Shown piece by piece: positions 1-38,508 of a stretch of DNA of 38,508 nucleotides. The position numbers and the translations under genes are program-made. Each line of letters starts with the position of its first letter. Within the stretch, counting starts at the first letter, position 1. Below the pieces are notes generated by a model that was not told the origin of the DNA, made no database searches, and saw only the letters and a program-made list of their open reading frames with translations. The stretch is from an uncultured Fidelibacterota bacterium (GTDB lineage: Bacteria; Fidelibacterota; Marinisomatia; Marinisomatales; TCS55), in the NCBI GenBank assembly GCA_913009735.1, contig CAJVYU010000019.1, forward strand, positions 1 through 38,508, written 5' to 3'.

Positions 1-62
1 TAACGATTAGCTGTTGAACAGCAGATGACTCAGATAGTAATCCACTCTCTTTTTTTTTTTTT
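1..62. other. Chimeric contig head ending in poly-T
   Basis: This stretch lies outside the Illumina adapter that starts at 63, so it is not joined to the rest of the contig in the genome. It ends in a run of 13 T (50-62) directly before the adapter, which resembles the T spacer of the grafted P5 flow-cell oligo. I see no gene in bases 1-49. Confidence 0.8.
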
Positions 63-120
63 AATGATACGGCGACCACCGAGATCTACACTCTTTCCCT
101 ACACGACGCTCTTCCGATCT
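63..120 (+). other. Illumina P5/TruSeq universal adapter (contamination)
   Basis: All 58 bases match the Illumina universal adapter from memory, starting AATGATACGGCGACC and ending GACGCTCTTCCGATCT. It is library sequence, not genomic DNA. Read on the minus strand it continues the adjacent gene with the artefactual peptide IGRASCRERV, a known sign of adapter contamination in predicted proteins. Confidence 0.98.
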
Positions 121-517
121 CCTTGATCTCATAGCGTTTCAACGAATCGGCATTATTGAAAGAACCAAATCCCTGTGTATCAACACCGAGGGAAATACCT
201 GGCATGGATGTCGTTTCGTCAATAAGACGGTATTTCAAATTCACTTCCGGTCGGGGATACCAGCGAAGACTGTCATCGCCAATAAGATTACTTGCACCAT
301 ATGTGAGTCCGAATTGAAACCGATCCGTAATCCCGACTTTCAAACCTGATGTTAAACCGCCATTTTTCTGAACATGAAGTTTCATGGCAAAACTACCACG
401 AACGAGTGTACCGGCTGTTGGAATTGTGACCAGATTAGTGGGTGGAGGATACGTACTCTGGGCCAGCAGAATGCTTGAAAAAAGGAATAAAAGAAAACCC
501 TTAGGTATGTGTTTCAT
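121..517 (-). CDS. Outer-membrane beta-barrel-like protein, N-terminal fragment (3' end cut by adapter)
   Basis: The gene starts at ATG 517 and is genomic for about 132 codons; beyond 121 the frame runs into adapter. Residues 1-19 form a Sec signal peptide (LFLFSSILLA) with predicted cleavage before Gln20. What remains alternates polar and hydrophobic residues in short strands (SGLKVGITDRFQFGLTYGAS, then PEVNLKYRLI), typical of an outer-membrane barrel, and an ID or GD turn follows several strands. The exact family cannot be told from the fragment. It lies 128 bases downstream of the 646-1611 gene in the same direction and may be the last member of that operon, although the gap is longer than the overlaps within it. 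No clear Shine-Dalgarno site precedes the ATG. Confidence 0.7.
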
Positions 518-645
518 GCCCTAATTTAGTCAGAAGTTTGAAGGAATTGCAACGTTAGGCTGAATGAGGATTGTATGAAGATTGATAATCTACGATATTT
601 GATTTGTGATCAATATTACTGAATAATATATCATTTTCCATTTTC

Positions 646-1611
646 TTATGGGTAAATCCGTTTTCCGTACTTACTTGTCACAGAAGATATTCTATTCAAT
701 GAAATACTTAAAACATCTGATTCATAGGGGAGAGTAAACCGAAGATAGTTTTCATCGATAGCAACAAAGATAATATCCATTTCATTACCATCAATAAGCA
801 ATATTCTGTCCCAATCTGTATAGGGTATAAACGCCGGGATTGGAGCGACAATTCTATTAGAGATCAATTCCTGCAATATTACATCTGCTTCATCGAGGAT
901 ATTACCTGTTCTGGGAGGCGGTGTTGTGTATAATTTATCTTCCGGAGCCATACTCAACGCAACATGGCTTATTTCACTGCCATCTTTTCCAAATTCCCAG
1001 ATTTCCTGAATATTATTTATAATGTCATAATGATATACAAACTTTCGTATGATTTCATCATCAGGAAGTATCCGCCAAACCTCCTCCTGTAAAAATCCCA
1101 GATAATCATATGTGAGATAGATGGCTCCATATTCATGATTATCAATTGTACGGAAAATAATTTCATGAATTTCATCGCTACCATTCAATACAAATTCTGT
1201 CTGTTGTCCCATAAAGAAAACAGCATCTTTTTTTGATATGGAATATTTCCTGAATTCAATACTCCATGGTTCTTTTTCACCATAATGAATTATTTTTTCA
1301 GTCCTGCGATCTCCACCAAGAAACAGTCTTTTCTGCAATGTATTTGACTTGTTATAAACAAACATTTCTTCTTTGATTAAATCGTGATTGTCGTTCAGCC
1401 ATCTTTTCAGTACCGGTTGTTTATTTTCATTAAAGGTCACTTCCAGATGTGCCTGCCCCCTGCGTTCTGTGGCAAACATGGGCATATCGGCAATGAAATC
1501 ACGATCGGATTTATAATATTTAATAAAAGCAGTTTCAGTCCCCTGCCCTGCTAAAATTGATAAAACGAAAAGGCTTATTATTCCTTTACTGAAATGGTTG
1601 CAAATCTTCAT
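646..1611 (-). CDS. Secreted protein of unknown function
   Basis: This 321-residue protein has a signal peptide (ISLFVLSILAG) with predicted cleavage before Gln23. The mature part consists of short beta-strand segments with phrases such as LKRWLNDNH, EEMFVYNKSN and QEEVWRILPDDEIIRKFVYH. These resemble the 'question-answer' wedge repeats of MORN/toxin_15-like surface proteins, but I cannot assign a family. The C-terminal third (ILLIDGNEMDIIFVAIDENY) may form a small separate beta domain. The start ATG overlaps the 3' end of the NHL-propeller gene by 26 bases, so the two are probably translated together. It is the fifth gene in a chain of overlapping genes starting at 8236. Periplasmic or outer-surface location is inferred from the signal peptide; no anchoring cysteine or sorting domain is visible. 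Confidence 0.75.
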   Translation of the reverse strand: MKICNHFSKGIISLFVLSILAGQGTETAFIKYYKSDRDFIADMPMFATERRGQAHLEVTFNENKQPVLKRWLNDNHDLIKEEMFVYNKSNTLQKRLFLGGDRRTEKIIHYGEKEPWSIEFRKYSISKKDAVFFMGQQTEFVLNGSDEIHEIIFRTIDNHEYGAIYLTYDYLGFLQEEVWRILPDDEIIRKFVYHYDIINNIQEIWEFGKDGSEISHVALSMAPEDKLYTTPPPRTGNILDEADVILQELISNRIVAPIPAFIPYTDWDRILLIDGNEMDIIFVAIDENYLRFTLPYESDVLSISLNRISSVTSKYGKRIYP

Positions 1612-2923
1612 CTAATTGGTTGGAAAGTCTATATCGTAAAATACGACCTGTAGGTGTATCACATATATAAATAATTCCCCTATTATCTACGGTTACACCC
1701 TGCGGTTCAACTAAAAATCCTTTTTCTTCAATCGTTACAAATGTATCTACCGCCACCGTATCTGTACCGTTAAAAACATGTAGTGTTGTATCAATAGTAA
1801 ATGTTTCCACACCGGCTTTTAGAAAGAATTGTCCGTTTGAATCAAAAATCTGTATTTCCTGTGCTTCCGTATTGGAAACATAAATGAACTGATTATTATC
1901 AACTGCAACATCATTTGGATTTGAAAACCGAAATAGATCCATAATATCGTTTGTTCCCTGTTGAAACACAGATGGATATGTTGTGTATGTTCCGGATGTT
2001 ACCGGATGAATTTTATGCACGGAAAAAAAATCACCTGTTTGGGTATAATAAATGTTGCCACTATAATCCACATCAATACCCAACGGATTATTAACTGTTC
2101 CTGCGCCTGTACCCGATTCAGAGACAGATGACTTGAATACTCCCTGATGTGTCCAAGTCTCCTCTCCATTGGACAATTTCAACAGATAGGTCCGCTGTAA
2201 ATCGATGCGGATAATGCGATCATGTATATAATCCAACGCATAGATATAATTGCTTTCGTCAGTGGCAGCTGATAAGCCGGAAAATGTGGATAATCCGGAT
2301 TCATAATAAATGTCATTAAATGAATGGATTGGATTTAATCCATCATAAAAGATATGGGGAGATAACAAAGAGTCAATCACTGTTTGCGGTGTTCCCCAAG
2401 TTACCGATTCGAGGTCCCAATCCGCATCATTCAAAAATACTGCCCATTCTTCAGAAAATGCATCAATGATCATGGATCCGGCATCTTCATTATAAAAAGA
2501 ACCGGAAACAGCTATTTCCTCAACACCCACATCATTGATGTATTGGTTCCAGACAAAGATTTTTTGACTGCCATCGGTGAAATAAACATTCATTTTTTGA
2601 TCAATATCTACATCAATAGGCTTCATAGGTAAGTTTTGTAATTCATTAAAACCAGTTAACAAATCGCCATTTTGACTAAATACAAAAATAGAATTTGCGC
2701 CTGTGTCTGCAACAAACACACGGCCATCTTGAGCAATGGAAATTTCGATTGGTGACTGCAAGCCCACGGACTCATCCCAAATTGGTTGAATAAGTAAATA
2801 TGTTGTATCCCCTGCAGCAAACTCTGTGTTATCGTTTAAAGAATCCGGAAGCTGCATTTTATCCACACAAGCAAAAAAGACACTAATCATTATGATGATA
2901 TAAAATGATTTCATCTCGTTCAA
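1586..2923 (-). CDS. NHL-repeat six-bladed propeller lipoprotein
   Basis: The 445-residue product begins with a hydrophobic segment ending FFAC, an acceptable lipobox, so it is probably a lipoprotein. It contains about six NHL-type repeats. Examples are IEISIAQDGRVFVADTGANS (near residue 58), VDVDIDQKMNVYFTD-like (near 105), LGIDVDYSGNIYYTQTGD (near 280), PNDVAVDNNQFIYVSNTEAQ (near 333) and PQGVTVDNRGIIYICDTPTG (near 408). Such repeats fold as a beta-propeller used for binding or scaffolding. The start ATG (2923-2921) overlaps the stop of the PorV-type gene as ATGA, which supports this start over the internal Met at codon 4. A role as an accessory of the neighbouring TonB receptor is inferred from gene order only. 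Confidence 0.85.
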   Translation of the reverse strand: MNEMKSFYIIIMISVFFACVDKMQLPDSLNDNTEFAAGDTTYLLIQPIWDESVGLQSPIEISIAQDGRVFVADTGANSIFVFSQNGDLLTGFNELQNLPMKPIDVDIDQKMNVYFTDGSQKIFVWNQYINDVGVEEIAVSGSFYNEDAGSMIIDAFSEEWAVFLNDADWDLESVTWGTPQTVIDSLLSPHIFYDGLNPIHSFNDIYYESGLSTFSGLSAATDESNYIYALDYIHDRIIRIDLQRTYLLKLSNGEETWTHQGVFKSSVSESGTGAGTVNNPLGIDVDYSGNIYYTQTGDFFSVHKIHPVTSGTYTTYPSVFQQGTNDIMDLFRFSNPNDVAVDNNQFIYVSNTEAQEIQIFDSNGQFFLKAGVETFTIDTTLHVFNGTDTVAVDTFVTIEEKGFLVEPQGVTVDNRGIIYICDTPTGRILRYRLSNQLDEDLQPFQ

Positions 2924-3918
2924 AATGCAATCCCGATAGATAACCGTTGTGGATCTGATAAATGATTAAAATTTGCATAGGCATAGTCAACTCGCAGCTT
3001 GAATCCGCTTATTGGTATAATTAAACCTGCTCCAAACGAAAGGTTTTCTTCTTCCTTATTGATTTTATATCCACCTCGCAAAAAGAATATATTAGCGAAA
3101 TTATATTCTAACCCGGTAGAAATATTCTCTGCATTATCAACCGGATGATTCAGCTGTAAAGCTAAAATGATTGATTGCGTTTTTGTCTGCCATATATCCA
3201 TGGCTGCGCCGACACGGAAAATAGTCGGAGGTGAAAAGGATTCAAATTCAGTAATGACCATTTTTTCTTCACCGGTTTCTGTGTCCAATACTTGTTTCTC
3301 ATACGTTCCATCCGGTTTGGCTTGAGGTCCAAAATGCGAAAGAGAAGCCGAAAAACGTAATGAACGAAATCCGGTCCAATAAAAGGTCCCCATATCCAGC
3401 ATGGCAGTACTCATGATCTGGCCTGCCAAATTTTCCTCTACTTGTTTTAACGTAATTCCAAAACTGAATCGATCTGTCATCCTCGCACCGTACGTCAATG
3501 CAATAAACCGGTCTTGATAGAGGAAATAATTTCCGGTGCCGTGGGGCAGATATTCAGTTGTTTCCTGCATGGGCGCAAAATGCAAAATACCAAAGGAAAT
3601 TCCGGCATAATGGCGTCCTTTTATCCTGCGTGTTAAACTGAAATAATCATAATTAATATCTGCCGGCCATTGAATTCGTGAAGCAGAAAATTCTGTTTGT
3701 TCAAATTGAGCGATGGTTCCCGGATTATAATATACAGACGCAGCATCCTGCTGTAAAGCTGCTACTGCTTCACCCATTCCAACAGCCCTTGCGCTGACGC
3801 CAATCTTCAGAAATGTAAATACGGAAGTTCCTACTCGCTGACCGCCAAGGATGGGGAAAAAATTTTGTCCTTGAACAATTGTAAACGTAATTAAAAATAT
3901 TAATAAAAATTTTCGCAT
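2920..3918 (-). CDS. PorV/PorQ-family outer-membrane beta-barrel protein
   Basis: This is a 332-residue outer-membrane barrel with signal peptide cleaved before Gln18 (FTIVQG/QNFF). The family signature follows: FLKIGVSARAVGMGEAVAAL (about residues 36-55), then a YYNPG motif typical of FadL-like PorV/PorQ/UPF0164 proteins. Repeated barrel strands fill the rest and it ends in the aromatic-rich RLSIGIAF. In T9SS, PorV accepts cargo from SprA; other family members may work with particular receptors. This copy is a paralogue of the one at 20377, and its position between a TonB receptor and an NHL lipoprotein suggests a cargo- or substrate-specific partner. The start shares one base with the upstream stop (TAATG), so it is translationally coupled. 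Confidence 0.88.
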   Translation of the reverse strand: MRKFLLIFLITFTIVQGQNFFPILGGQRVGTSVFTFLKIGVSARAVGMGEAVAALQQDAASVYYNPGTIAQFEQTEFSASRIQWPADINYDYFSLTRRIKGRHYAGISFGILHFAPMQETTEYLPHGTGNYFLYQDRFIALTYGARMTDRFSFGITLKQVEENLAGQIMSTAMLDMGTFYWTGFRSLRFSASLSHFGPQAKPDGTYEKQVLDTETGEEKMVITEFESFSPPTIFRVGAAMDIWQTKTQSIILALQLNHPVDNAENISTGLEYNFANIFFLRGGYKINKEEENLSFGAGLIIPISGFKLRVDYAYANFNHLSDPQRLSIGIAF

Positions 3919-6734
3919 TAAAAAATAACCTGGAGCCCTAATTCAATTGTTCGTGGTTTGCCATTTCGGGATGGATCATTATTCGGGTTGGGACGATTTA
4001 TCATGCTATAAGGTATGATTTCTCCCGGGTTATACCCTCTGCCCGTGTATGGATTAATACGCCGAGGTATTTGTTCATTAAAAATATTTTCAACTTCCAT
4101 ATACAGTTTGTATTTCATTCCAACAATGTTGAATGACTTATAAATCTTTAAGTCCACTGTGCTATATCCACTTATATTTTTCATACCCAGTAATTTGAAC
4201 AATTCCGGAGTATATTCACTGATGTAGGCATTCGGATTATCACCATCTCTCGACCCAACATAGTATGGAGTATCATTTACATATCTAATACCGTCTTCAT
4301 AATCATTTGTCCCCGGGATAGACTTGGTGTATCGTCGACCTGAACCAAACTCAAACCGTATGGAAGCGCCCCAATTTGCCGGATGGTTATAATAGATATT
4401 GCTGAAGAACTGGAGCGGTTTATCCCACCTCATGTAATTTTCACCTAATGGTTTTTCACTTAATGCTCCTGCTTGAACAAGCAAATTGTCTAACGGAGAG
4501 GAACTCTTCCCAGTTATGATCGAATAATTGAAATTCAAATCTACATACCATCGTTTGAAGACCCTGCTTTTCAGTATTATTTCAACCCCCCGGGCTCTGG
4601 CATAATCCGCATTGAAATACATATTAAAACGTAAATGAGCATATTTCGGATTTGAGGGTGTAATGGTTTGGGACGTTTCATAATCAAACATATCTTTCCA
4701 GTATGCCTTCAATTCCAGGACCTGATCTTCACTAAATCGATGTTTGATACCCAGTTCATACTGGACAGTTGTTTTAGGATTCAAATTTGGATTTCCAAAG
4801 ACTTGGTAGGTCGATTGCGAAACTGAATTCAATTTGGCATAGACATATTGGAATGTGGGTAATTGGGAAAAATGTCCATAATAAAAATAAAGAACATCAT
4901 TATTAGTTACCGGATGGGATATACCAAAGCGTGGACTAAATCTCCCTTTTCCTTTGAACCCAAACAGTTCAAATGTTTCTTCATCGAATTTTTTACGAGC
5001 TACATCCGTGATAATAATCGTATTTGGATTATTAATAGCATCTTCTACATATTTTCCGGGGAACCAATAATCATAACGCATTCCAATATTAACTGTCATT
5101 CCTTCAAAGGTGATGCGATCTTGAACATATAATGCCCCAAAAGTTGTGCTTGCATTATACATATCATAATTGGCACCGAAACCCGAAGACCCTGCCCATG
5201 GCTCATCAATATCAACCACTTGGATTTCTGTAAAGGTGTTTTCAAATCCAGCTTTAATCTTGTGGCGATCCAGAGTATGATATGTCCAATCGGCATCGAT
5301 TCGATAGTTATCGCTGGAAATATCATACCATTCGGGAGCAAAACCGGTATCGTAAAATTCATCGCCATAAGAAATGGTGATGTTCCCATCCTGATCAATA
5401 ACATAATAGTTGATAGGGTCCAAATCCAGCCGTTCTTTATATTCATTCCACTGTAGATCTTGGACAGCGCTGTGTTCCAGAGTCAAAAACCGGCCCAAGG
5501 TGATTTCATAAAACGATTGAGTGTTTAATGTATGTGTCCAGTTCAAACTCGCCAGCCGAGTTTCACGGGTAATGGTATTATAATTATTTAATATTTCCTG
5601 ATAGGCATAAGGATAATATGTTGATGAAAATGCGCGGGGCATATAATAACCTTGATTAATATTCAGTGAAATATTATAAGACAGACTCAATTTTTTCTTC
5701 GGAGAAATTCCCCACGTGAGTTTATATGAACCATTCCAATCATTGTTTTCACGTGGCGCCATTGAAGATATTAATTCATCCTGAACTTTATCGCTCATTC
5801 CGGGAATTGACCAATTTCTATGTGGGAAAAGTTTGATAGCTGTCGGAAGATTTCTATCATACATTTTCCCATATCCATTAATAAAAATGGAAAATGCACC
5901 GGGTAAATCGAGACCTATTTTGGGTAATAACAATTCAAAAATTGGATCCGGACCGCCAAGATTAAACTCGATTCTATCCGTAGAATAATGCGTTATAACA
6001 TCTTGTTTTAATCCCCAATTATCACTGGAGTATTTTAGAGTGCCTTCATAATGATCCCGGCCTTCTTTCAGTTTAATATTAATAACTCCGGACATGGCCT
6101 GACCGTATTCTGCATTGTAGCCCCCGGTCACAATCTCTAATTCTTCTATCGCTTCCGGATTAATAAATAGATTTCCTGAATAGCCGGAAAGGGGATCTTT
6201 AGTCGTTTGACCATCCACAATAAACAAACTTTCATCAATCCGTCCACCTCGTATATGAATTTCATTATCCTGAGTCGTAACACCTATCTGTTCCGACAAA
6301 ATATCTTCAACGCTCGAAACAACTCTATTTGAGATATCATCGCTCGTTATTCGGGTAACACTTGATGTTTCATCCACATCAAAGAGCGGTTTGGAACCAA
6401 TGACAACCACTTCCTCCCCCAGTGTTAACACTGTTTCTTCCATATTGAAATTCAATACTGTTTTTTGACCGGGTTCTACTTTGATTCCTGTTTGCAATAA
6501 AACCTTATATCCGATGATGGATGCTTTAATATCGTATGTTCCAAATGAAACTCCGGTAATACGAAAACGACCTTCCAAATCTGATGCGGCGCCATAATAT
6601 GTTCCCTTAACAATGACATTCACACCGGCAAGTCCTTCGTTGGTTTTTACATCGATGACCCTGCCGGTAATCACTCCGCTGTTCTGTGCGAACAGTAAAA
6701 AATGAAATAATGCAATTATCAGGATGTGTTTCAT
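3918..6734 (-). CDS. TonB-dependent receptor with N-terminal carboxypeptidase-regulatory-like domain
   Basis: The product is a 938-residue outer-membrane receptor. A signal peptide is cleaved before Gln17. A carboxypeptidase-regulatory-like domain follows (about 20-105, with GVITGRVIDVKTNEGLAGVN and DLEGRFRITGV). The plug domain covers about 115-225 (VEDILSEQIGV, IHIRGGRIDESLFIVDG, GGYNAEYGQAMSGVINIKLK). The rest is a long 22-strand barrel with the late motif YMEVENIFNEQIPRRINPY. The length fits SusC-like/TonB receptors without a SusD partner. It imports or binds an unknown ligand using the TonB-ExbBD complex, which is not in this window. The start overlaps the preceding lipoprotein gene as ATGA and the stop overlaps the PorV-type gene. 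The substrate cannot be told from sequence. Confidence 0.93.
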   Translation of the reverse strand: MKHILIIALFHFLLFAQNSGVITGRVIDVKTNEGLAGVNVIVKGTYYGAASDLEGRFRITGVSFGTYDIKASIIGYKVLLQTGIKVEPGQKTVLNFNMEETVLTLGEEVVVIGSKPLFDVDETSSVTRITSDDISNRVVSSVEDILSEQIGVTTQDNEIHIRGGRIDESLFIVDGQTTKDPLSGYSGNLFINPEAIEELEIVTGGYNAEYGQAMSGVINIKLKEGRDHYEGTLKYSSDNWGLKQDVITHYSTDRIEFNLGGPDPIFELLLPKIGLDLPGAFSIFINGYGKMYDRNLPTAIKLFPHRNWSIPGMSDKVQDELISSMAPRENNDWNGSYKLTWGISPKKKLSLSYNISLNINQGYYMPRAFSSTYYPYAYQEILNNYNTITRETRLASLNWTHTLNTQSFYEITLGRFLTLEHSAVQDLQWNEYKERLDLDPINYYVIDQDGNITISYGDEFYDTGFAPEWYDISSDNYRIDADWTYHTLDRHKIKAGFENTFTEIQVVDIDEPWAGSSGFGANYDMYNASTTFGALYVQDRITFEGMTVNIGMRYDYWFPGKYVEDAINNPNTIIITDVARKKFDEETFELFGFKGKGRFSPRFGISHPVTNNDVLYFYYGHFSQLPTFQYVYAKLNSVSQSTYQVFGNPNLNPKTTVQYELGIKHRFSEDQVLELKAYWKDMFDYETSQTITPSNPKYAHLRFNMYFNADYARARGVEIILKSRVFKRWYVDLNFNYSIITGKSSSPLDNLLVQAGALSEKPLGENYMRWDKPLQFFSNIYYNHPANWGASIRFEFGSGRRYTKSIPGTNDYEDGIRYVNDTPYYVGSRDGDNPNAYISEYTPELFKLLGMKNISGYSTVDLKIYKSFNIVGMKYKLYMEVENIFNEQIPRRINPYTGRGYNPGEIIPYSMINRPNPNNDPSRNGKPRTIELGLQVIF

Positions 6735-8236
6735 TCGGAGAACTCTTCATTTATCAAATAATCAATAAACGATTTACTTCCATTTAAAATCGGTGTTGAA
6801 CCATTATGGAAAGGTATTGAAAAAAGTGCAACTTTGCCGGACTCTTCCGTTGGAGAAATCTGGAAACGACCAATACTGCAAACATTCGGGGAACCTGTCC
6901 ACTCATCGCTGCTATCGGCTTCTTCCACGTTATATAAACTCTTTATGGAACTGAATTGACTTGAATCGGGGGTGAATTCTTTCACACGAATCGCCACTAG
7001 AGATGTTAAAACCAAATCAAGACTATCAGAAACTTGAGATTCTAATTTAGTCCCAGATAAAAGACGGCCTGATGGGTTGATAACGGATGCATCTTTCAAC
7101 GGAAACCACGTAAAAGTCGAATCTTTCAGTTCGGGGGCATTGAGTAATAAATGACCGCCGCCAATAATATAGTTTAATATGCTGCTGCCGGCTTCATGAT
7201 ACGTTTCTCCGCCGGTATACGCGGTATACCATATCACCTTATTAAAATATTTCAAATTTGCAGAAACATCGCTGCTGGAATAGGGAAGTTCGCCACCAAT
7301 TTCCCACACTGAATACTGATTTACACCCAAAATAGTATCTAAAACGGATTTATACCAACTTTGAGCATTATTCTGACTGTCCTGCATAAAATCATCAATG
7401 AGCAACACTTCTCCCTTAATGGGCATCACGCGCCAAAAACCAGTTTCATTAGCGTTAGTCTCATCAGGAAAATAAATAATCTCACTTTCGGCGCCGGCTA
7501 TGTCTTTCGCTTTAACATAAAATCGATGGTAACCGGTTTCAATCCCCGTCAAAGTTATACTCGAGTAAGCTGCGGCATCCAATTGTGTCCAGCATGTATC
7601 ACAGGTATCATCCAAAGCATAATAAATATCCGTGATGGTTTCAATTCCATCCTGATCGGTTACGTCCCAAACAAATGTTCGTGTCGGGAAAGTTAAACTG
7701 GTATCGCTATTTATATCATTCACGAATGGATTGCTGCGATATCGAAAGCTGATCTCAGGATGAGAATTGCGGATGGGAACGGTCAATTTAGCTGGAGTTG
7801 CATCTTCCAGACTGTCATTGTCAATCGCTTTTACTTCAAAACTGAATACATCCAGATCAGTGCGGATGGGAACATAGAAGAGTCCTTCCTCTTCTGTTGT
7901 GAATGTCCAAGTTGAGTCCGAACTCCATTTATATTTATATCCGATGATATCGCCATCTTTATCCTCACCCCACCAGTGTAATTGCTGTTTACTGGTTGTA
8001 ATGGTCGTAAATGCATACGTTAGAGTATCCCAGACCATCCCCGGGGTGGGTTCCTCATCGATGGCATAGATAATCTCACCCGTTAAAGAATCCAAATGAG
8101 CGAAAATTGTATCGCTGGCAATAAGGGACAAATACGTTTCAGGAACTTCGTTTTCATTTGGTGTAGACGGATCCTCATATTCCCAAAGGGAACAGGAAAC
8201 GGCAAATAATAATAGTATAAATCCCGTAAAGCGCAT
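6731..8236 (-). CDS. Large lipoprotein with Ig-like region and amidotransferase-like C-terminal region
   Basis: I start this at ATG 8236, because the longer frame begins with TTG at 8317 and puts 27 residues before a good lipoprotein signal (FILLLFAVSC). The mature protein is about 480 residues. The N-terminal half has Ig/cadherin-like strands with acidic DKDGD and DQDG loops (WWGEDKDGDIIGYKYKWSSD). The C-terminal half starts EVLLIDDFMQDSQNNAQSWY and has IWYTAYTGG and LNYIIGGGHLLLNAPEL, which resembles the class I amidotransferase-like (ThuA/DUF4350-type) fold without an obvious catalytic Cys. It is the first gene of the five-gene overlapping operon and its stop overlaps the TonB receptor start (ATGA). 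It may be a surface-exposed ligand-binding partner of that receptor, standing where SusD would in Sus-like loci; this is inference. Confidence 0.8.
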   Translation of the reverse strand: MRFTGFILLLFAVSCSLWEYEDPSTPNENEVPETYLSLIASDTIFAHLDSLTGEIIYAIDEEPTPGMVWDTLTYAFTTITTSKQQLHWWGEDKDGDIIGYKYKWSSDSTWTFTTEEEGLFYVPIRTDLDVFSFEVKAIDNDSLEDATPAKLTVPIRNSHPEISFRYRSNPFVNDINSDTSLTFPTRTFVWDVTDQDGIETITDIYYALDDTCDTCWTQLDAAAYSSITLTGIETGYHRFYVKAKDIAGAESEIIYFPDETNANETGFWRVMPIKGEVLLIDDFMQDSQNNAQSWYKSVLDTILGVNQYSVWEIGGELPYSSSDVSANLKYFNKVIWYTAYTGGETYHEAGSSILNYIIGGGHLLLNAPELKDSTFTWFPLKDASVINPSGRLLSGTKLESQVSDSLDLVLTSLVAIRVKEFTPDSSQFSSIKSLYNVEEADSSDEWTGSPNVCSIGRFQISPTEESGKVALFSIPFHNGSTPILNGSKSFIDYLINEEFSE

Positions 8237-8425
8237 ATTGGATAATGAAGTAAAGCGACAAACGTAATGCGTAAAATATAATTTCAAAATGATTTTACTT
8301 CTCCCTAAATTGAGCAATTCTATTTTAAATTAGTTAATTCTAATCTTTGCCCACTGTGGAGGGTCAGGGGATAAATAAAAGGATTTATTCATTATGTTTT
8401 CTCTAATTGCTAAATTCCTTTGAAT

Positions 8426-8442
8426 CCCCCTGTAACAGGGGG
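8426..8442. repeat. Palindrome CCCCCTGTAACAGGGGG, downstream flank of the DUF559 gene
   Basis: The arms are perfect around a central A. Near-identical palindromes occur at 8892-8910 on the other side of the DUF559 gene and at 23309-23327. The rest of the 240-base gap (8237-8476) is AT-rich with no gene. Confidence 0.8.
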
Positions 8443-8476
8443 ACAATGGGGGTTTTGAATAAGGAATAATCATAAG

Positions 8477-8851
8477 TTAGCTATCCAACTCACTGCATTT
8501 TTGAGAGATAATTTCTAAAACTTCATTCAGATTTTCATCAATTTCATTATTGAAAAATCGTATAACCACATAACTCCATTTTTTTAAATCTGTTGATCTT
8601 TGCTCATCTTTTATCTTTTGCTTTTGGTGTAAATGTCCACAGCCATCAACTTCAACAATTAGCTTCAAATCCAAACAACAAAAATCAACCACATAGTTTT
8701 CAATACTGACTTGCCTGCGGAATTTATGTCCATCTATTTGTCTATCTTTTAAATATTGCCACAATTTCCATTCCCATGGAGTTGGATGATTTCGGTGTAA
8801 TCGTCTTATGTTTTTTAATTTGGGTTTGTTTACAGTTTTTATATTCTTCAT
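8477..8851 (-). CDS. DUF559 endonuclease-like protein
   Basis: This 124-residue protein matches the DUF559 family, a compact PD-(D/E)xK/Vsr-like nuclease fold. N-terminal RRLHRNHPTPWEWKLWQYLK is the typical helix; GHKFRRQVSIENYVVDFCC and LKLIVEVDGCGHLHQ carry the conserved D (in VVDF) and the ExD of the predicted active site; the end is KKWSYVVIRFFNNEIDENL. Members occur alone between unrelated genes in many genomes, and biochemical function is mostly unproven. Here it sits between two similar palindromes (8426-8442 and 8892-8910) and is unrelated to its neighbours, so a small mobile unit is plausible. The length is normal for the family and nothing is missing. Confidence 0.88.
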   Translation of the reverse strand: MKNIKTVNKPKLKNIRRLHRNHPTPWEWKLWQYLKDRQIDGHKFRRQVSIENYVVDFCCLDLKLIVEVDGCGHLHQKQKIKDEQRSTDLKKWSYVVIRFFNNEIDENLNEVLEIISQKCSELDS

Positions 8852-8891
8852 TGGATTTTGATCGAAAACAGTATTATAAACCCCTTTGTAT

Positions 8892-8910
8892 TTCCCCTGT
8901 TACAGGGGAA
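8892..8910. repeat. Palindrome TTCCCCTGTTACAGGGGAA, upstream flank of the DUF559 gene
   Basis: This is a perfect 19-base palindrome around a central T, sharing the core CCCCTGT-ACAGGGG with 8426-8442 and 23309-23327. It lies 40 bases upstream of the DUF559 start codon. The remaining gap to 9024 is AT-rich and holds no gene. Confidence 0.8.
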
Positions 8911-9024
8911 ACAATAGGTTCAATAATAAGGCTCTTTTCATAGATAAATATTTGTAAGAAACTCAATGAATTTCTTCCTGTTTATTATTATCTAATAGGT
9001 TTTATTACGTTTTACATAATTACG

Positions 9025-9083
9025 ATAAAAAACCTTCCGAAGGTTTCCGCCAGTAGGCGGACAAGATACACCTTCGGAAGGTT
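9025..9083 (-). terminator. Double-hairpin Rho-independent terminator
   Basis: Arms AACCTTCCGAAGGT (9031-9044) and ACCTTCGGAAGGTT (9070-9083) form a long stem. The loop contains a second hairpin, CCGCC-AGTA-GGCGG (9047-9060). On the minus strand the stem is followed by six T. It lies 7 bases past the stop of the 1284-residue gene and so ends the 15114-9091 unit. Confidence 0.85.
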
Positions 9084-9090
9084 AATTGAT

Positions 9091-12000
9091 TTATCTTACC
9101 AGGAGCATTTTCCGATAAGCTATGAAATCACCAGCTTTGATGCGATATACATACATCCCGGAAGCAACAACTGCTCCTTCATCATTCAGTCCGTTCCAGT
9201 TGACCACATGATTACCGGCATTCATTTTATTTGATACCAATGTCCTGACTTTACGCCCCAACACATCATAAATCATCAGCTTCACATCAGATTGTTTCGC
9301 TAATTGAAAACGAATGCGTGTTTCCGGGTTAAATGGATTAGGGAAGTTTGGATAGAGTGCAAATTCCCTGGCTATACCTTCAAAATCATCATCAATACCC
9401 AATCCGCCGAAATCTGCCAAATCACGTACCTGGATTTTATACGTTCCGAAACTGAAATTGAGAATTCCGGTAACACTTTCCAGAGTAGTTCCTTCTGCTA
9501 AACTGCTCATGAAATTATTTGCGGCCATATTGGCCATATCATCGTCAATGAGACATTCTATACCGGAATCATCAACGATTGACCAATCATATGAGTTCAA
9601 TGATGATACAGTCACATTTGATACCGTCACCAGGCAGCCTTCATAGGATTCCACTTCATCCGCATCTTCTGCCAGATCCGCAGTACTCACACTCATAGAA
9701 GCAATTGAATTTCCTGTGCTATTTGTAGATACACTGGAAACATTTATGAGCTTGGTATTATTATCATATTTGAAGTGCCAAGCCGGATCATATTCTTCCA
9801 CGGTTCCGGTAATGGTGATTTCATCTCCCCTGGTTAATTCAGAATCATCCCAGCCATCAAATACAATTCCGCTCCATTGATCCGAAGTACTTTGCAAGGC
9901 ATAAGCACCATAGCCGGAATTATATTGTGCAGTATCGGCAGTAATGATACCTGTAACGGTTACTTCGCAACCATTGTAGGGAGTTTCGCCACTTGGCCAT
10001 TGTGTGTACTGAATATCACTGATATCACTCACACCACCGCCAACATAGGTTACATAGCCAAGTTGAGATATTTCAATATTGTAGGGATATGTACTCGTTT
10101 TGGCTTCATCCTGATCTGTCCCGTCATCAGTAGCTGAAATATAATAATCTACTCTTGCACCATCCGTGCTCGTTGCCGGAATGGTTCCTGTCCATGTATT
10201 GTCGGAACCCAATGACATTGAAGCAGATGAATACGTACCCCCGTTCACAGCGTACATAATCTCAGCGGAAGCGATAGCAGAATTATCCTCGATTACAGCC
10301 GTAACTGTGACTGCATCCGACGTGGAAGGAGTACAAGGATCTCTTGATACATTAGATAAGGTTGGAGGACCGGCTCCAAATTCAATATCGGATACATAGA
10401 GAGGTTCGAGTTTGTAAGCTGTGGAATCTGCATAACTTCCGTAGTGATGATAAACCCAACCTTGGATAGAACTAACAAATGATCCCACAGGTGGTGGACC
10501 GACTGCATCAAAATATGTGGAAATACTATCTGAATCATCATCAACCAAAACTTCTCCTGATCCGTCATCGACAGCAAAAACTTCATATTGAAGATCATTA
10601 TTGGTCACGATGCCCTCTAGTATTTTAACCGTAACATTTCCCCACTGTTCAGCTTCCGTTGGCCAGCGCAAATCACCTGATTGAATCAAAGCCGGTTCAG
10701 GTAAAGAGACACCAACCTCAAGGATGTTGACGGGTTCTGTAATGAACAATTCAGTCATATTGGAAATTTCTGTGGTATATTCATATACATAACCAGTCGC
10801 CTGGATACGATCACCTTCATAGAGAACCGGGAATGCTGAACTGTCCGGATCGTAAGAAAGAATTGAACTCCATGGACCACCGTTCTCATCCTGGAAAATG
10901 AATTTAATTCCTGCGCCTGCATAACTCAATCCGGTAGGCATGGTTACAATACCTACAACTGTGACTGTATCGTCATACATGTACGAAATATCTGATTCGC
11001 TGTCCTCACTCGTATTGATAAGATCACTATATAACACTTGCTGAATGCGCTGTAAACGGACGGGCGTCCCATCTGCTTCCACCACATCGCGGGCTAAACG
11101 CGGTAGCAGTTTACAATTGCTGTATGAATAGGTCATAACACCAGAGACCGCGGCAAGATTCTGACCAGTTACCGGATAATAAAAATAGTCCCATATATCA
11201 TCAAACCGTATGGAGTTCGTACCATCAGATGCAGACCATTCACCATAACCCAAGTCAGGATTATCGACTGTAATATTATCTACTTTTACTAAGCATCCTT
11301 CATAGGCTTCGGCGTCTGTTCCACCCGTCATAATCTGTCCGGCGGTTACAATGGAAGGACTAATTATGGTAAGAGCCGTGCCATGGATAATGACTTCTGA
11401 AACATTTACGATTTCAGTTAAGCCGGAGTATTCATCAACGGTCCCTGTTAGGGTAACACTATCCCCTTCAGCTACGGAATGGACGATTCCGGATGATGTT
11501 GAGAAATCAAAACTGTCCCAGCCATCATATTCAAATGCAACAATTCCATTCCAAGGCCCATCCGCGTCTTGGACATGGAGATACCGTTTACTGCTGCTGC
11601 CCCAGAATTCAGCTGTGACCACACCGCTGATAGTGACCGTTTGTCCATCCAGCGGGCTAGCGTCATCCGTTGAAGGATCGCTCACAAATTGAATATCATA
11701 AATGGATGTAATTGTGCCGCCCGTGGAAATTACTAAATATGTTGTCACATCGGATGTGGTACTATTTGCTTCATTATCAACAGCTGTAATTGAAAAAGTA
11801 ACGGTTGTTCCACCTGTTTGGGCCGGTATGGTCCCTGAATATATATCACCGGATGTATTTGTCATGGTTACATCGGTGTCGGTTGATCCTGCATTATATG
11901 TCAGCGTTGCACTGGCAATGGTACCGTCGTCTGTAATTGTTGCTGATACCGTCACATCATCCGCTTCATTTGGCGCTGAGGGAGTCATGGTAATACTAGC

Positions 12001-12945
12001 AATGGTGGGTGAAACAGCTCCGGCGGGTGAAAAATCTGTATAGTATCTTGGGAGAATCTGATAATCATTATATTGACCGGCAATCCCCTGGACATTAAAT
12101 GGCTCCTGCGGTTGTGTCTGTCCATCAATATCTGTGTCAGAATCGATGCGCATAGTTACCGTAGATGTACCGCCATCATCTGAAATGGTCAAACTCGCTG
12201 ATGAGCCATCTCCCGGCCATGAACCGGAAGTAATTGAGGCATTATTAATTTTTATCAACTCAGATTCATAATCTTCCCCATTCGCAACAAAGGCAGCTAC
12301 CGTAACATCCTGAAAAGCCGGCAAACTATTGCCCGCACTAATGACAGTAATATCACTTGCGCTACTAGGTACAAGTTCAATTTTTCCATTAAACTCATCA
12401 ATATCTCCTGTGACTTCTACACTGTCACCAACCGTTAAAGAGACATAAGGAGCCCCAAAATGAAAAATGACTGTGCCGGCAGTTGGATCTTGAAATCCAT
12501 ATTCTGTATTACTTGATTGAAAATTTGGCGTCGTCACAATTCCCCTAACTGTCACATTTGTTCCAACGGCCTGATTGCGAGCTTCAGCAATGGTAATATA
12601 TAATTCACTTATCCATGTTTGGATCAATGTTTGATCTGCAGAGGATATTAATTCACCGGATGGCATCTGTCCGCCATAGGTACCGCCCCCTGTAATTTTA
12701 TCGTAGAGGACGGAACTACTTGGGCTGCCGTTAGCGACACGTAATGCCGGTGCATAATTTTGTGATACCACATTGACCAGTTCGTTGTAGCTATTACCTG
12801 ATGTTAAATCCAAGCCTGAACTATGAGTGGAAATATGACAGCTTGTACAATTGCTGTTGAAAATAGGCTGGATTTGTGTTTCATAATCAACTTGAGCAAA
12901 TATACTGCTCAGTGTTACTAGACTAACTATTAACAGATTCTTCAT
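9091..12945 (-). CDS. Secreted multidomain protein: haem-binding motif, repeated OB-fold-like units, Ig-like domains, T9SS sorting domain
   Basis: The product has 1284 residues. A signal peptide is cleaved before Gln18. CTSCH at 33-37 with GGQMPSG (Met94) marks a planctomycete-type cytochrome c domain, so one haem is likely. Four large units then start with VTVRGIVTT-like strands and contain GDSVEVTGDIDEFNG-like strands, as in OB-fold (YhcR-type, nucleic-acid-associated) domains; they begin near residues 125, 430, 655 and 955. Two Ig-like domains (near 315-400 and 865-955) separate them. The last ~85 residues are a T9SS/FlgD-like sorting domain (LYPNFPNPFNPETRIRF, YDVLGRKVRTLV, SGMYVYRIKAG). 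AAGGAG lies 6 bases upstream of the ATG, one of the few clear ribosome sites here. It is probably cotranscribed with the gene ending 18 bases upstream and is expected on the cell surface or released. Confidence 0.88.
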   Translation of the reverse strand: MKNLLIVSLVTLSSIFAQVDYETQIQPIFNSNCTSCHISTHSSGLDLTSGNSYNELVNVVSQNYAPALRVANGSPSSSVLYDKITGGGTYGGQMPSGELISSADQTLIQTWISELYITIAEARNQAVGTNVTVRGIVTTPNFQSSNTEYGFQDPTAGTVIFHFGAPYVSLTVGDSVEVTGDIDEFNGKIELVPSSASDITVISAGNSLPAFQDVTVAAFVANGEDYESELIKINNASITSGSWPGDGSSASLTISDDGGTSTVTMRIDSDTDIDGQTQPQEPFNVQGIAGQYNDYQILPRYYTDFSPAGAVSPTIASITMTPSAPNEADDVTVSATITDDGTIASATLTYNAGSTDTDVTMTNTSGDIYSGTIPAQTGGTTVTFSITAVDNEANSTTSDVTTYLVISTGGTITSIYDIQFVSDPSTDDASPLDGQTVTISGVVTAEFWGSSSKRYLHVQDADGPWNGIVAFEYDGWDSFDFSTSSGIVHSVAEGDSVTLTGTVDEYSGLTEIVNVSEVIIHGTALTIISPSIVTAGQIMTGGTDAEAYEGCLVKVDNITVDNPDLGYGEWSASDGTNSIRFDDIWDYFYYPVTGQNLAAVSGVMTYSYSNCKLLPRLARDVVEADGTPVRLQRIQQVLYSDLINTSEDSESDISYMYDDTVTVVGIVTMPTGLSYAGAGIKFIFQDENGGPWSSILSYDPDSSAFPVLYEGDRIQATGYVYEYTTEISNMTELFITEPVNILEVGVSLPEPALIQSGDLRWPTEAEQWGNVTVKILEGIVTNNDLQYEVFAVDDGSGEVLVDDDSDSISTYFDAVGPPPVGSFVSSIQGWVYHHYGSYADSTAYKLEPLYVSDIEFGAGPPTLSNVSRDPCTPSTSDAVTVTAVIEDNSAIASAEIMYAVNGGTYSSASMSLGSDNTWTGTIPATSTDGARVDYYISATDDGTDQDEAKTSTYPYNIEISQLGYVTYVGGGVSDISDIQYTQWPSGETPYNGCEVTVTGIITADTAQYNSGYGAYALQSTSDQWSGIVFDGWDDSELTRGDEITITGTVEEYDPAWHFKYDNNTKLINVSSVSTNSTGNSIASMSVSTADLAEDADEVESYEGCLVTVSNVTVSSLNSYDWSIVDDSGIECLIDDDMANMAANNFMSSLAEGTTLESVTGILNFSFGTYKIQVRDLADFGGLGIDDDFEGIAREFALYPNFPNPFNPETRIRFQLAKQSDVKLMIYDVLGRKVRTLVSNKMNAGNHVVNWNGLNDEGAVVASGMYVYRIKAGDFIAYRKMLLVR

Positions 12946-12963
12946 CCTGTTCTCCTTTATTGT

Positions 12964-15114
12964 TTATTTAATAATCAAAAATTTACCTTCTTTAATTACA
13001 CCAAATGATGAACTTTCATTATCCAAATTTTCAACTGTAAATAAATACAGCCCGGATGCAGTCGCTTGATCATGCCGTGTGATAAGATCCCAGGCATGCT
13101 CCCCACCGCTGAACTGAGGGTTTTTCCGGTCATCGATGTTTTGTATATCGCTGCCAGTATAATTACTGTCGTGCTCTAAAATATCTACCAAATCACCTGC
13201 TAATGTGAAAATTCTGATTTCTGCTTTCTGCGGTAAATTCTGAAACCAGATTTGCCGGCCCCGGTTGCCAAAACCGTCCCATTTTGCCTGACCACGATAT
13301 GGATTTGGATACACGCTTGGTTTCCCGGTCCAAACACTGGTTGTTTTTACGCCGGGATACACATATTTACGATTCGCATAAACAGAACTTTCCAGACTTC
13401 CCAGATTTGCTTCAGGATCACCACGATCATATGCAGTAACAGCATAATAATTAAGCCATCCGTTTTTTACATCTTTATTTACAAATTTATAATAATAATA
13501 ATTCCCATTTATTTCCACACTGTCCTGTTCGCCAAATTCGTTTATAATTCTAATAAATTCAAATCCGGTGTTATAACCAATGTCTAAATAATCCGGATGG
13601 GCCAAATCAAACTCGCCAAGCAATGTAAATTCCTTATCCGTCTCACCTGATGTCTTGCGGGCACTGTAAATACGATAGCCTTCAAAATCCTGCTCACGGC
13701 TAATAGGATCTAAGAATGATTCTGCATTATTTTGCCAGTAAATGGTAACTTCCTGATCATCCACTTGTACTGCTATATTGGGCACCGGTGGCGGTTCCGG
13801 TAAAATATATCGCGTAATTTTTCCATCTTTATTCAGATCTTCTCCATCATCCAGAATATTATTACGATTAACATCCTCACCATCATAGGCTTTTTGCGCC
13901 CAGTCGTTGTTAACATGGAGGTTTGCCCGGCGTTCGGGTGAATCACCCGTTGCGCCATTCCAGCGGGCACAGACAATAGCCATCACTATTTTACATGAAT
14001 CTCCTGGCGGTAATTCCCATATTGTTGAATCTTCGTTTACAGGTGTACTCCCGAAGGGACCGGCGGAAAGAAGGAATAACCAGCTATCAGGCGCAGATGG
14101 ATATCCCTCATCCGTGTAATCCACACCTGTTCCTTTAGAGACGTTCGATTTCATGGCATCATAACGATCCTCATCACGAAGGGGCATTCCGTATAGGGGA
14201 TAATCCGAATTATTTATACTAGTCCAAACCCATTGGCTATAATAGGATTTAGCATAAGGAGTTGGCACTGTACCGCCTAATAATGAAACGCCAATATAAG
14301 ACTCCGCCCAGCCGTCATCGCCATCGGCGTCATACTGATAGGCAATGTCCCGAGTAAAACCGGCAGCATCGACAGACTGATCAAAGCCGTCCAAATTATC
14401 ATCCCACGTAAAACCACCGCCGGGTTCATACCTGCTGGTGTAATTCATATTGGCCACAGATGCATCCATCCACAAACCGCAGTAAATATTACTGATAGTT
14501 TCGCTGGAGGCATTTTTAATGGTATAATTCAAAATAACAAACGCATCGGCAAACGTAAAATTCCAAGCATAGGCTTCCAGATTGACATCAATTCCCAATG
14601 GATTTTCATGTCCCGGTATTCCTTTACCGTCTGTGGGGGAAACTCCATAATCCTTGAAATCCATGATTAAATCCTGGTGGGAAACAGCATAGGGAGAGTA
14701 ATACTGCGCCATGGAATCCAAAGATGTGGATGAAATGGACGATCTAATTTCTACACCGGGTTTGGAAAAAAATTCAAACCCCTCCTGTCCTGAATCAAAA
14801 ACGCCATCCACGATAGCTGTGGAAACCCGGCGTTCACCATTCACCTTCCCACCTATCCAAAGTCCGGCATAAGAGAAATGCTCGACTTGCTCACGAAGTA
14901 TTTCTGTTTTTTGTTTATACTGGCAAGAGGGCTGGATTTTTCCATCAATTCTATTCCATCCGTTACCTAAAACACCGAAATTTGTAACGGCTAAACCCAG
15001 TTGACCAACAGAGGTGTATTTATCATAAACATCATTATCAATTTGGGCAGGCAGAGATGTAACATACACTACTAAAAGAATAAAAAGTGCGGAGTGATAA
15101 TCGTTCTTTTTCAT
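12964..15114 (-). CDS. Large secreted protein with T9SS-type C-terminal domain
   Basis: This 716-residue protein of unrecognised function has a signal peptide cleaved before Gln24 (VTSLPA/QIDND). The N-terminal ~420 residues form a globular beta-rich region of a type common in FCB genomes (FSYAGLWIGGKVNGERRVST, ILNYTIKNASSE). Near residues 420-440 are two EF-hand/dockerin-like acidic loops (DVNRNNILDDGE, DLNKDGKI), likely calcium sites. A fibronectin-like segment follows (VTIYWQNNAE, FEGYRIYSARKTSG). The end is a sorting domain (PSVYPNPYRGQA, AEIRIFTLAGDLVDIL, SGLYLFTVENL, GKFLIIK). It ends 18 bases before the next gene, so the two form a transcription unit with a promoter-like site at 15171-15199. 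A structural or adhesive surface role is inferred. Confidence 0.82.
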   Translation of the reverse strand: MKKNDYHSALFILLVVYVTSLPAQIDNDVYDKYTSVGQLGLAVTNFGVLGNGWNRIDGKIQPSCQYKQKTEILREQVEHFSYAGLWIGGKVNGERRVSTAIVDGVFDSGQEGFEFFSKPGVEIRSSISSTSLDSMAQYYSPYAVSHQDLIMDFKDYGVSPTDGKGIPGHENPLGIDVNLEAYAWNFTFADAFVILNYTIKNASSETISNIYCGLWMDASVANMNYTSRYEPGGGFTWDDNLDGFDQSVDAAGFTRDIAYQYDADGDDGWAESYIGVSLLGGTVPTPYAKSYYSQWVWTSINNSDYPLYGMPLRDEDRYDAMKSNVSKGTGVDYTDEGYPSAPDSWLFLLSAGPFGSTPVNEDSTIWELPPGDSCKIVMAIVCARWNGATGDSPERRANLHVNNDWAQKAYDGEDVNRNNILDDGEDLNKDGKITRYILPEPPPVPNIAVQVDDQEVTIYWQNNAESFLDPISREQDFEGYRIYSARKTSGETDKEFTLLGEFDLAHPDYLDIGYNTGFEFIRIINEFGEQDSVEINGNYYYYKFVNKDVKNGWLNYYAVTAYDRGDPEANLGSLESSVYANRKYVYPGVKTTSVWTGKPSVYPNPYRGQAKWDGFGNRGRQIWFQNLPQKAEIRIFTLAGDLVDILEHDSNYTGSDIQNIDDRKNPQFSGGEHAWDLITRHDQATASGLYLFTVENLDNESSSFGVIKEGKFLIIK

Positions 15115-15170
15115 AGAATAACTTTTTTAAAATCAGCAGTTGAATCAACATGCTGAAAAATGCGCCCGGC

Positions 15171-15199
15171 AAGTTAATATTGAGGGCGAGGTAAGTCAA
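15171..15199 (-). promoter_or_regulatory. Candidate sigma-70-type promoter for the 15114 gene
   Basis: On the minus strand TTGACT (15199-15194) is followed after 17 bases by TAACTT (15176-15171). It lies 57 bases upstream of the ATG at 15114. No Shine-Dalgarno site precedes that ATG. FCB-group promoters often differ from this consensus, so the match is suggestive only. The rest of the gap (15115-15303) has a small inverted repeat (CAACAG near 15222, CTGTTG near 15262). Confidence 0.35.
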
Positions 15200-15303
15200 T
15201 TTTTATAGCAAGAAAAAATCTGTACAACAGTCATGTCCGACCTTTGGCGGATTCCTGTCTGTTGAAATTTAAAAAATTTATTGCTGCTCCACCATACACC
15301 AGC

Positions 15304-17061
15304 TTATTTCAACAAAATTACCTTTTGAGTTTTATTGAATGTACCATTAGTTAATTGCACAAAATACATTCCGCTGGGTTGATTGGACGCATTCCATGTC
15401 ACCACATGCTCACCACTCATTAGTTTACCATTCACCAATGTTTCCACCAGCCGACCTTTGATATCATAAATCTGTAGGAGCGATGCATGCATCGCCTCTA
15501 CGTTAAATTGGATAGTGGTCGTTGGATTGAATGGGTTGGGATACGCCGGGTATAAAACAAATTCGTTGGGTAATCCAATACCATCATCATAATTGGTAGA
15601 TAATGTATCATCCCACGCACCGCCTGGCGTTCCATAATTGTCATCTCCATATAAAGTAGTGGAAGCGGCCCAACTGGTATCGATAATATTATCATAATTA
15701 ATATTTTTCAAATACATGGAAACGCCACTACTATAAGGAAAGTTGGTAGTGTAATAAACTTTATCCACTTTCAGTTCATCTTGATCCAATATGACTATTT
15801 CATCACCGGTATTCGCTAACCATAGATCATTGTAAACATAATCGGGAATGTATCCGCCATTCAAACTGTCAACACTATTCCGGCCAAATACGAAGTATTG
15901 TCCAGGTTCAATCAGCACCATCATGGCGTCATTGGAAATGGGGTGCTCATTATTATTATCCTTAAGTTTCCACCCTTCCATATCTATGGTGACTGTATCA
16001 GCATTATAAATCTCAAACCATTCACCATACGTATCAGAAACTGCCGCCGGGTTTACCATGACTTCTGTTATCACAATATTATAGGGAGACGGATCTCCCC
16101 CGGGAAAAGTAAACGTCGCCATGACCGGCAGATGATCGGATGCGCTATGTAGGGCGTTTGCCATTGCATCGTTCACAAGGCTGTTGTTACCATCATTAAT
16201 AGCTACGTTAAAATGATTGCCGTCATTGCCAACTGCCCAATAGGTGTCTTCCACATAGTTTATTTCATAGGTTTCATTTAGTACGGCCTCGGAAACAAAT
16301 ATCCAATCAAAGCGGTCGTCCAGTCCTCCCGAAGCACCCCCATCCGGGAGTTGTGCTAAACGAGTAGATTGAGTGTGGACATCAGCAAATGAGCTGTTAT
16401 TATGCCAATTCCCGATGCGGTTAACCGGATCGAATAACCTGCCATCGGCATCATTACCTTCGCCGGTCAACATGTCAAAAGCCGGCTCGGATGATGAACT
16501 GTTGCTGTAAATATTAAAATCACCGGCTACCATAAAATGGCTGCCGGTTGGCAGATCATTTAAATGATCCCGCAGTTCTGTAACTTCGAGCAGTCGCTGT
16601 TGGGCGTTTGAACTTCCTTGACTTGCTTTAAGATGAACGCCATATACATTGAATTGAATGCCGGAATCATTATGCTCCAACACCCATTCTACAACGTCCC
16701 TTGTACCCGGTGATTGAGCAGTGTTGATTAAACTAGTACTGATGAATGAAAAAACATCATGACGGTAATATAATGCAATATCCTGACTTGCGCTTTGATT
16801 AGTAAAATCAGCCCCGGTCCAGGCATCAGCTTCAACCACATCCAACACATCAGTTAAAAAATGATTATACCCGGTTTGTCCGACGACCTCTTCGGCAATG
16901 ATAATATCCGGTTCAACATATTCAATAACAGTAATGTAATCATCTTCACGGTCATTCTCGTCTTCATAATTCAGCAAGTTGTATGTCATGAATGTATAAT
17001 TGGATTGAGCCATGCTTTGACTCAAAATCAATAATAAACCAATAATTTTAAAATTTATCAC
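15304..17061 (-). CDS. Secreted endonuclease/exonuclease/phosphatase-family protein with lamin-tail domain and T9SS sorting domain
   Basis: The 585-residue protein has a signal peptide cleaved before Gln19. The EEP domain (about 20-320) has the catalytic set: Asn28 in TYNLLNY, Glu57/58 in IIIAEEV, His143 in YGVHLKA, GDFN at 180-183, DRFDWIF at 249-255 and SDHLPV at 308-313. This fits a metal-dependent phosphodiesterase such as an extracellular DNase. A lamin-tail domain follows (about 328-440; VITEVMVNPAA, GEWFEIYNAD, WKLKDNNNEH). The last 85 residues are a sorting domain (LYPAYPNPFNPTTTIQF, YDIKGRLVETLV). Start is GTG at 17061 with AAAGG about 10 bases upstream. EEP plus lamin-tail plus OB-fold is the make-up of ExeM-type nucleases; here the OB-like units are in the separate 9091 gene. 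Confidence 0.92.
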   Translation of the reverse strand: MINFKIIGLLLILSQSMAQSNYTFMTYNLLNYEDENDREDDYITVIEYVEPDIIIAEEVVGQTGYNHFLTDVLDVVEADAWTGADFTNQSASQDIALYYRHDVFSFISTSLINTAQSPGTRDVVEWVLEHNDSGIQFNVYGVHLKASQGSSNAQQRLLEVTELRDHLNDLPTGSHFMVAGDFNIYSNSSSSEPAFDMLTGEGNDADGRLFDPVNRIGNWHNNSSFADVHTQSTRLAQLPDGGASGGLDDRFDWIFVSEAVLNETYEINYVEDTYWAVGNDGNHFNVAINDGNNSLVNDAMANALHSASDHLPVMATFTFPGGDPSPYNIVITEVMVNPAAVSDTYGEWFEIYNADTVTIDMEGWKLKDNNNEHPISNDAMMVLIEPGQYFVFGRNSVDSLNGGYIPDYVYNDLWLANTGDEIVILDQDELKVDKVYYTTNFPYSSGVSMYLKNINYDNIIDTSWAASTTLYGDDNYGTPGGAWDDTLSTNYDDGIGLPNEFVLYPAYPNPFNPTTTIQFNVEAMHASLLQIYDIKGRLVETLVNGKLMSGEHVVTWNASNQPSGMYFVQLTNGTFNKTQKVILLK

Positions 17062-17094
17062 TCAAGATACCTTTCTTTTTCCTTTTCCGTTTTA

Positions 17095-17178
17095 ACCGCA
17101 AAGACCGCAGAGAAGGCGCAGAAAACGCAAAGTAATATTTATTAGAAAACTTTGCTTGTTCTTTGCAAACTTTGCGGT
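17095..17178. repeat. Inverted repeat of the ACCGCAAAG class
   Basis: ACCGCAAAG (17095-17103) pairs with CTTTGCGGT (17170-17178), and ACGCAAAG (17125-17132) can pair with an inner CTTTGC. Sequences of this kind (runs of CGCAAAG/CGCAGAG) recur between genes of many bacterial genomes, as I recall. It fills most of the gap between the asparaginase gene and the EEP gene. No T-run follows on the minus strand, so it is not a clear terminator. Confidence 0.6.
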
Positions 17179-17219
17179 AAAATTCATTTTTTCTTTTGAG
17201 AAACTTTCAAGGTGGTGTT

Positions 17220-18197
17220 TCATAAAATCTCTACTTCTATAGAGCCCACTTCCAACTTACGGTGGTTTTTTAAGGTTGTACTAATATGTTTATCCAACAA
17301 GTTCATTTCATCCATTGACAGTAAATCCATTTCTTTCATAATGGCGATTGCAACCTGTGGAGAGCACCGCTGGTTCCCATCTAAAACTTTCAAGGCAATA
17401 CCATAAACTTCACCATTATTTTTTCGTATTCCCAACCCCCTCACAGCTTCTCCGCCTACTTTCGTTACCGCCCGTCCGTCCATCACTTCTATAAAATCTG
17501 TATCAAAGCGATTCTTTCCGGCAATTAAGTAGGGATTGGATGTCATAGCATCATATAAAACGTTTAATTCGGGATAATTACTACTTGTTAATTTTTGGAA
17601 CATCAGGGCAATATTGTAAAGAGGCATAAATGGAGTTGGTGCGCTGCAGCCGTCAATGGTTAATGGGAAGCTATCCAACTCTGAATATTTTTTTACTTGA
17701 GCCATTATAGCCTTTTGTACCGGATGTTCCGGGTTGATGTAGCCCTTTGGATCTGCATTTAAATACTTGGATAAGCATAGCATTCCGGCATGTTTACCGC
17801 TGCAGTTATTATGCAGCGGTGTTGATTTTATAGAATGTTTTATCAATTCAAATTTTGTTTCTTTGTCATAAGGGGTATGGCTGCCGCATTCGTAATAGGA
17901 CATATCATATCCCAGTTTTTCCAGCATGTGTTGTGCGGTTTTAACATGAATATCTTCACCATTATGTGATGCACACATGAGAGCTAACTCTTCAGTTGTG
18001 AACCCCGCAGCATCTGTTGCACCTTCCTTTACAGAAGCTGAAGCTTGGAATGGTTTAAGGGACGAACGAACACATGTTAAATAATATGGATCACCCCAGT
18101 TTTTAACGATTTGCCCATTACCGTCCACTACCACCGCAAATGCCACGTGCATGCTTTCTATGAATTCACCCCGAAGTACTTTGCACATAATACCCAT
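17220..18197 (-). CDS. Class 3 (Rhizobium etli ReAV-type) L-asparaginase
   Basis: This 325-residue cytoplasmic enzyme belongs to the asparaginase II family (PF06089), which hydrolyses L-asparagine to aspartate and ammonia. The active-site blocks are all present: RSSLKPFQA (Ser45, Lys48), ASHNGE (Ser77), HNNCSGKHAGML (Cys132, Lys135) and GCSAPTP. These correspond, at a constant offset of three, to Ser48, Lys51, Ser80, Cys135 and Lys138 of ReAV as I remember its numbering. No signal peptide is present. Start at ATG 18197 is only 2 bases after the stop of the deacetylase gene, so the pair is surely cotranscribed; an ATG at 18188 is an alternative. The length is normal. There is no obvious link to T9SS, and it probably closes the operon. 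Confidence 0.93.
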   Translation of the reverse strand: MGIMCKVLRGEFIESMHVAFAVVVDGNGQIVKNWGDPYYLTCVRSSLKPFQASASVKEGATDAAGFTTEELALMCASHNGEDIHVKTAQHMLEKLGYDMSYYECGSHTPYDKETKFELIKHSIKSTPLHNNCSGKHAGMLCLSKYLNADPKGYINPEHPVQKAIMAQVKKYSELDSFPLTIDGCSAPTPFMPLYNIALMFQKLTSSNYPELNVLYDAMTSNPYLIAGKNRFDTDFIEVMDGRAVTKVGGEAVRGLGIRKNNGEVYGIALKVLDGNQRCSPQVAIAIMKEMDLLSMDEMNLLDKHISTTLKNHRKLEVGSIEVEIL

Positions 18198-18199
18198 GG

Positions 18200-19039
18200 T
18201 TAATTCATCACTTCAGAAACATAAACAAATTCAAAGTGCTCTTTTTCCAATTTCGGAATCTCACGCTGCAATACATTCAATGTATGTTGTTTTGCATGAC
18301 CGATACCCACAGCAAACCCCTGTTTTCTTGCTTTATCTACCAGTTCCTGAAATTGTATTCGGATTAAATCTTCATCGGAATCGTTATCCAGGAATACATG
18401 TCTCCGCCCGGTGGGGACATGAAGAGAACGCATCACCGTTTCAGCTTGAGTATATTTTGTTGTGCGACTGTCCAAAAAATATTTTCCATTTTGTTTTAAT
18501 ACTGTTCCTATAACATTCATCACCCGTTTATTGGCAGTCGCGCTTGATCCCTGATGATTATTCATACCCACAGCTTCCGGCAGATGCTGCAATACTTTTT
18601 CCACACGCTGCTCAATTTCGAGACTGGTCATGGATGATTTCAATCGATACTCATCTTCTCCAATACTGGGGATATTTGTTCCCATGGGCATATGTACCAT
18701 AACCTCAAATCCCTTCATTTTCGCTTTTTTGGACGTTATCCGGCTATATTCATGTCCGGGGATCACAGCAAAGGTCAGTTTGGTATTTAATTTTAGAAAC
18801 CCATCTGACACGGCATCATTTCTATAACCAAAATCATCTATAATAATAGCGATTTTCCCAGCGCTAATAACTTCAACTTCCTTTTCAATTTCGGTAGTGG
18901 GTTTTTCTTCAACGGGCGTTTTCAATTTCTTCTTTTTAAGATAAAGCCCAATCATGACACTCCCCACCACTAAAATGGTTAACATCAGAATAATTATAAT
19001 ATTCTTATTGCGATTGTTTTTATTTGGGGCTGAAGACAT
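18200..19039 (-). CDS. Divergent polysaccharide deacetylase (YibQ/DUF610 family), membrane-anchored
   Basis: The 279-residue protein has one N-terminal membrane helix (about 13-34), a charged linker, and a catalytic-like domain facing the periplasm. Family motifs are present: IAIIIDDFGYRND (metal-site Asp-Asp, 67-69), FAVIPGH, VMVHMPM, VGMNNHQGSS (His in NHQGS), KYFLDSRTT and AVGIGHA. The family is related to NodB deacetylases, but substrate and activity are mostly unknown. The start ATG at 19039 lies directly at the end of the 26-base leader motif (19039-19064), and that motif is in frame with it. The gene ends 2 bases before the asparaginase gene. Confidence 0.92.
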   Translation of the reverse strand: MSSAPNKNNRNKNIIIILMLTILVVGSVMIGLYLKKKKLKTPVEEKPTTEIEKEVEVISAGKIAIIIDDFGYRNDAVSDGFLKLNTKLTFAVIPGHEYSRITSKKAKMKGFEVMVHMPMGTNIPSIGEDEYRLKSSMTSLEIEQRVEKVLQHLPEAVGMNNHQGSSATANKRVMNVIGTVLKQNGKYFLDSRTTKYTQAETVMRSLHVPTGRRHVFLDNDSDEDLIRIQFQELVDKARKQGFAVGIGHAKQHTLNVLQREIPKLEKEHFEFVYVSEVMN

Positions 19040-19064
19040 TATTAAACTGGTAATGGATAGTCGT
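19039..19064. repeat. 26-base leader motif, copy a (deacetylase gene)
   Basis: The plus-strand form is TTATTAAACTGG followed by TAATGGATAGTCGT. On the minus strand it ends with the first base of the deacetylase ATG. It shares 20-23 of 26 positions with copies at 20160, 21354 and 23129. In frame it would encode RLSITSLI. Confidence 0.75.
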
Positions 19065-19317
19065 GAGAAAAATTCACATTTGTCAAAGCGAATGTCCCAA
19101 TTTCAAACCTTTTACCATCTCCCGTGCCTAAAGGCCGAATGAAAGTAGGTGGGTCAAGGGGGAGAATTCCTGCCCCTGCCGGCCCCAATATAAATAATTT
19201 TGAAGTGGCAGGCGGGCGCCCCTTTTTACTTCTTTCAAATGTGGCAGGCGGGAAAGAGGGGTCATAAAATATGGATAGACTCATGGTTTCATACGATGAA
19301 TTACCGCCGGAGTAATA
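19065..19317. other. Repeat-derived spacer between PorQ-like and deacetylase genes
   Basis: No convincing gene lies here. The 80-codon minus-strand frame 19042-19284 has a proline-rich, repeat-like composition with no family resemblance. GTGGCAGGCGGG occurs twice (near 19204 and 19241), and GGCAGGCG-type sequence recurs near 20186 and 23195. This looks like a decayed copy of the composite repeat found in the leaders of the neighbouring genes. Confidence 0.6.
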
Positions 19318-20328
19318 TTAGGGAAAATAAATAGTCAAATCAAGCATCTGGGGTATACCTAATCCCTGTGAACCAATAAGGATTCCATAATTCAAATTAT
19401 AAATGCCAAACCGAAATCCTGCACCTACAGAAATTTCTACTACCTCACGGGAAAGTTTGCTGCTTTGTCTCAACGTAAGATTATGCCAATTGGTTTCATT
19501 GGATGTATGAAGAATCATTCCATTCACTAAAGTGGAAAACTCTCCACCCAACGTGAATTCATTAGAAAACTCACGAGTAGACAGCATGTAACTGGCGCTG
19601 GCAAGAGCACGTATCGGAAGCTTGGGTTTTTCAGATTTTAAGATTGACATTTTTCCCATGTTAAGGATAGCAGCGCCCAGTTTAATTTTCGAATTCAGTT
19701 GTTTGATCAACCCAATATCCACTGAAAATCCGTTGCTGTTTTCTGTATAAAGGTCAATTCGTACCCAGCGAAGAGCTGCACCTATTTTCATCCCCAACAT
19801 GTCCCAACTTCCTACAGCGCCCAAAGCAAAACCATTAGCACCATACGCAGCAATAGGTTCATCGGTGGGTGTTACACCGCGAAGCTCTAAATCATCGATT
19901 TCAACATATTTCAAATTCAGCCCGAAATGTGCATTATCACCAGGGAATAACATCAACAACGATGAGATTTTTGAATCTGCCAGCCAGGAGCCGTGGGATA
20001 CATCCATAAACAGACCGGATTTATTGGCTGACATAGATGCGGGATTAATACTGTTTTTATGTACGGTACTGGAGCCTGTGGACAGTTCCAGCCCATTGGA
20101 AGGAATCGTTAAAAATTGAGTTCCTGTGGCAAACAAAAACCCTGAAAGAATGATGGATGTTATTAAACCGGCAATGGTTAATCGCCCGCCTGCCTGCACT
20201 TCGATTTTGGCAAGTGGTCTTTGTACTTCCCTGCATGCGACATTGGCCAATGTCGAATTCGGGGAAAATAGCGGTAGCGATAGGATAAAACCATGGGTGT
20301 TAAACATTGAATACGCTCTATTAATCAT
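19318..20328 (-). CDS. PorQ-like outer-membrane protein (PorV/PorQ family)
   Basis: The mature part is about 265 residues and has the family pattern: TQFLTIPSNGLELSTGSSTV, then INPASM (the NPA motif), GLFMDVSHGSWL, LNLKYVEIDDLELRG, and barrel strands to the end LDLTIYFP. The PorQ-type barrel acts with T9SS attachment of cargo to the surface; the exact subtype here is uncertain. The start is doubtful. ATG 20328 puts about 46 residues, encoded by a dispersed repeat (20160-20290), ahead of the true hydrophobic signal (GLITSIILSGFLFATG). A GTG inside the repeat (the Val of EVQAGGRLTIAG) would give a normal signal peptide. It follows the PorV gene by 48 bases in the same direction. Confidence 0.82.
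   Translation of the reverse strand: MINRAYSMFNTHGFILSLPLFSPNSTLANVACREVQRPLAKIEVQAGGRLTIAGLITSIILSGFLFATGTQFLTIPSNGLELSTGSSTVHKNSINPASMSANKSGLFMDVSHGSWLADSKISSLLMLFPGDNAHFGLNLKYVEIDDLELRGVTPTDEPIAAYGANGFALGAVGSWDMLGMKIGAALRWVRIDLYTENSNGFSVDIGLIKQLNSKIKLGAAILNMGKMSILKSEKPKLPIRALASASYMLSTREFSNEFTLGGEFSTLVNGMILHTSNETNWHNLTLRQSSKLSREVVEISVGAGFRFGIYNLNYGILIGSQGLGIPQMLDLTIYFP
20160..20255. repeat. Composite leader repeat, copy b: 26-base motif plus CGACATTGGCCAATGTCG palindrome
   Basis: The motif (20160-20185; TTATTAAACCGGCAATGG then TTAATCGC) is followed by CCTGC-rich sequence and an 18-base perfect palindrome at 20238-20255. The same order occurs in copy d (23129-23275). This copy lies inside the N-terminal frame of the PorQ-like gene, encoding STLANV..RE.Q and RLTIAGLI. 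Confidence 0.8.
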
Positions 20329-20376
20329 ACGATTAACACTTGTCCGTTCCGTAGGCGGATATGCCTGAATAATAAT

Positions 20377-21492
20377 CTAAAAATGAAACGCATACGATAT
20401 AATATGAGCAAAACCGGTGGGCGATTCCAATACCATGGCGTAATCCAAAAATGCGTCATTCTTATTTATGAATGAAAAGTTCATTCCTCCGCCAACACCG
20501 ATCCGTCCGTTGCCGAAACCTCCTCTAAAGAAATAATTCTTTTTATATATATACTCAACACCGACTCTTAATGACTGACCTAAATGGCCATAACTGCCAT
20601 CTGTTTTATCTCCGGCAATGAATCCAAGATCACCCACAATATTAAGTTGTCGTGTTTTATATGTAGCACCTATTCTGAAAATGGATGGGAACACATCTCG
20701 ATACACACGACCTTCTGTTTCAAAAACATTACTTGAATTCCATTGATAATAAGAATTCAAATCCTGAACCATTAAACCAATTTTTAATCGTTTTCCCGGA
20801 TCAATTATAACACCTACATCAAATCCCAACCCTTTACCGGTCAGATCGCTTTCATTCATGGGCAGTTGTGTAAATAAAATTTTAACATTGACTCCAACAC
20901 TAATCCATTTCTGCAATCGCTGGGCAAAGGTGATATAAAATGCATCCTCAGATGTTGATAGTGTTTTCGTATGTTCACCGGCGGTTGTCCTGCCGTCAAT
21001 ACCATTCACTCCGGAACTCACCCAGGCAATGCCCACACCGGCCGTTGGAGGCAGATGCATTGCAAAACTGCTGGAAATGAACCGTCTATCCAAGGATAAT
21101 GAATGATATATAAAAGAGGCTTGACGCGTTTCTAGAAAGGCAGTACCGGCAGGATTGTGATAAGCAGAAAATCCTTTATCCAGTTCAGCGGTAAAACCGC
21201 TACCCATGGCCATGGACCGGGCGGACGTTCCCATACGTAAAAATGATCCGGAGTATCCTGCATAATCGGCTGCTGACAATATCCCAATAGTAAATAGTAA
21301 TATGGGAATGGTTTTCTTTCGGTGTAAATATGTTTTATCACCTCGGATCTTTTTTATTAATCTGGCGATGGATAGTCGTAATAAACTGATGTCAATGCGA
21401 GAAGTGAAGCGACGAAGTGATGACAAAAATGTATATGTATTTTTGTTTATAAGATTCATTCGATTAATATGTCTGACTAATAATCGGCTCAT
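20377..21492 (-). CDS. porV: PorV-type T9SS outer-membrane shuttle protein
   Basis: The core (about 300 residues) is a PorV/FadL-like barrel: GYSGSFLRMGTSARSMAMGS, AYHNPAGTAFL (NPAG motif), ASFIYHSLSLDRRF, then strands ending HIISYAFHF. In T9SS, PorV takes folded cargo from the SprA pore and passes it to the attachment complex. I start at ATG 21492 because it overlaps the upstream stop as ATGA; the longer frame starts with TTG at 21516. This gives some 50 residues ahead of the real signal (KKTIPILLFTIGILSA/ADY), and they include the dispersed repeat at 21354-21420 (RFTSRIDIS, RLSIARLI). No ATG, GTG or TTG is visible in the short stretch just before the signal, so the true start is unsettled. 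Unlike most exported proteins here it lacks Gln at the cleavage site. Confidence 0.85.
   Translation of the reverse strand: MSRLLVRHINRMNLINKNTYTFLSSLRRFTSRIDISLLRLSIARLIKKIRGDKTYLHRKKTIPILLFTIGILSAADYAGYSGSFLRMGTSARSMAMGSGFTAELDKGFSAYHNPAGTAFLETRQASFIYHSLSLDRRFISSSFAMHLPPTAGVGIAWVSSGVNGIDGRTTAGEHTKTLSTSEDAFYITFAQRLQKWISVGVNVKILFTQLPMNESDLTGKGLGFDVGVIIDPGKRLKIGLMVQDLNSYYQWNSSNVFETEGRVYRDVFPSIFRIGATYKTRQLNIVGDLGFIAGDKTDGSYGHLGQSLRVGVEYIYKKNYFFRGGFGNGRIGVGGGMNFSFINKNDAFLDYAMVLESPTGFAHIISYAFHF
21354..21420. repeat. Leader repeat, copy c: 26-base motif joined to GCGAAGCGACGAAG-class repeat
   Basis: The motif (21354-21379; TTATTAATCTGG then CGATGGATAGTCGT) is 23/26 identical to copy a. It is followed by TGTCAATGCGAGAAG and TGAAGCGACGAAGTGATGAC, which I recall as a dispersed repeat class common in many bacterial genomes (CGAAGCGACGAAGCAATC type). 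It lies in frame in the PorV leader. Confidence 0.75.
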
Positions 21493-23372
21493 TTTACAAC
21501 TATCAACTTTACCCAATGATTACTGGGCCCTGCGTTTATATTTTGTGAATACTTAAGTTTGATAAAATAGACACCGTTAGCGACTAATCGCCCGCTGTTA
21601 TCTTTGCCATTCCATTTAATGGCGCCTGTGTTAGGATTCTGCCTATCCAACGATGTACTATAAACATTTTCCATGGCAAAATTGTATACATCCAATTCCA
21701 CTTTATAAGATGCTACATCCCCCAAATGAAAACGGACATAACCATCCCCGTCCAGAACATTGTGCGAATTGGGAGAAAAGGGATTGGGATATGCATAAAT
21801 CTTCTCCGGATCATAATCAGCCCGATAGATTTGCCAATTACTTCCCTGCAAATCTGAAGATCTACCGATGCCATCTCCTGTTCCGATCCAAAGGACAGGA
21901 CCATGATAGTATACCCTGCTATCTAACGCTCCGGAAAACACTTCGCTGGATAATGTTTCATCCCCTTGAAGAGGTGTTATATTTTTTGCCGGCTTAAACA
22001 AAGCCCAGCTCTGGCCATCTTCTGATTTCCACAATCCTCTTTCGCTTGCAGCAAAGACCAAAGAATCCTGGGCAAACACATTGTAAACCCGTTCGCCAAT
22101 CAACGTGGTGTTCCAGGTCACCCCATCATTCAGTGTATAACTTACTCCTCGCTGCTCCATGGGATCATCTGCATTCATGGTCGCTGCCCAGATGATTCGC
22201 TGCCCATTCCAATTTTGGCGGGCAATACTTACAACAAAATTACCGGTCAAATTTTCAAAAGGGTATGCATAATGCTCCCAGTCAATGCATCCTTGGTCAC
22301 CCATAACGCCACGGTTGATACCATTGGCTGTTCCCACCCATACCGTATCGCTATAAGCTAAAACTGAGAATGCTTTATGGTTATGATTACCGCCGTCAAG
22401 GGGATCTCTGGGATTTAAATAGAAGTTCTTTAAAATATTTTTACCGTCAACTATTTCATAAGAAGAATCAGCGCATGTGACTAACGTAAATTGATCGTCT
22501 TGAGGGATTGGAACTTTTTCCCAACTTCCATCGGCTATTTTATAGCGCCTTAATCCTCCTGCCCAGCTAGTGATCCAGACATAGCCACCGCCGATGGATG
22601 CATCATACGTCACATTGAATTGTGGCACGGTCACCGGCAACCCCTTCACAAAACCAATTCCTCCAAATGGGAACCGTTCAGCGCCTTCCTCGTCTACAGG
22701 CTGATCGTAAAATATCCAGACTGGAACTTCAGATGTAGAATTTGGCGTATACACAACACCCTGTCCGGTTGAAAAATTATTAATACTTTTGGCAAATGCG
22801 GCGAACATGGTATCCCCCCTGACGGCAATGGCTGACACACCACCTTCAGGGAAAAAACCACCCGTACTTGAACCATTCGTTAATCCTGAACTTGTAAAAA
22901 ATGTTTCTACTGTCAATGAGTCTTTTATTCTTGAAAGTCCTCGTCCGGTTCCCAGCCAGACCCAACTGCTATCCCCTTGCAACACTATTTCCGAAATAAC
23001 ATTGCTTAACAAACCCGATTGAGATGTATCGGCGGCAGAGACAGACTTTTGATGTTTCAAATCCGATGGTATTTGAAATTTTGTTGCTACTTGAGCAAAC
23101 AATCCTGTCGATAAACAAATTATTGCGATTATTAAAACGGCACCGGTTAGTCGTATTTTGAAGCCCCCAACCTTCGCTGCAACTACGGCAAGCGGGCTTG
23201 CCTGCGCTTCGACTTCGGCAGGCGAGCTTTGTGTTTCCCTGTATTCGACATTGGCCAATGTCGAATTCGGGGAAAGTGAAAGGTTATTATATTGAATCCT
23301 TTGACCATCTCCCCTGTAACAGGGGAGAATTAAAGAGGGGTTATTTAATAGTGGAATAATATTAAATATCAT
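21489..23372 (-). CDS. Secreted beta-propeller protein with T9SS sorting domain
   Basis: The mature protein (about 530 residues, starting at Gln of GLFA/QVATKF) has repeated propeller-blade motifs of the two-component-regulator/YVTN type: WVWLGTGRGLSRIKD, GYVWITSWAGGLRRYKIADG, DTVWVGTANGINRGV, LVFAASERGLWKSEDG and LWIGTGDGIGRSSD. The C-terminal ~95 residues are a sorting domain (IYAYPNPFSPNSHNV, LDVYNFAMENV, NGVYFIKLKYS). It is expected on the cell surface through SprA and PorV, both encoded nearby. Reading from ATG 23372 puts about 70 residues before the signal peptide, encoded by the composite repeat at 23129-23327; no ATG, GTG or TTG lies in the last 25 codons before the signal. Function is unknown. 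Confidence 0.82.
   Translation of the reverse strand: MIFNIIPLLNNPSLILPCYRGDGQRIQYNNLSLSPNSTLANVEYRETQSSPAEVEAQASPLAVVAAKVGGFKIRLTGAVLIIAIICLSTGLFAQVATKFQIPSDLKHQKSVSAADTSQSGLLSNVISEIVLQGDSSWVWLGTGRGLSRIKDSLTVETFFTSSGLTNGSSTGGFFPEGGVSAIAVRGDTMFAAFAKSINNFSTGQGVVYTPNSTSEVPVWIFYDQPVDEEGAERFPFGGIGFVKGLPVTVPQFNVTYDASIGGGYVWITSWAGGLRRYKIADGSWEKVPIPQDDQFTLVTCADSSYEIVDGKNILKNFYLNPRDPLDGGNHNHKAFSVLAYSDTVWVGTANGINRGVMGDQGCIDWEHYAYPFENLTGNFVVSIARQNWNGQRIIWAATMNADDPMEQRGVSYTLNDGVTWNTTLIGERVYNVFAQDSLVFAASERGLWKSEDGQSWALFKPAKNITPLQGDETLSSEVFSGALDSRVYYHGPVLWIGTGDGIGRSSDLQGSNWQIYRADYDPEKIYAYPNPFSPNSHNVLDGDGYVRFHLGDVASYKVELDVYNFAMENVYSTSLDRQNPNTGAIKWNGKDNSGRLVANGVYFIKLKYSQNINAGPSNHWVKLIVVK
23129..23275. repeat. 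Composite leader repeat, copy d: 26-base motif plus long palindrome
   Basis: The motif (23129-23154; TTATTAAAACGGCACCGG then TTAGTCGT) is followed by GGCAAGCGGGCTTGCC-type repeat and a near-perfect 42-base inverted repeat at 23234-23275. The centre of that repeat, CGACATTGGCCAATGTCG, is perfect over 24 bases (23243-23266). It lies in frame in the propeller gene and encodes STLANV..RE and RLTGAVLI. Confidence 0.8.
23309..23327. repeat. Palindrome CTCCCCTGTAACAGGGGAG
   Basis: This is the third copy in the window of the CCCCTGT-ACAGGGG palindrome; the other two flank the DUF559 gene at 8.4-8.9 kb. It lies about 34 bases from copy d of the leader repeat and within the 5' part of the propeller gene's open frame. 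Confidence 0.8.
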
Positions 23373-23403
23373 ATGACTAACATATATTGGAATATTCTAA
23401 TGT

Positions 23404-24234
23404 TCATTGTATTACTACCAGAGTGGTTATGTACGGTTCAGATAAAATACCGGAGTAATCCCTGGCGTAAAAATAGGATGTATACTTGCCTAAGGGATTA
23501 TTAGAATCAATAATAATGTATCTGGAAAATTTGCCATCGTTGGCTTTTTCATCCCAAACATATGTGGAAAAATTCTGATTTCCGTCATCGTACAGGGAGA
23601 TAGGACTTCCGCTGGAATATGTACTGTCCGGTTTTTGAAACATAAGGTAACAGATCTGAACGTCTTCGTATCCATTAGGATCATCCACAGTCACAACGAT
23701 TGTACCCACAGAAACACTGTCTGCTCCGGGACGAAGCATGGTATCAGGCATGCTCACTGTTAAAATGGTCGGACCTTGGTTGCCGGCTTCATAAATAGCC
23801 ATACTCCCTTTTATCTCTCCTCCATATTGAGCCAGAAATTTTACATATACTTTTCCTATATCCGTTGGCTCTAATACATAAGAAACAGAATTGGTATCAT
23901 TATTCACTTTTAGTGAATACACATCATCATTGGCGATAATATCGCCGGATATTCCGGCATCATTCAAGATCAGTGTGTCAGCAGTTTGAGTCGTATCAAA
24001 ACCAAAATATAACGCGTTGACAGCCTGCAAACTTTTTCCCAAATAAGACGGTTCAGTCTGGACACTGAAATATAAATGGTTCAATCCCTGGTTATAATTA
24101 AACTCCATATCCTGCAAAAGGATTATTTCTTCATCTGTGGATTTTCCATCGGGGCAGCCCCAAATGAAAAAAAGTATACCCAATAATAACCAAACATGTT
24201 TACGCATAGGAATAAAATATAACGGTTTCATCAT
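23404..24234 (-). CDS. Lipoprotein of unknown function, beta-rich
   Basis: The start is taken at ATG 24234, which overlaps the upstream stop as ATGA; the longer frame to 24297 would lie inside the cyclase gene. ATG 24207 (MRKHVW) is a second choice that gives a cleaner signal: VWLLLGILFFIWGC, with Cys as lipidation site. The mature ~250 residues contain two Ig/FN3-like beta domains (YVLEPTDIGKVYVKFLAQY, TIVVTVDDPNGYEDVQICYL) and acidic repeats (DDGNQNF, KANDGKF), suggesting calcium loops. I cannot place it in a named family. It sits between the glutaminyl cyclase and the propeller cargo protein, so an accessory role in T9SS or surface display is an inference from context. Confidence 0.75.
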   Translation of the reverse strand: MMKPLYFIPMRKHVWLLLGILFFIWGCPDGKSTDEEIILLQDMEFNYNQGLNHLYFSVQTEPSYLGKSLQAVNALYFGFDTTQTADTLILNDAGISGDIIANDDVYSLKVNNDTNSVSYVLEPTDIGKVYVKFLAQYGGEIKGSMAIYEAGNQGPTILTVSMPDTMLRPGADSVSVGTIVVTVDDPNGYEDVQICYLMFQKPDSTYSSGSPISLYDDGNQNFSTYVWDEKANDGKFSRYIIIDSNNPLGKYTSYFYARDYSGILSEPYITTLVVIQ

Positions 24235-25145
24235 TCGATTCCATAGATATGATTGACTAACAACGTACCGACCTGATCCAGGCTGGATGAAGAACATTTA
24301 TCCGGGAGGTCTTGATGGGTGTGCCAGTAGTTCGAGTACCGGTTTGGATAATCAAAATCAATGATATCCACTGCCGGAATACCGGCATATTTCCAAAGAG
24401 GTACATGATCATCGTAGATTGGATAGCCGAGAGATTGATCGAAAGCAGGTAAATTCAACCTGTTGGCTAGTTTCCATAAGCTGCGGACTAGTCTTGGTGC
24501 CTGCTGGTAAGAAAATCTTTCGATTGGAAGATGTAAATATGTATCCCCTACCATATCCAAAATAATAGCGTAATCCGGTTTTGGGATTGGCAGGTTTTTT
24601 GAAAAAAACAACGAACCCTGTCCATAAGATTCACTTTCTCCTGACATACCCAAATCTTCACCATCAAATAATACGAGAGTAATACCAACTGTTAAATCAT
24701 GATTATGGAAGACGTCTGCTAACGCTAACAAAACTGCCACGCCGCTGGCGCCATCGTTGGCACCAATGATAGGTTTATTCCGGTCTTCGGGATTTAGTTC
24801 TTTATCTGCCCATGGACGCGTATCCCAGTGGGCTCCTAATAAAATTTGCTTTTCTGCATTTGGATTAAACCGAGCAATAATATTTGACAAGTTATATTCA
24901 CCATCTCGATATGGATCAACATACTTAAAGGGCTGGGTCCAAACGGTATCCGCTTTCGAATTCAATTCATCGATTAAATAATTCATACAGGCATAATACC
25001 CATCCGAACCGGGATTCCTGGGACCAAAAGAACATTGTTTCTCTAAATATGTGTATGATAGATCGCCTGAAAATTCAGGTATTGCTTTCCCACAACCGGT
25101 ACTAACCAGCAAATATAATAAAACCCAATTTATTTTCATTTTCAT
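24231..25145 (-). CDS. M28-family glutaminyl-peptide cyclotransferase, lipoprotein
   Basis: The enzyme class converts N-terminal glutamine of exported proteins to pyroglutamate. The protein is about 304 residues. The start is taken as ATG 25145; the longer frame begins with TTG at 25157. A lipoprotein signal ends VSTGC (Cys18), so it is probably anchored in the periplasm. Zinc-enzyme motifs are all seen: LLGAHWDTRPWAD (His, Asp), IGANDGASGVAVLL (bridging Asp), LVLFDGEDLG (Glu pair), ILDMVGD and WHTHQDLPDKC (distal His). This pattern, with SFGPRNPGSDGY near the N-terminus, fits glutaminyl cyclase better than aminopeptidase. It starts 44 bases after the sprA stop. Ten exported proteins in this window have Gln at the predicted mature N-terminus, which gives it obvious substrates. 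Confidence 0.9.
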   Translation of the reverse strand: MKMKINWVLLYLLVSTGCGKAIPEFSGDLSYTYLEKQCSFGPRNPGSDGYYACMNYLIDELNSKADTVWTQPFKYVDPYRDGEYNLSNIIARFNPNAEKQILLGAHWDTRPWADKELNPEDRNKPIIGANDGASGVAVLLALADVFHNHDLTVGITLVLFDGEDLGMSGESESYGQGSLFFSKNLPIPKPDYAIILDMVGDTYLHLPIERFSYQQAPRLVRSLWKLANRLNLPAFDQSLGYPIYDDHVPLWKYAGIPAVDIIDFDYPNRYSNYWHTHQDLPDKCSSSSLDQVGTLLVNHIYGIE

Positions 25146-25188
25146 AATTTTTACCAAAAACCAGCTACACGTCCACTACTCACCAACA

Positions 25189-28100
25189 TTAACCACTGAT
25201 AGTAATGTTAACATCAAATCCAAAATCACGGTCCACTTTCTTACCGGTTGTTATTGAATCTGTTTCTCTGTATTCGTAAATGATTCCGCCGCTGATTTGA
25301 GAACTGAAGGAGTATGAAATGCGTAAAGAAGTTTTCCATCCGGAATTGAACGCCAACTGTCCAAATTCAGCACCATTATTTCTACTGCCCAATGTCTCAC
25401 TTTCATTCATATCAAAATTCAATGTAAAGTTTACAGTATTTTGAATATGCCAATCATCCATCATTGGCAATGGAATAGTAAATCCTCCACGATGACTGTA
25501 ATTACTGCTGGCTGTCCAGCTTTTTTCATTCCGAACATTCAAACCGTTCGATTCATCCTGGACAGATTTTGACAGGGTATGCCTTATATTAAACGAAATA
25601 CCTTTTTTCAGATTCATGTTTAAACCAATGAGTGGTGAAAAACTGATATTCGTTCTTGAAGTACGCTGATAGTCTTCATATTCACTAATAAAAGAACCTA
25701 AGGTAAACAGCGGCATCGTTGGAATATCCAAATTTTCAAATTGCCAAGATCGGGAATCTCTCCCACTTAGGGCATGTTCCAGGCTGGCCGTTCGTGCAAT
25801 TCTTTTAATAAAGGGCCATTTTTCAACCCCTGTCCATCTCAAACTCCAGCCAAAGAATGGAAGGCCGTTTTCCAATTTATCCCCCCATGATAAATAGTCG
25901 CGCTCCATCGTTCGTTGTTCAATATTTGAACCGGTGATAGTCGTAGAGACCTTTTGAGCATAATTAATAGACATTGAAATATTACGCGTCAGATTCAATC
26001 CGGTTCGAACGGAAAAATCCTTCTTATGATCCCAGGTACCCAAGTTTGAACCGACATTTTCATCTTGATTTAAACCATGATCAGGAAGCCAGCCAAACTT
26101 ATAACCCGTGGGGACTTCTCCCTGTACTCCATAACCGGTACGATTCAGATTCTCCGTATATGTCAAGCTAATTGGATTTACTTTTTTAACGACCTTATGC
26201 AATGCTGTAAGAAACGGAATCTCTTTTTGTTCTGTTTTTTTTTCTTTTTCAACTTCATTATTTTTTGATCGTCCTCTCCTCCGACCCCTTGTTTGACGTG
26301 TATTCTTTGAGGGTGGTTTATAAACCATTTCAAAAATCTGTGACGGAAGAATACTCACGCTGGAAGAAAATCGTAACTGGGTTCCAATGGTTGCACCATC
26401 AATTGTACTGGTCCTGGGTTTATTCCATCTATATGCCGCACTATGGCTGATGTTTGGTTTCAGCCAGGTAAAGATTTGTGGATTAAATGACGTATTCAAA
26501 TTTTCTGTTATATTAACGACGATACCCGGATCCATATTTTGAACGGCTGTCCATACGTATCCCCGATAATCCTGCATATCACTCGACATAGACCGCTTGT
26601 ACTTGGTTTTCAGTTTATTGGTCATATTATAATCCAAACCAAAGGATCTGTTTAAAGTAAAAGTATATTTATCACCAATACGTCCGCCCAAACGTTTTGT
26701 TTCTTGTTTTAAAGTTTCATTGAAATTCATACCGGCGTTGATGGCAGAGGGCGTATAATACAGCTGTATTTCTCCCGTTTTTGTTCCAAGCCATGGAACT
26801 TTTTTCAACCATTTAAATGGTGTTATATAATTATCCCGACCAAATGAATAATTATAACTTACCTTCCCCGAATATTTTTCATTAATGATTTCTGAACTCA
26901 ATTCATTCGATGCCCTGGATCGCGATGCGGAAAAGCTCGGTTTTATTTTATCTAACGTTGCTTTAATAATTTTATTATCTGATTTACTGGATTTTGCCAA
27001 CGATGTACTAAAAGAAATATCCTGTTGTTTTATCAAGATTGAATCAGGAATGGCGTCCTGATCCACCAAAATATCGGAATCAGGAAAATATTTTGGCTTC
27101 CTTACAGAACTGGAAATAGATGCATTAACCGGAATACTGATGCCCCATGATTTTGGTAAAAATTTGTGAATTTGGGTATTCATGCTTAAACGGAAATTTT
27201 CCGTATTGATATTGTTCCCCAGCCGTTTCTGCAGAACATGGAAATCGGCATCTTTTCTGCTATAAGAAAATGTGGAACTTACCAAATCTGCCAAATTGAA
27301 TTTTGATAATAGCCGCATGGCAACACCACGGTCTTTTTTAACTCCGCTTAAACGCATTTCATCCAACCAAATTTCACCGGTAATAGGTTCATCTGCGTTA
27401 TTAGTAATACCTACAGTAAAATATTGAATACTTGATAAGGATGGTTTCCCTTTGATTTTTATGATTTTTCCTGTTGGTATGCCGTCTTCATCTGTAAATG
27501 TATATATTCGTTCATTGTCTACAATTTCATAAATATCGGAATCCTTATATTTTTTTACAGTGGATGAGTCCTGAAGCTTGAGTTTCGTCAGCCAGTTCAA
27601 ATCTATCTCGATTGAATTACGTCCTCTTGATTCATCCCATCCGGAATAGACCGGTTGAACGATTTCATAATAATTTTTTCCCTGTCCAAACCGGAGAAAG
27701 AAATCCACGTTTGTTTCGTCTTTTTTAATCCATGGATTTGGCGTCTCGCCATACACATACATTTTTAATTTGTCGTATGTAAGGTAATTGGCGCCGGAAA
27801 TTCTCATTAAACTTTTGATGGCAGCTCCACTGTGATGCGCCGGTAAATCCCGGAATTTCAATACAAGTGATTGCTCTTTTGAACGTATATCATTGATTCT
27901 GTCATATTCCCCTCGTACACCTTTTGGAGGTGTATAATTCGTATTGTCTTCATTATTCACTACAGTGACGGCAAAAATACTGTCAGCATTTTCTTTACTG
28001 AATACGTTAGACGTATCCGCAGCAATGCCTAATTCCTGCCAGTCATTCCCCACCAATTCAATTTTTGCAATGCCAATATTTACTTCTCCGGTATCCGACA

Positions 28101-31100
28101 CCATCAAGCGTACATGACGAATTTCTGTCCATTTACTACTCATAGAAGAATCTAACCGTGCAAAATCATTCAACGGGATACGAAACAATTTCCATCCGGT
28201 AAAAGATCCATTTGATTTTTTGGTTTCACCGGCTAAATATGTCGTATCAGACAGGAAGAACGATTTTGTGAAATACTCATTCTTTTTAATGAGTTCATTT
28301 GAACGGTCCAAACTTTCCGTATCAGGATATCTCCCTCCATCACGGGCATTATTTTCAGTTCCATTAATATAAGAATAATTTGAACTGCCCTCCGTATATG
28401 ACCAGTTATCTCCATTGGGGTCTTCCAGGTTTCTGTCCGTTCCTGTGTATACAAGATCAGCCCATTGAGGGTTACCCACTACATCCACATAAAATGTATC
28501 AATACAGCCGCCCCAGCCGTCTTCATATTCATCCGTACATCCATCCAATCCAATGTCTTCATTGTCCTGTAAAATATCATCACCACTCATATTAGCTTTT
28601 TTTTCATCTTCTGTATTCAGTAAGCCGTCACCGTTTCTGTCTTCACTGACACGTCCGAGGTCAATGGTCATTTTTCCTTTTTCACCATAGAGCCATATTT
28701 CAAAAAATTTTGTCTGTGTTTGATCATAATCCCCTGAATACAGCGGTGAAGTAATAGTTGCCCAAACGGAATCCTGAGGTAATCCTTCCTGTAATTCTCG
28801 TGGACGAAATTTTAATCTTAAGATATCCGTCGTTTCATTTTGAGCTCGAATGGATGTGGATTGATTTGGCCAGATTTCTTTTGTCCTGATTTGTATATAG
28901 GGGTTATACCAAATCAATTTGGCTCGATTACGCTGGGAATAAAATTGGTCAAATTCAGGAATAACCGGCGCAGATCCTTCCTTCCAATACCGTCTCTGGA
29001 TTGGAATGGATGTGGTTCTCTTGGCGCCTTCAAAATCATCAATAAACGCAATGCCATTCGGATCACCCGTGGCAGGATTATTAAGGGGATTCGGATTCGG
29101 AAGCACTTGAGCTATTTCTCCTTCAATTGAAAATGTGGATATTTTTTCCGTTTCAATAATGGGTAAACGATCCAGAGCCCGGGTCAATCCATCAAAGTCA
29201 AATTGATAACGGCCGTTCAAATCCCAAATGAAATTACGCATGGGTTCATAACCGACTTCCACTTTTTCATTAATGATCGATTGATTATAGTAAAGTGCCG
29301 TAGCTCCGAGGAATGAATTTTTCCCAAGATTCATTTGCGCTCGGGTTCCCACAATTGTTTTCTTATCAAAAGATACTAATTCGTGTTTTTCATATAGAAT
29401 CTTGAGTTCACCATTTGGGTCCAAATCACTACCTAGAACAAGCGTCCCTGTAAAATAATCTACTTGATAATCTTTTCCGCGTTTCAATTCAACCCCGTCT
29501 AAAAACACCTGGTCGCTTCCCTCAACAATCATGAACCCTAAATTGATGCTGGCTGATTTATTTTTATACATAACTTCAATTTCCCAATGTTTATCCTGGG
29601 TGATTTCACTCATAATAGTAGATGTATACATTTTCCCTTCTCCAAGGACTTCTTTTAATTCCGGTTTTTTATTTCCGCCTTCAATGGAATCAGGGGCAAA
29701 TGGAAGAAACATGGGAAAAAACAATTCACCATTACTAATACTCACAATATATCCATTGTCCATATCAATGATATTGTCACTGTTTGGCGCATTCGTCGCA
29801 TCCACAATATCCAAACCAAAATGAGTGATATAAGCGACTGCGTTTGGATCCGATTCTTTATCCGGGGACATGATGGTATTCCAGATTTTTATCTCAAATC
29901 CATCTTTATTAATATTTTGTGCTCTCAATGAATACACATTTTTAAACATGAGATCCCATAAATCATGATCTGGAGTTAAGTTCTCCGGTTTAATCATTTG
30001 CAATGCTAAGGTAGAATCGCTTTCGGAAACACCATGCCCCACCGCCAAAACCGTGTCGAGAACAACTGCCCTATTATTCTTGTCTACCTTTACAATTAAA
30101 TAATGAGTCGCCAATAAGTTATCTGTTGAAGTATTTTTCATGCGTATGTAACCAAGATCACTATCCAACGTATAATCAGTATTATTTTCCAACCGTTTAA
30201 AGTTGACATTTTCACGATCGTTGTCGGACGGATTATTGATATCCACAAAAGCAGTCCCGGGGACTGTATTAGGGCCCGGTGAATTATCCATGAGGTATAA
30301 TTCAAAATTGAGGATTGCATAGTTCCCTAAATAATGTTGTCCTATATCGTTTAAAGGATAAAACGGTGGAATAGTATCTATGGTCTTGGATTGTCCATTA
30401 TATTCCGTAGATAGATTTCCGATACCATTTCGGTACATTTCATTAATAAAGAAATATTTATTTTTTATATAATCATAATCCTGCAAGCGAAAACTTTCAG
30501 CTTTATCAGTTCCTTCATATGTTTTGACCTCTTTTTTTGTTTTTTCAATGGAGGCAATGGTGGTGATATCTATAGGCCCAAATTTGGACACTGCCTTCAT
30601 GCCAAACAGACCTTTATTTTGGCCGGAAAATGTCACAAACTGCGTTGACGGTAATGAAAGTGAAATATTTCCTGCATCAATTTTCTGAATAATATCATCT
30701 TCCGCACCCTCATAGGAAATACGAATATTATTTTCCCAATCAAAATCCCGTTCAGAATCATTGTCCATTAATACAGTGATACGGTCGCCAATTTTCCCTT
30801 CAACATTTAAATTCTGTTTTTGATCAAATTCGAGATGGGTATTTTGCGATTCCTGCAAACTGGAGCGGATCAGTTCCTGATCCTGAAATACCATTTTCCC
30901 GGCAATATTAATGTTACCGCGGACTCGTAATGATGCTGTCCCCAGTGCACCCATATCCACTAAATCTATTGTAATACCCTTACTGCCGCGTCGTGATTTT
31001 GTCTGACTTTCTTCGACTCCCAAAGTCATTTTTTCAGTAAAAACAATTTGACGCTTTATTTTAATCATATGTTGAAAATACCATTCCATAGGCGCTGTAA

Positions 31101-31407
31101 ACGGAATCCTGAAAATCTCATCCTCAATAAATTCTGTCAGAGTGATATATTTCCAATCTCGGTCAATATAAACTTCGATATCATGTTGGATAAAATCGGT
31201 TTTTATCCAGCCCAGTGGTTTCGTAAGCGTATCAGATAGAAGGCTTAAGGGTTTGGGTATATTTGGAAATGCCGGTGAAACAAAATCAGAGATTGGATAA
31301 TAGCTTTCAGGCAACTTAAGGACGAGCGTATCCTGTTGACCATTCTGAGCAAAATTTGCCGAAATGGTCATAAATAGCACAATGATGACCGCGTACCCTT
31401 TTCTCAA
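25189..31407 (-). CDS. sprA: SprA/Sov, T9SS outer-membrane translocon
   Basis: This 2072-residue giant barrel is the protein-conducting pore of type IX secretion. The signal peptide is cleaved before Gln21 (SANFA/QNGQQ). SprA-family features include DWKYITLTEFIEDEIFRIPF (about 80-100), ITIDLVDMGALGTASLRVRG, LNVEGKIGDRITVLMDNDSE, the paired SLPSTQFVTFSGQNKGLFGM, AFIDDFEGAKRTTSIPIQRR and IWLDEMRLSGV; the C-terminal third is barrel strands. It is shorter than SprA or Sov of Bacteroidetes (about 2400-2500 residues). The start codon is TTG, with GAGGAG seven bases upstream, the strongest ribosome site in the window. rdgB lies 92 bases upstream in the same direction, glutaminyl cyclase directly downstream, and PorV three genes further on. 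Confidence 0.96.
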   Translation of the reverse strand: MRKGYAVIIVLFMTISANFAQNGQQDTLVLKLPESYYPISDFVSPAFPNIPKPLSLLSDTLTKPLGWIKTDFIQHDIEVYIDRDWKYITLTEFIEDEIFRIPFTAPMEWYFQHMIKIKRQIVFTEKMTLGVEESQTKSRRGSKGITIDLVDMGALGTASLRVRGNINIAGKMVFQDQELIRSSLQESQNTHLEFDQKQNLNVEGKIGDRITVLMDNDSERDFDWENNIRISYEGAEDDIIQKIDAGNISLSLPSTQFVTFSGQNKGLFGMKAVSKFGPIDITTIASIEKTKKEVKTYEGTDKAESFRLQDYDYIKNKYFFINEMYRNGIGNLSTEYNGQSKTIDTIPPFYPLNDIGQHYLGNYAILNFELYLMDNSPGPNTVPGTAFVDINNPSDNDRENVNFKRLENNTDYTLDSDLGYIRMKNTSTDNLLATHYLIVKVDKNNRAVVLDTVLAVGHGVSESDSTLALQMIKPENLTPDHDLWDLMFKNVYSLRAQNINKDGFEIKIWNTIMSPDKESDPNAVAYITHFGLDIVDATNAPNSDNIIDMDNGYIVSISNGELFFPMFLPFAPDSIEGGNKKPELKEVLGEGKMYTSTIMSEITQDKHWEIEVMYKNKSASINLGFMIVEGSDQVFLDGVELKRGKDYQVDYFTGTLVLGSDLDPNGELKILYEKHELVSFDKKTIVGTRAQMNLGKNSFLGATALYYNQSIINEKVEVGYEPMRNFIWDLNGRYQFDFDGLTRALDRLPIIETEKISTFSIEGEIAQVLPNPNPLNNPATGDPNGIAFIDDFEGAKRTTSIPIQRRYWKEGSAPVIPEFDQFYSQRNRAKLIWYNPYIQIRTKEIWPNQSTSIRAQNETTDILRLKFRPRELQEGLPQDSVWATITSPLYSGDYDQTQTKFFEIWLYGEKGKMTIDLGRVSEDRNGDGLLNTEDEKKANMSGDDILQDNEDIGLDGCTDEYEDGWGGCIDTFYVDVVGNPQWADLVYTGTDRNLEDPNGDNWSYTEGSSNYSYINGTENNARDGGRYPDTESLDRSNELIKKNEYFTKSFFLSDTTYLAGETKKSNGSFTGWKLFRIPLNDFARLDSSMSSKWTEIRHVRLMVSDTGEVNIGIAKIELVGNDWQELGIAADTSNVFSKENADSIFAVTVVNNEDNTNYTPPKGVRGEYDRINDIRSKEQSLVLKFRDLPAHHSGAAIKSLMRISGANYLTYDKLKMYVYGETPNPWIKKDETNVDFFLRFGQGKNYYEIVQPVYSGWDESRGRNSIEIDLNWLTKLKLQDSSTVKKYKDSDIYEIVDNERIYTFTDEDGIPTGKIIKIKGKPSLSSIQYFTVGITNNADEPITGEIWLDEMRLSGVKKDRGVAMRLLSKFNLADLVSSTFSYSRKDADFHVLQKRLGNNINTENFRLSMNTQIHKFLPKSWGISIPVNASISSSVRKPKYFPDSDILVDQDAIPDSILIKQQDISFSTSLAKSSKSDNKIIKATLDKIKPSFSASRSRASNELSSEIINEKYSGKVSYNYSFGRDNYITPFKWLKKVPWLGTKTGEIQLYYTPSAINAGMNFNETLKQETKRLGGRIGDKYTFTLNRSFGLDYNMTNKLKTKYKRSMSSDMQDYRGYVWTAVQNMDPGIVVNITENLNTSFNPQIFTWLKPNISHSAAYRWNKPRTSTIDGATIGTQLRFSSSVSILPSQIFEMVYKPPSKNTRQTRGRRRGRSKNNEVEKEKKTEQKEIPFLTALHKVVKKVNPISLTYTENLNRTGYGVQGEVPTGYKFGWLPDHGLNQDENVGSNLGTWDHKKDFSVRTGLNLTRNISMSINYAQKVSTTITGSNIEQRTMERDYLSWGDKLENGLPFFGWSLRWTGVEKWPFIKRIARTASLEHALSGRDSRSWQFENLDIPTMPLFTLGSFISEYEDYQRTSRTNISFSPLIGLNMNLKKGISFNIRHTLSKSVQDESNGLNVRNEKSWTASSNYSHRGGFTIPLPMMDDWHIQNTVNFTLNFDMNESETLGSRNNGAEFGQLAFNSGWKTSLRISYSFSSQISGGIIYEYRETDSITTGKKVDRDFGFDVNITISG

Positions 31408-31414
31408 AGGGGTT

Positions 31415-31420
31415 CTCCTC
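31415..31420 (-). promoter_or_regulatory. Strong Shine-Dalgarno site deciding the TTG start of sprA
   Basis: On the minus strand GAGGAG is followed by seven bases and then TTG AGA AAA GGG. Most genes in this window lack such a site, and it supports TTG at 31407 as the sprA start. Confidence 0.8.
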
Positions 31421-31441
31421 TTTTGTTGTTTCGGTTTTATT

Positions 31442-31460
31442 ATCCCCGATTCACGGGGAT
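31442..31460. other. Hairpin between rdgB and sprA
   Basis: ATCCCCG (31442-31448) pairs with CGGGGAT (31454-31460) over a five-base loop. No T-run follows on the minus strand, so it could be an attenuator or processing site as easily as a terminator. Confidence 0.5.
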
Positions 31461-31499
31461 CAATCCGATAGCGGTAGGTCTATAAACTATACTCCATAA

Positions 31500-32099
31500 T
31501 TATAATTTACTGCTCCAATAAGCAGACAGTTGTTTATGAAGATTTTGTAATGCGTGTCCACGATGACTGATTTTATTCTTTACCTCTGTAGAAAGTTCCG
31601 CGAATGTACAATTCATTTCCAATATAAAAAACAATGGATCATATCCAAATCCGGATTTGCCTTTGGGCTCAAACGTTATCATTCCTTCTATTTTTCCCTC
31701 TGATGTCAATTCTGTTTCCCCATCTACAAACGCAGCAACCGTTCGGAATCTGGCAGTACGTTTATTTTTACTAATATCTGACATTTCCGTGAGGAGTTTA
31801 TTTACATTATCCTCATAGGTGGCATCTTCCCCTGCATAACGGGCAGAATATACACCCGGACCACCGTTAAGAGAATCGACTTCCAAGCCGGTGTCATCAC
31901 CGATTGCCGGAAGTCCGGTTAACCGGTTTACAGTTCTCGCTTTTAATAAAGCGTTTTCTTTCAGCGTTTCACCTGTTTCTTTAATATCTCCCACTTCAGG
32001 ATAATCATCCAGCGTAATAATCTCAACGGATAAATCCCGGAGAACTGATTTCATTTCTTCCACTTTATGTGGATTATGTGATGCGAGTATTATTTTCAT
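31500..32099 (-). CDS. rdgB: RdgB/HAM1 non-canonical purine NTP pyrophosphatase
   Basis: This 199-residue cytoplasmic enzyme hydrolyses ITP, dITP and XTP to monophosphates, keeping damaged purines out of nucleic acids. The family motifs are complete: ASHNPHKVEEM (residues 6-16), TGETLKENALLKA, GDDTGLEVDSLNGGPGVYSA with RYAGEDATYEDN, PKGKSGFGYDPLFF, and the C-terminal SHRGHAL. The length is typical. It is the first gene of the long minus-strand run containing sprA and is separated from sprA by 92 bases with a hairpin, so cotranscription is possible but not certain. No strong ribosome site is seen before the ATG. Confidence 0.96.
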   Translation of the reverse strand: MKIILASHNPHKVEEMKSVLRDLSVEIITLDDYPEVGDIKETGETLKENALLKARTVNRLTGLPAIGDDTGLEVDSLNGGPGVYSARYAGEDATYEDNVNKLLTEMSDISKNKRTARFRTVAAFVDGETELTSEGKIEGMITFEPKGKSGFGYDPLFFILEMNCTFAELSTEVKNKISHRGHALQNLHKQLSAYWSSKL

Positions 32100-32229
32100 T
32101 TGTCTTCAAAAAATGCCGGGGAAAATAGTAGTGCAGACTTCAATCAGCAAGGACTTTAATATTGATGAGTTTGCATTTGCAAAAGGATCTAAACGCCGGT
32201 AATTTCAGCGGCTTTTTTTAAGCAATTAA

Positions 32230-32310
32230 TGTGGCTCGGTAGCTTCCGCCAATGGCCATGCCTACGGCAGGCAGGCGGACAGGCAGTCTCCGACTTCGCT
32301 ACCGGGACAT
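32230..32310. repeat. Hairpin repeat starting with a tRNA-Phe-like 5' fragment
   Basis: TGTGGCTCGGTAGCT (32230-32244) matches the start of the nearby tRNA-Phe region (32327-32341) at 14 of 15 bases. It continues into CCGCC/GGCGG-type repeat sequence and closes with GCTACCGGGAC, so CGGTAGC and GCTACCG can pair. The 32100-32229 stretch before it holds no gene. Confidence 0.55.
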
Positions 32311-32329
32311 GATTGATTATTAAAATTGT

Positions 32330-32402
<73 letters not shown>

Positions 32403-32408
32403 CTACCT

Positions 32409-32448
32409 AAATCCCTGTATATGTTTATTTGCGGGGATTTTGCTTTTT
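32409..32448 (+). terminator. Rho-independent terminator after tRNA-Phe
   Basis: AAATCCC (32409-32415) pairs with GGGATTT (32434-32440) and is followed by TGCTTTTT. It begins 7 bases after the tRNA. Confidence 0.75.
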
Positions 32449-32465
32449 AAATCTTTTAAAGTGCT

Positions 32466-32541
32466 GGCTCCCTGCCGGCCGCAGGGTTCCCTGCCCGTCT
32501 GTCCACCGTATTCAGATTTGTCGAAAGTAGACGGGAGCCAC
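32466..32541. repeat. Inverted repeat with GGCTCCC/GGGAGCC ends
   Basis: GGCTCCC near 32466 pairs with GGGAGCC (32533-32539); inner CCCGTCT and AGACGGG can also pair. Just beyond it, GAGCCACTA (32535-32543) and GTGTCGCTG (32548-32556) are exact 9-base copies of parts of the tRNA-Phe 3' half. It may be a decayed tRNA-associated repeat. Confidence 0.45.
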
Positions 32542-32677
32542 TAATTCGTGTCGCTGATTTCCCATTTTATCGGGTCTCTTTACCCATATCAATATTATAT
32601 ATTCATATTAATTTTGTATGATATCGCTTTCCCGTTTCTTATACATTTAGCATCTGTAACTACATATATTAATAAGC

Positions 32678-32881
32678 TTACAGGATTTCATATTCTTTTG
32701 GCATGATGTTTGAATTGTCGTTTGTATATGTTAATAAACGATAAGGAATAAAACGACAAAATAAAATAGACCGACTAAATAATAACTCGATCATATCCAT
32801 ATTAATGATGGCTCTTGCCTTCAGTCCTTTCTGGATGCTGATCTTATTTTCATAGACAGAAACATACTTAATTGATAACAG
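32678..32881 (-). pseudogene. Possible decayed C-terminus of a HlyD-type membrane-fusion protein
   Basis: A 67-codon open frame with no proper start contains VYENKISIQKGLKARAIINM and then IELLFSRSIL. This resembles the last strand and closing helix of HlyD-family efflux adaptors (a G-L/M-x-A-x-I motif followed by a leucine-rich end). An overlapping frame has a very good ribosome site (AGGAGGAA, 32897-32904) seven bases before ATG 32889, but encodes only 22 residues (MFNCYQLSM...). Upstream the adaptor-like frame is broken by stops. The resemblance is weak and short. Confidence 0.25.
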
Positions 32882-33220
32882 TTAAACATATAGCTATTCC
32901 TCCTGAAAATTAAATCCGGTGTAAATAATTCACCTTGTTTAGCCTATTGCAGCGTTAAAAGAAAAACGCTGGACATGACAAGAAAGCATTACATTTTATT
33001 AGTCTGTACAGCTTAATTTATATGAAATGGCGTATCAAAATACTCTCTTAACTCAAATACAAAAGTGTCCAAAAAGGTTTACAACAGACAATTATTCTAA
33101 TATTACCCTTGTTTTTTCTTGGGATATTGATTTTATTTTGTCTATCTAATTGTTAATAGAAACAGAAACAGTTATCTATACTCCCTTTGAAAATCTAAAA
33201 ATATCATTATCAAAAGAATT
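32882..33220. other. AT-rich non-coding region upstream of the YhhN gene
   Basis: No gene is seen. It holds two short segments (GGACATGACAAGAAAG at 32971-32986 and TCTTAACTC...CAAAAGT at 33046-33066) that recur together after the YhhN gene at 33955-33991. Confidence 0.6.
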
Positions 33221-33880
33221 TTGGTGCAAACTATAAAAACAATACGAATCATTTTTACATGTTTAGCCGTCATTTCTGCTTTCATCACCATCCGGGCAGA
33301 ATACCTCGGCTTCCCTATTTACATCTATATATTCAAACCATTGACAACAACATCTATATTTCTCATTGCTTTTTTATCCATTCGAAGAAAATTTTCAAAA
33401 TACAGTATTGCAATTTTGTTTGGTTTATTATTTTCTCTGGGAGGAGATGTGTTTCTTATGCTGCCATCGGATCAATTTATTGCCGGTCTTGTCAGTTTTC
33501 TGATTGCTCACCTTTTTTACATATTCGCTTTTACAACAGGCCGTCGCATCAAACTGTCATTGACTGGGCTTCCATTCCTGCTTTATGGTACAATGATTTA
33601 TATGATTCTTTTCCCATATCTGGAAGCAATGACGTTGCCGGTGCTGGTTTACGTAGCAGTAATTCTCATCATGGGGTGGCAGGCATTTGAGCAATGGAAT
33701 CTTTCAAAAAATACATTCACGTGTCTAGCATTCGTGGGAGCTGTTCTATTCATATTTTCTGATTCTGTACTTGCGCTGAATAAATTTCGTGAATCTTTCG
33801 AAATCGCAAGAGCTCTAAATTTGAGTACTTATTTCATCGCTCAATGGATGATCGCCCTATCGGTGTTGCGTAGGAAATAG
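33221..33880 (+). CDS. YhhN/TMEM86-family integral membrane protein (lysoplasmalogenase-like)
   Basis: The 219-residue protein has about eight membrane helices and matches the YhhN family. Characterised members (TMEM86 and a Legionella homologue) hydrolyse the vinyl-ether bond of lysoplasmalogens; many bacterial members are untested. Key segments are LLFSLGGDVFLMLP (the GD motif), FLIAHLFYIFAF, and LFIFSDSVLALNKF (the SDS motif), which hold the expected acidic residues. The start is uncertain: TTG at 33221 is followed at once by GTG at 33224, and no ribosome site is clear. It is one of very few plus-strand genes here, is not part of an operon, and is flanked by a pair of related short repeats. 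Confidence 0.88.
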   Translation: MVQTIKTIRIIFTCLAVISAFITIRAEYLGFPIYIYIFKPLTTTSIFLIAFLSIRRKFSKYSIAILFGLLFSLGGDVFLMLPSDQFIAGLVSFLIAHLFYIFAFTTGRRIKLSLTGLPFLLYGTMIYMILFPYLEAMTLPVLVYVAVILIMGWQAFEQWNLSKNTFTCLAFVGAVLFIFSDSVLALNKFRESFEIARALNLSTYFIAQWMIALSVLRRK

Positions 33881-33954
33881 CGTTTTTATAATCGCTGTCC
33901 ATTGTATAGTTATCAACCTGTATATCCCATCACAATTGGAAAAGATAAAACACA

Positions 33955-33991
33955 GGACATTACAAGAAAGTTCTTAACTCGATTCAAAAGT
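33955..33991 (+). repeat. Short direct repeat downstream of the YhhN gene
   Basis: GGACATTACAAGAAAG (33955-33970) and TCTTAACTCGATTCAAAAGT (33972-33991) are adjacent here. Upstream of the gene their counterparts (32971-32986, 15 of 16 identical; 33046-33066) are separated by about 59 bases. Confidence 0.6.
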
Positions 33992-34096
33992 AATGAAAGT
34001 TTATACTTTTAATGGGAATAAGATTTTAAAGGAAATTTAAAAACACATATAAAGTGGGACACAAACGGGATACCGTTTAATAAGTATCAGCGACTC

Positions 34097-34234
34097 ATGA
34101 CACCAAAAAGCGTAGCCAAAGAATTAAATATTATGTGTCAGAAAACGCTTGAAATGATAAGGACTGGATCCTTCCGAGTTATTAATCCTGTAACCGTACG
34201 CCCTGTAATACGTTATTCCTGTCTATTGGGGTGA
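34097..34234 (+). CDS. Small excisionase/HTH-like ORF
   Basis: This 45-codon frame begins MTPKSVAKELNIM, continues CQKTLEMIRTGSFRVIN and then RPVIRYS. It matches the spacing of the MerR-like 'HTH_17' excisionase fold (VAKEL...T...IR.G.F...N.....IRY). Members are small DNA-binding proteins of mobile elements and toxin or phage modules. It lacks a clear ribosome site, its second-helix residues are unusual (MCQK) and no integrase is near, so it may be a relic. It lies in the 465-base gap 33881-34345, which otherwise has no gene and includes a nine-C run at 34244-34252. Confidence 0.4.
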   Translation: MTPKSVAKELNIMCQKTLEMIRTGSFRVINPVTVRPVIRYSCLLG

Positions 34235-34345
34235 TAAGCCCCGCCCCCCCCCAACTACCTCTCTAAGTTTCATTGGCAGCAGAATTCCATAAATCGAAAT
34301 TGCGATATTAAGCTGGTTTGTTAATAAACTTGATTAAGTTACAAT

Positions 34346-36526
34346 TTATAATTGTATTTTCAGGGCAATATTGGCAACAATGCCATCTAAAGGTGCCCAT
34401 AATTCTCTAAATGTAGGATTATCGTAGGGAGGAATTACTACGTCTTCAAATTTTGTTTGTCGTACATCAAAGACATTTTCAACATTACCAATTACTGATA
34501 AATGTCTAAATATTTTTTCTACCATTATGCCGAATGTCCAATAATCACGTGTTTGACTCCGGTCAATTAAATATTGTCTTCCCGTATAAAAGGCTTCGAT
34601 ACCTGTTCGCCAACTATCTTCTTCTTCAAAGGTAAATGTAATATTTAATTTATGTGCCGGTGTTAACTCCAAATTAGATTTGTTTGAATCATAATCCTTT
34701 TGAGCATGTGTGAAGCTATAATCAACAAATAAACCAAGTTCATCACGTGTAATATGTACATTGGTATCATAACCTTTTGTTACAATTAATCCGCTTGCAT
34801 TTTCATAGACTAAAATTCCATTGGATAAGGAGTCGGACTCTGGTATTACGGCATGGAACAATTGTGTATAATAAAAAGCTTGATTTATAGTAAAACTAAT
34901 ATCATTGAAAATAACGGTATTATAATTAATATCGATGGTTTCGCTTTGTGAAGATTCTGATTTAACTGTCAACGGAATAGGCAATACTACATCATAGGAC
35001 TTCGATACCACTTCGTCGATAAATATCGTTGGTGTTTTATAACCAAAGCCACCTCCGGTTCGGATGTAAAATCTATTTGAGAGTTTATATAAAACAGAAA
35101 TGCGTGGTAAAATGAAGAAACCATATTCATTATGATAATCAGCACGTACACCTGTTTGCAACGTATACTTGTTATTAATATTCCAGTCGTCTTGTATAAA
35201 TACCCCCGCTGTAAAAAAAGAGTTATCCATAACTGATCCATACCTGTTGTTATCTTGCTTAAAGTTATCGGTAATAAAACTTAATCCAACAACTGTGTTG
35301 TGTAGAGCCTTTTGCATTAAATATGAGAATTCTGAATAACTTGATAATTGAGTTCCGTTAATGTTGAATGAATTTTTTGAAAAATCACGTTTATAATAAT
35401 TCATACTATTTTTTAAAGTTAGAACATTTCCTAGTGGAAATTTCTTTTCAAATTTGAGCTGAGACGTAAGTCTATTAGTTTTGTTATTTTCAATAAATGT
35501 ATGTAGTGAATCGGATGTTTTTTCGATGGCAATAATATCACCTCCCTCACGATTCTCGAAGGATGACATTATATTCCCAATTAAAGAAGTGCCATTATTA
35601 AAGTAAAAAAATATCTTGGGGTTAAATGTAAATTGATTGAATTGTGGTATATCAGTAAAGTTATCATTATTTACATCAAAAGCTTTTTGTTCGCTCATAC
35701 TCGCAAGAAGGGCAATCCCGACCTTATCATTTCGTTTGGAATAATACGTACCAATATCTCTTCCGCCTTTATGTGTTTGATTAAGCAAGACAGTCCATTC
35801 CGGTGATTTATTGGGAGTTTTTGAAACAAGATTAACAATTCCTGCAATAGCATCCCCGCCATAAAGAGAAGATGATGATCCTTTAATCACCTCTACCTGC
35901 TCTAAGTCAAGTGGTGGAATTTGCAATAGACTTAGTCCTGATGAAAACCCGCTATAAATCGGAAAGCCATCTTTTAGTAATTGTGTGTACTTACCGGGTA
36001 AGCCCTGTAAACGGAAACTTACATTACCGGATGTTGCAGAAGTTTGCTGTATTTGAATGCCCGATGTTTCACCTAATAGTTTGGAAATATTTCCAGGTCT
36101 TATTGCTATTTCTTCATCCACTTCTTCCCTACCCAATACTTCCACACGCACTGGTGAATCCTCGATTCTATTATTAGTTCGTGTTATAGTAACCGTAATA
36201 CCCGTTAATTTTAACGTGACAGGTGTTAATAAAATCGCTATTACTTCATTTGGATTTTGCAAAGGGAAGGATAGTTGCAACTCATAAGATGAATACCCAA
36301 TATAGGAAAAGATTATTGTAAATGTTCCATCGGGAATGTTTAAAATTTTAGCGAACCCAGTAGTATCTGTTGTTCCGCCCGTATCAATAGGTTTGATAAA
36401 AATATTTACACCTGTAAGTGGAAAACCTGTGTTTTCATCTTTTACAATAGATTTTAAGATGTTTTGACTGAAAACAATTTGTGTTATTAAAATCAATATA
36501 ATTGGGTATTTGATTTTATGTATCAT
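34346..36526 (-). CDS. TonB-dependent receptor (BtuB/CirA-like) with N-terminal carboxypeptidase-regulatory-like domain
   Basis: This is a 726-residue outer-membrane receptor. The signal peptide is cleaved before Gln21 (TQIVFS/QNILK). A short regulatory-like domain covers about 22-105 (IVKDENTGFPLTGVNIFI, DGTFTIIFSYIGYSSYE). The plug covers about 115-235, with SPVRVEVLGREEV, ISKLLGETSGI, RLQGLPGKYTQLLKDGFPIY and VEVIKGSSSSLYGGDAIAGI. The barrel ends with VIGNVENVFDVRQTKFEDVV and LWAPLDGIVANIALKIQL. The size and plug are those of siderophore, vitamin or metal receptors rather than SusC. No regulator or transporter lies beside it, so the ligand is unknown. It is a stand-alone gene, less closely spaced than the minus-strand runs upstream. 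Confidence 0.93.
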   Translation of the reverse strand: MIHKIKYPIILILITQIVFSQNILKSIVKDENTGFPLTGVNIFIKPIDTGGTTDTTGFAKILNIPDGTFTIIFSYIGYSSYELQLSFPLQNPNEVIAILLTPVTLKLTGITVTITRTNNRIEDSPVRVEVLGREEVDEEIAIRPGNISKLLGETSGIQIQQTSATSGNVSFRLQGLPGKYTQLLKDGFPIYSGFSSGLSLLQIPPLDLEQVEVIKGSSSSLYGGDAIAGIVNLVSKTPNKSPEWTVLLNQTHKGGRDIGTYYSKRNDKVGIALLASMSEQKAFDVNNDNFTDIPQFNQFTFNPKIFFYFNNGTSLIGNIMSSFENREGGDIIAIEKTSDSLHTFIENNKTNRLTSQLKFEKKFPLGNVLTLKNSMNYYKRDFSKNSFNINGTQLSSYSEFSYLMQKALHNTVVGLSFITDNFKQDNNRYGSVMDNSFFTAGVFIQDDWNINNKYTLQTGVRADYHNEYGFFILPRISVLYKLSNRFYIRTGGGFGYKTPTIFIDEVVSKSYDVVLPIPLTVKSESSQSETIDINYNTVIFNDISFTINQAFYYTQLFHAVIPESDSLSNGILVYENASGLIVTKGYDTNVHITRDELGLFVDYSFTHAQKDYDSNKSNLELTPAHKLNITFTFEEEDSWRTGIEAFYTGRQYLIDRSQTRDYWTFGIMVEKIFRHLSVIGNVENVFDVRQTKFEDVVIPPYDNPTFRELWAPLDGIVANIALKIQL

Positions 36527-36945
36527 CTTAATAAGGTGTTTCTCTATAAGGGAATGTTTTAAAGTTAGTTAAAACAGGGAAACTTATTAGGTTTTAGATG
36601 AATTTAATTTAAGTTATTTTTGCGTTGTTGCTCTCAATTTATTCAGTTTTTTATATTTCCAGTTGTTCGTTTTTTAAAATCTTTTAGTCGCTTTTACGTT
36701 AGAGTTAAGTATTTTAATATGTTATATTATTATTATAAATGTGTGATTTAATTTGGATCGTTGAAATTAGAAAATATGGCTTTTAAAATAGAAAATTAAA
36801 TGTGAGTTATGCAGCTAATTTGAAACAACAATGGACAACATTTTCGTGATGCTAATTTTAATTCCGCTGTAACCGTTTGATACTATACACCGGATGTGCC
36901 GGAAGTTTCAGAAAGATTGCACTTTAGGTGATTGACGCATTGGGT
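36527..36945. other. AT-rich region without a recognisable gene
   Basis: This 419-base stretch is very AT-rich and full of stop codons in all frames. I see only a possible promoter region for the TonB receptor gene and no repeats shared with the rest of the window. Confidence 0.6.
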
Positions 36946-37107
36946 ATGGATTCTCCAATTGTGTGCGCGATCCCTCAGTTTCAGATCAAGGATACGCACA
37001 TGAAGATTTTCCATGACGGTCGAATTAGGATAAACTACACGATTTCATTTGGAAAAAGGTGGTTTTATCCGTCGGCGGAACATCATCTTTTATTAATCAT
37101 TGAATGA
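36946..37107 (+). CDS. Small hypothetical ORF
   Basis: ATG 36946 opens a 53-codon frame (MDSPIVCAIPQFQIKD, then MKIFHDGRIRINYTISFG and RWFYPSAEHHLLLIIE). It alternates strands and charged turns, so it could be a small beta protein or a relic of a longer gene. A GTG at 36928 would extend it by six codons. I do not recognise it and see no ribosome site. Confidence 0.25.
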   Translation: MDSPIVCAIPQFQIKDTHMKIFHDGRIRINYTISFGKRWFYPSAEHHLLLIIE

Positions 37108-37192
37108 AGCAAACAGGGGATGATGGCTAACTATGAAATAATATTAATTGTAAGTCTCGTCAGTGATGCTAGTGAAGAAGGATATTACAGGG

Positions 37193-37525
37193 ATGGAAAA
37201 CAACAGTATAACAGTTAAAATTAGGGGTATGACCTTTGCATGGCTTTTGCGTCTGTTACGCCTGACTTGGCAAATTCATATTGAAGGCCTCGAGCACCTC
37301 GAGCAGTTTCATGCAAAAGAAAAACATTTTCTAATTTGCTTTTGGCATGGAAAATATGTACCAATATTCCCCTTGCTGGAAGGTTCAGATGCTTGCGTCA
37401 TTAGCAGTCGTTCAACACGGGGAAGTATCATCTCCGAAATTTGTAAGAACTTCGGGTACCAAAGTATCCAGATTCCGGACAAACCCGGTCGCGATTCCCT
37501 TCGACAAATGAAAAAAATCATTTTA
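37193..37525 (+). CDS. Lysophospholipid acyltransferase-like (DUF374) protein, truncated at a chimeric junction
   Basis: About 110 residues match the N-terminal half of the DUF374 lysophospholipid acyltransferase-like family: FAWLLRLLRLTWQIHIEGLE, FLICFWHGKYVPIFPLLEGS (the His motif), CVISSRSTRGSIISEICKNF and GYQSIQIPDKPGRDSLRQM. A full member is over 200 residues and goes on to a DGPxGP motif, which is absent here. The frame formally continues to 37561, but from about 37505-37525 the sequence belongs to a methyltransferase gene in another frame. I prefer ATG 37193 (AAGGA about 11 bases upstream); ATG 37166 is an alternative. The break is best explained by read or contig chimerism, given the adapter at the end. 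Confidence 0.75.
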
Positions 37526-37527
37526 AC

Positions 37528-37947
37528 TGTCCCATTTGTGATAGTAATAAATTTCAAATAGTTTATCCGGATACATTAAATGAAAATTTACCTGAATTTG
37601 GATATAATTTTTCGCCTAAACACAATTTAAGTTATCAGATAGTTAAATGTAAAGTATGTACACATCATTTTGCATCACCACGTCATAAAAATATTTGGAA
37701 AGAATATAAAAATGCAACTGATGAAAGCTATCTATCTCATGAAAATCAATACCGATGTACATTTAAAAAAGTAATCAAAAAACTTAAAAAGTACAAATCA
37801 TCAGGGAAATTACTTGATATAGGTTGTTCTACCGGCATTTTTATGTCTGTAGTAAAAGAATTTTATGAAGTTGAAGGCCTGGAATTATCAAATTGGGCTA
37901 TTGAAATTGCCAGAAATAATATGCCGACACAATCTAATCCAAAATAG
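37528..37947 (+). pseudogene. SAM-dependent methyltransferase fragment, both ends missing
   Basis: From Cys codon 37528 the frame reads CPICDSNKFQIVYPD, then VKCKVCTHHFASP (two CxxC pairs of a zinc-binding N-terminal domain) and SGKLLDIGCSTGIFMSVVKE with VEGLELSNWAIEIARNN (SAM-binding motif I). This fits the class I methyltransferases with an N-terminal zinc module, common in sugar or lipid modification clusters. No in-frame Met lies between the preceding acyltransferase sequence and Cys, and after about 37920 the sequence switches to the antisense of another gene, so neither end is native. The stop at 37945 is accidental. Confidence 0.75.
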
Positions 37948-38464
37948 CCTATTCTATCAGCAAGTTTATGTGGCAGGTCCCACCCCTCTTGTCCCGTTAT
38001 TATTGCTAAAAGCCCTATGATTATCGCTACCAACAGACGAGGATAAAATAGCTTGAACTTATCACTGCAGTCAAAAGAACCGAAATTCAATATCTCTTTT
38101 GCTTCTTTCCCGTTGTACCTTCTCAAATACCAGTCAGCTATGGTTTTTTTGTAGAATTTCACTCCTTCGCTTGAACCGATATGTTTTGCTAAGGGTGCAT
38201 CTTTTTTTAGATATTCACTTGTTATGGCTTCAACATCACTCTCCCTATCAACACTTGCCACTACTTCTCCATTTTTGTCTTTTACTTCTTTAAGCACCTG
38301 GAAAATATAATCAGTTTCCTTGCTCAAGCAATGTCTGAGCCAAAGGCGCAGCCATTTCGCTTTTTTGCTTTGATTAGACTCATGAAAATTTGCATAAAAA
38401 GCAATTTTTTTAATTTGATAAGCACAGACAGGACATTTTGTTATAGTGTCCAATTCCAAATAAC
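37863..38464 (-). CDS. Partial zinc-ribbon-like membrane protein, unknown function (5' end cut by adapter)
   Basis: The frame is open into the adapter, so the 5' end is missing; the TTG at 38459 is only a formal start. The visible protein has CPVC followed by AYQIKKIAFYANFHES, a helical middle (about residues 30-135) and a membrane helix near 143-160 (LLVAIIIGLLAIITG), perhaps with a second helix. I do not recognise the family. The last ~20 codons (LAISIAQFDNSRPSTS) are the antisense of the methyltransferase fragment, so the gene's real sequence stops near 37921 and the true C-terminus is unknown. Confidence 0.5.
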
Positions 38465-38508
38465 AGATCGGAAGAGCGTCGTGTAGGGAACGAGTGTAGA
38501 TCTCGGTG
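38465..38508 (-). other. Illumina adapter, reverse complement (contamination)
   Basis: These 44 bases start AGATCGGAAGAGCGTCGTG and match the reverse complement of the universal adapter at 63-120, except for one mismatch (C for A at 38491). The contig therefore ends in library sequence. Confidence 0.97.

What the first reader, a model, noticed from the sequence alone, without database searches (positions are those of the whole stretch)
24231..31407. SprA translocon followed directly by glutaminyl cyclase, with ten exported proteins starting at Gln
Predicted signal-peptide cuts in ten genes (starting at 517, 1611, 3918, 6734, 12945, 15114, 17061, 23372, 31407 and 36526) leave Gln at +1, mostly A/Q or G/Q. 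This is the 'Q-rule' described for Bacteroidetes, where Gln is cyclised to pyroglutamate. Finding the cyclase gene 44 bases after sprA, in a genome that may lie outside Bacteroidetes, suggests that translocation and N-terminal capping are encoded as one module.
Basis: partly seen in the sequence, partly recalled or inferred. Interest (0 to 1): 0.8.

Follow-up and report, generated by a model that had tools for sequence, protein, structure and literature searches.

The report
SprA–glutaminyl cyclase operon across FCB phyla
In several little-studied bacterial phyla related to Bacteroidetes, the gene for the type IX secretion pore (SprA) is followed directly by the gene for the enzyme that seals the first amino acid (Gln) of exported proteins, and exported proteins there do tend to begin with Gln, so this capping system is older and wider than Bacteroidetes, where it was described.

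Summary
The locus is real. SprA (25189-31407) is followed 43 bases later by a type II glutaminyl cyclase (QC, 24231-25157) with an intact active site. The genome belongs to Neomarinimicrobiota (NCBI Fidelibacterota). In 149 genomes of that phylum (27 families) sprA->QC adjacency holds in essentially all 114 genomes with both genes on one contig. It is also the rule in Gemmatimonadota (44 of 46) and in the phylum of a Calditrichota genome (36 of 37), but absent in Bacteroidota (0 of 13), where the Q-rule was described. The QC tree follows the phyla, so an ancestral FCB gene pair broken in Bacteroidota is the simplest reading. Gln at +1 is enriched genome-wide: 39 of 105 predicted signal-peptidase-I substrates (37%; mature Gln 3.6%) by a predictor blind to +1; the same pipeline gives 0 of 13 in E. 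coli, 31 of 75 in Bacteroidota, 22 of 37 in Gemmatimonadota. The pair is a physical module, but the functions are separable: Gln +1 is not confined to T9SS cargo (7/14 versus 35/99, p=0.38), and each gene occurs without the other in Gemmatimonadota. Best reading: one envelope-export operon, with QC capping Sec/SPI products generally. Novelty: the cross-phylum linkage and wider Q-rule.

The parts
25189..31407 (-). sprA: T9SS outer-membrane translocon SprA/Sov, 2072 aa, TTG start
   Evidence: TIGR04189 756 bits; PF14349; PDB 6h3i
24231..25157 (-). Type II (animal-type, bacteroidal variant) glutaminyl cyclase; lipobox-like leader (VSTGC); likely ATG start at 25145
   Evidence: PF04389; PDB QCs E 1e-50; catalytic and zinc residues invariant in A1
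31500..32099 (-). Ham1/RdgB-like NTP pyrophosphatase, upstream operon neighbour (20 of 21 loci)
   Evidence: PF01725; synteny
23404..24297 (-). Lipoprotein of unknown function (true start probably internal), conserved operon member in 17 of 21 loci
   Evidence: weak choice_anch_X domain
21489..23372 (-). PorZ-like protein with FlgD-Ig type C-terminus; N-terminal start uncertain; A|Q junction near 23093
   Evidence: PF13860; weak PorZ/PorU C-terminal match; synteny
20377..21516 (-). PorV/PorQ-family outer membrane protein
   Evidence: NF033709 92 bits, cut-off 90
19318..20328 (-). second PorV/PorQ-family protein (below cut-off)
   Evidence: NF033709 53 bits; synteny
18200..19039 (-). conserved downstream gene, 279 aa, labelled polysaccharide-deacetylase-like from sequence reading only (no NCBIfam match)
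   Evidence: synteny; no family hit
2920..3918 (-). PorV-family protein, predicted Gln+1 (G|Q)
3918..6734 (-). TonB-dependent receptor, predicted Gln+1 (A|Q)
9091..12945 (-). exported protein with T9SS type A C-terminal domain, predicted Gln+1
   Evidence: TIGR04183
12964..15114 (-). exported protein, weak PorZ-like C-terminus, predicted Gln+1
15304..17061 (-). exported protein with T9SS type A C-terminal domain, predicted Gln+1
   Evidence: TIGR04183
34346..36526 (-). TonB-dependent receptor, predicted Gln+1 (S|Q)
31345..31347 (-). Gln codon at +1 of SprA if the cut is after ISANFA (alternative cut ISA|NFAQ scores slightly higher)

Best explanation
This is a type IX secretion operon that also encodes the cell's glutaminyl cyclase: rdgB - sprA - QC - (prmA) - lipoprotein - PorZ-like - PorV - PorV. 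SprA is the outer-membrane pore. QC is a periplasmic, mostly lipid-anchored zinc enzyme that converts the Gln exposed by signal peptidase I into pyroglutamate on Sec-exported proteins in general: pore components, receptors and T9SS cargo. The capping protects these proteins from aminopeptidases. Adjacency of sprA and QC is probably the ancestral FCB state; it was kept in Neomarinimicrobiota, Gemmatimonadota and Calditrichota and broken in Bacteroidota. Shown by computation: the protein families, intact catalytic residues, Gln+1 enrichment and cross-phylum adjacency. Inferred: QC activity, the cap itself, its protective role, and the reason the genes stay together (co-expression of the export and finishing machinery).
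For: Family identities. Invariant HsQC-equivalent residues D135, E167, D168 (the bacteroidal Asp at zinc ligand 202), D201, W278 and H279 across 21 QCs (with PMC7948796, and PMC5837995). Adjacency sprA->QC, same strand: 112 of 114 genomes with both on one contig in the window's phylum, the other two being partial SprA hits, 27 families sampled; 44 of 46 in Gemmatimonadota; 36 of 37 in the phylum of Calditrichota genome G149; 0 of 13 in Bacteroidota. Gaps are often only 0-15 bases or an overlap. Across phyla the downstream genes differ while sprA-QC stays; in two lineages (f2, f18) the PorZ/PorV genes are gone but sprA-QC remains. The QC tree groups by phylum. Gln+1: 39 of 105 in the own genome; Gemmatimonadota with linked genes 22 of 37; Bacteroidota 31 of 75; E. 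coli 0 of 13. The own genome holds 87 T9SS CTD domains and one QC.
Against: No biochemical proof of QC activity or of pyroglutamate in these phyla; M28 QCs resemble aminopeptidases. The Gln+1 predictor is home-made, and its absolute percentages are underestimates. Gemmatimonadota without a detected type II QC still show Gln+1 (18 of 40), so another cyclase or spontaneous cyclisation may serve, and the tie between this QC and the rule is not shown. Gln+1 looks weaker in the other Neomarinimicrobiota classes (10 of 38) although the linkage is intact there.
Confidence: 0.8

Rival explanations
1. The adjacency is a frozen ancestral gene order with no functional meaning; sprA and QC simply share an old operon together with housekeeping genes such as rdgB and prmA.
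For: rdgB and prmA, which have no known export role, are in the same operon in many genomes. Functions are separable: QC-only and sprA-only Gemmatimonadota; unlinked in Bacteroidota. Gln+1 is not cargo-specific.
Against: In three phyla the other neighbours change while sprA-QC stays, and in f2 and f18 the rest of the T9SS genes are gone from the locus but sprA-QC is kept. Both products act on the same flow of exported proteins.
Confidence: 0.35
2. QC is a true T9SS accessory: it caps cargo or SprA at or near the translocon, and translocation efficiency depends on pyroglutamate.
For: Persistent sprA-QC adjacency and tight spacing; SprA itself often has Gln or Glu at +1.
Against: Gln+1 is not significantly commoner in cargo (7/14) than in non-cargo (35/99). 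In P. gingivalis Gln at +1 is not a generic sorting signal, apart from RgpA (PMC5837995). T9SS and QC are unlinked in Bacteroidota.
Confidence: 0.12
3. The M28 protein is an aminopeptidase of secreted peptides rather than a cyclase.
For: M28 also contains aminopeptidases; the HxD and other metal ligands are shared (general knowledge of M28).
Against: Closest PDB hits are QCs (E 1e-50) and the nearest named aminopeptidase scores 2.7e-5. It has Trp before the zinc His, the bacteroidal Asp as third ligand and the conserved RP..D loop, and lies in a genome with Gln+1 enrichment.
Confidence: 0.07

Closest known systems
Bacteroidetes Q-rule with PgQC (PG2157) of Porphyromonas gingivalis
   Same: Type II QC with the same active-site set and mostly a lipid anchor; Gln exposed after signal peptidase I in a large share of exported proteins of all envelope classes
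   Different: Here outside Bacteroidota (Neomarinimicrobiota, Gemmatimonadota), and the QC gene is directly downstream of sprA; PgQC is the first gene of a PG_2157-2158-hemG operon (PMC10653852)
T9SS translocon SprA/Sov with PorV (Flavobacterium johnsoniae, P. gingivalis)
   Same: SprA family over its curated cut-off, PorV-family partners, PorZ-like protein and 87 T9SS CTD domains in the genome
   Different: SprA about 2070 aa instead of about 2400; gene order rdgB-sprA-QC-lipoprotein-PorZ-like-PorV-PorV; other core genes (PorK/L/M/N, PorU) not searched here
Human QPCT and other animal type II QCs
   Same: Catalytic and zinc ligands correspond (D159, E201, D248, H330, W329)
   Different: E202 is Asp, as in bacteroidal QCs; bacterial envelope enzyme

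Membership tests
Type II glutaminyl cyclase (bacteroidal subtype) | Sequence closest to characterised QCs rather than aminopeptidases | tested here: met
   PDB QCs E 1e-50; aminopeptidase YwaD 2.7e-5
Type II glutaminyl cyclase (bacteroidal subtype) | Single-zinc ligands and catalytic residues, Asp at the HsE202 position, Trp before the zinc His | tested here: met
   D135, E167, D168, D201, W278, H279 invariant in A1 against PMC7948796 and PMC5837995
Type II glutaminyl cyclase (bacteroidal subtype) | Cyclase activity on N-terminal Gln | not testable with these tools
   needs enzyme assay
Q-rule | Large excess of Gln at +1 of SPI substrates (>48% by SignalP in Bacteroidetes) | tested here: met
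   39 of 105 (37%) with a blind model that gives 41% for Bacteroidota loci and 0 of 13 for E. coli; the absolute threshold is not comparable because SignalP was not available
Q-rule | Gln converted to pyroglutamate in vivo | not testable with these tools
   needs N-terminal proteomics
T9SS | SprA translocon over the curated cut-off | tested here: met
   TIGR04189 756 bits
T9SS | C-terminal sorting domains on cargo | tested here: met
   87 TIGR04183 matches in the genome
T9SS | PorV partner of SprA | tested here: met
   PorV-family genes in the operon and at 2920-3918; family level, not the PorV equivalog model
T9SS | PorK/L/M/N motor and ring, PorU sortase | not tested

The most novel reading that the evidence does not exclude
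sprA-QC is an ancestral T9SS module of the FCB superphylum in which N-terminal capping is functionally coupled to the pore (QC works with, or near, SprA on its clients). Bacteroidota, where the Q-rule has been studied by experiment, is the exception that lost this coupling.
Probability: 0.2. Interest if true: 0.78.

Novelty: new variant of a known kind. Interest (0 to 1): 0.62.

Why it matters
The Q-rule was published as a Bacteroidetes-specific feature with unclear exceptions elsewhere, and its co-occurrence with T9SS was noted but judged non-mechanistic (PMC5837995). The data here place the Q-rule at Bacteroidota-like strength in Neomarinimicrobiota and Gemmatimonadota, and show that the cyclase and the T9SS pore are neighbours in three phyla but not in Bacteroidota. 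This gives a genomic reason for the co-occurrence, suggests that both traits date to the FCB stem, names the likely cyclase in phyla with almost no cultured members, and makes the T9SS-capping question testable in culturable Gemmatimonadota.

Tried and rejected
Early home-made signal-peptide scorers placed cuts poorly, and an EM refinement drifted because Gln itself is so common near the junction. They were discarded for a fixed model that is blind to +1 and got 17 of 17 known E. coli cuts right. I considered and rejected that Gln+1 enrichment is a cargo signal. I expected loss of Gln+1 in Gemmatimonadota that lack type II QC; it was not seen (18 of 40 against 22 of 37, Fisher p=0.26), so dependence on this QC is not demonstrated. 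Literature searches for a reported sprA-QC linkage found none in the held library; subscription papers were not covered.

Full report
WHAT IS THERE. The window is contig C19 of a 3.42 Mb draft genome (G000, 258 contigs). On the minus strand lie a SprA translocon (25189-31407; TIGR04189 756 bits, cut-off 200; PDB SprA 6h3i) and, 43 bases downstream of its stop to the likely ATG, an M28 protein (24231-25157). The best PDB matches of the latter are bacterial glutaminyl cyclases at E 1e-50, far above any aminopeptidase. In an alignment of 21 QCs (19 from this phylum, two from the PDB) the residues that define type II QCs are invariant: D135 (HsQC D159), E167 (E201), D168 (E202 replaced by Asp, as in bacteroidal QCs), D201 (D248), W278 and H279 (W329, H330) (compared with PMC7948796 and PMC5837995). 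It is the only QC homologue of the genome at E 1e-20. Most relatives have a lipobox; several families have instead an SPI-type leader followed by Gln, so QC itself looks like a Q-rule substrate there.

WHO IT IS. NCBI calls the phylum Fidelibacterota, FCB group.

THE Q-RULE. I built a signal-peptide model that does not look at +1; it placed all 17 known E. coli cuts correctly. In 834 kb of the genome 39 of 105 SPI-like proteins have Gln at +1 (37%), next Gly 11%; mature Gln is 3.6%. A rerun with a second gene finder gave 38 of 102, p=3e-28. The same pipeline gives 0 of 13 for 150 kb of E. coli and 31 of 75 (41%) for 74 Bacteroidota loci, where the published SignalP mean is 71% (PMC5837995). 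The window's genome is thus at Bacteroidota level. Gemmatimonadota reach 22 of 37 (59%) in four genomes with linked genes. In the other Neomarinimicrobiota classes the sample is small and weaker (10 of 38). The 2018 paper called the rule Bacteroidetes-specific while listing scattered high values elsewhere. Within the genome, proteins with a T9SS C-terminal domain are not significantly richer in Gln+1 than others (7/14 against 35/99, p=0.38); 87 such domains were found.

THE LINKAGE. In 149 genomes of the phylum (27 families) SprA was found in 148 and QC in 141. Where both lie on one contig, QC is directly downstream of sprA on the same strand in 112 of 114. The other two are measured from partial SprA matches: G057 was read in full and is adjacent (L116), while in G127 QC lies 5.5 kb beyond a partial match in a 3274-aa SprA frame, which the unmatched C-terminal part of that frame could fill. 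No genome shows them clearly apart on one contig. Reading 20 further loci shows the operon rdgB-sprA-QC-(prmA)-lipoprotein-PorZ-like-PorV-PorV; in two lineages, including a genome-reduced one, only rdgB-sprA-QC remains. Gaps are often 0-15 bases or overlaps.

A scan of GTDB contigs with a QC DNA pattern gave 118 named loci. SprA lies directly upstream of QC in Calditrichota L140 and in Gemmatimonadota L142, L148, L150, L191, L211, L227, L231 and L237. Phylum-scale surveys gave: Gemmatimonadota 44 of 46 same-contig genomes (61 with both; 25 sprA only, 24 QC only); the phylum of the Calditrichota genome 36 of 37; Bacteroidota 0 of 13 same-contig (31 with both). Single genomes of Poribacteria, Fibrobacterota and Kryptonia are unlinked or not resolved. 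Downstream of QC the three linked phyla differ (lipoprotein/PorZ; prmA; pilus-type ATPase by sequence reading), so the shared element is the sprA-QC pair. The QC tree (73 sequences) recovers Neomarinimicrobiota and Gemmatimonadota as groups, the latter next to Bacteroidota, so transfer of the pair between phyla is not needed to explain it.

HOW IT PROBABLY WORKS. Shown: families, active site, Gln+1 excess, adjacency. Inferred: QC faces the periplasm, cyclises Gln exposed by signal peptidase I, and so protects exported proteins, as reported for P. gingivalis (PMC10653852). The pair is presumably co-transcribed because both products serve the same export flow. Direct coupling of capping to T9SS translocation is possible but is not favoured: the two are separable in Gemmatimonadota and Bacteroidota, and Gln+1 is not cargo-specific. 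An awkward fact is that Gemmatimonadota with sprA but no detected type II QC keep Gln+1 (18 of 40). A plant-type QC would explain this, as Bacteroidetes use two QC lineages, but it could not be searched.

LIMITS. MAG assemblies; same-contig counts ignore broken contigs; QC absence depends on an E-value cut of 1e-40; the signal-peptide model is simple; no proteomics.

Noticed in passing
window 86-517: The ORF at the contig edge ends in ...IGRASCRERV, which looks like Illumina adapter read-through, so the last few dozen bases at the window's low end are probably artefact.
   Followed up: no
window 20188-20267, 23196-23275; and 19038, 20159, 21353, 23128: An 80-nt palindromic interspersed repeat (85% between copies) and a 27-nt element sit just upstream of genes of the sprA-QC-PorZ-PorV operon and read into their annotated N-termini; further copies occur elsewhere in the genome (L017, L019, L092, L102).
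   Followed up: partly
L128:2924-3822 (IMG/VR contig IMGVR_UViG_3300012979_000064): A viral contig of 20% GC encodes a QC-like protein (29-31% identity); all in-frame stops inside the frame are TAG while TAA flanks it, which suggests a TAG-recoded phage carrying a glutaminyl cyclase.
   Followed up: partly
Neomarinimicrobiota family f2 (genomes of 0.7-1.0 Mb), L119: Genome-reduced members keep rdgB-sprA-QC although the PorZ and PorV genes are gone from the locus; what SprA does there is unclear.
   Followed up: no
L157, L236, L151, L207, L241: Type II QC homologues occur in a Porticoccaceae MAG, an actinomycete (Pseudosporangium), Sumerlaeota, Armatimonadota and Mcinerneyibacterium, without SprA where it was searched; some may be MAG contamination.
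   Followed up: partly
G127, G136, G142 (family f15), L118: SprA frames of 2769-3274 aa, much longer than the usual 2000-2200 aa.
   Followed up: no
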